Positions 1-64,000 of a stretch of DNA of 64,000 nt are shown here, in pieces (position 1 is the first letter of the stretch; every line of letters starts with the position of its first letter). Source of the stretch: Populus alba (taxonomy: Eukaryota > Streptophyta > Magnoliopsida > Malpighiales > Salicaceae); assembly GCF_005239225.2 (NCBI RefSeq), contig NC_133293.1, positions 4,774,001 to 4,838,000 of the forward strand. The letters run 5' to 3'. The translations under genes and the position numbers were made by a program. A model generated the notes under the pieces. It was not told the origin of the DNA. It saw only the letters and a list, made by a program, of their open reading frames with translations, and did no database searches.

Positions 1-854
1 ATCGGGTCACAGGTTTCCAGCCTATATACTGAGTTTATGAAAAGATCAAAGGGATATATTACAGAATGTAAATAACAACAACAACAATAATAATAAAAAT
101 AATAGTAGTAGTAGTAGTAGTAGTAATAGAAGTAGATGAAGAAATTAATGAGAACTTTGAGTTGGAAGATTAATGTAAGGATTAAACAATGATAAAAACG
201 AATGTCAAGGTTAGAGGATCTACTAATGATACTTCAAACAAGTATAATATAAACTCTTATTACTCAATTGGAAACCACACATAAAGGAGGTTCCAATCAG
301 ATTATAAATTGTTAACATGATTACATTAGTTGTCTTATTCGAATAAAGCTAATACTTGTAAATGTTGGCAGGCATTCATGATTATAACTTATGTTAACAA
401 CAAATCAAGTCCCTTTCATAGCTCAGGTGTCGGTTATACCATACAGTATGGGCTATGAAAGTACCAAGTATTTGTTGTACCAAGTATTATACAACATAAA
501 TCTCGATTAACCATTTAACAAGCAAAGTATTAAAAGTGAACAAGATAACAAATATAAAACATGTTAGTATCCAACGTTAAGGTCCATGTTAAGTTTATAT
601 TATACTTATTCTTACACCATTAGTGTACCCTTTTCACCTTGACATAATTAACTTAGCTAAACATAATGAAAGAAAGAAACATAAATAGACAAGATAAGAA
701 CATAAATGAGAAAGAAGTTAACTAAGTAAAAGAAAGGAAATGAAGTGCATAAACTTGATATTAATGAAAGAAAAACATAAGCAATACAAAGAGAGAAAGC
801 AAGAGCATGATCTTGATCTGGAAACCAAGATGCTTTAATACATGGTAAGTGCCT

Positions 855-865
855 CCTTTTATAGG
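855..865 (-). promoter_or_regulatory. TATA box of the LTR promoter
   Basis: On the minus strand the sequence reads CCTATAAAAGG, a textbook TATA box. It recurs at the same place in every LTR of the family, for example 39242-39252, 41712-41722, 55582-55592 and 59358-59368 (all minus), and on plus in the nested copy at 54459-54469. It probably sets the start of the retrotransposon transcript. Confidence 0.6.
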
Positions 866-1476
866 CCAAAATTTAGAACTATTGATTTGTTGACTAATTG
901 ATGAGTGGGTGGCCACATCTTGACTTTGGTGACAATCCTTATCTTCTTGTCTGAACAAAACGTCATTGCTAACATCATAATTTGCCTAGAATCCTCAGGA
1001 ATGTTCTAGGAAATTGTCTCATCTTTCCAACAAAAAAAAAGATGAGGTCATTTGGACTTCTAGAACTCAAGATATGGGCTGAACACTAAATAGTGTCTGG
1101 GCTGCAGGACAGCTTCGGACTTCTTCATTGTTCCTTCAATTTGGACTTCAAAACGGCCTTCTTAGATCTTGGGCTCCTCATGAAAGTTGTAGGCCTTTGT
1201 CTTACCTTTCCATCCATATAAAATGGACCTAAATCCGAGATCTAGAGCTCCAGATATGATCCAATTACCGAGCAATGTTCCGGTTTGGACTGCACCGACA
1301 TCTCTTTTCTAAGTTTGGCCATCTCTTTGTCCTTTAACTTTCAATACTTAAACTCATCAATCAATCCTTTTATTTATGTGATCGGCCTGCATTTAAGATG
1401 AGCATTTACCATAAATTAAGGTATCTTATAATATCAAAGTTGTTATTATAAAACATGCTTTAGTTAAGGAGTTATT

Positions 1477-1604
1477 GATACTTCAAGTGCAAAATGATGA
1501 TATAAAACCTTGATAAACATGCACTTTTAAGTACTAATCAGATACTTCAAGTGCAAAATGATGACATAAAACCTTGATAAAAATGCACTTTTAAGTACTA
1601 ATCA
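1477..1604. repeat. 64-bp tandem duplication at the LTR end
   Basis: Bases 1477-1540 and 1541-1604 are two near-identical 64-bp copies, each starting GATACTTCAAGTGC and ending GTACTAATCA. The other family members carry this terminal segment once. The duplication includes the LTR terminus that integrase would recognise. Confidence 0.9.
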
Positions 1605-2795
1605 CATCCCCCAACCAGCTTATTACTAGTCCCTAGTAATCAAAGCATTAAAATAGAAAAACAATTTGCAAATTCCACAAAGCAAGGCATTCATCATTCA
1701 ACTTCCATTAATCTATCCAGATAAACAAACTCTCATTAAATTCATATATCTGCTCAATACCTCTTAAACAAGATATTAATAAACCTTTCTTTTATGCTCA
1801 AAATATCAACATATAGTTATGGGGCTTTACTTTGAAGAAAAACAAATTTTTGTTCTAATATTTTAAGGTTAACTTCCTTGGGTTGAGATTATTATCTTTT
1901 TTATTTTTTTAATATATACATATAACTTAAAACACAATGCATCTTTAACCCATGTAACGAGCTTTCAGCTAATGACTCCCAGATCAGTTGGTCTTAGGGC
2001 ATTAAGTGTTGAGACATCCCTACGAGTTTAGTAACTCAGGTTGCAGATACTGATATGTAGATAGTGCAATGTTTGATTCCCTTAAGCTTTTTTTCTTAAC
2101 CCATGTAACAAGCGTTGGGCCAATAGCTGTCAAGTCAGTTGACTTTAGGGTATTAAGTGTTAAAACACCCCTTCGGGCTTAATTGCTTAGGTTAAGGAGG
2201 CTATGAAACCAAACTTATCTACGTTTTTATTATCATTTTTTTTCTTTTTTTTTTCTTTTTGAAAAGCATATTATATACTATTACTTTTTCTTAGTTGTTA
2301 CCTTTAACAAAAGAACATAAATAATGTAATAATCCAATGTGCAACCCACCATCTTATGTTAAAGTGTGTGTATGAAAATGAAGATTTAAGAATACTTGTT
2401 AAATGAGCATATGAGCAGAATCAAGTGATAACAATACAAGAGTTTGTAAACCTGAATATTTCAAGAAGTATTCTGATAGACCTTGTTAAGAATGTTTACT
2501 AGGATGCATCTCAAGAGTCATTTTAACAAAAGAACTCCTTTTACTCTGCCATCCAAGTAACAACAGTTTTGCAAATAGTTTATGAAATAGAAAACACAGT
2601 TAATTTTTTTTTTAAATATCAACTACTACCCTTTCCCTCCAACCAACATGAGACATTTTCCTCAATGTCTTAAGGTAGAAAGATAGAGTATATAAGACAT
2701 CACCTGAAATAGTGAACACTAACAAACTTGAAACACACTTAAACAAATGTAAGAAACAATAAAACACAATAATAAAATCAAAAGACACAAAGTTT
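1605..2795 (-). other. 3' noncoding tail of element A, with polypurine tract
   Basis: No gene is seen. This stretch lies between the LOG-like ORF and the 3' LTR and recurs at 56261-57449 and 60042-61316. Next to the LTR the minus strand reads GGTTGGGGGATG, a likely polypurine tract for plus-strand priming. Two imperfect copies of a module beginning CCCATGTAACGAGC or CCCATGTAACAAGC lie at about 1950-2095 and 2098-2215. Near 2650 is a block like ATGAGACATTGTCCTCAATG, common in plant gypsy elements. Confidence 0.65.
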
Positions 2796-5076
2796 TTACA
2801 AATGCAGGATCAAATCCAATCTAATCTTTTTACAGCTTTCCTTAGTTGACCAATTTATGTGACTCATGGAGGGATCAATTACAGGGATGAAAGATTGTAG
2901 TTGGTCAATTAATTGTTCAACAATAGCAATAGAGATTATGATTTGTCGTGCCGAAGATGTTAGAAATTCCTGTTCCACAGCATGATAAAGAAAAGACAAC
3001 AACTTATCATAAAAACTATTAACATTTAACAGACCTATAGGTTTATGGTGAATGTGTAGTTGGGCTGTTGCGATGTCGCGGTTGCACAAATTAATTACCC
3101 TAGCTTCAAACACAACACACAAGATAATATAGAGCAAGCAAGGGGTCGATCCCACGAGGAAGATTTAGTTCAGATTTTTATGCTATACGTTATGCAATTT
3201 GGGGGGGGGGGTTGGATGTTATATAGGCTAAAGAAAAATAAAACAGAAAACTATCAAACAAAATTTAATAAAATCAGAAAAATATCAAGAGAACAAACCT
3301 TGGTCGCAATCACACATCCACCTATAGAAATCAGAACTGATCCTTGAAACGAAATTCCAGTTTATATTCTGAATTTTTATCTTTTCTTAACGTTGGTTAA
3401 TTAACGGATCCGCCGTATAACTAACCCTAACCAACAAATAATCACAGTGTCCGCACTAATGATTTAATCCAATGGCAGCCTTAAGATCTAGATAAATTCA
3501 TTATCTTAACAACTAAGTTGTCTGCTTATGTTGCTTTGATCGAATGTTCTCCCTAAGATTAATAACGTAGATCTGCTACAATTTTTAAACTCAGTTGCTT
3601 CACAAGTTCATATACCACAACTCCGGTCTTGATATCAAACTTAGCAATAAATTGTCTATAATAATAACTTAGAGTCCGCTCTAGCAATTAAAATAAACAA
3701 TTATAGGAAAAATAAGCATAGGAGAACAAACATATTCATCATATAAACTGAAAAGAAAAGGTAAAATAGATGTCACAGTTCTTGAAATCCGAAGGTTTCC
3801 TTGTCCTTGCAACCAAGAAAATGAGTTTAGCCTTGCATGTTTGTTGAACAACTAATCAAAAAGATGGAAGAATGCATGATTTAGGGTTTCTTAGAGGAGG
3901 GGGGAGTTTTTCTTCTCTTGGGTGGCTGCCCCCCTTCTCTTCTCTCATTCTTTTTATATGCTAGGAAATCCTAATCTCTATTTTACAAAATAGTCCTCCC
4001 TTAAGTAGACAATTTACATTTAAGTAGTTCAATAACTATTTTCCTAAAAAAGGAGAAATAGATTTTCATGAAATCTTCAAGTTTTGACTTAGAGGAGCTA
4101 CATTGCTGAAATAAAAACTTGGATGTCAGTTTAGATGCTTCGGAACGTAATCTGGACTCGTTTCTTCACGAAACCTGTTTGCTGGCAGAATTCAGTTGTC
4201 ATCTTTAAAAAATCATATCTCCCTCATATGACATCTTTTTTTGCTTAAATTTGGAGAGTTTATAGGCCTTTGAGTCAGGAATCCAAAACAATTGAGTTTG
4301 CATCAATTGGACTTTTGTAGCTCTAGATATTCAAGTCGGACTGACCGAAGGTCAACACTGGCAGATTGCGAGATTTGACTTTGAAAGCTGCGATTTCCAT
4401 GCTCTTCCTTATTTTATTGTATTGCCTTAGATGTCTAGAAATGTATGTATGTTAGCTTTTTAATGCCACTAGAATCACTTCATTTTGACCTTTAGAGCTC
4501 ACGTTCTGTACAAAACATCGACCGAACGTCAAATCTGCCAATTACCTTCAATTTACTCCTTTTTGCATCTTTCATCCAAAAGTGCCTTCAAAACATAAAA
4601 CAAAGAATATCAAGGCATTTTATATATAAAACATAGGCAAAACACTAGTTAAATGTGGGTGAAACTATCGAATAATATGGTTGCATCATGGGCCCAAGAG
4701 GAAATATGAAAGATCTCTTCCAATATGCCAGACCACCTGGTAAGGCAATAAAAGCGTTAGCATGGTTAAACATTGCATTCATTTGATCAGACATTGTGGG
4801 GACCTATAATGCCTCTTCAATTGTTTTTCCAATGATGTCCCCTTGTGCTAAAGCTTTAGGGACAACTCTCAAAACTTGACTACCTCCTAAAAATACAGCT
4901 ATTGACACTCCCCCCATTAACCCAAGGTTGCCTCCTCTATACACTAAATGAATCTTTTGCTCAGCTAGTACCTGACCAAGATGATTTGCTGATTCTAAAA
5001 ACTATTTTTCTTTCCCAGGATTAGATCCACCGAAAACACAAATATTTTTTATGTGATGACTTGAGGAACTTGCCAT
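2796..5076 (-). pseudogene. LOG-like pseudogene of element A, split by a solo LTR
   Basis: This is a decayed copy of the retrotransposon-borne LOG-like gene that is intact at 61317-61970. The minus strand begins with ATG at 5074-5076 and encodes the N-terminal half down to 4689. The reading is then interrupted by a 1623-bp solo LTR (3066-4688), and the C-terminal half resumes at 3065 and runs to the stop at 2796. The N-terminal half also carries in-frame stops, for example in the segment matching KEKEFLES. The PGG of the catalytic motif is present, but the following GTLEE is lost. The C-terminal half is still open, with the AQLHIHHKPIGLLNVN core. It cannot make a working LOG enzyme. Confidence 0.9.
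3066..4688 (-). mobile_element. Solo LTR (1623 bp, second gypsy family) in LOG pseudogene A
   Basis: The insertion starts TGTTGCGATG and ends TTGCATCA. It is flanked by the 5-bp duplication TGGGC at 3061-3065 and 4689-4693, and removing it plus one TGGGC restores alignment with the intact LOG copy. It has no internal coding region, so it is a solo LTR left by LTR-LTR recombination. The GGGTCGATCCCACGAGGAAG segment at about 3143 is typical of plant Athila/Tat LTRs, with sense on minus. A run of eleven G lies at 3201-3211. Confidence 0.93.
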
Positions 5077-5326
5077 TTTCACACACTTTTATATTTGATG
5101 AATGTATGGGTTGAGTAGAAATGAAGGGAAGAAAGAGAAGAATTTATAAATGAGAAATTGAAAATGCAATCATACCACCTATATGTAGGCCAGCTGTAGT
5201 CTCACTCACTCTCTCTCTCTATGTATTTATTTATTTTGAAAAAGCATGTGTATGTACAAGTAGTTGTAATTGTGGCTCACATCTTTCCTTGGTTTTACGT
5301 CCAAGAACAGCTTAAACACCCTCTAT
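5077..5326. other. Spacer between LOG and ORF X in element A
   Basis: No gene is seen. It is homologous to 61971-62208 and includes a short CT run near 5205-5220. It is too short and AT-rich to hold more than leader or trailer sequence. Confidence 0.6.
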
Positions 5327-5572
5327 GGGTCGGGGATAGGCTTCCCATCCAGTTTTTTTAAAAACTAGCAAGCAAGGTCTTTTTTAGTTAGATTCCCAAG
5401 AGTAAGTCGAGCATTTTTTTATGGAATTGTGGCCATAAATCATGAATTGCATGATGCACATCTCCACTAGGGTGCGTTTCAAGAGTCAATAGAAGATTAT
5501 CTAAAGACCCTTACTCAGGCAATCCTTAATGAATTGTATTTTATCTTCATGGTTTACAGATACCATTCCTAA
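5327..5572 (-). pseudogene. C-terminal remnant of ORF X, element A
   Basis: The sequence matches the C-terminal part (about 80 codons) of the ORF X that is intact at 62209-62787, including the run-in to the stop. Homology stops abruptly after the codons matching the start of the post-Cys segment, where 156-bp satellite begins at about 5573. The Cys cluster and basic arm are therefore missing, and this remnant encodes nothing usable. Confidence 0.8.
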
Positions 5573-5630
5573 AAGCCTCTAGAAACTCTTGAAAAAAATT
5601 TTAGAGCGATCCAACAGTCGGATCTATAGT

Positions 5631-6563
5631 TGATACGAACCTCGTGATCACACAACCCACAATCAAGATTGAGATCTGATCCCAGAAAGCTGAAATAGGT
5701 CTGATATGAGTGTGACACAATGAAAACCTTCCCTAAGGCACCAACACTATTGGAATGAGTAGAATGACGCCACGAAGCCAGTTAATCTTCGATAAGTTAG
5801 ATTTAGTTCGTTCAAGAACTGAAGAATGCAGAATCACTCTCACACATTAAAACTAAAAAATTCAGAATAATAATCATCAAAGCTGCCAAAATTGTGGCTT
5901 ACATGAGTTTAAATAGTTCTTGAAAAATTAACCCTAATGGACCTCTTATGTGGACTTATATGAGGTCCACTCAAAACTGGCCCAAAACCCTAAACTGAAA
6001 AGTCATAACCTGATCCAAACAAGCCTTGGACCCTAGCTCAAAACAAAGTTTTAATTAAGCCCAAACATTAAAGAAAATAATAAAAATAACTAATTTATCA
6101 TTAAATACCACCAGCCCTTATTTCCCTGTGTAGCTAGGATGAATAAGGAATCCTTATAAGAAAAGGATTCTGAAACATTAATGAATCACTGCCACACTTG
6201 TAGATTATATTGCAGCTTATTAAAGATCCTTATGGAATTAGGAGATTCCCAAAACAAGCTACCGTATCCTTGTAGGAAAAGAATCCTAACCAAATAGGAA
6301 GTCCACAGGTCAAATGGAAGTAAATAACAAAATTCATACAGCCTCCGTTGACCAGTATTGTGGTTCCTTCCCAAAATCCGATTGACCTGACTTTTTAACC
6401 CAAGGTAGTAAAACATGTTTGGAGAGTCTACATAAAATACTAGCCCGATCCAATGGTCGGATTGAGACTTATGATTGTTGCCGTAAACCTGGACTGTTGT
6501 GCTTTTACGCCAAAATCCAAATCCGACCTTACATGGGTCGTATCACAGGGCTAAACCGTATCA
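5631..6563. mobile_element. Solo LTR (933 bp, third family) inside the satellite
   Basis: The inserted block begins TGATACGAACC and ends ACCGTATCA, so its ends form the inverted repeat TGATACG/CGTATCA. It is flanked by the 5-bp duplication ATAGT at 5626-5630 and 6564-6568, which is satellite sequence. The TG...CA ends and 5-bp duplication are the marks of an LTR. A diverged copy in the opposite orientation lies at 44366-44848 plus 46526-46606. Confidence 0.85.
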
Positions 6564-9500
6564 ATAGTTATGGATCTTTTGAGCCGGTACTCTAGTCGTG
6601 TCGGTGGAATGGCCCAATCGAACGTCGTTGGCGTGGAGAGCCTATTTCACGCCACTCCATATAAAACAACCTTCAGAAACTCCTGAAAAATTTTTTTAGA
6701 GCGATCCAATTGTCGGATCTATAGTTATGGACCTCTTGAGTCGGTACTCCAGTCGCGTCGTTGGAATGGCCCGATTGGATGTCATCGGAGTTGAGTACAG
6801 ATTCCACGCTACTCCATCTAAAACAGCCTTAGGAAACGCCTGAAAAACATTTTAGTGTGATACAGCGGTCGAATCTATATTTATGGACCTCTTGAGCCGG
6901 GACTCTAGTCGTGTCGGTGGAATGGCCCGACTGGATGTCGTTGGAGTGCAGACGCTACTCCATGTAAAATTGCCTCCAAAAACTCCTGAAATAGATTTTA
7001 GAGCGAACCAACCGTCAGATCTATAGTTATGGACCTCTTGAGCCGGTACTCTAGTTGTGTCCGTGGAATGGCCCGACCGGACGTCGTCGGAGTGGAGTAC
7101 TGATTCCATGCTACTCTATGTAAAATAGCCTCCAGAAAATCTTGAAAAAGATTTTAGAGCGAACCAACGGTCGGATCTATAGTTATGGACCTCTTGAGCC
7201 GGTACTTTAGTCGTGTTGGTGGTATGGCCCTACCGGATGTCCTTGGAGTGGATTACCGATTCCATGCTACTCCATGTAAAACAGCCTCAGGAATCTCCTG
7301 AAAAACATTTTAGTGGGATCCAAAGGTCGGATTTATAGTTATAGAGGTTTTGGGCCGGTACTCTAGTCGTGTCTGTGGTATTGCCGGACCGGACGTCGTC
7401 GGCGTGGACAACCAATTTCACGCTTCTCCAAGTAAAACAGCATCCAGAACCTCCTCAAAAAAAGTTTAGAGCGATCCAACAGTCGGATCTATAGTTATGG
7501 ACCTTTTGGGCCGGTACTCTAGTCGTGTCGGTGGTAATGCCCGACCGGACATCGTCGGCGTAAAGTACCGATTCCGTGCTACTCCTTGTAAAAAAGCCTA
7601 TGGAAACTTGTGAAAAAAAATTTTAGAGCGATCCAATGGTCGGATCTTTAGTTATGGACCTTTTGAGCCAGTACTCTAGTCGTTTCGGTGGTATGGCCTG
7701 ACCACACTTCATCAGCGTGGTGTACCGATTCCACACTATCACTTGTAAAATAGCCTACGGAAACTCGAGAAAAAAATTTGAGAGCAATCCAACGATTGGA
7801 TCTATAGTTATGGACCTATAGAGCCGGTACTCTGGTCGTGTTGGTGGTATGGCCTGACCGCACTTCATCAGCGTGGTGTACCGATTCCACACTATCGCTT
7901 GTAAAATAGCCTACGGAAACTCGAGAAAAAAATTTGAGAGCAATCCAACGATTGGATCTATAGTTATGAACCTTTTAGGTCGGTGCTCGTGTCGTGCCGG
8001 TGGCAGGGCTCGACCGGACGTCGTCGGCATGGAGAGCTTTTTTAAGTCTACTCCTTATAAAACAACCTTCGAAAACTCTTGAAAAACATTTTAGAGAGAT
8101 CCAACGGTCGGATCTATAGTTATGGACCTTTTGGGCCGATACTCTGGTCGTGTCGATGGTATCGCCCTACCAGACGTTGTTGGCGTGGAGACCCTATTTC
8201 ACGCTACTCTAAGTAAAACAGCCTCCAGAAACTCCTGAAAATTTTTTTAGAGCGATCCCACACTCGGATCTATTGTTAGGGACCTTTTCAGCCAGTACTC
8301 TATCATGTTAATGGAATGGCCCGACTTGACGTCCTCGGAGTGGAGTACCGATTGCACGCTACTCCATGTAAAACAGCCTCCGGAAACACCTGAAAAACAT
8401 TTTAGAGCGATCCAACAGTCGGATCTATAGTTATGGACCTTTTGGGATGGCATTACGGTAGTGTCAACGGTATTGCCCGACTGGACGTCGTCGGCGTTGA
8501 GTACCAATCCCATGCTACTCACTGTAAAAAAGCCTATGGAAACTCCTGAAAAAGATTTTAGAGCGATCCAACGGTCGGATCTATAGTTATGGACTTTTTG
8601 AGGCGATACTCTGATCGTGCCAGTGGTAGTGCCCTACCGGACATCGTCGGCATGGAGTACCGATTCCACACAACTCTATGTAAAAGAGCCTCCAGAAAAT
8701 CCTAAAAAACATTTTAGACTGACCCAATGGTCGAATCTATAGTTATGTACCTTTTGGGCCGGTATTCTGGTCGTGTTGGTGGTATTGCCCGACCGGACGT
8801 CGTAGGCGTTGAGTACCGATTTCACGCAACTCCTTGTAGAAAAGCCTACGGACACTCATGAAAAACATTTTAGAGCGATCCAACGGTTGTATCTTTACTT
8901 ATGGACGTTTTGGGCTGGTACTCTAGTCGTGTCAGTGGTATTGCCCGATCGGACGTTGTTGGCGTTGAGTACCGATTGCACACCACTCCTTGTAAAACAA
9001 CCTATGGAAACTCGTGAAAAAAACTTTAGAGCGATCCAACGGACGGATCTTTAGTTATGGACCTTTTGAGGCGGTACTCTGGTTGTGTCGGTGACCCGAA
9101 CGGACGTCGTCGACATGGAGTACTGATTCCATGCTACTCATTTTAAAATACCCTACGAAAACTCCTGAAAAACATTTTAGAGTGATCCAACGGTCAGATC
9201 TATAGTTAAGGACATTTTGAGCTGGTACTCTCGTGGTGTCGGTACAACGACCCGATCTTTAGTTATGCACCTTTTGATGCGGTACTCTGGTCGAAGTAGT
9301 ACTTTGCTCGTGTCGGTGGAATGGCCCTACCAGATGTCCTCGGAGTGGCAATTCCACGCTACTCCATGTAAAACAGCCTCAGGAATCTCCTGAAAAACAT
9401 TTTAGAGCGATCCAACGGTCGGATCTATAGTTATGGAGGTTTTTGGCCGGTACTATGGTCGTGTCGGTGATATTGCCCGACTGGACGTCGGCGGAGTGGA

Positions 9501-12500
9501 GTATCGATTCCATGCTACTCCATGTTGAACAGTCTATGGAAACTCGTGGAAAAAATTTTAGAGCGATTCAACGGTCAAATCTATAGTTATGGACCTTTTG
9601 GGTCGGTACTCTAGTTGTGTCGGTGGTATTGCCCGACCGGACGTCGTCAGTCTTAAGTACTGATTCCACGTTACTCATTGTAAAACAACCTACGGAGTGA
9701 AAAAAATTTTAGAGCGATCCAACAGTCGGATCTATAGTTAGGGAACTTTTGGGTCCGTCCTCTGGTTGTTTCGGTGGTTTTGCCCGACTGGACATCCTGA
9801 AAAATCCTGAAAAACATTTTAGACCGATCAACGGTCGGATCTATAGTTATGGACCTTTCGGACCTGTAGTCGAGTCGTGTCGGTGGTATGGCCCGAACGG
9901 ACATCGTCGGCATGGAGTACTGATTCCATGCTACTCCTTTTAAAATACCCCACGAAAACTCCTGAAAAAAAATTTAGAGCGATCCAACGGTCGGATCTAT
10001 AGTTAAGGACATTTTGAGCCGGTACCCTCGTGGTGTCGGTACAACGGCCCAATCTTTAGTTATAGACCTTTTGAGGCGGTACTCTGGTCGAAGCGGTACT
10101 CTGGTCATGTTGGTGGAATGGTCCAACCGGACGTCATCGGAGTGGAGTACCGATTCCACGCTACTCCATTTAAAACAGCCTCCGAAAACTCCTGAAAAGT
10201 TTTTTAGAGCGATCCAACGATTGGTTCTATTGTTAAGGACCTTTTAAGCCGGTACTCTTATCGTGTCAGTGGAATGGCCCGACTTTACGTCGTCGAAGCG
10301 GAGAATCGATTGCACGCTACTCCATGTAAAACAGCCTCTGGAAACTCCTGAAAAAGATTTTAGAGCGATCCAACGGTCGGATCTATAGTTATGGACCTTT
10401 AGAGGCGGTACTCTGGTTGTGTCCATGGTATTGCCCGACCGAACGTCATCGGCATGGAGTATCGATTCCACGCAACTCTATGTAAAACAGCCTCCGAAAA
10501 ATCTTGAAAAACATTTTAGACCGACCCAATTGTCGGATCTATAGTTATGGACCTTTTGGGCCGGTACTCTGGTCGTGTCAGTGGTATTGCTCGACCGGAT
10601 GTCGTCAGCGTTGAGTACCGATTCCACGCAGCTCCTTGTAAAAAAGCCTACGGACACTCGTGAAAAAACATTTTAGAGCGATCCAACAGTCACATCTTTA
10701 CTTATGGACCTTTTGGGCTGGTACCCTAGTCAAGTTGGTGGTATTGCCCGATCGGACGTCGGAGGCGTTGAGTACTGATTCCACGCCACTCCTTGTAAAA
10801 CAGCCTATGGAAACTCGTGAAAAAAACTTTAGAGCGATCCAACGGACAGATCTTTAGTTATGGACCTTTTGAGGCGGTACTCTGGTCATGTCGGTGGAAT
10901 GGCCCTACCAGATATCCTCAGAGTTGCGTATTGATTTCACGCTACTCCATGTAAAACAGTCTCAGGAATCTCCTTAAAAAGATTTTAGAGCGATCCAACG
11001 GTCGGATCTATAGTCATGGACCATTAGAGGCGGTACTCTGGTTGTGTCAATGGTATTGCTCGACCGGACGTTGTCGGCATGGAGTATCGATTCCACGCAA
11101 CTCCATGTAAAACAACCTCCAAAAAATCTTGAAAAACATTTTAGACTGACCCAACGGTCGTATCTATAGTTATGGACCTTTTGGGTCGGTACTCTGGTCG
11201 TGTCGGTGGTATTGCCCGACCGGACGTCGTTGGCGTTGAGTACCGATTCCGCGGAACTCCTTGTAAAAAAGCCTACGGACACTCATGAAAACACATTTTA
11301 GAGCGATCCAATGGTCATATCTTCACTTATGGACCTTTTAGGCTGGTACTCTAGTCATGTTGGTGGTATTGCCCGATCGGACGTCGGAGGCGTTGAGTAC
11401 CGATTCCACGCCACTCCTTGTAAAACAGCCTATGGAAACTCATGAAAAAAACTTAAGCGCGATCCAACAGACAAATCTTTAGTTATGGACCTTTTGAGGC
11501 GGTACTCTGGTCGTGTCGGCGGAATGGCCCTACCAGATATCCTCGGAGTTGCGTACCGATTCCACGCTACTCCATGTAAAACAGCCTCAGGAATCTCCTG
11601 AAAAACATTTTAGAGCGATCCAACGGTCGGATCTATAGTTAGGGAACTTTTGGGCCCGTACACTGGTCGTGTCGGTGGTTTTGCTCGACCTGGCATTGTC
11701 GGCGTGTAGTACCGATTCCACCCTACTCCATGTAAAACAGCCTTCGGAAAATCCTAAAAAACATTTTAGACCGATCAATGGTTGGATCTATAGTTATGGA
11801 CCTTACGGGCCGGTGCTCTAGTCGTGTCTATGGTATGGCCCGAACGGACGTCGTCGGCATGGAGTATCGATTGCATGCTACTCCTTCTAAAACACCCTAC
11901 AGAAACTCCTGAAAAAAAAATTTAGAGTGATCCAACGGTCGGATCTATCGTTAAGGACATTTGAAGCCGGTACTCTCATCATGTCGGTGGTGTGGCCCGA
12001 CCGGATGTCGGCGGAGCAAAGTACCGATTCCACTCTACTTCATGTTAAATAGCCTGCAAAAACTCAAGAAAAACATTTTAGAGCAATCCAATGGTCGGAT
12101 CTATAGTTGTGGACCTTTTCGCCCGGTAATCTTGTCATGTCGGTGGTATTGCCCGACCGGACGTCGTCGGCGTGGAGTACCAATTCCACGCTACTCCATG
12201 TAAAACAGCCTCCGAAAACTCCTAAAAAATATTTTAGAGCGATCCAACAGTTAGATCTATAGTTATGGACCTTTTCGACCGGTACTCTGATCATCTCGAT
12301 GGTATTGCCCGACCGGACATCGTCGGCGTGGAGTACCGATTCCCCGCTCCTCCTTGTAAAAAATCCTACGAAAACTCATGAAAAATATTTTAGAGCGATC
12401 CAATGGGTGGATCTTTAGGTATGAACCTTTTGAGCTGGTACTCCAGTCATGTCGTTGGTATGGCCCGATCAAACATCGTCAGGGTGGAGTACCGATTCCA

Positions 12501-14880
12501 CGCCACTCCATGTAAAATAGCCTCCGAAAACTCCTGAAAAATATTTTAGAGTGATCCAACGGTCGGATCTATAGTTATGGACCTTTTCGACCGGTACTTT
12601 GGTCTTCTCGGTGGTATTGCTCGATCAGACATCGTCATCATGGAGTACGGATTCCCCGATCCTCCGTGTAAAAAAGCCTACGGAAACTCGTGAAAATTAT
12701 TTTAGAGCAATCCAACGGTCAGATCTTTAGTTATGGACCTTTTGAGCTGGTACTCCAGTCATGTTGTTGGTATGGCCCGACTGGACGTTGTCGGCGTGGA
12801 GAACCGATTGCACGCTACTCTATGTAAAATAGCCACCGGAAACTCCTGAAAAACTCTTTAGAGCGATCCAATGGTCGGATTTATAGTTATGGACCTTTGG
12901 AGTAGGTACTCTGGTCGTGTCAGTGGTATGGCCTGACCGGAAGTCATCGGCGTGGAGTACCTATTCCACGCTACTTCGTGTAAAAAAGCTTCTAGAAACT
13001 CTTGAAAAAAAATTTAGAGTGATCCAACGGTCGGATCTATAGCTTTGGATCTTTTGGGCCAATACTCTAGTCGTGTGGGTGGTATTGCCCGACCGGACGT
13101 CGTCAGCGTGGAGTACCGAATCCACACTACCCGTTGTAAAAAAGCCTACGGAAACTCATGAAAAATATTTTAGAGCGAACCAACAGTCGAATCTATAGTT
13201 ATGGACCTTTGGGGCTAGTACTCCAGTCGTGTTGGTGGTATTTCCCGACCGGACGTCGTCGGCGTGGAGTACCAATTCCCCGCTCCTCCTTGTAAAAAAT
13301 CCTACGGAAACTCTTGAAAAATATTTTAGAGCGATCCAACAGGCGGATCTTTATGTATGACCTTTTGAGCCGGTACTCTAGTCGTGTTGGTGGTATGGCC
13401 CGACCGAATGTCGTCACCGTGGAGGAGCGATTCCACGGTACTCCGTGTAAAACAGCCTCCGAAAACTCCTGAAAAACATTTTAGAGGTCGGATCTATAGT
13501 TATGGACCTTTTGGGCCGGGACTGTGGTTGTGCCCGACCGGACGTCCTCGGCATGGAGTATCGAATCCACGCTACCCCTTATAAAACAACCAATGAAAAC
13601 TCATGAAAATTTTTTTAGCAAGATCCAATGGACGGATCTTTAGTTTAGGACCTTTTGAGCCGATACTCTAGTCGTGTCGGTGGTATGGCCCGACCGGAAG
13701 TCGTCGGCGTGGAGTACCTATTCCACGCTACTTCATGTAAAAAAGCTTCTAGAAACTCCTGAAAAACTATTTAGAGCGATCCAATGGTCGGATCTCTAGT
13801 TCTGGACCTTTTGGGCCGATACTCTGGTCGTTTGGTGGTATTGCCCGACCGGACATCGTCGGCGTGGAGTACCGAATCCATGCTACCACTTGTAAAATAG
13901 CCTACGGAAACTCGTGAAATTTTTTTTAAAGAGATCCAACAGACGGATCTTTAGATGTGGACATTTTGAGCCGGTAGTCTAGTCGTGTCGGTGGTATTGC
14001 CCGACCGGACATCGTTGGCGTGGAGTATCGATTCCACTCTACTCCATGTAAAACAACTACCGGAAAATCTTGAAAAACATTTTAGAGCGATCAAACGGTC
14101 GGATCTATAGTTATGGACCTTTTAGGGCGGTAGTCTAGTCATGTCGGTGGTGTGGCCCGAATGGACGTCGTCGGCATGAAGCACCGATTCAACGCTCCTC
14201 CTTTTAAAACAGCCTTTGGAAACTCCTGAAAAACTTTTTAGAGCGATCCAACGGTTGGTTTATAGTTAAGGACCTTTTGGGCCGGTACTCTGGTCTTGTC
14301 GGTGGTATTGCTCGACCGGATGTCGTCGACATGAAGTACCGATTCCCCGCTACTCGTAAAAAAGCCTACGGAAACTCGTGAAAAATGTTTTAGAGCGATC
14401 TAACAGTCGGATCTTTACTTTTGGACCTTTTGGGCTGGTACTCCAGTCGTGTTGGTGGTAATGCCCGACCGGACGTCGTCGGCATGGACTACCTATTCCC
14501 CGCTCCTCATAAAAAATCCTACGAAAACTCGTTAGAAATATTTTAGAACGATCCAAAGGGCGGATCTTTAGGTATGGACTTGTTGAGCCGGGTACTCTAG
14601 TCGTGTCGGTGGTATGGCCTGACCTCACGTCATTGGCATGGGGAACCTATTCCACGCTACTCCATGTAAAACAGCCTCTGGAAACTCCTAAAAAACATTT
14701 TAGAGCGATCCAACGGTCGGATCTATAGTTATGGACCTTTTGGGCCAGTACTCTGGTCGTGTTGGTGGTAGTGCCTGACCGGACGTCGTCAGCGTGGAGT
14801 ACCGATTCCCCGCTACTCCTTGTAAAAAAACCTATAAAAAGTCGTTAAAAATATTTTAGAGCGAACCAACGGTCGGATCT

Positions 14881-15713
14881 TTTTTTTTTTTTTTGATCAA
14901 ATGTAAGAATTAGATTAGATCAAAAAGAGCAAGACGAGCTTGCAATACAAGCTGGAAAGCAGCAGTGTTCAGAATATGTGCATAAAAGCAATGAGGGAAC
15001 AGGCACCCCATAGAAACTGAATACCAGCAGAATACAACTTGAAATCCGCAGAACAGAACATACACCAGAAAGGGGAACATTCTCCCTTCAACAAATAGCA
15101 AGGTAAACTTGCAGACCAAGCTGGAAGCCAGCAAAAAACCAAAAAAATAGCCAAAACAATCAGCTAACCATAGCTTTATCAATAGCTAGCATTCCTACAG
15201 GGGAAACTACAAAGTAGTAAGCAAACCTACTCCAGCAGCAAAGGAAGAGTAGCAACCACAAGAGGCAAGCCACAGAGAGTCAAGCACCAGTCAGGGACAA
15301 ACAGGAGAAGTTGAACAGGGAGTTTACCACAGTCCTAACAGAGATAAACAAAAAGCAAACAACAAGCAAACCAGCAAAATAATTGCACAAGACCAAAGTC
15401 ACCAGCAGGCGACTACTAGTAGGAATACCTACTAAACAAGATAAACAATCATCAAAAGGTAGAAGAGGGAGCAGAGCTATCAGAGCTGTGTAGAGACTGG
15501 AAAGATATAGCAGGGGTGTTGTGTTTCATCCCCTAACAAGAAGTGGCAGCCATTTTGCTTCGAGTGAGATACTACCTCCAGGATACTTTGGATGTAGTGG
15601 CCTTCATTCCCGGATCAATGGACTCAGAAGCATCAACTTTCGATCACTTGCAGTCAGGAGGTTGTGTACTTGGAATATCTGCTGCTGCAGCTTCAATGGA
15701 CATTGGATCCTCC
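14881..15713 (-). mobile_element. 5'-truncated LINE (L1/RIL-like) 3' end
   Basis: A T-run at 14880-14894 is the poly-A tail of a minus-strand retroposon. The sense sequence just before it, TTACATTTGATC, is a common ending of plant LINEs. The candidate target-site duplication is CCAACGGTCGGATCT (14866-14880) and CCAATAGTTGGATCT (15714-15728). It is 15 bp with three differences, all C-to-T or G-to-A at satellite CpG or C positions. No reverse-transcriptase domain is present. The 91-codon open frame at 14910-15182 has no recognisable domain. Confidence 0.7.
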
Positions 15714-16599
15714 CCAATAGTTGGATCTTTAGTTATGGATCTTTTGAGCTGGAACTCCAGTCGTGACGGTGGTACGGCCCGACCGGACATCATCGGCGTG
15801 GAGAAGCGATTGCACTCTACTCCATGCAAAATAGCCTCCAAAACTCCTAAAAAATATTTTAGAGCGATCCCACGGTCAGATCTATAGTTATGGACCTTTT
15901 GGGCCTGTACTCTGGTCGTGTCGGTGTTATTGCCTGACCAGACATCGTCGGCGCAGAGTACCGATTCCCCGCTACTACTTGTAAAAAAGCCAATGGAAAC
16001 TCGTGAAAAATATTTTAGAGCGATCTAACGGTCGGATCTTTAGTAATGGACCTTTTGCGCCGGTACTCCAGTCGTGACGGTGGTACTACCCGATCGGATA
16101 TCGTCGGCATGGAGAATCGATTTGACGCTACTCCATGTAAAACAGCCTACGAAAACTCCTAAACAAATTTTTAGCGCGATCCAACGATCGGATCTATAGT
16201 TATGGACCTTTTGGGCTGGAACTCTGGTCGTGTCAGTGTTATCACCCGACCCGACGTCGTCGGAGAGGAGAATCAATTTCACGTTACTCCATCTAAAACA
16301 GACTTCGAAAACTCCTGAAAACATTTTTAGAGCGATCCAACGGTTGGATCTGTAGTTATGGACCTTTTGGGCCCGTACTCTGGTCGTGTCGGTGGTAGTG
16401 CATGACCAGACGTCGTCGAATCTATAGCCTCTGATTCCTCGCTACTCCATGTAAAACAGCCTCCGGAAACTCTTGAAAAATATTTTAGAGCGATCCAACG
16501 GTCGAATCTATAGTTATGGACCTTTTGGGCCCGTACTCTAGTCATGTCGGTGTTATTGCCCGACCGGATGTCGTTGGCGTGGAGAATCGATTTCACACT

Positions 16600-19500
16600 A
16601 CTCCATGTAAAATAGCCTCCGGAAACTCCTAAAAAAAAATTTAGAGTGATCCAACGGTCGTATCTATAGTTATAGACATTTTGGGCCGGTACTCTGGTTG
16701 TGTCGGTGGTAGTGCCGACCGGATGTCGTCGGCGTGGAAAACCGATTTCATCCTACTCCATGTAAAACTGCCTCCAGAAACTCCTGAAAAACTTTTTAGA
16801 GCGATCTGACGGTCAGATCTATAGTTATAGACCTTTTATGCCGATACTCTTGTCCTGTTAGTGGTTCGGCCCGAACGAACATCGTCGTCTTGGAGTACCT
16901 ATTCCACGCTACTCCTTTTAAAACAACCTACGGAAACTCCTGAAAGAAATTTTAGAGCGATCCAATGGTCTAATCTTTAGTTATCGACCTTTTGCGCCGG
17001 TACAGTTGTCGTGACAGCGATACGGCCCGACCGGAAGTCATCAGCGTGGAGAATTGATTTCACGCTACTCCATGTAAAACAGCCTCTGGAAACTCCAGAA
17101 AAAATCTTTAGTGTGATCCAACGGTCGTATCTATAGTTATGGACGTTTTGGGCCGGTACTCTAGTCATGTTGGTGTTATTGCCTGACCGGACGTTGTCGG
17201 CGTGGAGTACCGATTCACTGCTACTCCATGTAAACAGCCTCCGGAAACACCTGAAAAATACTTTAGGGCGATCCAACTGTCAGATCTATAGTTATGGACC
17301 TTTTGGGCTGGTACTCTAGTCGTGTGGGTGTTATTGCCTGACCAGACGTTGTCGGCCTGCAGTACCGATTCCCCGCTACTACTTGTAAAAAAGCCAACCG
17401 AAACTCGTGAAAGAAATTTTAGAGTGATACCACGGTCGGATCTTTACTTATGGACCTTTTGCGCTGGTACTCCAGTCGTGACGGTGGTATGGCCCGAACG
17501 AACATTGTCCGATCTTCACTTATGGACCTTTTGCGCCGGTACGCCAGTCGTGATGGTGGTACGGCCCGACCGGATGTCGTCGGCGAGGAGAATTGATTTT
17601 ACGCCACTCCATGTTAAACAGCCTTCAGAAATTGCTGAAAAACTTTTTACAGTGATCCAATGGTCGGATCTATAGTTATGGACCTTTTAGGCCAGTACTC
17701 TGGTTGTGTCGGTGCACTGGCCCGATCGGACATCGTCGCAGTGGAGTACCAATTCCACGCTACTCCAAGTAAAACAGCCTCCAAAAACTCCTGAAAAAAT
17801 GTTTTAGAGCGATCCAACGGCGGATCTATAGTTATGGATCCTTTAGGGTCGGTACTCTAGTCATGTCGATGGTATGGCCCGACCGGACGTCGTCGCCGTG
17901 GAGTACCGATTCCACGCTACTCCATGTAAAAGAGCCTCTGGAAACTCCTGAACAAATTTTTAGCGCGATGCAACGGTCGGATCTATAATTATGGACCTTT
18001 TGGGCTTGAACTTTGGTTGTGTCAGTGTTATTACCCGACCGGACGTCGTCGGCGAGGAGAATCAATTTGACGCTAATGTATGTAAAACAACCTCTGGAAA
18101 CTTCTGAAAAAAATTTTAGAGCGATCCAACGGTCGGATCTATAGTTATGGACCTTTTTGTCTCGTAGTCTGGTCGTGTCCGTGTTATTGCCTGACTCGAC
18201 GTCGTCGGCGTGGAGTATCGATTCCCTGCTACTCATGAAAACAATTTTAGAGCGATCCAATGGTCTGATCTTTAGTGATTGACCTTTTAGGCCGGTTCCC
18301 TGGTCGTGTCGGTGGTAGTGCATGACCGGACGTTGTCGGCGTGGAGTATCGATTCCTCGCTACTCCATGTAAAACAGCCTCCGGAAACTCCTGAAAAATA
18401 TTTTAGAGCAATCCAACAGTCGGATCTTTAGTTATTGACCTTTCAGGCCCGTACTCTAGTCATGTCGGTGTTATTGCCCGACCGGACGTCGTCGGCGTGG
18501 AGAATCGATTTCACACTACTCCATGTAAAACAGCCTCCGGAAACTCCTGAAAAACATTTTAGAGCGATCCAACGGTCGTATCCATAGTTATAGACATTTG
18601 GGTCGGTACTCTAGTCATGTCGGTGGTAGTGCCGACTGGATGTCGTCGGCGTGGAAAACCGATTTCATCCTAGTCCATGTAAAACTGCCTCCGGAAACTC
18701 CTGAAAAACTTTTTAGAGCGATCTGACGGTTGGATCTATAGTTATGGACCTTTTACGCTGATACTCCTGTCGTGTTAGTGGTTCGGCCCGAACGAACATC
18801 GTCATTTTGGAGTACCTATTCCACGCTACTCCTTTTAAAACAGCCTACGGAAACTCCTGAAAAAAATTTTAGAGTGATCCAACGATCTAATCTTTAGTTA
18901 TCGACCTTTTGCACCGGTATAGCTGTCGTGACAGCGGTACGGCCCGACCGGATGTCATCAGCGTGGAGAATTGATTTCACGTTACTCCATGTAAAATAGC
19001 CTCTAGAAACTCCAGAAAAAATCTTTAGCGTGTTCCAACTGTCGTGTCTATAGTTATGGACCTTTTGGGCCGGTACTCTGGTCGTGTTGGTGTTATTGCC
19101 TGACCGGACGTTGTCGGCTTGGAGTACCGTTTCCCCACAACTCCTTGTAAAAAAGGCTACGAAAACTCGTGAAAAATATTTTAGAGCGATAAAATGGTCG
19201 GATCTTTAGTTATGGACCTTTTGAGCAGAAACTCTAGTCATATCGGTGGTATGGCCCAACCGGACATCGTCGGAGTGGAGTACCGATTCCATGTTACTCC
19301 CTGTTAAACAACCTTTGGAAACTTGAGAAAAAACTTTTAGAACGATCCAACAGTCGGATCTGTAGTTATGGACCTTTTAGGCCGGTACTCTGGTCGTGTT
19401 GGAGGAATGGCTAGACCAGACATTGTTGGAGTGCAGTACGGAGTGCACGCTACTGATTGTAAAGCGGCCTATGGAAACTCGAGAATGAAATTTAAGAGCG

Positions 19501-21000
19501 ATCCAACGGTCGAATCTATAGTTATGGTCCTTTAGGGCCGTTACTCTAGTTGTGTCGGTGGTATGGCCCGACCGGACGTCATCGGCGTGGAGTACCAATT
19601 CCACGCTACTCCATGTAAAAGAGCCTCTGGAAACTCCTGAACATATTTTTAGCGCGGTGCAATGGTCGGATCTATAGTTATAGACCTTTTGGGCTGGAAC
19701 TCTGGTCGTGTCAGTGTTATTACCCGACTGGACGTCGTCGGTGAGGAGAATCATTTTCATGCTACTCCATGTAAAACAGCCTCCGGAAACTCCTGAAAAA
19801 AATTTTAGAGCGATCCAACGGTCGGATCTATAGTTTGTGGACCTTGTGGGCCCGTACTCTGGTACGTGTCGGTGTTCATTCCCGACCGGACGTCGTTGGC
19901 GTGGAGTACTGATTTCCCCGTCTACTCCTTGGTAAAAAAGCTAAATGGAAACTCGTGAAAACAATTTAGTGTGATCCAATGGTCTGATCTTAGTTATGAC
20001 CTTTTAGGGGCCGGTACTCTGGTCGTGTCGATGGTAGTGCATGACCGAACATCGTTGGCGTGGAGTACCAATTCCCCGCTAGTCTATGTAAAACAGCCTC
20101 CGGAAACTCCTGAAAAAAATTTTAGAGCGATCCATACGGTCGAATCTTTAGTTATGGACCTTTTGGGCCCCGTAATCTAAGTCGTGTCGGGTGTTATTTC
20201 CCAACCGGACGTCGTCTGCGTGGAGAATCGATTTCATGTTACTCCATGTAAAACAACCTCAAGAAACTGCTGAAAAAATTTTAGAAGAAGCGAATCCAAA
20301 CGGTCGGATCTATAGTTATGGACCATTGGGGCTAGTACTCTGATTGTGTCGGTGGTATTGCCCGACCGGATGTCAATGGCATGGAGAACCGATTTCACGC
20401 TACTCCATGTAAAATAGCCTTTGCGAACTCCTAAAAAAATTTTTCAGAGCGATCCAACCGAACATCGTCGGAGTGGAGTACCAATTCCACGCTACTTCCT
20501 TGTTAAACAGCCTTTCGAAACTCGAGAAAAAATTTTTAGAGCAATCCAACGGTCGGATCTGTAGTTATAGACCTTTAAGGCCGATAATCTGGTCGTGTCG
20601 GAGGTAGTGCCCTAGACGAATGTCGTCGGCGAGGAGAACCAATTTCATCCTAATACCATGTAAAACTGCCTCCGGAAACTCTGAAAAAAAATTTTAGAGT
20701 GATCCGGCGTCGTCATCTTATAGTTATTGGACCTTTTTTGCCCGATACTCTTGTCGTGTTAGTGGTTCGGCCTGAATGGACATCGTCGTCTTGGAGTATC
20801 TATTCCACGGTACTCCTTTTAAAATAGACTACAGAAACTCCTGAAAAAAAATTTTCGAGCGATCCAACGGTCTAATCTTTAATTTATCGACCTTTTTGCG
20901 CCGGACGGCCCGACCGGACGTCATTCAGCGTGGAGAATTGATTTCATGCTAGTCCATGTAAAACAGCCTTCGAAAACTACAGAAAAAAATTTTTAGAGCG
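16600..21000. repeat. Higher-order repeat zone in the satellite (unit about 1.9-2.0 kb)
   Basis: A rare monomer variant carrying GTGGTTCGGC occurs at 16861, 18778 and 20762, spaced 1917 and 1984 bp. The next variant, with TTATCGACCTTTTGC, follows each at about 16981, 18898 and 20884. The variant order is thus repeated three times, giving a higher-order unit of roughly 12 to 13 monomers. Confidence 0.65.
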
Positions 21001-24000
21001 ATCCAACGGTCGAATCTTTAGTTATGGACCTTTTTATGCTGGCACTCCAAGCGTGACAGTGGTATAGCTCAACCGGACGTCGTCGGTGTGGCGAATTGAT
21101 TTCATGCTACTCCATGTAAAACAACCTCAAGAAACTACTGAAAATTTTTTTAGAGCGATCCAAACGGTCGGATAGCTATTGTTATGGACCATTTGGGCTG
21201 TACTCTAGTCGTGTCGATGGTTAGTGCCGCCCGACCGGATGTCGTCGGCTTGGATTACCCCGATTCCCACGTACTACTTGTAGAAAAGCCAACAGAACTT
21301 GTGAAAAAAATTTTAAAGCGATCCAACGGTCGAATCTATAGTTATTGGAACCTTTTGGGCCCCGTACTCTGGTCGAGTCGGTGTTATTGCTTGATCGGAA
21401 GTCGTCGGCGTGGAGTACCGATTCCCCGCTACTCCTTGTAAAAAAGCCAAAGGAAACTCGTGAAAACAATTTTAGTGCGATCCAATGGTCTGATCTTTAG
21501 TTATCGACCTTTTGGGCCTGTACTCTAGTCGTGTAGGAGGAATGGCCCAACCAGACGTTGTTGGAGTGGAGTACGGAGTGCGCGCTACTGATTTGTAAAG
21601 CAGCCTATGGAAACTCGAGAATGAAATTTAAGAGCGATCCAATGGTCGAATCTATAGTTATGGTCCTTTAGGGCCGGTACTCTAGTCGTGTCGGTGGTAT
21701 GGCCCGACTGGACGTCGTCGACGTGGAGTACCGATTCCATGCTACTCCATGCAAAACAGCCTCGAAAAGTCCTAAACCTTTTGGGACCTTTTTGGGCCGT
21801 ACTCTAATCGTGTCGGTGGTTTTTGTGCCCGACCGAATGTCTCAGCGTGTTTAGTAACCCGATTCCCCCACTACTGCATGTAGAAAAGCCAACGGAAACT
21901 GGTGAAAAAATTTTTAGAGCGATCCAACGGTCAGATCTATAGTTATAGACCCTTTGGGCTCGTACTCTAGTCGTGTCAGTGTTATTGCCCGACCGGACGT
22001 CGTCGGCGTGGAGTACCGAGTCCACGCTACTCCATGTAAAACAACCTTCGGAAAGTCGTGAAAAATATTTTAGAGCGATCCAACGGTCGGATCTATAGTT
22101 ATTGACCTTTTGGGTCGGTACTCTGGTCGAGTCGGTGTTATTGCCCGACCGGACGTCGTCGGCGTGGAGTACCGATTCCCCGCTACTCCTTGTAAAAAAG
22201 CCAACGGAAACTCGTGAAAATAATTTTAGTGCGATCCAATGGTCAAATCTTTAGTATATACCTTTTGAGCCGATACTCTAGTCGTGTCGGTGGCATTGCC
22301 CGACCAGACATCATCGGCGTGGAGAACCGATTTCACGCTACTCCATGTAAAACCTTTTTAGAGCGACCAACAATCGGATCTATAGTTATGGTTCTTATGA
22401 GCATGTGCTGTAGTCGTGGCGGTGGTAAGGCCCGACCGGACGTCGCCGACGTGGAATACCGATTCCACTCTACTTCGTGTAAAATAGCCTCCGGTAACTC
22501 CTGAAAAACATTTTAGAGCGATCCAACATTCGAATCTATAGTTATGGACCTTTGGGGCCAGTACTCTGGTCCTGTCGGAGGAATGGCCCAACTAGACATC
22601 GTTTGAGTGGAGTACCGATTCCACTTCTACTACAAAGTAAAACAGCCTCCGGAAACTTTTGAAAAATATATTTAGAGTGATCCAAAGGTCGGATCTTTAG
22701 TTATGGACCTTTTGAGCGATACTCTGTCTCGTGTCGTGGCTTGGCCCGACCAGTCGTCGTTGGCGTGGAGTACCAATTTCATGCTACTCCATGTAAAACA
22801 GCCTCCGGAAAGTCCTGGAAACCATTTTAGATCAATCCAACCATCAGATCTATAGTTATGGTCCTTATGAGGCGGTACACTAGTCATGTCAGTGGTATGG
22901 CCAGACTGGACGTCGGCGACGTGGAGTACCGATCCACTCTACTTCGTGTGAAACAGCCTCTGGTAACTCCTGAAAAATATTTTAGAGCGATCCAACATTT
23001 AGATCTATGGTTATGAACCTTTTGGGCTGGTACTCTGGTCGTGTCGAAGGAATGGTCCGACTAGATGTTGTTGGAGTGGAGTACGGAGTGCACGCTACTC
23101 ATTGTAAAGTAGCCTATGGAAACTCGAGAATAAAATTTGAGAGCGATAAAATGGTCGGATCTATAGTTATGGACCTTTAGAGCCGGTACTCTAATCGATA
23201 GTGTCGGTGGTATGGCCCAACCTCACGTCGTTGGCGTGGAGTACCGATTCCACGCTACTCCATGTAAAACATCCTCCGGAAACTCCTGAAAAATATTTTA
23301 GAGCGATCCAACGGTTGGAACTATAGTTATGGACCTTTTGGGCCGGTACTCTGGTCGGGTAGGTGTTATTGCCCGACCGGACATCGTTGGCATGGAGTAT
23401 CGATTCCCCGCTACTCCTTCTAACAAGGCCAACGGAAACTCGTGAAAACAATTTTAGAGCGATCCAACGGTCGGATCTTTAGTTATGGACCTTTTGCGGC
23501 AGTACTCCAGTCGTGATGGTGGTACGGCCCAACCAGACATCGTTGGCGTGGAGAATCAATTTCACGCTACTCCAAGTAAAACAACGTCTGAAAACTCCTG
23601 AAAAATTTTTTAGAGCGATCGAACGGTGGGATCTATAGTTATGGACCTTTTGAGCCAGTAATCTAGTTGTGTCGGTGGTATGGCCCGACTGAACGTCATC
23701 GGCGTGGAGTACCGATTGCACTCTACTCCGTGTAAAACAACCGACGAAAACTCTTGAAAGCTTTTTTAGAGCGATGCAACGGTCTAATCTATAGTTATTG
23801 GACCTTTTGCGCCGGTACTCTAGTCGTGACGGTGGTACGGCTCCACCGGATGTTGTCGGCATGGAGAATCGATTTCACGCTACTCCATGTTAAACAACTG
23901 TCGGAAACTCCTGAAAAAAATTTTAGAGCGATCCAACAGTCGGATCTATAGTTATGGACCTTTTGGACCGGTATTTTGGTCGTGTCGGTGCACTGGCCCG

Positions 24001-27000
24001 ATTGGACGTCGTCGTAGTGGAGTATCGATTCCATGCTAATCCAAGTAAAACAGCCTCCGGAAAATCCTGAAAAAAATTTTAGACCGATCCAACGGTCAAA
24101 TCTGTAGTTATTGACCTTTTGGGCCGGTACTTTGGTCGTGTCAGTGGTATGGCCTGACCGGACGTCATCGTTGTGGAGTAACGATTCCACGCTACTCTAA
24201 GTAAAACAGCATCTGAAAACTCCTGAAAAAAAATTTTAGAGCGATCCAACGGTCGGATCTATAGTTATGGATCATTTGGGTCGGTACTCTGATCATGTCG
24301 GTGGTAGTTGATAACCGACCGGACGTCATTGGTGTGGTGTACCGATTCCACGCTACTTCATTTTAAATAGCCTATGGAAAGTCATGAATAAAATTTGAGA
24401 GCAATCCAACGGTCGGATCCTTAGTTATGGACCTTTTGTGCCGGTACTGAGCCACTAGTCGTGACAGTGATATTGTCCGACCGGACGTCGTTGGCGTGGA
24501 GAATCAATTTCACGCTACTCCATGTAAAACAGCCTACGGAAAGTCCTAAAAAAATTTTTTAGAGCGATCCAATGGTCGGATCTATAGTTATGGACCTTTT
24601 GGCCCAGTACTCTGGTTGTGTCGGTGGTATTACCCGACCGGAAATATGTCATCGGCGTGGAGAATCGATTTTAGCTACTCCATGTAAAACAGCCTCCAGT
24701 AACTCCTGAAAAACATTTGAGAATGATCCAATGTTCGAATCCATTGTTATGGACCTTTTAGGCCGGTACTCTGGTCGTGTCGGTGTAATGGCCCGACTAG
24801 ACATCGTCGGAGTGGGGTTTCGATTTCACGCTAGTCATTGTAAAACAGCCTATGGAAACTCGTGAATAAAATTTGAGAGCAATCCAATGGTCGGATCTAT
24901 AGTTATGGACATTTTGGGCCGATCCTCTGGTTATGTCGGTGGTATAGCCCGACCGGACGTTGTCGGTGTGGTGTACCGATTCCACGCTAGTTCCTTTTAA
25001 ACAGCCTATGGAAACTCGTGAATAAATTTGAGAGCAATCCAATGGTCAGATCCTTAGTTATGGACCTTTTGCGCCGGTACTCTAATCATGACGGTGGTAT
25101 TGTCCGACCAGACGTCGTCAGAATGTAGAATCAATTTCACGCTATTCCATGTAAAACAGCCTCCGGAAAGTCCTTAAAAATTTTTTAGAGCGATCCAATG
25201 GTCGGATCTATAGTTATGGACCTTTTGGGCCGGTACTCTAGTCGTGTCGGTGGTATTGCCCGACCGGATGTCGTCGGTGTGGAGAACCGATTTCACGCTA
25301 CTCCATGTAAAACAACCAGTAACTCCTGAAAAATATTTTAGAGCAATCCAAAGTTCGAATCGATAGTTATGGACCTTTTAGGCCGGTACTCTGGTCGTGT
25401 CGGTGGAATGGCCCGACCAGACGTCGTTGGAGTGGGGTTCCGATATCATGCTACTCATTGTAAAACAACCTATGAAAACTCTTGAATAAAATTTGAGAGC
25501 AATCCAACGGTCGGATTTATAGTTACAGACCTTTAGAGCCGGTACTCTAGTCGTGTCGGTGGTATGGCTCGACCGGACGTCGTCGACGTGGAGTACCAAT
25601 TCCACGCTACTTCATGTAAAACAACCTCCGAAAACTCTTGAAAATTTTTTAAGAGTGATCCCAACGGTCGGATCAATTGTTATGGACCTTTTTGGGCGGG
25701 TACTCTAGGCGTGTCAGTGGTATGGCCCGAACGGACCTGATCGGCTTCGAGTACCGATTCCATGCTACTCCTTTTAAAACAGCCTACAGAAACTCCTCAA
25801 AAACTTTTTAGAGCAATCCAACGGTCGGATCTATAGTTATGGACCTTTCGGACCGGTCCACTGGTCGTGTCGGTGTTATTGCCCGACCGGACGTCGTCGG
25901 CGTGGAGTACCGATTCCCCGCTAGTCCTTGTAAAAAAGCCAACGAAAACTCGTGAAAACAATTTTAGAGCGATCCAACAATCGGATCCTTAGTTATGGAC
26001 CTTTTGCGCCAGTACTCCAATCGTGACGGTGGTATGGTCCGACCAGACATCGTCGGCGTGGAGAATCGATTTCACGCTACTCCATGTAAAACAACCTCCG
26101 AAAAGTCCTAAAAATTTTTTTAGAGCGATCCAATGGTCAGATCTATAGTTATGGACCTTTTGGGCCGGTACTCTGGTCCTGTTGGTGGTATTGCCCAACC
26201 AGATGTCGTCGGCGTGGAGAACCGATTTCACGCTACTCCATGTAAAACAACCTCCGGTAAATCCTGAAAAACATTTTAGAGCAATCCAACGTTTAGATCA
26301 ATAGTTATGGACCTTTTAGGCTAGTACTTTGGCCGTGTCGGTGGAATGGCCCGACCAAACATCGTCGGAGTGGGTTTTCGATTTCACGCTAGTCATTGTA
26401 AAACAGCCTATGGAAACTCGTGAATAAAATTTGAGAGCAATCCAACGGTCGAATCTATAGTTTGGACCTTTAAAGCCGGTACTCTAGTAGTGTCGGTGGT
26501 ATGGCCCAACCGGACGTCCTCGGCGTGGAGTACCAATTCCATGCTACTTCATATAAAACAGCCTCCGGAAACTCCTGAAAAAAATTTTAGAGCGATCCAA
26601 CGGTCGGATCTTATGTTATGGACCTTTTGGGCCGGTACTCTAGTCGTGTCGGTGTTATTGCCCGACCGGACATCATCGGCGTGGAGAACCGATTTCACGC
26701 TACTCCATGTAAAACAGCCTCCGATAACTCCTAAAAAACATTTTAGAGAGATCCAACATTCAAATCGATAGTTATGGAGCTTTTAGGTCGGTACTCTGGT
26801 CGTGGCGGTGGAATGGCCCGACCAAACGTCGTCGGAGTGGGGTTCTAATTTCACGCTACTCATTGTAAAACAGCCTATGGAAAATCATGAATAAAATTTG
26901 AGAGCAATCCAACGGTCAGATCTATAGTTATGGACCTTTAGAGCCGGTACTCTAGTCGTGTCGGTGGTATGGCCCGACCGGACGTCGTCAGCGTGGAGTA

Positions 27001-30000
27001 CCGATTCCACGCTACTTCATGTAACACAGCCTTCGAAAATTCCTGAAAAAAAATTTAGAGCGATCCAACGGTCGGATCTATAGTTATGGACCTTTAGAGC
27101 TGGTAGGCCCGGTACTCTAATCGTGTCGGTGGTATGGGCCGACCGGACGTCGTCGGTGTGGAGAACCGATTCCACGCTACTTCATGTAACATAGCCTCTG
27201 AAAACTCCTGAAAAATGTTTTAAAGAGATCCAATGGTCGGATCTATAGTTAGGGGCCTTTTGGGCCTGTACTCTAGCCGTGTCGGTATTATTGCTCGGCC
27301 GAATGTTGTCGATGTGGAGTACCGATTCCCCGATACTCCTTGTAAAAAGCCAACAGAAACTAGTGAAAAACATTTTAGAGCGATCCAATGGTCGGATCTT
27401 TAGTTATGGACCTTTAGCACCACTACTCCAGTTGTGCCGGTGGTATGGCCCGACCAAACGTCTTCGGCATGGAGAACTGATTTCACGCTACTCCGTGTAA
27501 AACAGGCTCCGAAAACTCCTGAAAAAACATTTTGAGTGATCCAATGGTCAGATCTATAGTTATGGACCTTTTGGGCCGGTAATTTTGAGTGATCCAATGG
27601 TCAGACCAAACGTCTTCGGCGTGGAGTACCGATTCCCCGCTGCTCCTTGTAAAAATGCCTATGAAAACTCGTGAAAAATATTTTAGAGCAATCTAACGGA
27701 CGGTCGCATCTTTTGTAATGGACCTTTTGAGCCGGTACTCTAGTCGTGTCGGTGGTATTGCCTGACCGGACATCGTCGGCGTGGAGTACCGATTGCACGC
27801 TACTCCGTGTAAAACAGCTTCCGGAAACTCCTGAAAAACATTTTAGAGCGATCCTACTGTCGGATCTATAGTTATGGACCTTTTGGTTCGGTACTCTAGT
27901 CGTGTTGGTGGTATTGCCTGACCGGACGTCCGATGTGGAGAACCGATTTCATGCTACTCCATGTAAAACCGCCTTCGAAAACTCCTGAAAAAACTTTTAG
28001 AGCGATCCAATGGTCTGATCTATAGTTATGGACCTTTCGGGTCAGTACTCTGGTCGTGTCGGTGGAACGGACCGACCGGACGTCGTCGGAGTGGAGTACC
28101 GATTCCATGCTACTACATATAAAACAGCCACCAGAAACTACTGAAAAACATTTTAGAGCGATCCAACGGTCGGATCTATAGTTATGAACCTTTTAAGCCG
28201 GTACTCTGGTCGTGTCGGTGGAAGGGACCGACCGGACATTGTCGGAGTGGAGTATCGATTCCACGCTACTACATGTAAAACAGCCACCGAAAACTCCTGA
28301 AAAACATTTTAGAGCGATGCAACGGTCGGATCTATAGTTATGGACCTTTCGGGTCAGTACTCTGGTCGTGTCGGTGGAACGGACCGACCGGACGTCGTCG
28401 GAGTGGAGTACCGATTCCATGCTACTGCATATAAAACAGCCACTAGAAACTACTGAAAAACATTTTAGAGCGATCCAACGGTCGGATCTATAGTTATGGA
28501 CCTTCCGGGTCGGTACTCTGGTCGTGTCAGTGGAATGGACCGACCGGACGTCGTCGGAGTGGAGTACCGATTCCCCGCTACTCCTTGTAAAAAAGCCTAC
28601 GGAAACTCATGAAAAATATTTTAGAGCGATCCAAAGGTCGGATCTTTAGTTATGGATCTTTTGACCCGAAACTCCAGTCGTGTCGGTGGTATGGCATGAC
28701 CGGACGTCGTCGGAGTGGAGTACCGATTCCACTCTACTCCATGTTAAACAGCCTACGAAAACTTGTGAAAAATATTTTAGAGCGATCCAACGGTCAGATT
28801 TTTTGTTATGAACCTTTTGACCCGGAACTCCGGTCGTGTCAGTGGAAAGGACTGACCGAACATCGTCGGAGTGGAGTACTGATTCCACGCTACTCCATGT
28901 AAAATAACCTCTAGAAACTCATGAAAAACATTTTAGAGCGATCCAACGATCGAATCTATAGTTATGGATCTGTTGAGCCGGTACTATGGTCATGTCGGTA
29001 GAATGGCCCCAGCGGACGTCGTTGGCGTGGAGTACCGAGTTCACGCTACACATTGTAAAACAGCCTATGGAAACTCATGAATAAAATTTGAGAGCGATCC
29101 AACGGTCGGATCTATAGTTATGGACCTTTAGAGCCAAAACTCTGGTCGTGTCGGTGGAAAGGATCGACCGGACATCGTTGGAGTGGAGTACCGATTCCAC
29201 GCTACTCCTGAAACTCCTGAAAAACATTTCAGAGCGATCCAACAGTCAGATCTATAGTTATGGACCTTTTGAGCCGGTATTTTGGTCGTGTCGGTGGAAT
29301 GGCCTGAGCGGACGTCGTCGCCGTGAAGTATCGAGTCCACGCTACTCATTGTAAATCAGCCTATGGAAACTCGTGAATAAAATTTGATAGCGATCCAAAG
29401 GTTGAATCTTTAGTTATGGACCTTTATAGCCGGTACTCTAGTCGTGTCGGTGGTATGGCCCGACCGGACGTCGTCAATGTGGAGTACCGATTGCATGCTA
29501 CTTCGTGTAAAACAGCTTCCGAAAACTCTTGAAAAACATTTTAGAGTGATCTAACGGTCGGATATATAGTTATGGACCTTTTGGGTTGGTACTCTGGTCA
29601 TGTCGGTGGTAGTGCACGACCAAACATCCTCAGCGTGGAGTATCGAATCCACGCTACCCTTTGAAAAACAACCTACGGAAACTCGTGAAAAAAATTTTAA
29701 AGTGATCCAACGGACGGATCTTTAGGTCTGGACCTTTTGAACCGGTACTCTAGTCGTGTCGGTGGTATGGTCTGACCAGACGTCGTTGGTGTGGAGAACC
29801 TATTCCACGCTACTCCTTGTAAAAAAGCTTCCGGAAACTCCTGAAAATTTTTTTAGAGCAATCCAACGGTCAGATCTATAGTTATGGACCTTTTGAGCTG
29901 GTACTCTAATCGTGTCGGTGGTATGGCCCGACCGGAAGTCATCGGCGTGGAGTACCTACGCTACTTCGTGTAAAAAAGCTTCCGGAAACTCCTGAAAAAC

Positions 30001-30039
30001 ATTTTAGAGCGATCCAACGGTCGGATCTATAGTTATGGA

Positions 30040-30962
30040 TGACACGACAAAAAGCTTGATGTCTTCTCCCAAGTGCAGGAGTGTCGAAGTAATAAATAAC
30101 CCGGCAAGACCGGGGTCGAACCATAGAGAGGTTAATTGTATAAATTATAAATAACAACGCAACAATAACAATAATAACGATAATAATAACAATAGTAGTA
30201 ATAGTAATAGTAATAATAATAATAATACTCAGTACTTGGCGTTGTTATACCTAAGAATGATCTAAAAAATCGGGTCACAGGTTTCCAGCCTATATACTGA
30301 GTTTATGAAAAGATCAAAGAGATATATTATATAATATAAACAGAATGCAAATAATAATAATAATAATAATAATAAAAGAAGAAGAAGAAGATGAAGAAAT
30401 TAATGAGAACTTTGAGATGAAAGATTAATGTAAGGATTAAACAACGATAAAAACAAATGTCAAGGTTAGAGGATCCACTAATGGTACTTCAAACAAGTAT
30501 AATATAAACTCTTATTACTCAATTGGAAACCACACATGAAGGAGGTTCCAATCAGATTATAAATTGTTAACATGATTACATTAGTTATCTTATTCGAATA
30601 AAGCTAATACTTGTAAATGTTGGCAGACATTCATGATTATAACTTATGTTAACAACAAATCAAGTTCCTTTCATAGCTCAGGTGTCGGTTATACCATACA
30701 GTATGGGCTATGAAAGTACCAAGTATTTGTTGTACCAAGTGTTACACAACATAAATCTAGATTAACCATTTAACAAGCAAAGTATTAAAGTGAACAAGAT
30801 AACAAATATAAAACATGTTAGTGGATCCTCTAACCTTGGCATTTGTTTTTATCATTGTTTAATCCTTACATTAATCTTCCATCTCAAAGCTCTCATTAAC
30901 TTATTCCTCTCCTTCTTTATTACTACTACTACTATTACCACCACCACCACCACCACTACTAC

Positions 30963-31003
<41 letters not shown>

Positions 31004-31396
31004 TTGTTATATTTTATGTACATTAAATATGCTTTGTGTTTGATCAAGGATCGTGACATTGTTGGTCTTGCCTTGTTCATTCGCATCAGAAATCTGTTTA
31101 TATTATATAATATATATCTTTGATCTTTTCATAAAATCAGTATATAGGCTGGAAACCTGTGACCCGATCTTTTAGATCATTCTCAGGTATAACAACGCCA
31201 CGTACTGAGTATTATTATTATTATTACTATTACTATTAATATTATCATTACTATTACTATTATTGTTATTATTGTTGTATTGTTATTTATAATTTATACA
31301 ATTAAGCTCTCTGTGGTTTACCCTGGTCTTGTCGGGTTATTTATTACTTCAACACTCCTAAACTTGGGAGAAGACATCAAGCTTTTGGTAGTGTCA
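30040..31396. repeat. Head-on inverted pair of LTR fragments
   Basis: 30040-30820 is the start of a family LTR read on plus as TGACACGAC. From about 30821 the sequence runs back through the same LTR on the opposite strand and ends GTAGTGTCA at 31396. The arms are about 450-580 bp. The switch point shares TTAGT (30818-30822) between both parents, as in microhomology-mediated template switching. Trinucleotide runs at 30169-30232 and 30962-31005 belong to the LTR microsatellite. No gene is present. Confidence 0.85.
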
Positions 31397-31658
31397 ATTA
31401 GTAAGTATGTTTTTTTTTAACTACTACCCTCTCCCCCAACCAAAAATGAGACATTGTCCTCAATGTCCTAAGGTAGAAAGATAAAGTATAGAAGACATCA
31501 CCTGAAACAGGAAACAATGACAAACCTGAAATACACTTAAAACAAATATAAGAAGTAACAAAACAAAATAATATGCTATTAATAAAACCAAAAGACACAA
31601 GGTTTCACAAATGAAGGCTCAAATCTAATCTAAGCTTTTTACGGCTTTCCTTAGTTGA

Positions 31659-32258
31659 CTAATTTAGGCGACTCATGCAGGGATCAATGACAGGGATGAA
31701 AGATTGTAGTTGGCCAATCAATTGTTTAGCAGTAGCAGTAGAGATTATGATTTGTCGTGCCGAAGATGTTAGAAATTCTTGTTCCACAGCTTGATCAAGA
31801 AAAGACAACAAATTATCACATAAACCATTAACATTTAACAAACCTATAGGTTTATGGTGAATGTGCAATTGGGCCCAAGAGAAAATATGAAAGATCTCTT
31901 TCAATGTACCCATACCACCTGGTAAGGCAATGAAGGCATCAACATGGTTAAACATGGCATTTAGTCGATCAGACATTGTGGAGACCTGTAGTTCCTCTCC
32001 AATTATTTTTTCAATGATGTCCCCATTTGCTAAAGCTTTGGGGACAACCCCCAAAACTTGACTGCCTCCTAAAAATGCAGCTATTGACACACCCCCAATT
32101 AACCGAATGCTGCCTCCCCCATACACTAAATGAATCTTTCTCTCAACTAGTACCTGACCAAGATGATTTGCTCATTCTAAAAACTCTTTTTCTTTCCCAG
32201 GACTGGATCCACCGAAAACACAAATATTTCTTATGTGATGACTTGAGAAACCTGCTAT
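31659..32258 (-). pseudogene. LOG-like pseudogene of element B
   Basis: The sequence is homologous to the intact copy at 61317-61970 over its whole length. The start codon is changed from ATG to ATA at 32256-32258. A serine codon early in the gene (ESANHL in the other copies) has become TGA near 32172. Downstream the frame is open for 155 codons, with YGGGS and the catalytic-type PGGMGTLKE motif retained. The decay is light: one start loss and one nonsense change leave the rest readable. Confidence 0.9.
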
Positions 32259-32496
32259 TTCTACACACTTCTATATTTGATGAATGTATGGGTTGAGTAG
32301 AAATGAAGGGAAGGAAGAGAAGAATTTATAAATGAGAAATTGAAAATGCAATCATACCACCTATATGTAGGCCAACTGTTGTCTCACACTCTCTCTCTTT
32401 ATTTATTTATTTTGAAAAGGCATGTATGTATAGGTAGTTGTGATTGTGGCTCACATCTTCCCTTGGTTTTATGTCCAATAACGACTTAAACGCCCT

Positions 32497-33105
32497 CTAT
32501 AGGTCGGGGATAGGCTTCCCATCTAGTTTTTTAAAAAACTGGCAAACAAGGTCTTTTTTAGTCAGATTCCCAAGACTAAGTCGACAATGTTCTTTATGGA
32601 ATTGTGGTAATAAATCATGAATTGCACGATGCACATCTCCACTAGGATGTGTCTCAAGGGTTAATAGAAGAGTATCTAAAGACCCCTTACTCAGGCCATC
32701 TTTAATGAATTGTATTTTATCTTCACGGTTTAAAGATATCATTCCTAAAAAATAACATGTCGCATTACAAGTCCATCTAGCACATCTATGAAAGATTTTC
32801 AGTTGTTTTGCACGACGTTTCTTCGCAAAAGTGCTTTTACCTGTTCCAGGCATGTGTGAAATGAAAGAATTGGAGGACTCACCTGATAATTAGACCTTTG
32901 CTTCAATTAGCCAGCGAATATCTTCAGGAATTCCATGATTCATTAACAACCTCAATCTTGCACTCTTAGCACGGTAAATTTTTGTAATCGCATTTGGAGG
33001 CAAAGCGGGAAAATACATTTTCAATTTTTCAAGAGTGGTGTCCATTTTCAAAAGACAATTGGAGAAGAGATTCAAAGAAGAGAGAAAGAGCAAAGAATTG
33101 TACAA
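32497..33105 (-). pseudogene. ORF X pseudogene of element B
   Basis: This is a copy of the small basic Cys-rich ORF that is intact at 62209-62787. The N-terminal part (MDTTLEKLK start at 33045, then GIPEDIRWLIEAKV) ends at a TAA near 32890 where copy D has an arginine codon. The C-terminal part restarts at 32853 with FAKKRRAKQLK and CHRCARWTCNATC, so the basic arm and the four Cys are unchanged. It sits between integrase and LOG, as in element D. Confidence 0.85.
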
Positions 33106-33285
33106 ATATATAAAGATATCAGTTATTATGGGAAACTGAAAGAACCAACTTAAGACACGGAGTACCGTTATCCGCTATTTAACCGAGGTGAGAGAGAGAC
33201 TAGAAAAACCAAAACAAAACACAAAATATTGTGAGAAAAGAATTAATCTTTATATACAAGATCACTCAATTCAATAGAGTCATTT

Positions 33286-34470
33286 TTAACTGAAAAATTG
33301 TCGAAAATAAACTTTAAAACGATGCCCATTTACCTTGAAAACATTGTCATTCTTTGGATTCTCGATATCATAGGCCCCATATGGATACACATGTTTCACA
33401 ATAAAAGGACCGCTCCATCTTGATCTTAGTTTTCTAGGAAATAAATGGAGTCGAGAATTATAAAGCAAGATTTTTTTACCAACATTGAATGTTTTTCTTA
33501 GTATTTTCTTGTGATGAAAGTCTTTGATTCTTGCTTTATGAATTCTTGAATTGTCATATGCATCATTTCTTATTTCCTTAAGCTCATTTATTTGCAATTT
33601 TCGCAGCTCACTAGCATCATCAAGGTTTGAATTGAAAGCTTTAATAGCCCAATAAGCTTTATGTTCAATTTCCACATGCAAATGACAAGGTTTTCCATAG
33701 ACTAGTCTATAAGGTGACATACCTAATGATGTTTTATAAGCAGTTCGATAAGCCCAAAGTGCATAATTAAGTCTTAAAGACTAGTCTTTCCTATTAGGGT
33801 TCACTGTTTTCTCCTAGATTTGTTTGATCTTCCTATTAGCAAGCTCTACATGTTCACTTGTCTGAGGGTGATAAGGGGTGGCAACTTTGTGTGTGATTCC
33901 ATATTTCTTCATTAAAGAATCAAATGGCTTGTCACAGAAATGTGTTCCACCATCACTTATCATGGCTCGAGGGATTCCAAATCGACTCAAAATATTGTCT
34001 TTCAAAAACTTTATCACTGTTTTATGATCATTGTTTCAACTTGGAATTGTCTCTATCTATTTTGAAATATAATCTACTACGACTAATATATACACAAAAC
34101 CAAATGATGGAGGAAATGGACCCATGAAATCTATACCCCAACAGTCAAAGATCTCAATGACAAGAATAGGATTTAAAGGCATCATGTGACGTTTTGAAAT
34201 AGATTTCAACTTTTGACAATTTTCACAAGTCTTGTAGAATGCATGTGAGTCCTTGAACATGGTGGGCAAGTAAAATCCACTTTGTAAGATTTTTGCAGTT
34301 GTCTTTTTTTATGAGAAATGACCCCCACATGCCTCAAAATGATAAAATTTAATGACACTACTTACCTTATTGCTAGGAATGCATCTTCAAAATATTTGAT
34401 CAAGACAATATTTAAATAAATACGGGTCATCCCAATAAAAGTTCACTTTGTTCAAGAATTTTCTTTTGTC
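33286..34470 (-). pseudogene. Integrase remnant, element B
   Basis: Minus-strand pieces give, in order, part of an N-terminal zinc-binding region (CENCQK), the core with GIDFMGPFP (first catalytic Asp), SDGGTHF (second Asp) and HPQTSEHVE (catalytic Glu), and the C-terminal region with [18 protein letters not shown]. The frame is broken between 34017 and 34057, near 33800, and within the zinc region at about 34310. The family role is strand transfer of retroelement cDNA. This copy is dead. Confidence 0.88.
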
Positions 34471-34500
34471 TTGGGTACTCCAATGAGTTGGCAATTGTCC

Positions 34501-36015
34501 TTAAACAAGAAAATTAACAATATTAGCAAAACAAGGCATCATAGAAACGAAAAATAAAGATTCATCGGGAAAGTAGTCATCGATTGGTGTGATGTCAGAT
34601 TTTGAATCTTTTGTCAATCTTGAAAAATGATCTATGACAACATTTTTGGTGCCTTTTTTGTCTTTGATTGTGATATCAAATTCTTGAAGTAACAAAATCC
34701 ACCGCACCAATCTAGCCTTAGAATCGTTCTTAGAAATAAGATATTTCAATGCTGCATGATCCCTAAAAACAACAACAGGTGAGCCAACAAGATAAGACTT
34801 GAATTTATCACATGTAAATACTACTGCAAGTAATTCTTTTTCAATGGTGGTGTAATTCATTTGAGCATTATTTAAAGTTTTACTTTCATAGTAAATCACA
34901 TAAGGTTTCTTATCTTTTCTTTATCCCAAGACAGCACCCACAACATAATCACTAGCGTCACACATTATTTCAGAAGGTAATGACCAATCAGGAGGTTAAA
35001 TGACAGGAACAGAAGTAAGCAAGTTTTTAAGTTTAACAAAGGCTTCTTCACAATGTTCAGTCCATTCAAAAATATTATCCTTTGTTAGAAGGTTACTCAA
35101 GGGCTTAGATATTACACCAAAATCTTTGATGAACCTTCTGTAAAAACCAGCATGTCCTAAGAATGATCTAACATCTTTAACAGATTTTGGTGTTGGTAAG
35201 TAGGCAATTAACTCGATTTTAGATCTGTCAACCTCAATTCCTTTCGATGAAACAATGTGACCAAGTACAATGTCGTTTGTTACCATAAAGTGACATTTTT
35301 CCCAATTCAGTATAAGATTCTTCTCTTCACACCTGCTCAAAACCTTTTCTAAGTTAGTTAAACAATCATCAAATGAATCACCAAAAATAGAAAAATCATC
35401 CATAAAAATCTCAAGAAAACATTCAACCATATCACTAAATATGCTAAGCATGCATCTTTGAAGCGTGGCTGGTGCATTACATAATCCAAAAGGCATCCTT
35501 CGATATGCAAAAGTATCAAATGGACATGTGAAAGTAGTCTTCTTTTGATATTCCAATGCAATTTCAATTTGATTATAACCTGAATAATCATCTAGGAAAC
35601 AATAAAATTCATGACCTACAACTCTTTCTAGGATTTGATCCATAAAAGGTAAAGGGAAATGATCTTTTCTAGTTATTGAATTAAGTTTTCTATAGTCAAT
35701 TCACATGTGCCAACCAGTAACAGTTCTAGTTGGAATTAACTCATTTTTCTCATTTGTTATCACAGTGACTCTAGACTTTTTGGGTACAACTTGGGTAGGA
35801 CTTACCCATTTACTGTCAAAGATAGGATAAATGATTCCATTATCTAGAAGCTTAATGACTTCATTTTTCACTACTTCTTTCATATTAGGATTAAGCCTTC
35901 GTTGCATTTCTCTAGAGGGTTTAACATTTTCCTCCAAATAAATATTGTGTGTGCAAATGAAAGGGCTAATTCCTTTTATGTCAGCTATGGTCCATCCTAA
36001 TACATTTTTGTGCAT
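34501..36015 (-). pseudogene. Reverse transcriptase-RNase H remnant, element B
   Basis: RT spans about 36015-34996. A stop interrupts WHM-stop-IDYRKLN near 35700, the FMDDFSIFG catalytic motif lies at about 35380-35406, and the thumb/connection follows. RNase H spans 34980-34501 (CDASDY, TIEKELLAVVF, DHAALKYL), with a stop near 34920. Together these would copy the element RNA into DNA. At least two nonsense changes inactivate the polyprotein. FMDD in place of YMDD or YIDD is common in plant Athila-type RTs. Confidence 0.9.
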
Positions 36016-36233
36016 TTTCAGAGTCTGTAATAATTTACCTTTTTATGTGCATTAAGTTTGGAAGAGATTATTACCAGAAAAGTTTCATTTTCTCCCAAAA
36101 ATAAGTATTTGAGATTAAATGGTAACGACTTCAATTCAGGTTTTGGTGGTTGAACACTTGAAGGTATGGACTCAATTGATCGTGGTGGCAATTCTTCAAT
36201 TTATGGTCTCCAATTACATGCCTTTGATTCTTC

Positions 36234-36875
36234 CTAAAAATAGACCATTTGCAAATCATTAGCTTCATCAATCTCAGTTTCACTGGAAGTGGTTTGAAAT
36301 TGATCATGAACTAATTTTTCAATAAAGTTGATTTCCTGTAAATCATTATCATCTCCACGTTGCTTGTAAATGTTGAAAATATCCATCTCCAGTGTCATGT
36401 TTCCAAATGATAGCTTCATCAGTCCATTCCTACAATTAATCAATGCATTAGAAGTGGCAAGAAATGGACGTCCTAAAATGACAGGAATTGAATTACATAC
36501 TTCAACAGGTTGTGTATCCAAGACAACAAAATCTACAGGGTAAATAAATTTATCAACTTGTACTACCACATCCTTAACTATTCCTCTAGGCACTTTTACA
36601 GATCTATCAGCAAGTAAACGAGTTACAGAGGTTGGTTTTAACTCACCTAGATTAAGACTTTGAAAGACTGAATATGGAAGTAAATTCACACTAGCTCCAA
36701 GATCAAGTAAGGCTCTTTCAATTTTATGTTCTCCAATAAAGCAAGAAATTGTAGGACAACCAGGGTCTTTATATTTCAAAGCATTATTGTTCTGAAGAAT
36801 GGCACTTACTTGTTCAACTAAAAATGCTTTCTTTTTCACATTCAGTTTTCTCTTCACAGTGCACAGATCTTTCAA
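36234..36875 (-). pseudogene. Retropepsin-like protease domain, element B
   Basis: A 213-codon open stretch contains LLDLGASVNLLP, the Asp protease active site in its plant gypsy form (D-L-G-A-S), and later VILGRPFLAT, the conserved C-terminal protease strand. In active elements it cleaves the Gag-Pol polyprotein. It is separated from upstream gag by one stop near 36897 and from RT by a poorly conserved linker. The domain itself looks intact, but it has no functional frame context. Confidence 0.87.
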
Positions 36876-36896
36876 AAATTTAGCATAGGAAGGAAC

Positions 36897-37965
36897 CTAT
36901 TTAATAGCATCCAATAAAGGTATATTGACCCTTACCTGTTTGAAAGTTTCAAGGATTTCAGAATTGTGATTGACTTTCCTTTGTTTGGTCATGGCATGAG
37001 GAAATGAGAGTGCTGGCAGGGAATCAACCTTTTCTTTGCAATGTTCAGGTTCAACCTCTTCCTTACCCTCAGAGATAGACTCTTCATCTTTCTCATAAGG
37101 TTCAAGAGTGGGTTTTTCAATAACCTTACCACTACGAAGAGTGATAACTGATTTGACTTGATCCATGTGTTGGCTTCCAAAACTACTTGTAATTGCATTG
37201 TATTGCCCTTTTGGATTTAGCTATGGTTGAGATGGAAACTTACCTTTCTCTTAGAAACTGAGAGCATATGTTAATTTTGCAAAAGTATCTCTAAAATCTG
37301 TCATGCCTTGAACAAGTTAAGTGTTGATTGCCTCTTGCTTTTCAATGAATGCATGCAATGTTTTCTCAAGATTTCTTCTAGGAGGTGGAGCATAAGGAGG
37401 TGCATATCCATGAGAATTTTGAAAATTATGGTGTGCTTGAAACGGTGGCTGTGAAGTTTGTGTATTATTGCTATCACTCTTCCAACTGAAATTTAGGTGA
37501 TTTCTCCAACCAAGGTTATACGTTTCTGAGTATGGGTTATGGTTGAGCCTTTGGAAACTGTTTAAATCATAGGCTTGTTCATAGAGGCATTCCCTAAATA
37601 AAGGCAAAGTTGGACAATCATTTGTTGAGTGTTCCTTGGTTTCACATATTTGACACACAATGTCTTAAACATATTTTAATTTACCACTCTTTTTCAATTC
37701 AAGTGCTTCGACTTTTCTAGCTAAAGATGAAAACTTGGCTTGGAGGTCATGATCTTCCCTAAGGTTGTGCATACCTCCACTAGATGTATGAGGTTGAGTG
37801 TTACTTGGTGCCTCATAAGTATTTGTGGTGTCCCAATTTTGAGCATTTTCAGCTAGCAAGTCTAGGTACTCCATTGCTTCATTATGGTCTTTATCTTCAA
37901 AAGTTCCATTGCACATCAATTCAACTATTTGCCAATCTTTAGGTGTTAACCCTTCATAAAGTGTT
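36897..37965 (-). pseudogene. gag remnant with CCHC zinc knuckle, element B
   Basis: From upstream it reads the end of the capsid (ELMCNGTFEDKDHNEAMEY, LAENAQNWD), a zinc knuckle CQICETKEHSTNDC (C-x2-C-x4-H-x4-C) near 37650, then the linker with VITLRSGK. Stops lie near 37664, 37317 and 36897. The first several hundred codons of a normal gag are missing, because the homology starts only about 290 bp from the 5' LTR. The 5' gag has therefore been deleted. Confidence 0.82.
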
Positions 37966-38231
37966 TCCGTACGGTTATTCTCATTATTCTAATTATGAAG
38001 TGATTGATTATCTTCTTCGGCCATATTTTCTGAAAATGATGAGGATACCCTACAAAGGCTACCACTTGATGTACGTGACCAAACTCTCATGCACGTGTAA
38101 GAAGAGAATAAAAAGAAGAAAAGAAAAGAGAAGAAAAAGAAACAAAACAAAACAAAGGAAACAAAAGTTAGGTAAAATGAAAAGTGAAAAGAGAAAACAA
38201 ATTAAATATTATAATTTATACAAGAATTTAC

Positions 38232-38251
38232 CTCCTCGGCAACGACGCCAA
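38232..38251 (-). other. Primer-binding site, element B
   Basis: On the minus strand, a few bases after the 5' LTR end (GGTCGTGTCA), the sequence reads TTGGCGTCGTTGCCGAGGAG. It is close to the TGGCGCCGTTGCCGGGG type of site seen after the 5' LTR in Athila-like plant elements, whose primer is usually given as tRNA-Asp. One change in the GGCGCC core weakens the match. Confidence 0.6.
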
Positions 38252-38256
38252 AAACT

Positions 38257-39917
38257 TGACACGACCAAAAGATTGATGTCTTCTCCCAAGTGCAGGAGTG
38301 TCGAAGTAATAAATAACTCGGAAAGACCAGGGTCGAACCACAGGGAGGTTAAATATATAAATTATAAACAACAACAACAACAACAACAATAATTAGTAGT
38401 AGTAATAATAATAATAATAATACTAGTAGTAGTAGTAATACTAATAATAATACTAATAATAACAATAATAGTAATAATAGCAGTAGTAATAGAGTAGTAG
38501 TAATGATATTAATAATAGTAATAGTAATAATAAAGAGAGCTTTGAGATGTAAAATTGATGTAAGGATTAAACAATAATAAAAACAAATGGCAAGGTTAGA
38601 GGATCCACTACTAATGGTACTTCAAACAAGTATAGTATAAACTCTTATTACTCAACTGGAAACCATACACAAAAGAGGTTCCAATCAGATTATAATTGTT
38701 AACATGATTACATTAATTATCTTATTCGAGTAATGCCAATACTTGTAAATATTATCAGGTATTCATGGTGATAGCTTATGTTAACAACAAATCAAGTTCC
38801 TTTTATAGCACAGATATAGGTTATACCATACGATTGGGCTATGAAAGTGCCAAGCATTTGTTGTACCAAAGGTTGTTCAACACAAATCTAGATTAACCAT
38901 TTAACAAGCAAGGTATTAAGAATAAGCAAGATAATAAATATAAAACATGTTAATATCAAGCATTAAAGTCCATTTTGAGTTTATACTATACTTATTCTTA
39001 CACCATTAGTGTAACCTTTTCACCTTGACATAATAGATTTAGCTAAACATAATGAATGAAAGAAACATAAATAAACAAGATAAGAACATAATTATACATA
39101 TAAAGGAAAGGAAATGAAAAGCATAAACAAGAGATTAATATAACATCAAATAAAACTCAAACATTACAAAATACAAAGAAAGAGAGCAAGAGCATGATCT
39201 TAATCTGAACACCAAGATGCCTAAATGCATGGTAAATGCCTCCTTTTATAGGCCAAAATTTAGAACTATTGATTTGATAAATAATTGTTGAGTGGGTGGC
39301 CACATCTTGACTTGGTGAAAATTCTTATCTTCTTGTCTGAATAAAATATTATTGCTAACATCAGAACTGGAACCACATGAAAATTCTAGGAAATTGTCTT
39401 AGTTTTTCAGGAAAAAAAAATTAAGGTCATTTGAACTTCTAGAACTCGAGATATGGGCTGAACACTTAACAGTGTCTGGGCTGTAGGACAGATTCAGACT
39501 TCTCCTTGTTGCTATAAGTTGGACTTGAAAACGACCTTTTTAAATCCTGGCCTCCACATGAAAGTTGTAGGCCTATGTCTTACCAAATCTGTGTAAAAAT
39601 TTGAGATCATTTGGACATCTAGAACTTGGTATAAGACCCAATTACCGAACAATGTTCCAGTTTGGACTGCACCAACATCTCTTTTCTAAGCTTCACCCTC
39701 TCTTTATCTTCACAATTTCAGTAGTTCAATTCATCAATCAATCCTTTGATTTATATGATAGGCTTGTATTTACGATGAACATTTACCATATATTAAGGTA
39801 TCTTATAGTATCAGACATGTTATTCTAAAACATGCTTTAGTTAAGGAGTTATTGATACTTCAAGTGTAAAATGATGATATAAAACCTTGATAAACATGCA
39901 CTTGTAAGTACTAATCA
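38257..39917 (-). repeat. 5' LTR of element B (1661 bp)
   Basis: On plus it runs from TGACACGACC to TACTAATCA. It contains a long AAC/AAT/AGT microsatellite (about 38368-38530) and the TATA box at 39242-39252 on minus. It lacks the GATCGGGTCACAGG segment that marks the LTRs of A and D, so it belongs to a second LTR subfamily, with the solo LTRs at 40756 and 44854. Confidence 0.92.
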
Positions 39918-40194
39918 ATATCATCATAAGTAAATCATTTCGAAACATAAACATCATACAAGAAAAATATGGAAACCACCTACTTGTTCCACCTACGGTT
40001 TGTCCTTATCCTGACGATGGTCTGATCCTAGCCGCACCACCTAAGACATCAATGCCAAATTAGTATATTTGCATCCTCAAATCACATTCATTATCATACT
40101 TATTTCAAGAATCTATATGTTCACATTCAAGTATTCCACATTTTACACCATCATACAATGAAATTGTTACAAGCATTTAAGTCATGCTTTGTGT
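39918..40194. other. Unassigned AT-rich sequence
   Basis: It lies between the element B LTR and the 38-bp minisatellite. I see no open frame, LTR end or RNA gene in it. Confidence 0.4.
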
Positions 40195-40575
40195 AGGCCA
40201 CACAGTTCGACAACGAAAACTAATTCACTGTAGGCCGCACAATTCGATAGGGAAAACTAATTTGCTGCAAGCACTTCAATTTCGACAGCAAATGCTACTT
40301 AATTGCAGCCAACACACTTTCAGCAGCGAATGCTAATCCGCTGTATACAACTCAATTTCAATAGTGAATCACAACTTCTCTATAGTCAATACACTTTCGG
40401 CAATGAACGATGATTCGTTGCATAACAACTCAACTTCAGTAGTGAATGCTAATTCGCTGCAATCAACACACTCTCAGCAGCGAAGGCTAATTCATTATAG
40501 AAAACTTGTTTTCGAAAGCGAATCACAAATTCGATGTAGAACACACACTTTTGGCAGCGAATGCTGATTCGCTGT
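40195..40575. repeat. 38-bp minisatellite with hairpin core (about 10 copies)
   Basis: Units of 37-39 bp follow one another, each with an ACAC/ACTCA-TTTC lead and a core such as CAGCGAATGCTAATTCGCTG. The core is an inverted repeat (AGCGAAT/ATTCGCT around a 4-base loop). Some units have lost one arm of the hairpin. The block ends about 20 bp before a diverged LTR start at 40597. Confidence 0.85.
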
Positions 40576-40596
40576 ACACAACTCAGTTTGAACAGC

Positions 40597-42580
40597 TGAG
40601 TAGTACTTAAAAGTGTGTTGTTATTAAGGCTTTATATCATCATATTGTACTTTTAGTATCATTAAATTCCCTAACTTAAGCATGTTTTTATAATAAGAAG
40701 GTTGATAATATATATAGCTTTAATTTATGGTAAATGCTCATTTTAAATGCAGGCATGACACGACCAAAAGATTGATGTCTTATTCCAAGTGTAGGAGTGT
40801 TGAAATAATAAATAACCCGGCAAGACCGGGTTGAACCACAAAGAGGTTAACTATATAAATTATAAATAATAATAATAAAAATAACAACAACAATGATAAT
40901 GATAATAATAATAATAATAATAAAAAGAAGAAGTAGAAGAAGAAGAATAATAAGTTAAAGAGGACTTTGAGATGTTTGATTAATGCAAGGATTAAACAAT
41001 GATAAAAACAAATGTCAAGGTTAAAGGATCCACTAATGGTATTTCAAACAAGTATAATATAAACTCTTTTTATTACTCAACTGGAAACCACACACAAAGG
41101 AGGTTCCAATTGGATGATTTGTCATTAATAGCTCATTATAAATTGTTAACATAATGATATTAATTATCTTAGTTAAGTAACACCAAACTTCTAAATATTG
41201 TCAGGAATTCATGATGCTAACTTATGTTAACAACAAATTAAGTTCCCTTTATAGCACAGGTGTAGGTTATACCATACGGTTGGGCTATGAAAGTGCCAAG
41301 CATTTGTTGTACCAAGGGTTGTTCAACACAAATCTAGATTAACCATTTAACAAGCAAGGTATTAAGAGTAAGTAAGATAAAAATGATAAGACATGTTAAT
41401 AGCAAGTTGTTTAGGATATAAGCATTGAAGTCCATATTGAGTTTATATTATACTTATTCTATACACCATTAGTGTAACCTTTTCACCTTGACATAATACA
41501 CTTAGCTAAACATAATGAAGAAGAGAAACATAAATAAACAAGATAAGAATATAAATAAGATACAAGTTAACTAAGTAAAGGAAATGAAATGAAAAGCATA
41601 AACAAGATATTAATGAAAGCAAAACTTAAGCATTACAAAAATATAAAGAGAGATATAAAGAGCATGATCTTGATCTGAACAACCAAGATGCCTAAATGCA
41701 TGGCAAATGCCTCCTTTTATAGGCCAAAATTTAGAACTATTAATGACTAATTGTTGAGTGGGTGGCCAACTCTTGAATTGGTGACTAACTGTTGAGTGGG
41801 TGGCCAACTCTTGACTTGGTAAAAATCCTTATCTTCTCATCTAAACAAAACGTCATTGCTAACATCAGAATTGGAACTAATTGTACTCATGAAAGTTCTA
41901 GGAAATTGTCTTATCTTTCCAGAAAAAACCATTGAGGTCATTTGGACTTCTAGAACTCGAAATATGGGTTGAACAGTGAACAGTGTCTGGGTTGCAGAAC
42001 ATATTCGGACTTCTCCGTTGTTGCTATAATTTGGACTTGAAAACAACATTTTTAAATCTTGGACTCCACATGAAAGTTTTAAGCCTATGTCTTATCTTTC
42101 CATCCATATAAAGCAAACCTAAATCCAAGATCTACAGCTCCAGATATAACACAATTACCGAACAATGTTCCAGTTTGGACTAAACCAACATCTCTTTTCT
42201 AAGTTTGGCCCTCTCTTTGTCCTTTCAATTTCAGTACTTAAACTCATCAATCAATCCTTTCATTTATGTGATAGGCCTGCATTTAAGATGAACATTTACC
42301 ATAAATTAACGTATCTTATAGTATCATACTTGTTATTATAAAACATGCTTTAATTAAGGAGTTATTGATACTTCAAGTGCAAAATGATGATATAAAACCT
42401 TGATAAAAATACACTTTTAAGTACTAATCAAGGCATATCTCACAATTCAAAAGATTGATTGATGTGATTGACTATTGAAAGTGGATAGACAAAGAAAGGG
42501 CTAAGGAAAATTTCACAATTCAGAGGATTGATTGATGTGATTAACTATTGAAAATAAAAGGACAAAGAAAGGACTAATTA
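40597..42580 (+). mobile_element. Diverged, plus-sense family LTR, split by a solo LTR
   Basis: From 40597 (TGAGTAGTACTTAAAAGTG) the sequence follows the sense start of the family LTR. It breaks at 40755 where a younger LTR inserted, and resumes at 42436 with a segment matching about 53945-54000 (AAAGATTGATTGATG). The later part contains a tandem duplication (about 42446-42510 and 42515-42575). The match fades after about 42580. It is an old copy with no coding content. Confidence 0.6.
40756..42430 (-). mobile_element. Solo LTR (1675 bp) with AGGCA target-site duplication
   Basis: It is complete from TGACACGACC to TACTAATCA and flanked by AGGCA at 40751-40755 and 42431-42435. No internal sequence is present, so it is a solo LTR from intra-element recombination. 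A TATA box sits at 41712-41722 on minus, and a local duplication of the GACTAATTGTTGAGTGGGTG segment lies at about 41740-41820. Confidence 0.95.
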
Positions 42581-44365
42581 TTAACATCATTAGCCTCCCT
42601 CCCGTATATGGGACAAGCTAATCAAATTCGAGGAACAATCATTCTTAATGTTCATTTTATTGTCCATTTCCTTTAAAAGGACCTATAAATTAAATCTAGT
42701 TCTCTGTTTCTATTTTCTCGTTATTTAACCTTTCCTTTTCCCTTTTTCTTTTCCTCATCAATAAGCACCCAAATTTATAGTTCAAAAATTGGTTAAAATA
42801 ATTATTAACTAGAGGAGATATAGGTGCTGAGTACCTACCTACTATAGATGCTCGACTTGCATTTCCCTGTTATTGTTGCACTCCTACTATAGTTCCTTCT
42901 GAAACAACAAACACCCATCATTACTCCATATTAGTCCACATATCACAACACAACAGCAATAATGGCAATAATATTCATTTCTTTTTTACCATTCTTTTCT
43001 TTCTCACGTACATTCCTCATTATTATCCTTTAACATTTTTAGCTCATTAGCAGCCCAATTGCACATCATGAATTCAATTTTAATCACAGTTTATTCCTTT
43101 TGAAGATCAAGACACGATGTTACACACTTTACGAAGAGCAATAAAATGAATTCTACCCTTAATATGGCTATATTTCTCTGTTTCATCGACTTGGCTGAAT
43201 CTGTCAGCAAAGGTGACAGCTTGATCTCCCCTCAGATTTTTATTTGTATTTGAAGTTCCAGAACTTCAAATTAGATGAGGTTGGATTTATTGGAAATCTA
43301 ACACTCCCAACTACAATTATCAAGGGATTGTCCCTAAATTTTGTTTTTCTGAGGCCTGAATCTCCTCTGGAAAGAGTTGACGAATCTGACCAGATTCGTC
43401 GACGATTTTCAATTGAGCTTTCCACTGTCCCTAATTTATACATTATGAACACACAATATACCAGAGTTTTTTTTTTTCTTCTCTCCCTCACTTGGCTCTT
43501 GGCCGAATTTAGCTTAAGGGAACTAAGGTTCCCTTCCTCTTTTTACACTCATCCACAACATTTCATCATTGTTTACCCCATAACAATACGTTTCAATGTT
43601 CTTATGGAAAAAGGAAAAATCACAAATTTTCCCCTTCCTCTCTAACCTACCTTCGTTGGCCACTCTTGATCCTTTAGTTATAGGTTTTGTTTTAATCTTC
43701 TTTGTATAATTTTATTGTTTTAGGTAACTTATGCAACTCCCATCCACTTAATTCCAATCATTTCCCTAATTTTTCTACTCAAGAACCCTAATTTTTGAAC
43801 TTCAAATTACTACACAATTCTTAATTGAATTTAAATTGGCTTTCATAATTTGTTTAAAGCTACATACCTTAGGGAAATTTAGGTTTAATTTCTAGTTTGA
43901 TTAAGGTTTCTCAACTCCTTTTTCTTCACCTGCAGCCGACCCTCCCTTCTCCCTCTTTTCTTCATAAATTCTTCACTTTTCTTCTTGTAAATCCTCTGCC
44001 CAAGTGTGTTTTCTCCACTTAATAATTTCAAGGCTTATGTAGGTATACTAACTTAGGTGTTTTCTCCTAGACTTGACGAAGGAAAATCTGAAATTCCCCC
44101 CTTCTTGATGTTGTCCAGCCAGCCATGGGAGAAAGAAGGAATGAGGTATTTATAGTCCCATTTCTTCTTAATTCCATTTTGGCCCCATTTGTCTCCCTTT
44201 TACTCAATCAAGCCCTTTTTTTTCTCCAAAACTATTAAATTTTATCACCATAATTATTATCATTATTATTTTTTGTAGTTACACTATTTTTGTATTATAA
44301 AAATTTAAATTATTATGAATCCCCTTTTTTTTGTATAATTTATTCTCGAGTTTCATAAGTGAGGA
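42581..44365 (-). other. Unassigned repeat-like region, possibly another LTR
   Basis: No gene is supported. Near 44143-44155 the minus strand reads CTATAAATACCTC, followed by a CT-rich leader-like stretch, as in LTR promoters. The 133-codon plus-strand frame at 43244-43645 has no recognisable domain, and I do not call it a gene. No LTR ends with a target-site duplication were found. Confidence 0.3.
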
Positions 44366-45007
44366 TTCATTAATGTTTCAGAATCCTTTTCTTATAAGGA
44401 TTCATTATTCATCCTAGCTACACAAGGAAAGACGGGTTGTGGTATTTAATGAAAGATTTGTTATTTTTATTATTTTCTTTGATATTTAAGCTTAATTGAT
44501 ACTTTGTTTTTCAGCTAGGATCCATGACTTGTTTGGATTAGGCTATAGGGTTTTCAGTTTAGGGTTTTTGGGTCAGTTTTGTATAGGGGTCAGTTCAGCC
44601 AACTAGGGTAGATCCATTAGGGTTAATTTTTAAATACTATTTAAACACATATAACCAGAATTTCAGGGAGTGATTGATGAATATTACTTTTAAATTTTTC
44701 AATTTTAACATGTGAGAGTGATTATTGCATTCTTTTGTTATTGAACAAATTGAATCTAACTTATCGAAGATTAATTGGCTTTGTGGCGTCATTCTACTTC
44801 ATTTCAATAATGTTGGTGCCTTAGGGCAAGTTTCCATTGTGTCACACTTCTATTGACACGACCACAAGATTGATGTCTTCTTCCAAGTGCAGGAGTGTCG
44901 AAGTAATAAATAACCCAGAAAGACCGGGGTCGAACTATAGGGAGGTTAACTATATAAATTATAAATAACAACAACACAACAACAACAACAACAACAACAA
45001 TAATAAT

Positions 45008-45048
<41 letters not shown>

Positions 45049-46606
45049 ATAATACTAATACTAATAATAACAATAATAGTAGTAGTAGTAGTAGTAGTAA
45101 TGATATTAATAATAGTAATAGTAATAATAAAGAGAGCTTTGAGATATAAGATTGATGTAAGGATTAAATAATAATAAAAACAAATGGCAAGGTTAGAGGA
45201 TCCACTACTAATGGTACTTCAAACAAGTATAGTATAAACTCTTATTACTCAACTGGAAACCACACACAAAAGAGGTTCCAATCAGATTATAATTGTTAAC
45301 ATGATTACATTAATTATCTTATTCGAGTAATGCCAATACTTGTAAATATTATCAGGTATTCATGGTGATAGCTTATGTTAACAACAAATCAAGTTCCTTT
45401 CATAGCACAGATGTAGGTTATATACCATACGGTTGGGCTATGAAAGTGCCAAGCATTTGTTGTACCAAAGGTTGTTCAACACAAATCTAGATTAACCATT
45501 TAACAAGGTATTAAGAGTGAGCAAGATAATAAATATAAAACATGTTAATATCAAGCATTAAAAAGTCTATGTTGAGTTTATACTATATTTATTCTTACAC
45601 CATTAGTGTAACCTTTTCACCTTGACATAATAGATTTAGCTAAACATAATGAAAGAAAGAAACATAAATAAACAAGATAAGAACATATTTATACAAATAA
45701 AGAAAAGGAAAGGAAAAGCATAAACAAGAGATTAATATAACATCAAATAAAACTTAAACATCACAAAATACAAAGAAAGAGAGCAAGAGCATGATCTTGA
45801 TCTGAACACCAAGATGCCTAAATGCATGGCAAATGCCTCCTTTTATAAGCCAAAATTTGGAACTATTGATTTGATGAATAATTGTTGAGTGGGTGACCAC
45901 ATCTTAACTTGGTGAAAATCCTTATCTTCTTATTTGAATAAAACGTCATTGCTAACATCATAACTGGATCCACCTATACTCATGAAAGTTCTAGGAAATT
46001 CTCTTAGCTTTCCAAAAAAAAATTGAGGTCATTTAGACTTCTAGACCTTGAGATATAGGTTGAACACTGAACAGTGTCCGACCTGTAGGATATATTCGGA
46101 CTTCTCTGTTGTTGCTATAATTTGGACTTGAAAACGGTCTTTTTAAATCTTGGATTCCACATGAAAGTTGTAGTCCTATGTCTTACCAAATTTGTGTAAA
46201 ACATTGAGATCATTTGGACATCTAAAACTCGAGACATGACCCAATTACTGAACAGTGTTCCAGTTTGGACTGCACCAACATATCTTTTCTAAGCTTCACC
46301 CTCTCTTTATCTTCACAATTTTAGTAGTTGAATTCATCAATCAGTCCTTTGATTTATGTGATAGGCCTGCATTTAAGATGAATATTTACCATATATTAAG
46401 GCATTTTATAGTATCAGACTTGTTATTTTAGAACATGCTTTAGTTGAGGAGTTATTGATACTTCATGTGCAAAATGATGATATAAAACCTTGATAAACAT
46501 GCACTTTTAAGTACTAATCACCTATCAGACCTATTTTGGCTTTCCAGGATCAAATCTCAATCTTGATTATGGGTTGCGTGATCAAAGGTTCACATCAACT
46601 CCTCAT
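44366..46606. repeat. Inverted, diverged copy of the 933-bp LTR family, split by a solo LTR
   Basis: 44366-44848 matches the reverse complement of about 5710-6180 (for example AATCCTTTTCTTATAAGGATTC and the following stretch). After the LTR at 44854-46520 the match continues at 46526-46606 and ends near GGTTCACATCA, matching the reverse complement of TGATACGAACC at 5631. The part matching 6185-6563 is missing or too diverged to see. Confidence 0.75.
44854..46520 (-). mobile_element. Solo LTR (1667 bp) with near-perfect duplication
   Basis: It runs from TGACACGACC to TACTAATCA. The flanks are TCTAT (44849-44853) and CCTAT (46521-46525), a 5-bp duplication with one mismatch, and both sides are parts of the same older repeat. 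Its microsatellite at about 44975-45125 contains a pure AGT run. It is most similar to the element B LTR. Confidence 0.92.
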
Positions 46607-46849
46607 GTCTTACCTTTACTCTTGGCCAGATTTGGATGTTTTTGGGTAGTGCTTGAGTGGTTTAATTTTTTTTTTTAGTGTTGGTTGAAAGTTTGTTTAT
46701 GTTTGGATGGGTGGTTTAATGGGTTATAGTAGTGCTTTAGGTTTTAGTCGAATCTGATGGTCTTCTCTCCCTTTGTTCCTTACCTTGATTTTCTCTTCCT
46801 ATTGTCTCATGCTCACCTTTTAGCTTTATTTGATCACCATACACTTGTT

Positions 46850-47570
46850 TGGATGAAAAAGGTATAAGAGTGATGGTTTTACCATATTTTATAATAGTAA
46901 ACCTATTTTTAACCCCATCATGAATTTCTTGCCTATCATATTGTCATGGTCTTCCCAATAAGATGTAACTTGCTTGCATTGATACCACATCACATAGAAC
47001 TTTATCAACATACTTTCTAATCGAAAATGAAACCACAACCTGTTTAGTCACTTTCACTTCACCACTGTCATTCAACAATTGCAATCTATAAGGTCTAGTA
47101 TGCTTATTAATACAAAATTTCAGTTTAATAATAAGGGTAGTGCTAGCCACATTAGCACAATTTTCACTATCTATAATTAAACTACATACCTTGTTTTGTA
47201 TATAGTATCGCGTATGGAAAATATTTTTCCTTTCCAATCACTTTCATCTTCCTTGATCTAAACTTGAAGTGTACACCCTATAACTATAGATTCCCTAACT
47301 GAAAATGCTAACTCATCTTCTTCATTATCATCCAATGGTGACATGTTTTCATATTCAAATTTGTCACTTTCATATTCTACCTCTTCATTGTCTCTCATCA
47401 CCATTATTCTCTTGTTTGGATACCTTGAAACATAATATTTGTTCTCTTAACATCTAAAACATTTAACATCACAATTTCGTTTAGATTGAGTGTAAGATTT
47501 ACCTTTAAAACCATAAATAATTAATTTGAGTTTTTCAATAATTTTGTTGAATGTTGTTTAACATGTCTCT
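46850..47570 (-). pseudogene. Chromovirus-type gag-protease remnant
   Basis: On the minus strand there is half of a zinc knuckle (CDVKCFRC) interrupted by a stop near 47450, an acidic linker, then a 97-codon frame (47237-46944). That frame has SLIIDSENCANVASTTLI, HTRPYRLQLLNDSGEVKVTK and ASYILLGRP, the usual layout of chromovirus (Tekay/Reina-like) protease regions. The expected active-site D-S-G is D-S-E here. After a frameshift the match continues to about 46850 (VKNRFTIIKYGKTITL). No RT follows. It is a different lineage from elements A-D. Confidence 0.8.
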
Positions 47571-48173
47571 ATCTCATAAGATTGTTACATAATTTTTTAA
47601 TAAATATGAAATTCCAGACCGGTATGTATATTTCTTAACTAATCTCACAATCCGTGAAAAGATTGCGATATAATTGTTAACCGAATTGATTGCCACTTGA
47701 AGGGAATTTATTTGATTCATGTATGTCTCTACAAGCTACACGGCTTTTCCAGTTTAACAACGAACCCCGTGTTTTTCTCTTTTTTTACCTTGACAATTGT
47801 AACAACGGACAGGCAGATAGAACTAATAAAAGAAAGGAAAGAAAAGAAAAGGCAAAATCTACTGCTGAATTTGCTACTAAGAATAACAACCTTCGTTTTC
47901 GGTTGACAGAGAAAATTTCAGCTCTCAAAAGGGCTTCTAATAATCATAATAATAGGAGCCTACACCTCCTCCCTTGTTTATCATCTCGAGAAAATCGAGG
48001 CTTATTGTTTTTTTTAGAAGAAGATTAAATCTTTCTCGGTGTGTTGTGCAATTTAGACTTCTTGTCGTCAAATAATTGTCTCCCAGACAAAACTCTTTAC
48101 TTGCATACTACTTCTTGTTTTTGTCAAATTTCTCTTTCTTTTGTTTCTTTTCTTGTGTTAATTCTTAGCAGAT
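47571..48173 (+). promoter_or_regulatory. Upstream region of the NXPE-like gene, with probable 5' UTR intron
   Basis: Directly before the ATG at 48174 the sequence is a pyrimidine-rich tract ending TTCTTAGCAG (to 48171), a good 3' splice acceptor. An intron in the 5' UTR is therefore likely, with the first exon somewhere in about 47700-48040. I cannot fix the donor. The small open frames in this stretch have no recognisable domains. Confidence 0.45.
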
Positions 48174-50048
48174 ATGCCTGGAAAGGGAGAGAACCAATCA
48201 TGGCTTTTTTACCGTTCAAACTGTGTGCTTCAATGGCGTCTTCACATGCTCACAGCTTTTGTTTTCCTTGTCATGGTTGTTGTTTGGAGCATGGATGGTG
48301 GTACCATTAAAAGCGTTGTAGAATCAAGAAGGTTCACCAAGCAATCTTTGACCATTAAACCTCACACACAACACCCTCTCGCAATTCTAACCGAGCAGAA
48401 GCAGCAGCAGCAAACCCTTCAAAACTTCTCTACAATCACAAAGAACGTCACAGCAGACACCCCATTAGCCCAAGAGACCAACAACAATAATACCAGTGCC
48501 CCTCCCAGATTCAACATGGTACTAAACAAAGACAAGAATGTTTCTTTTCCTCAGAATCATTTAGATGGAGTTTTGGAGAATCCAGCCCCAGGAAGGCATC
48601 AATCAGGTGGTAATGTGAAGTGGGTATCAACTGAATTGGAGCCAAACTTGACTGCGTATCTTCTTTCAAGGTGGTTAGCCTCCGGAGGGGAGCCTTGTAG
48701 AGAGTCACGTACAGTGGAGATCGTGATTCCTGGACTGGATGATAAAGATTTGATTGAGCTGACAGCTGGTGATCGTCATGAATTTGGTTTTCAAGCACTG
48801 GATGAGTCCAAGAATCTTGTTTGTTTAGGTGGAGATTATTTTGAGACCGATCTTTCAGGGGAGACATGGAAATCAAGGCCTTTAGTCAGAGATTTTGGAA
48901 ATGGGTCTTACTCTATTTCGCTTCAAGTTCATCCTGATTTTGCTGGTGATTATAATCTTACTGTTATTTTGCTCTATAGGCATTTTGAAGGTCTTAAATT
49001 TTCACCGTGGAGATTTGCGTTTGATAAACAATTGCGTAAGTTTCAAATCAAGTTTGTTAAAGGTCACACTCAATTGCCAAAGATTAAAACTTGTCAAAAA
49101 TCTGATTTCATTAGAGATCTTTGGTTAGGAAGGTGGACTAGGTATGGTAAAAATGATGGCTGTCAAATTAGTAACGATGGCCGGTACCGCTGTCTCGCGC
49201 CAGATTTTCCATGCCAAAGTCCTTGGTGTAGTGGTTCTTTAGGGATGTTAGAGAGTAATGGCTGGGTGTATTCTAGTCATTGTTCATTTAGGTTGTTTTC
49301 AGCTGATTCTTCTTGGAATTGCTTGAAGAATCGGTGGATTTTCTTTTGGGGTGATTCGAATCATGTTGATACTATAAGAAACATGCTCAATTTTGTGTTG
49401 GATTTGCCTCAAATACCATCAGTTCCTAGACGGTTTGATATGAACTTTTCAAACCCGAACGATGCTTCTCAGACTGTTCGGATTACTAGCATTTTCAATG
49501 GTCATTGGAATGAAACACTGAATTATGAAGGATTTAATTCCTTGGCGGATGAAGGATTTAGGAATTTGTTGAAGAAGTACTTCTCAGAGGACACGTTGCC
49601 AGACACTATAATCATGAATTCAGGTTTACATGATGGTGTGCATTGGCGAAATTTGAGATCATATACGGCGGGAGCTGACTATGCAGCATCATTCTGGAAA
49701 GAAATTATGGATTCAGTGAGGCAGAGAGGATTGGCAGTTCCACTCATCTTTTACCGGACAACGGTAGCCACCGGTGGGTATGCAAGGACACTGCAATTTA
49801 ATCCGAACAAGATGGAGGTATATAATTGGGTTGCTTTAGAGAAATTTAGGCAAGCTGGGTTGGTTACTGGTGTGATAGATGACTTTGATATGACTTTTCC
49901 ATGGCATTTTGACAATCGGTGCAATGACGGAGTACACTATGGCAGAGGTCCAGCTAAGATGAAGTGGAGGGATGGTGAAATTGGCCACCAGTATTTTGTC
50001 GACCTCATGTTGGCTCATGTGCTGCTCAATGCTCTGTGTTCAAAATAG
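48174..50048 (+). CDS. NXPE-like / PC-esterase (SGNH-type) type II membrane protein
   Basis: This is a 624-residue protein in one coding exon. It has a short cytoplasmic N-terminus (about 1-24) and one membrane anchor (about 25-45, LHMLTAFVFLVMVVVWSM), so it is probably a Golgi type II protein. A Gln/Asn/Ser-rich stem follows. Residues about 150-290 look like the Ig/filamin-like fold of NXPE proteins, with LGGDYFET near 219 and GNGSYSI near 242. The C-terminal half is an SGNH/PC-esterase domain with the GDS nucleophile motif (FFWGDSNH, about 393) and a terminal D-x-x-H (DGVHYG, about 585). Related plant families (TBL, PMR5) acetylate wall polysaccharides, but the substrate here is unknown. 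The ATG chosen follows a strong splice acceptor by two bases. No frameshift or stop is present. Confidence 0.85.
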   Translation: MPGKGENQSWLFYRSNCVLQWRLHMLTAFVFLVMVVVWSMDGGTIKSVVESRRFTKQSLTIKPHTQHPLAILTEQKQQQQTLQNFSTITKNVTADTPLAQETNNNNTSAPPRFNMVLNKDKNVSFPQNHLDGVLENPAPGRHQSGGNVKWVSTELEPNLTAYLLSRWLASGGEPCRESRTVEIVIPGLDDKDLIELTAGDRHEFGFQALDESKNLVCLGGDYFETDLSGETWKSRPLVRDFGNGSYSISLQVHPDFAGDYNLTVILLYRHFEGLKFSPWRFAFDKQLRKFQIKFVKGHTQLPKIKTCQKSDFIRDLWLGRWTRYGKNDGCQISNDGRYRCLAPDFPCQSPWCSGSLGMLESNGWVYSSHCSFRLFSADSSWNCLKNRWIFFWGDSNHVDTIRNMLNFVLDLPQIPSVPRRFDMNFSNPNDASQTVRITSIFNGHWNETLNYEGFNSLADEGFRNLLKKYFSEDTLPDTIIMNSGLHDGVHWRNLRSYTAGADYAASFWKEIMDSVRQRGLAVPLIFYRTTVATGGYARTLQFNPNKMEVYNWVALEKFRQAGLVTGVIDDFDMTFPWHFDNRCNDGVHYGRGPAKMKWRDGEIGHQYFVDLMLAHVLLNALCSK

Positions 50049-51480
50049 CAAGTGAAGGAGGTAGTTGATTTATTCTTTTGGCTGTCAATAAACAGTGAGG
50101 AGCACTGTTGCCAGCTTTGCAGAACTAGCCAGTGCAAGGAGTTGCAGGCAAAGCTAAAAATTTATGTTGATATGGGCTGCGGGCATTTGGAGGTAAATTC
50201 TAGACGTAGTGATTTTCACATGTTGGTTCACACCACACTTTCAGTTAGGATTGGGATTCTTTATTTGTTTATAGATGCATTGTTGTACAAAGGTATATAT
50301 TATGAGATGCTGTAAATTTCGAAAGACAATAGCTATGGAATCTATTATCATGATCTACAGTAATTATTACATGGATTTGGTAGGAGTTCAGTGTTGTTTT
50401 AAGAAGTTCAATCTCATTGCATTGTTGAAATCTGCAGTTCAGGCATCAAAAACTGCTTGGTGGTATAAGCTCATCATATGCATGAAATGCATCATAAGTG
50501 AGTTTGCACTTGATTTAGCAGTTCGTGCAAGCAATGTACTTCAAGGTAATCAAGCAGTTGTTATGTGCTCTGCAGGCCACTTTATAGCAGTTGGTTTATA
50601 GGAACTAAGTGTTTAGGTAAAATATAGCGATGGTAATTCATTCCCAACTCTTTCTGCGACAGAAACTCATGTGCGAAATCTTAATAAAAATTTCATATTT
50701 TGGAATCGTATTTTGTGTGTTTTTTCTTCATTGCATTTAGAGCTGTTGCTCCTAATGAAAATAGCTATTTTCAAGATCTCATTATTGAAGATAGGTAATG
50801 TAAGATTTTATATATATATGTGTGTGTTTTTGTTCATGCTTGTTCAGTACATTCTCGGATTTTACATTTGTTTCAAACACGTTACCCTGAAGTTCTGGAT
50901 GCATGTAGTTGATATGCAGAAAAGAAGATGGCATGTTCTTTGTTTTATATTTTTCTTCACTCTTGTTAAAGATGTTTTTGGCATTGGAAAACGACTTTAA
51001 ATTCACAGGATTGGATTTCTAACAACTGTAGCTTGTATTTGACGAGAACTTGTTTGGCAAAAGCGAGAGTGTGCTTCGAAGATGATGAACCCCATGGAAT
51101 TTAGCTAGCAATCTATGGTTTATTTTCACTTATTTGATCAATATGCTTGACTTTCGGTGGCACTATAATATATAGCTTTGACATAAAGTGGATTCGTTTA
51201 TTGAAGAAGAAAAAAAAAAGGAGAAAGGAAAAGCAGAGAGACTTCTATAATCCTGTATTGATTGACTTGTTTGAAACACAAAGAGAATTGAAAATGACCT
51301 TTGGGAGTCTTTTCTAGTTGAGTAGTTGATGGGAGTTGTTTGCTTCGTTGCAGGCAAAATGTTGTTTAACACACGAGCATGTATAAAGTACAGCTTCCTT
51401 TTGTAAAGCAAGTTCACGATATAGTAATTCCAACTTATTTGATTAATAGGCAAAGACGGAAGTTTTGAATATATTTATTT
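50049..51480 (+). other. 3' UTR and downstream flank of the NXPE-like gene
   Basis: Candidate polyadenylation signals are AATAAA at about 50085 and at 50683-50688. The remainder is AT-rich flank with no supported gene. The small open frames here lack domains and overlap one another. Confidence 0.5.
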
Positions 51481-51488
51481 TTGCATTT

Positions 51489-51490
<2 letters not shown>

Positions 51491-51549
<59 letters not shown>
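51491..51549. repeat. (AT)n microsatellite
   Basis: This is an uninterrupted AT dinucleotide run of about 58 bp. The flanking phrase AAAGCAAGTTCAC before the run (about 51407) recurs after it (about 51548). Confidence 0.95.
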
Positions 51550-51553
<4 letters not shown>

Positions 51554-51689
51554 AGTTCACTATAGTAATTTTTTTTTTCTTCAATTTTTTTTTTAATTTT
51601 TTATATTATTTTGCACCTCGATTCTGCAGACCCTCTTAAAGAGTTGGAGATCCGTGCAGCTGCATTTGCATATCTTGTAGAGAAGAAAA

Positions 51690-52140
51690 ATGAAAAAAAA
51701 AATATATAATAATTATTGTTGTTGTTGTTATCACTAATAGTTAATAATTTTTTAAAAAATTATTACTATAAAAACTTTGGCCAAAACAAGTTTAATATTA
51801 TTAGTAATATGATAAATATTATTATTTTTATTCTAAATATTATTATCTTTATTATAATTAAAAGTATTAATATTAAGAATATTATTATTATGATATAAAT
51901 ATAATGATTTTTATTATAATTAATATTATTAATATTAAAAATATTGTTATTTTTATTATAAATATTATAATTTTGATTATAATTAATATTATTCATATAA
52001 TAATTAATACATTTGTAGAAAATATTATAAATATTGAAAAGAAAAAATAGATTTGATTTGTAGGGTAAAATTAAAAAATTAATATTAATATTATTGTTGT
52101 TGTCATCATTAGTAAATTTTTTTTAAAAAATTATTATTGC
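51690..52140. repeat. Extremely AT-rich low-complexity stretch
   Basis: It is a degenerate mix of ATT/AAT triplets with almost no G or C. Two T-run/A-run phrases (TTTTTTAAAAAATTATTA) occur near 51750 and 52118 and could be the edges of one duplicated unit. The open frames in it are composed of Ile, Asn and Lys only and are not genes. Confidence 0.8.
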
Positions 52141-52194
52141 CGTTGAAGAAAAACCATAATTTTTTTTAAAGATTGAAAAAATATAAAAACATGG

Positions 52195-53037
52195 ATACAA
52201 ACACCTGACGCTAGGCCAAACCCGCGTGCTAGCCGCGGCCTCGGGCTACAAACACCTGGCATTGGGTTTGCACAGCCTTGGGCGATAGGGATTGGCCCAC
52301 GCGCCTGGCTGCATACCCAGGCAAGTAGGTTTGCAAGCCCGCACGCCTGGCTGCAGACACAAGCAGGCAGGTCTGTAAGCCCGCACCCCAAGGTCTACAG
52401 ACCTAGGTGCAAGGGCTGCATACCCAGGCGGTGGGTGCAGACCAACGCGAGGGGTTGCAAAATTACATGCCTGGGGTCTGCAGACTCATGCTCTGGGTGC
52501 AAACCCGCTACTAGGTCTCTTCTGACCTGCACTGGGGTTCTACAACAAGTTCATGTACCCTATACTTGATCTCCTGTCAAGTCCAAGTACACTGGACTTG
52601 GTCGTCAGCCAAGTCCAGGACTCCTATGGCCAAGTCCATATTCCCCTGGATTTGGTCGCCTACCAAGTCTACATATCCATCATCCAAACCCATATGTAAT
52701 GGGTCCATCATCCGGACCCAAATGTAATTGGTCCTGTGTTCGTACCGACCTCTCTTGGGTCTGCACGGGAGCCAAGGCTGATGGGTTCATCGACAAGGCA
52801 AAACCCAAGTATCTTTGGTGTTGTGCCAAGGCTAAAGGGTCCTAGCGATTGGACCCAAAGTTAATGGGATCTATAGCAGGATCCAATTCTCTTAGGTCTA
52901 AGGTAGGACTCATTAGCCTGAACCACACGCTGATGTTCTGCATACCTGGGAGCCTATGGTTTACAGCCCCGCACACCTGGATCTCTTCTGACCCATCGAA
53001 CCCATCAACACTTCAAAAAGGACTGGGTCTGGCTACC
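52195..53037. repeat. GC-richer block of degenerate short motifs
   Basis: The base composition jumps at about 52195. Short motifs recur without strict period: GCCTGGCTGCA, CAGACCCAGG-like and CAAGCCCGCA in the first half. In the second half CCAAGTCC and GGACTTGG face each other (52577-52665), and ATGGGTCC-type words follow. It ends at the LTR of element C. It may be part of another LTR or an old minisatellite, and no reading frame is convincing. Confidence 0.5.
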
Positions 53038-53213
53038 TAACACTACCAAAAGATTGATGTCTTCTCCCAAGTGTAATAGTGTCAAAGTAATAAATAACCC
53101 AGCAAGACCGGGGTCGAACCACATGGAGGTTAATTGTATAAATTATAGACAACAATAATACAACAACAACAACAATAACAACAGTAATAATAATAGTAAT
53201 AGTAGTAGTAGTA

Positions 53214-53248
<35 letters not shown>

Positions 53249-56200
53249 GAAGTTGATGAGAACTTTGGGATGGGAGATTAATGTAAGGATTAAACAATTA
53301 TAAAAACAAATGTCAAGGTTAGAGGATCCACTAATGGTATTTCAAACAAGTATAGTATAAACTCTTATTACTCAATTTGGAAACCACACACGAAGGAGGT
53401 TCCAATCGGATGATTTGTCATTAATAACTCGTTATAAATTGTTAACATGATCATATTAATTATCTTATTTACGTAACACCAAACTTTTAAATATTTTCAA
53501 GAATTCATGATGCTTACTTATGTTAACAACAAATCAAGTTCCTTTCATAGCACAGGTGTAGGTAAATACCATACGGTTGGGCTATAAGAGTGCCAAGCAT
53601 TTGTTGTACCAAGTGTTATACAACACAAATCTAGATTAACCATTTAACAAGCAAGGTATTAAGAATTAGTAAGATAAAAAGATAAGACATGTTAATATTA
53701 AACATTAAGGTCCATGTTGAGTTTACACCATACTTATTCTTACACCATTAGTGTAACATTTTCACCTTAACATAATAAACTTAGTGATTAGTACTTAAAA
53801 GTGCATGTTTATCAAGGTTTCATATCATTATTTTGCACTTAAAATATCAATAACTCCTTAACTAAAGCATGTTTTATAATAACAAGTCTGATACTATAAG
53901 ATACCTTAATATATGGTAAATGTTCATCTTAAATGCAGGCCTATCACATAAATCAAAGGATTGATTGATGAATTCAATTACTGAAATTATGAAGATAAAG
54001 AGAGGGTAAAGCATAGAAAAGTGATGTTGGTTCAGTCTAAACTGGAACACTGTTCAGTAATTGAGTCATATCTGGAGCTGTAGATCTCGGATTTAGGTTT
54101 GTTTTATATAGATGGGAAGTTAAGACATAGGCCTAAAACTTTCATGTTGAGTCCAAGATTTAAAAAGACCGTTTTCAAGTCCAAATTATAGCAACAACGA
54201 AGAAGTTTGAATTTGTCTTGCAGCCCAGACACTGTTCAGTGTTCAGCCTATATCTCGAGTTCTAGAAGTCCAAATGACCTCAATTTTTTTTCCTAGAAAG
54301 CTAAGACAATTTCCTAGAACTTTCATGAGTAAAGGTGATTCTAATTCTGACATTGGCAATGACGTTTTGTTCAAACAAGAAGATAAGGATTGTTACCAAG
54401 TCAAGATGTGGCCACCCACTCAACTATTATTCATCAAATCAATAGTTCCAAATTTTTGCCTATAAAAGGAGGCATTTGTCATGCATTTGGACATCTTGTT
54501 GTTCGGATCAAGATCATGCTCTTGCTCTCTTTCTTTATATTTTATAATGTTTAAGTTTTATTTTATGTTATATTAATCTCTTGTTTATACTTTTCATTTT
54601 CTTTCCTTATATAATTATGTTCTTATCTTGTTTATTTATGTTTCTTTCTTTCATTATGTTTAGCTAAATCTAAAGGTTTAACATGGGAACTTTAATGTTT
54701 GATACTAACATGTTTTATATTTATTATCTTGCTCACTCTTAATACTTTACTTGTTAAATGGTTAATCTAGATTTGTGTTGAACAACCTTTGGTACAACAA
54801 ATGCTTGGCACTTTCATAGCCCAACCGTATGGTATAACCTACACCTGTGCTATGAAAGGAATTTGATTTGTTATTAACATAAGCTATCACCATGAATACC
54901 TGATAATATTTACAAGTATGGCATTACTCGAATAAGATAATTAATGTAATCATGTTAACAATTTATAATCTGATTGGAACCTCCTTTGTGTGTGGTTTCC
55001 AGTTGAGTAATAAGAGTTTATACTACTTGTTTGAAGTATCATTAGTGGATCCTCAAACCTTGACATTTGTTTTTATCATTAATGGATCCTCTAACCTTGA
55101 CATTTGTTTTTATCATTGTTTAATCATCACATTAATCTTACATCTCAAAGTCCTCTTTATTATTAATATTACTATTATTACTATCATTATTATTATTATC
55201 ACTGCTACTACTACTACTACTGTTATTATTGTTGTTGTTATTGTGTTATTGTTATTTATAATTTATATAGTTAACCTCTGTGTGGTTCGACCCTGATCTT
55301 GCCGGGTTATATATTACTTCGACACTCCTGCACTCGGGAGAAGACATCAATCTTTTGGTCGTGTCACTTAGCTAAACATAATGAAGAAGAGAAACATGAA
55401 TAAACAAAATAAAGAACATAAATAAGATACAAGTTAACTAAGTAAAGGAAAGGAAATGAAAAGCATAAACAAGATATTAATGAAAGCAAAACTTAAGAAT
55501 TACAAAAAAAATATAAAGAAAGAGAGCAAGAACAAGTTCTTGATCTAAATAACCAAGCCCCTAAATGCATGGCAAATGCCTCCTTTTATAGGCCAAAATT
55601 TGGAACTATTGAATTAATGAATAATTGTTGAATGGGTGGCCAACTCTTGACTTGGTGAAAATCCTTATCTTCTTGTCTGAATAAAACATCATTGCTAGTA
55701 TTAGAACTAGAACCACCTGTATTCTTGAAAGTCATAGGAAATTGTCTTATCTTTTCAGGAAAAAAATATGAGGTTATTTGGACTTCTAGAACTCGAGATA
55801 TGGGATGAACAGTGTTTGGGTTGTAGGACAGATTCGGACTTCTCCGTTATTGCTATAATTTGGAGTTGAAAACGATCTTTTTAAATCTTAGACTCCACAT
55901 GAAAGTTGTAGGCCTATATCTTATCGAATTTATCCAAAACATTGAGGTCATTTGGACATCTAGAACTCGAAATATCACTCAATTACAAAACAGTGTTCCA
56001 GTTTGGACTGCACCGACATCTCTTTTCTAAGTTTGGCCCTCTCTTTTTTCCTTTCAATTTCAATACTTAAACTCATCAATCAATCCTTTCATTTATGTGA
56101 TAGGCCTGCATTTATTATGAACATTTACCATAAATTAGAGGTATTTTATATTATTAGGTATGTTATTATAAAACATGCTTTAGTTAAGAAGTTATTGATA

Positions 56201-56260
56201 CTTCAAGTGCAAAATGATGATATAAAACCTTGATAAAAATGCACTTTTAAGTATTAATCA
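53038..56260 (-). repeat. 3' LTR of element C, with a nested LTR inside
   Basis: It starts TAACACTACC (a mutated TGACACGACC) at 53038 and ends GTATTAATCA at 56260. Without the nested insertion and its duplication it is about 1636 bp. The noncoding tail and LOG pseudogene of element C follow directly. The terminal TG has mutated to TA, so this LTR is old. Confidence 0.88.
53785..55366 (+). mobile_element. Solo LTR (1582 bp) nested in the element C LTR, opposite strand
   Basis: It starts TGATTAGTAC and ends GGTCGTGTCA, so it is the same family in plus sense. It is flanked by CTTAG at 53780-53784 and 55367-55371. Removing it restores the sequence AACTTAGCTAAACATAATG seen in the other LTRs. A TATA box lies at 54459-54469. 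It has an internal tandem duplication of a TGGATCCTC...CATTTGTTTTTATCATT unit at about 55035-55118. Confidence 0.95.
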
Positions 56261-57449
56261 CACCACCCAACCAGCTTATTACTAGTCCCTAGTAATCAAA
56301 GTGTTAAAATAGAAAAACAATTTGCAAATTCCATAAAGCAAGGCATTCATCATTCGACTTCCATTAATCTATCCAGATAAAAAAACTGTCATTAAATTCA
56401 TATATCTACTCAATACCTCTTAAACAAGATATTAATAAACCTTTATTTTGTGCTCAAAATATCAACATATAGTTATGAGGCTTTACTTGGAAGAAAACAA
56501 ATTTTTTGTTCTAATGTTTAAGGTTAACTTCCTTGAGTTGAGATTATAATCTTTTTTTTTTTAATATATACATATAACTTAAAACATAATGCATCTTTAA
56601 TCCATGTAATGAGTTTTTGGCTAATGACTCCCAGACCAGTTGGTCTTAGGGCATTAGGTGTTAAGACACCCCTACGAGCTTAGTAACTCAGGTTGCAGAT
56701 ACTAATACGTAGATAGTGCAATGTTTGATTCCCTTAAGCTTTTTTCCTCAACTCATGTAACAAGCGTTGGGCCAATAGCTCCCAAGTCAGTTGACTTTAG
56801 GGTATTAAGTGTTAAAACATCTCTTCGGGCTTAATTGCTTAAATTAGGGAGGCTACGAAACCAAACTTATCTACATTTTTATTTTCATCATTTTTTTGTT
56901 TTTGCAAATTATATATTATCTCTTTCCCTTAGTTGTTACGTTTAACAAAAGAACATAAATAATGTAATAATCCAATGTGCAACCCATAATCATATGTTAA
57001 AGTGTGTGTGTGAAAATTAAGATTTAAGAATACTTGTTAAATGAGCATATGAGCAGAATCAATAGATAACAATACGAGAGTTTGTAAACCTGAATATTTC
57101 AAGAAGTATTCTGATAGACCTTGTTAAAAATGTTTACTAAGATGTGTCTCAAGAGTCATTTTAACAAAAAAAAAAAAAATCCTTTACTCTGCCATCCTAG
57201 TAACAACAGTTTTGTAAATAATTTATAAAATAGAAAACACAGTTAGTTTTTTTTTTTTAATATCAACTACTACCCTTTCCCCCCAACCAAAATGAGACAT
57301 TGTCCTCAATGTTCTAAGGTAGAAAGATAGAGTATAGAAGACATCACCTGAAATAGCAAACACTAACAAACCTGAAACACACTTAAACAAATATAAGAAA
57401 CAAAAAAACACAATAATAAAACCAAAAGACACAAAGTTCTTACAAACAA
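56261..57449 (-). other. 3' noncoding tail of element C
   Basis: It is homologous to 1605-2795 and 60042-61316, with no gene. A G-rich polypurine-tract candidate next to the LTR is degraded (CACCACCCAACC on plus). Two copies of the CATGTAA module lie at about 56605-56750 and 56752-56870. The hairpin block ACATTG-TCCT-CAATGT lies at about 57297-57312. Confidence 0.65.
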
Positions 57450-58093
57450 AGGCTTAAATCCAATCTAAGCTTTTTATGGCTTTCCTTAGTTGATCAATTT
57501 ATGCGACTCATGGAGGGATCAATTATAGGGATGAAAGATTATAGTTGGTCAGTCAATTGTTCAGCAGTAGCAGCAGCGATATTGATTTGTCGTGCTAAAG
57601 ATGTTAGAAATTCATGTTCCACAGCATGATCAAGAAAAAACAACAACTTATCATAAAAACCATTAACATTTAATAGACCTATGGGTTTATGGTGAATGTG
57701 CAGTTGGGCTCAAGAAAAAATATGAAAGATCTCTTTCAATGTGCCCAGACCACCTAGTAAGGCAATGAAGGCATCAACGTGTTTAAACATTATATTCATT
57801 CGATCAGACATTGTGGAGACCTGTAATTCCTCCCTAATTGTTTTTCCAATGATGTCCCCTTATGCTAAAGCTTTAGGGACAACCCCCAAAACTTGACTAC
57901 CTCCTAAAAATGCAGCTATTGACACTCCCCCCATTAACCCAAGGCTGCCTCCCCCATACACTAAATGAATCTTTCTCTCAACTAGTACCTGACCAAGATG
58001 ATTTGCTGATTCTAAAAATGTTATTTCCTTTCCAAGACTAGATCCACTGAAAACACAAATATTTCTTATGTGATGACTTGAGGAACTTGCCAT
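57450..58093 (-). pseudogene. LOG-like pseudogene of element C
   Basis: The start ATG (58091-58093) and the first 77 codons are open, with YGGGSLGLMGG intact. A stop follows at PKALA-stop-GDII near 57860. A second stop interrupts the HIFS-stop-AQLHIHH segment near 57712, and a small deletion shifts the frame near 57580. The catalytic PGG motif reads LGGLGTLKE, so the first Pro is replaced. It is not functional. Confidence 0.88.
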
Positions 58094-58216
58094 TTCTACA
58101 CACTTCTATATTTGATGAATGTATGGGTTCACTAGAAATGAAGGGAAGGAAGAGAAGAATTTATAAATAAAAAATTGAAAATATAATCATACCACCTATA
58201 TGTAGGCCAACTATAG

Positions 58217-58279
<63 letters not shown>

Positions 58280-58318
58280 AAAAAACACGTGTATGTATAG
58301 GTAGTTGTAATTGTGGCT
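58094..58318. other. Remnant of element C upstream of LOG, with CT and TA runs
   Basis: It is homologous to the spacer at 61971-62170. It holds a (CT)n run at about 58218-58238 and a (TA)n run at about 58240-58277 where copy D has only a short CT stretch. It ends at TGGCT (58314-58318), where element D inserted, so the ORF X of element C is not in this window. Confidence 0.75.
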
Positions 58319-60041
58319 TGACACGACCAAAAGCTTGATGTCTTCTCCAAAGTGCAGGAGTGTCGAAGTAATAAATAACCCGGCAAGACCGGGGTCGAAC
58401 CACAGAGAGGTTAATTGTATAAATTATACACAACAATAACAACAATAACAATAATAATAACAATAGTAGTACTAGTAATAGTAATAATAATAATAATAAT
58501 ACTCAGTACGTGGCGTTGTTATACCTGAGAATGATCTAAAAGATCGGGTCACAGGTTTCCAGCCTATATACTGAGTTTATGAATAGATTATAATAATAAT
58601 AATAACAACAACAACAACAACAATAATAATAAAGAAGAGAAGGAAGAAATTAATGAGAACTTTGAGTTGAAAGATTAATGTAAGGATTAAACAACGATAA
58701 AAATAAATGTCAAGGTTAGAGGATCAACTAATGGTACTTCAAACAAGTATAGTATAAACTTTTATTACTCAATTGGAAACCACACATAAAGGAAGTTCCA
58801 ATCAGATTATAAATTGTTAACATGATTACATTAGTTATCTTATTCGAATAAAGCTAATACTTGTAAATGTTGGCAGGCATTCATAATTATAACTTATGTT
58901 AACAACAAATCAAGTTCCTTTCATAGCTCAGGTGTCGGTTATACCATACAGTATGGGCTATGAAAGTACCAAGTATTTGTTGTACCAAGTGTTATACAAC
59001 ATAAATCTAGATTAACCATTTAACAAGCAAAGTATTAAAAGTGAACAAGATAACAAATATAAAACATGTTAGTATCCAACGTTAAGGTCCATGTTAAGTT
59101 TATATTATACTTATTCTTACACCATTAGTGTACCCTTTTCACCTTGACATAATTAACTTAGCTAAACATAATGAAAGAAAGAAACATAAATGAACAAGAT
59201 AAGAACATAAATGAGAAAGAAGTTAACTAAGTAAAGGAAAGGAAATGAAGTGCATAAACTTGATATTAATGAAAGCAAAACATAAGCAATACAAAGAGAG
59301 AAAGCAAAGCATGATCTTGATCTGGAAACCAAGATGCCTCAATACATGGTAAGTGCCTCCTTTTATAGGCCAAAATTTGGAACTATTGATTTGTTAATTA
59401 ATTGATGAGTGGGTGGCCACATCTTGACTTGGTGACAATCCTTATCTTCTTGTCTGAACAAGACGTCATTGCTAACATCATAATTTGACCAGAATCCTCA
59501 GGAATGTTCTAGGAAATTGTCTCATCTTTCCAACAAAAAAAAGATGAGGTCATTTGGACTTCTAGAACTCAAGATATGGGCTGAACACTAAATAGTGTCT
59601 AGGCTGCAGGACAGCTTCGGACTTCTTCGTTGTTCCTTCAGTTTGGACTTCAAAACGGCCTTTTTAAATCTTGGGCTCCTCATGAAAGTTGTAGGCTTTG
59701 TCTTACCTTTCCATCCATATAAAATGGACCTAAATCCGAGATCTAGAGCTCCAGATATGATCCAATTACCGAGCAATGTTCCGGTTTGGACTGCACCGGC
59801 ATCTCTTTTCTAAGTTTGGCCATCTCTTTGTCCTTTCACTTTCAATACTTAAACTCATCAATCAATCCTTTTATTTATGTGATAGGCCTGCATTTAAGAT
59901 GAGCATTTACCATAAATTAAGGTATCTTATAGTATCAAACTTGTTATTATAAAACATGCTTTAATTAAGGAGTTATTGATACTTCAAGTGCAAAATGATG
60001 ATATAAAACATTGATAAACATGCACTTTTAAGTACTAATCA
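58319..60041 (-). repeat. 3' LTR of element D (1723 bp)
   Basis: It is complete from TGACACGACC to TACTAATCA and belongs to the subfamily with the ATCGGGTCACAGGTTTCCAG segment (58544). The TATA box is at 59358-59368 on minus. The left flank TGGCT would be the target-site duplication; its partner is beyond the window. The insertion cut element C between LOG and ORF X, so element D is younger than C. Confidence 0.93.
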
Positions 60042-61316
60042 CACCCCCCAACCAGCTTATTACTAGTCCCTAGTAATCTAAAGCGTTAAAATAGAGAAAC
60101 AATTTGCAAGTATCACAAAGCAAGGCATTCATCATTCAACTTCTATTAATCTATCCAGATAAACAAACTCTCATTAAATTTATATTACTGCTTCATACTT
60201 CTTAAACAAGATATTAATAAACCTTCTTTTTATGTGCTCAATATATGAAAACATAGATGATGGGGCTTTTGTTGGAAGAAAACAATATTATGTTCAAATG
60301 TTTAAGGTGAACTTCCTTGGGTTGGGATTATTATTATTATTACTTTTTTTCTCTCTCTTTTTTTTTTTCTTTTTTTCTTCTCTTTTTTTTTTTTAATTTT
60401 ATTTATATACACATACAACTTAAAACATAATGTATCTTTAACCCATGTAACGAGTTTTAGGCTAATGACTCCCAGACCAGTTGGTCTTAGGGCATTAGGT
60501 GTTGAGACACCCCTACGAGCTTAACAACTCGGGTTGCAGATACTGATACGTAGATAGTGCAATGTTTGATTTCCTTAAGCTTTTCTCCTTAACCCATGTA
60601 ACAAGCTTTGGGCCAATAACTCCCAAGTCAGTTGACTTTAGGGTATTAGGTGTTAAAACACCCCTTCGGGCTTAATTGCTTAGGTTAGGGAGGCTACGAA
60701 ACCAAACTTATCTACGTTTTTATTATCATCAATATTATCATCATTTTTATTTTTTTTTGCAAATTATATACTAACCCTTACCCTTAGTTGTTACCTTCAA
60801 CAAAAGAACATAAATAATGTAATAATCCAATGTGCAACCCACAATCATATGTTAAAGTGTGTGTGTGAAAATGAAGGTTTAATAATACTTGTTAAATGAG
60901 TATATGAGCAGAATCAAGTGATAACAATGCGAGAGTTTGTAAACCTGAATATTTCAAGAAGTATTCTAATAGGCCTTGTTATGAATATTGCAAATAACCG
61001 TTAGAAAATTTTTACTAAGATGCGTCTCAAGAATAATTCCTCTTTACTCTGCCATCCTAGTAATAACAGTTTTGCCAAATGGTTTTAAAAACAAAAACAG
61101 TTAGTTGGTTAGTTTTTTTTTTTTTTTTTTAAACTACTACCCTCTCCCCCCAACGAAAACGAGACATTGTCCTCAATGTCCTAAGGTAGAAAGATAGAGT
61201 ATAGAAGACATCACCTGAAACAACGAACAATGATAAACCTGAAAGACACTTAAACAAATATAAGAAGTAACAAAACAAAATAATATGCTATTAATAAAAC
61301 CAAAAGACACAAGGTT
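60042..61316 (-). other. 3' noncoding tail of element D, with polypurine tract and hairpin
   Basis: No gene is seen. The minus strand next to the LTR reads GGTTGGGGGGTG, a good polypurine tract. The CCCATGTAA module occurs twice (about 60442-60590 and 60594-60700). A conserved hairpin, ACATTG-TCCT-CAATGT at 61164-61179, lies just downstream of the LOG stop. A pyrimidine run at 60344-60397 breaks the stretch. Confidence 0.7.
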
Positions 61317-61970
61317 TCACAGATGAAGGCTCAAATCTAATCTAAGCTTTTTACGGCTTTCCTTAGCTGACCAATCTAGGCGACTCATGCAAGGATCAAT
61401 GACAGGGATGAAAGATTGTAGTTGGTCAATCAATTGTTCAGCAGTAGCAGCAGAGATTATGATTTGTCGTGTTGAAGATGTTAGAAATTCCTGTTCCACA
61501 GCTTGATCAAGGAAAGATAGCAACTTATCATAAAAACCATTAACATTTAACAAACCTATAGGTTTATGGTGAATGTGCAGTTGGGCCCAAGATGAAATAT
61601 GAAAGATCTCTTCCAATGTGCCCAGACCACCTGGTAAGGCAATGAAGGCATCAGCATGGTTAAACATGGTATTCAGTCGGTTAGACATTGTTGGGACCTG
61701 TAGTTCCTCTCCAATTGTTTTTCCAATGATGTCCCCATTTGCTAAAGCTTTGGGGACAACCCCCAAAACTTGACTGCCTCTTAAAAATGCAGCCATTGAC
61801 ACACCTCCCATTAACCCAAGGCTGCCTCCCCCATACATTAAATGAATCTTTCTCTCAGCTAGTACTTGACCAAGATGATTTGCTGATTCTAAAAACTCTT
61901 TTTCTTTCCTAGGACTGGATCCACCGAAAACACAAATATTTCTTACATGATGACTTGAGGAACCTGCCAT
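61317..61970 (-). CDS. LOG-like cytokinin-nucleotide phosphoribohydrolase, carried by element D
   Basis: This 217-residue intact ORF is homologous to LOG enzymes, which release active cytokinin bases from riboside 5'-monophosphates in the cytosol. Visible motifs are ICVFGGSS (12-19), YGGGSLGLMGG (46-56), an Arg at 98 in the TMSNRLNTM segment, and the catalytic PGGLGTLEE (113-121, the PGGxGTxxE signature). The WAQLHIHHKPIGLLNV core follows at 128. The length fits plant LOGs. One deviation is Gly where most plant LOGs have Cys in VFCGSS. It has no introns, unlike host LOG genes, and sits between ORF X and the 3' LTR. Expression would rely on the element transcript or an internal promoter, which I cannot identify. 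Three homologues in this window are broken. Confidence 0.85.
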   Translation of the reverse strand: MAGSSSHHVRNICVFGGSSPRKEKEFLESANHLGQVLAERKIHLMYGGGSLGLMGGVSMAAFLRGSQVLGVVPKALANGDIIGKTIGEELQVPTMSNRLNTMFNHADAFIALPGGLGTLEEIFHISSWAQLHIHHKPIGLLNVNGFYDKLLSFLDQAVEQEFLTSSTRQIIISAATAEQLIDQLQSFIPVIDPCMSRLDWSAKESRKKLRLDLSLHL

Positions 61971-62208
61971 TTCTACACACTTCTATATTTGATGAATGTA
62001 TGGGATGAGTAGAAATGAAGGGAAGGAAGAGAAGAATTTATAAATGAAAAAGTGAAAATGCAATCATACCACCTCCATGTAGGCCAACTGTAGTCTCACA
62101 CTCTCTCTCTTTATTTATTTATTTTGACAAAGCATGTATGTACAGGTAGTTGTGATTGTGGCTCACATCTTCCCTTGGTTTTACGTCCAAGAACGGCTTA
62201 AACGCCCT
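61971..62208. other. Spacer between LOG and ORF X, element D
   Basis: About 240 bp with no gene. It contains a CT-rich tract (CTCTCTCTCTTTATTTATTTATT on plus, about 62100), which is a purine-rich tract on the sense strand roughly 130 bp before the LOG start codon. Confidence 0.6.
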
Positions 62209-62787
62209 CTATGGGTAGGGGATAGGCTTCCCATCCAGTTTTCTTAAAAACTGGCAAACAGGGTCTTTTTTAGTCAGATTCCCAAGACTAAGTCGATCAT
62301 GTTCTTTATGGAATTGTGGCCATAAATCATGAATTACACGATGCACATCTCCACTAGGATGCGTCTCAAGGGTCAATAAAAGATTATCTAAAGACCCCTT
62401 ACTTAGGCCATCCTTAATGAATTGTATTTTATCTTCACGGTTTACAGATACCATTCCTAAGGAACGACATGTCGCATTACAAGTCCATCTGGCACATCTG
62501 TGACAGACTTTCAGTCGTTTTGCACGACGTTTCTTTGCAAAAGTGCTTTCACCTGTTCCAGGCATGTGTGAAATAAAAGAATTGGAGGACTCACCTGATA
62601 ATCGGACCTTTGCTTCAATCAGCCAACGAATATCTTCAGGAATTCCATGGTTCATTAACAACCTCAATCTTTCACACCTAGCACGGTAAATTTTTGTAAT
62701 CGCATTCTGAGGCAGAGCGGGAAAATACTTTTTCAATTTTTCAAGAGTGGTGTCCATTTTCAAAAGAGAATTGGAGACGAGATTCAA
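62209..62787 (-). CDS. ORF X: small basic Cys-rich protein, carlavirus-NABP-like layout
   Basis: 192 residues if started at 62787; a start at 62757 (MDTTLEKLKK) gives 182 and is equally plausible. The N-terminal part (40-61) holds LRLLMNHGIPEDIRWLIEAK. A strongly basic arm, AKKRRAKRLK (84-93), leads directly into CHRCARWTCNATC (95-107; C-x2-C-x4-C-x3-C), a likely zinc/nucleic-acid-binding cluster. Next comes NREDKIQFIKDG (116-127) and a C-terminal region unlike anything I know. A helix with G-x-P-x-D and I-x-E, then a basic arm, Cys cluster and FI-x-x-G, is the order in carlavirus cysteine-rich nucleic-acid-binding proteins; Cys spacing here is shorter. It has no signal peptide or membrane segment, so it is not env-like. 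Function is unknown. Confidence 0.75.
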   Translation of the reverse strand: MNLVSNSLLKMDTTLEKLKKYFPALPQNAITKIYRARCERLRLLMNHGIPEDIRWLIEAKVRLSGESSNSFISHMPGTGESTFAKKRRAKRLKVCHRCARWTCNATCRSLGMVSVNREDKIQFIKDGLSKGSLDNLLLTLETHPSGDVHRVIHDLWPQFHKEHDRLSLGNLTKKDPVCQFLRKLDGKPIPYP

Positions 62788-62962
62788 AGAAGAGAGAAAA
62801 AGCTAAGAATTGTACAAATATATACAGATATCAGTTATTTGGGAAACTGAAAGAACCGACTTAAGTCACGGAGTACCGTTATCCGCCATTTGACCGGGGT
62901 GATAGACTAGCAAAACAAAAGTCACACTAAAAAACAAAAAAAATGTGAGAAAAACAAAATAA

Positions 62963-63457
62963 TCAACCTTTATCAATAAGATTATTCAAACCAATGAATT
63001 CATTTTCACTAGGAAACTCATCAAAGTAAGCTTTTAAACGATGTTCATTTACCTTCAAAACATTGTCATTCTTTGGATTCTCAATATCAATGGCCCCATA
63101 AGGATACACATGTTTCAAAATAAATGGACCGCTCCATCTTGATCTTAGTTTTTCAGGAAATAAATGGAGTTGAGAATTATAAAGCAAAACTTTTTGACCA
63201 GTATCAACTTTTTGACAATTTTCACAAGTTTTGCAGAATGCATGTGTGTCCTTGAACATGGTGGGCCAATAAAATCCATTTTGTAAGATTTTTGCAGTCG
63301 TCTCTCTTGATGAGAATTGACTCCCACATGCTTCAGAATGACAAAGTTTAATGACATTACTTATCTCATTGTCGGGAATGCATTTTTGAAATATTTGATT
63401 AGGACAATTTTTGAATAAGTAAGGGTCATCTAAGTAAAAGTTCTTCACTTCGTTCAA
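62963..63457 (-). pseudogene. Integrase ends joined without the catalytic core, element D
   Basis: The N-terminal zinc-binding region ([16 protein letters not shown]) is fused at about residue 82 directly to the C-terminal region ([29 protein letters not shown]). Compared with element B, the segment between CENCQK and KILLYN, including GIDFMGPFP, SDGGTHF and HPQTS, is absent. The 164-codon frame is open across the junction. No strand-transfer activity is possible. Confidence 0.88.
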
Positions 63458-63481
63458 AAACTTTCCTTTGTCTTCGGTACT

Positions 63482-64000
63482 TCAGTGAGCTGGCAAATCT
63501 CCTGTTGCAAGAAAATTGATATTTTTAGCAAACCAAGGCATTGAACTGAGAGAAAGTAAGGATTCTTCAGGAAAGTAATCATCGATTGGTGGGATGTCAA
63601 ATGTCAAATCTGTTGTCACTTTTGACACAAGATCAGCATCAATATTTTTGGTGCCTTTTTCATCCGTGATTTCTTCCTGAGAATAAATCATTTGCAAATC
63701 TTCAGATTCATCCAACTCAGTTTTACTCAAAGTAGATTCAAGTTGATCATGAACTAATTCTTCAATAAGATCTACTTCTTGTAAATCATTATCATCTCCA
63801 GGTTGCTTGCAAATGTTGAAAATATTCATCTCCAATGTCATGTTTCCAAAAGATAACTTCATGAGTCCATTCCTACAATTAATCAATGCATTAGAAGTTG
63901 CAAGAAACGGACGTCCTAAAATAATAGGAAATGAATTACATGCTTCAACAGGTTGCGTGTCCAAGACAATAAAATCCACAAGATAAATGAATTTATCGAC
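63482..64000 (-). pseudogene. Protease end fused to RNase H tail, element D (cut by window)
   Basis: The frame enters from the window edge with the C-terminal protease region (VILGRPFLAT-like, NCRNGLMKLSFGNMT). It continues through an acidic linker to DLQMIYSQEE and then jumps to DEKGTKN...PIDDYFPEES, which in element B lies after RNase H. All of RT and nearly all of RNase H are missing. The 165-codon frame is open, then a stop near 63482 separates it from the integrase remnant. Confidence 0.85.

Follow-up and report, generated by a model that had tools for sequence, protein, structure and literature searches.

Capture of LOG genes by Gypsy retrotransposons is already published and is not new: a LOG (YgdH) domain has been described in Gypsy consensuses of Citrus and P. 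trichocarpa, with Steinbauerova et al. 2011 cited as the source (PMC9289625, available in part). These Ty3/gypsy elements represent the same type of capture as the one described here and have the genus Populus in common with it, but the available part of that paper mentions neither a changed prenyl pocket, nor ORF X, nor Xanthoceras. The same partial text describes an AlkB-type m6A demethylase carried by Gypsy elements of orchids, likewise a stable extra enzyme domain in elements of this type; the enzyme is a different one, and the orchid domain is called functional in the paper's title whereas any function of the Populus LOG is a prediction from sequence. Endogenous retrovirus-like elements of the Athila/Calypso group share with our family the domain order, apparently the position of the primer-binding site, and the presence of extra ORFs between pol and the 3′ LTR. 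According to PMC1142308 (in part), their primer-binding site is of the tRNA-Asp type and starts some 5 bp within the LTR, and their env-like ORFs often have transmembrane parts (PMC7264820, in part), whereas the extra ORFs of the LOG-carrying family encode a zinc-finger protein and LOG. A 2026 review of plant gene capture contains neither "cytokinin" nor "lonely guy" in its available part (PMC13317346), and in the literature on phosphoribohydrolases and retrotransposons the available part of PMC8438139 proved unrelated. AtLOG3 (structure 2a33) has its domain family, the PGGxGTxxE motif and the catalytic Arg and Glu in common with the element LOG, which differs in that three of five prenyl-site residues are replaced and in being intronless and mobile. 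Two Athila-like elements that resemble LOGL4 were reportedly named by Steinbauerova et al. 2011.

Layout of the LOG-carrying elements

The window, the whole 64,000-nucleotide stretch of Populus alba DNA that was analysed, holds one LTR-retrotransposon family with four LOG copies (elements A, B, C and D) in identical position and strand, that of D being the only intact one. The LOG of D (61317..61970, on the minus strand, as are all features of A to D below unless marked) encodes 217 aa, stop included, and matches PF03641 with an E-value of 1.6e-38 and 132.3 bits (cut-off 27). A tblastn search of the window with this 217-aa protein recovered exactly the four copies that the initial annotation had placed between integrase/ORF X and the 3′ LTR: beside D, these are B (31605..32258; 86% identity to D; two internal stops, ATG lost), C (57440..58093; 82% identity; four internal stops) and A, which is broken by two stops and a frame change. 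The two parts of the latter (4708..5076, 76% identity; 2799..3065, 83% identity) are separated by an unrelated solo-LTR-like insertion of 1,623 bp (3066..4688, no strand assigned) with a TGGGC target duplication. Chance matches are ruled out for B, C and A because their E-values range from 1e-44 to 1e-122. The gene is also intronless, as had been claimed, with a single uninterrupted frame whose product aligns to AtLOG3 without gaps over positions 8-202 (E 3e-57, 48% identity). Plant LOG genes usually have several introns.

In D, LOG is separated from ORF X by a spacer (61971..62208) and followed by a non-coding tail (60042..61316), whose G-rich polypurine tract adjoins the 3′ LTR (58319..60041; TGATTAG...CGTGTCA, with ends set by comparison with a solo LTR at 40756-42430). 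Comparison with B identifies an integrase remnant (62963..63457; PF17921, E 9.8e-13), in which the H2C2 zinc domain is fused to the C-terminal part without the core, and a protease-region remnant (63482..64000) that continues past the window edge and matches B at 36225-36554 and then at 34206-34658, so that, compared with B, D is missing the integrase core, the reverse transcriptase and the bulk of RNase H.

Element B carries an integrase region with H2C2, core and C-terminal parts (33286..34308; broken; PF17921 and PF00665), RNase H (34501..34920; PF17917, E 7.4e-25), reverse transcriptase (34996..35700; PF00078, E 4.8e-26), a protease region (36234..36896; PF13650, E 1.4e-5 on 36234-36875), a gag-protease linker (36897..37220) and a gag-like part (37317..37664) in which a CCHC knuckle was recognised by eye and a Pfam scan gave no match. 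The primer-binding site (38237..38250; TGGCGTCGTTGCCG), which may be of the tRNA-Asp type and is the sole match in the window allowing up to 2 mismatches, lies about 5-6 bp inside the 5′ LTR (38257..39917), six bases from the LTR end. The order PR-RT-RNH-IN, the TG...CA ends of the LTRs and the 5-bp target duplications at two solo LTRs, AGGCA at 40756-42430 and CTTAG at 53785..55366 (plus strand), are those of Athila-type elements, in whose clade the reverse transcriptase of B may also fall.

The second of these solo LTRs lies within the 3′ LTR of C (55367..56261, first part; 53040-53784, second part), and the 3′ LTR of A (1..1540), cut at the window edge, is 96.8% identical to that of D over 1,418 columns. 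D appears to have inserted within C, with its far end beyond the window, because positions 58200-58318, just outside the LTR of D, correspond to the ORF X-LOG spacer of C. Of the four elements initially reported as having LOG, tail and LTR co-linear, A, C and D do so; B retains only ~0.2 kb of tail, and its neighbouring LTR is a rearranged, partly inverted remnant (30040..31396) that adjoins a satellite array.

The LOG pocket and ORF X

Catalytic (Arg, Glu) and prenyl-site (Met, His, Lys, Glu, Trp) residues were taken from PMC4979012; the His, Lys and Glu positions belong there to the prenyl site of CgLOG and recur unchanged in AtLOG3, OsLOG and CpLOG. The LOG of D has PGGLGTLEE (motif PGGxGTxxE), R98 and E121, and retains M95 and W128 of the prenyl site, with S96, L99 and H124 as substitutions. 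Among 120 Populus-type copies, R98 is present in 113, E121 in 116 and both in 110, and 73 of these database copies lack one or more of the 13 motif residues chosen by the analyst; the 34 P. alba copies taken from DNA all have R98 with E121, S96, and L or M99, and 33 of the 34 have H124. The label "cytokinin-activating" given in the initial annotation is not supported: the catalytic residues are kept, but cytokinin activation by the Populus copies appears doubtful because H96, K99 and E124, three of the five prenyl-pocket residues and invariant in 118/118 other plant LOGs, are replaced in 120/120. All three are retained in 4/4 Xanthoceras pieces, and this contrast between a host-like pocket in Xanthoceras and a changed one in Populus offers a clear test. 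Residues predict activity weakly, since a mycobacterial LOG also differs at three prenyl-site positions and the products of wheat LOGs with identical known residues differ.

The intact ORF X of D (62209..62757; 182 aa from ATG), to which the initial annotation gave no identity, has a basic stretch and a C-x2-C-x4-C-x3-C motif, and it scores above the curated cut-off of two Pfam families, Viral_NABP (E 2.2e-7) and Carla_C4 (E 4.2e-6). In B (32506..33045; one internal stop; 88% identity to D) Carla_C4 matches a part (E 5.5e-5), and a Pfam match at E up to 0.01 was obtained for 19 of 20 family members scanned, D included. Masking nine residues of the basic stretch abolished the match and masking the four cysteines left E at about 0.01; a reversed control matched another family at E 0.0018. 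Judged by its motifs, ORF X appears to encode a basic C4 zinc-finger protein resembling the cysteine-rich/nucleic-acid-binding proteins of carlaviruses through a short stretch, the likeness consisting of a basic segment followed by a C4 finger; ORF X differs from these in being retrotransposon-encoded, and without the basic residues and cysteines the match is not sustained. Two structure models had mean pLDDT values of 56.0 and 52.9, too poor for a fold search. ORF X had no match among phage records, and viral contig searches with LOG and with ORF X returned no relative; a genome contig search with LOG returned three bacterial loci, which were left out of the analysis.

Genomic distribution, phylogeny and selection

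The P. alba assembly gave 1,248 first-look LOG-domain candidates, 150 of which were scored with Pfam, and 36 distinct loci beyond the window were taken from these 150 best scores. LOG copies without retrotransposon flanks, which the initial annotation had named as evidence against it, were not the rule at these loci: the element spacer and tail accompany LOG at 36/36, and ORF X and the LTR each at 34/36. Nor does the LOG tree point to independent origins from host genes, as 121/121 Populus-type copies form one clade separate from 118 other plant LOGs; together with the flanks, this clade bears out a retrotransposon lineage carrying LOG. The Populus-type clade and its joining with Xanthoceras have FastTree support of 1.0 and 1.0, and IQ-TREE support of 100 and 100 on 75 of the 243 tips. 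In the Xanthoceras LOG gene model P0241 the family's gag-protease linker is flanked on both sides by LOG pieces, the linker of B matching it at 54% identity over 46 aa with 52.0 bits, against 20.8 bits for the best of 500 shuffles. In the literature searched, a partial library, neither the Populus pocket change nor the viral likeness of ORF X was found, and within that scope both are new, as are the Xanthoceras model holding an element linker, the single 121-copy clade and the dN/dS values for LOG and ORF X given below.

LOG and ORF X both seem to be maintained by selection because internal-branch dN/dS is about 0.4 and 0.3, respectively: 0.37-0.46 for LOG (p 9e-8 to 2e-5), in a DNA sample whose bias towards good copies lowers this value, 0.41-0.54 for LOG outside the Pfam-scored part (p 0.0007 to 0.013), and 0.26-0.35 for ORF X (p 8e-12 to 7e-8). 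Internal and terminal branches showed no contrast in LOG dN/dS (p 0.73). Changes on the stem avoid invariant columns (6/76 vs 26/115, p 0.009), whereas Populus-specific changes showed no such avoidance (8/76 vs 16/115, p 0.66), and per-site changes did not track conservation in other LOGs, either among the 120 Populus-type proteins (Spearman 0.076, p 0.30) or on their internal branches (p 0.27). Within the window, the D-B dN/dS of 0.57 lies in the neutral range (108/300 simulations), whereas the D-C value of 0.42, from a pair not selected by score, was reached in 12/300 neutral simulations and in 0/300 with a C-to-T excess; D and C differ by zero indels in LOG and at least ten in the tail. A count of intact proteins in the database was rejected as proof of function, as the database lists open frames.

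Weighing the explanations

We consider moderately probable an account that combines a single early capture, maintenance of LOG and ORF X, and a nucleotide-cleaving enzyme with an altered pocket in Populus. An Athila-type Ty3/gypsy lineage would have captured a spliced LOG message once, before the divergence of Populus and Xanthoceras, a single event being suggested by the tree together with the linkage to the element in both genera, and LOG would have stayed from then on in the place it has in the present elements, with ORF X on one side and the 3′ LTR on the other. Both genes would have been under purifying selection as the element multiplied in Populus (dN/dS below 1, with the sampling caveat for LOG). 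The LOG protein most likely still cleaves nucleoside 5′-monophosphates between base and ribose, because the catalytic and phosphate-binding residues are kept; in Populus, the portion of the pocket expected to hold the N6-prenyl group would have been replaced and then retained, so that the enzyme there probably acts on another nucleotide or on a wider range of them. LOG and ORF X, the latter a likely nuclear zinc-finger nucleic-acid-binding protein, are predicted to be produced together from a transcript that is driven by the LTR and may be spliced. Counted against this account are the lack of reverse transcriptase and integrase core in D, the failure of a protein-level test to show constraint, the biased DNA sample, and horizontal transfer, which may have occurred. 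A tentative extension, which we hold possible but doubtful, is that a cassette of two genes behind pol has persisted in an Athila lineage since before the Populus-Xanthoceras split, in which a nuclear zinc finger of the carlavirus silencing-suppressor/transcription-factor type and a LOG-derived nucleotide-cleaving enzyme, retuned in Populus to a nucleotide outside the classical cytokinin precursors, would jointly act on the host (anti-silencing or pro-division) and favour transposition. If such a cassette works, a retrotransposon would carry an enzyme of a hormone pathway and a regulator resembling that of a virus, both under selection; host-directed strategies of this kind have rarely been proposed for retrotransposons of plants.

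The absence of site-wise constraint among the 120 copies, the even spread of Populus-specific changes over invariant and variable columns, the three broken copies of four in the window and the drawing of the dN/dS sample from the best Pfam scores would all suit an inert hitch-hiker, captured once and carried passively without function, whose readable copies in the database and sample are those not yet broken. We think this unlikely, as internal-branch dN/dS is below 1 even outside the Pfam-scored part, the D-C pair gives a low dN/dS and lacks indels in LOG but not in the tail, and stem changes avoid invariant columns. Selection on LOG would suit a true cytokinin-activating enzyme that raises active cytokinin in element-expressing cells and so favours spread, as the initial annotation proposed; such an enzyme also fits the PF03641 match of D, its PGGxGTxxE motif and its two catalytic residues, as well as the host-like Xanthoceras pocket, and pocket changes need not abolish activity, but loss from every Populus copy of three residues placed at the prenyl site in CgLOG makes this improbable. 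That the LOG copies are host genes beside which elements repeatedly inserted by chance is scarcely credible and was rejected: no support was found for it, the LOGL10 name of protein P0101 being annotation only, and it conflicts with the element spacer and tail at 36/36 other loci, the clade apart from other LOGs and the linker inside the Xanthoceras model.

Even if inert, the LOG copies matter for annotation, given the number of first-look candidates in P. alba (1,248); a public record names at least one such protein, P0101, as a LOG gene, LOGL10 of P. trichocarpa.

LOG-bearing elements of the window

The initial annotation placed an intronless LOG homologue in each of four LTR elements (A to D), and a tblastn search of the window with the 217-residue LOG of D returned exactly these four, each lying on the minus strand. 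The copy of D (61317-61970) is intact; that of B (31605-32258) lacks its ATG and has two internal stops, that of C (57440-58093) has four stops, and that of A has a frame change and two stops, its two parts being separated by 1,623 bp of inserted sequence flanked by a TGGGC target duplication. Judging from matches to Pfam PF03641 (E 1.6e-38) and to the reference AtLOG3 (structure 2a33; residues 8-202, gap-free, E 3e-57), membership of D's protein in the LOG family is not in doubt. The claimed co-linearity of LOG, non-coding tail and LTR held for A, C and D, and in B the tail is short and the LTR a rearranged remnant.

The LTRs of the family have the termini TGATTAG...CGTGTCA, and five complete LTRs of 1.58 to 1.72 kb were found in the window (38257-39917, 40756-42430, 44854-46521, 53785-55366 and 58319-60041). 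Two solo LTRs among them, 40756-42430 with AGGCA and 53785-55366 with CTTAG duplications, fix the ends. The most complete element of the window is the 9.9-kb B, which comprises an LTR, primer-binding site, gag-like part, protease, reverse transcriptase, RNase H, integrase, ORF X, LOG and the LTR remnant; a CCHC knuckle is visible by eye in the gag-like part, for which a Pfam search gave no match. Because its own two LTRs (30040-39917) share just 81-88% identity, B may be chimeric; its 3′ remnant and the LTR of D are 92% alike over 787 columns, its 5′ LTR and the solo LTR at 44854 91%. The family is probably of Athila type, given the position of the primer-binding site, an apparent resemblance of its reverse transcriptase to that of Athila and the study of 2011 mentioned below. 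In B this site lies ~5-6 bases inside the LTR, a position relative to the LTR like that given for Calypso and Diaspora in PMC1142308.

Element D appears to be nested inside C. Although both ORF X and LOG are intact in it, it lacks the reverse transcriptase, the integrase core and most of RNase H, so it cannot be autonomous. Elements A (1-5575) and D (58319-62470) are 96.8% identical in the LTR versus 87% in the tail, and the LTR and internal region therefore have separate histories, perhaps through recombination or template switching. An inverted repeat pair of ~490 bp (5709-6187 and 44364-44848; 84% identical) has one copy adjoining a solo LTR and the other adjoining A. Elsewhere in the window, a 156-bp unit is repeated in tandem over 23.5 kb (6560-30039). 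This array, likely a satellite, stops exactly at the LTR remnant of B and has a GC content of ~44-48%, compared with ~30-38% across most of the remaining window. An intact 624-aa frame on the plus strand (48174-50048), with no Pfam match at 0.001, is probably a host gene.

LOG beside the element family in Populus and Xanthoceras

Profile searching of the P. alba assembly (416,350,149 bases, 96 contigs) with PF03641 gave 1,248 LOG-domain candidates. The best 150 by score, not a random draw, were all above the cut-off, and 149 had no stop within the match. From these, every third of rows 3-60 and 123-150 (n=30), together with the eight top rows (including two duplicates), gave 36 distinct loci whose flanks were scored at the expected distance from LOG and on the same strand. 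This flank search, which the initial annotation had proposed as a check on its retrotransposon lineage, bore the proposal out: the element spacer and tail accompany LOG at all 36 loci, and ORF X and the LTR at 34 each (ORF X is missing at L035 and L041, the LTR at L013 and L032). Since the flanks accompany nearly all of these loci, LOG in P. alba is an element gene, at least for well-scoring copies.

The capture itself is already known. In 2011 Steinbauerova et al. reportedly named two elements of Athila-like type that show similarity to LOGL4. In agreement with that study, PMC9289625 reports a YgdH/LOG domain in Gypsy consensuses of Citrus sinensis and C. clementina and, with the copy filter off, of P. 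trichocarpa.

The tree that the initial annotation had called for agrees with a single lineage of such copies. It was built from D, the best 120 of at least 7,877 database matches to its LOG (among 7,999 scored; identity 79-95%; all seven with an organism name are Populus, and the set is called Populus-type here), two Xanthoceras proteins split into four pieces, and a further 118 plant LOGs. The 121 Populus-type copies formed one clade, joined with Xanthoceras and apart from all 118, with FastTree support of 1.0 for both nodes and an IQ-TREE ultrafast bootstrap of 100 for both in a tree of 75 of the 243 tips. In a tree smaller than the full one, the Populus-type node has 0.236 after re-rooting and 1.0 as a split of the unrooted tree. 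Median LOG identity is 84.8% within the Populus type, 58.0% from it to Xanthoceras and 47.8% to other LOGs; among the 118 it is 87.2%. As these were gathered with AtLOG3, AtLOG8 and D as queries, LOG5/LOG7-type donors may be under-represented.

Between its two LOG pieces the Xanthoceras protein P0241, a joined gene model, has a 46-residue stretch 54% identical to the gag-protease linker of B (52.0 bits, against 20.8 for the best of 500 shuffles), and LOG thus adjoins this poplar element family in Sapindales too. An ORF X relative named Xanthoceras, P0210, is 71% identical to the ORF X of D. Given that Xanthoceras belongs to Sapindales and Populus to Malpighiales, the simplest reading of these comparisons would be a capture that predates their split; the LOG-bearing element may instead have passed horizontally between the two lineages. 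The P. trichocarpa protein P0101, recorded as LOGL10, is 82% identical to the LOG of D and falls inside the element clade, and is for these reasons likely a mislabelled retrotransposon copy.

Probable selection and altered prenyl-site residues

Ratios of dN/dS were estimated from tree-mapped changes against a neutral expectation taken from the tail's own spectrum or from a flat 4:1 transition bias (values paired in that order), using D and the gap-free aligned copies from the 36 loci: 34 for LOG and 23 for ORF X, of which one and four bear stops, with three LOG and 14 ORF X copies excluded because they were gapped, short or missing. For ORF X the ratio is 0.26 / 0.35 on internal and 0.53 / 0.72 on terminal branches (p 0.007 for the difference); for LOG it is 0.37 / 0.46 and 0.41 / 0.50, with no such contrast among the 34 copies (p 0.73). 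Because the loci were picked by Pfam score, the two parts of LOG beyond the Pfam-scored region (residues 1-53 and 185-217) were analysed separately and gave 0.41 / 0.54 on internal (p 0.0007 / 0.013) and 0.51 / 0.67 on terminal branches. Within the window, the D-C ratio of 0.42 was matched or undercut in 12 of 300 neutral simulations and in none of 300 with a C-to-T excess, that of D-B (0.57) in 108 and 40 of 300, and B-C gave 0.55; LOG has no indels between D and B or C and two between D and A, and the tail has more.

Columns invariant in the 118 other LOGs changed less often than others on the stem (6/76 versus 26/115, p 0.009), and between Populus and Xanthoceras (14/76 versus 56/115, p 1.7e-5). 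Among the 120 database proteins, changes per column were uncorrelated with conservation in other LOGs (192 columns, Spearman 0.076, p 0.30), as were those on internal branches (p 0.27), and Populus-specific changes did not avoid invariant columns (p 0.66). The commonest terminal-branch changes resemble C-to-T decay, and 47 of the 120 database copies retain all 13 motif residues that we chose. Our interpretation is that LOG is an element gene subject to moderate selection whose constraint has shifted along the protein, and that we view it through numerous copies in decay.

PMC4979012 proposes Arg99 and Glu122 as catalytic residues of CgLOG and assigns Met96, His97, Lys100, Glu125 and Trp129 to the prenyl-group site, five residues that AtLOG3, OsLOG and CpLOG share. 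All seven (R98, E121, M95, H96, K99, E124 and W128 in D numbering) are invariant in the 118 other LOGs. Among 120 Populus-type copies including D (P0064 was dropped for gaps), R98 is present in 113, E121 in 116 and the two together in 110; M95 is present in 118 and W128 in 111, and H96, K99 and E124 in none; D has S96, L99 and H124. The 34 P. alba DNA copies all have R98, E121, S96 and L or M99, and 33 have H124. In the Xanthoceras pieces H96, K99 and E124 are present in 4/4 and R98 in 3/4. With the catalytic residues mostly retained and H96, K99 and E124 lost throughout, the Populus-type LOG is predicted to have kept its nucleotide-cleaving centre and not its side-chain pocket. Populus-branch-specific changes affect 8 of the 76 invariant columns, and three of these eight belong to the five columns of the prenyl site (p 0.007 in a hypergeometric test, a guide only, the changes having been seen before the set was fixed). 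In the majority sequence, none of nine columns with a phosphate, motif or catalytic role is altered (p 0.08, alone not significant). Two findings call for caution in reading activity from residues: in PMC4979012 a mycobacterial LOG, too, departs from the others at three prenyl-site positions, and PMC11593424 reports wheat LOGs with the same known residues and different main products.

ORF X and its likeness to viral proteins

The 182-residue ORF X, upstream of LOG, combines a basic stretch with C-x2-C-x4-C-x3-C, and in D it scores 31.5 bits against the family Viral_NABP (cut-off 23) and 27.1 bits against Carla_C4 (cut-off 20.9). Each family was matched at E <=0.01 by 19 of 20 aligned members (D and 19 diversity-chosen of 120 listed homologues), and 116 of the 120 carry a precomputed Carla_C4 annotation. 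Masking nine residues of the basic stretch abolished the viral-family match, masking the four cysteines weakened it to E ~0.01, and a reversed ORF X matched an unrelated family at E 0.0018; two structure models were of too low quality for fold comparison. We consider the likeness to the carlavirus protein real, as a combination of motifs, which may or may not reflect a shared ancestor. Neither it nor the pocket change was found in the literature searched, which covered few subscription papers.

Viral CRPs are silencing suppressors, and p12 of chrysanthemum virus B is additionally a transcription factor inducing hyperplasia, according to PMC12172455. By analogy with these activities, ORF X, as a protein of the silencing suppressor or transcription factor kind, and a retuned LOG-derived enzyme might act jointly on the host in favour of transposition, a bold reading that we regard as unlikely. 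Database relatives of ORF X at E <=0.01 number 570; among the 120 matches listed (P0121-P0240) one, the above P0210, is named Xanthoceras, with 71% identity to the ORF X of D, compared with 59-62% for the LOG matches.
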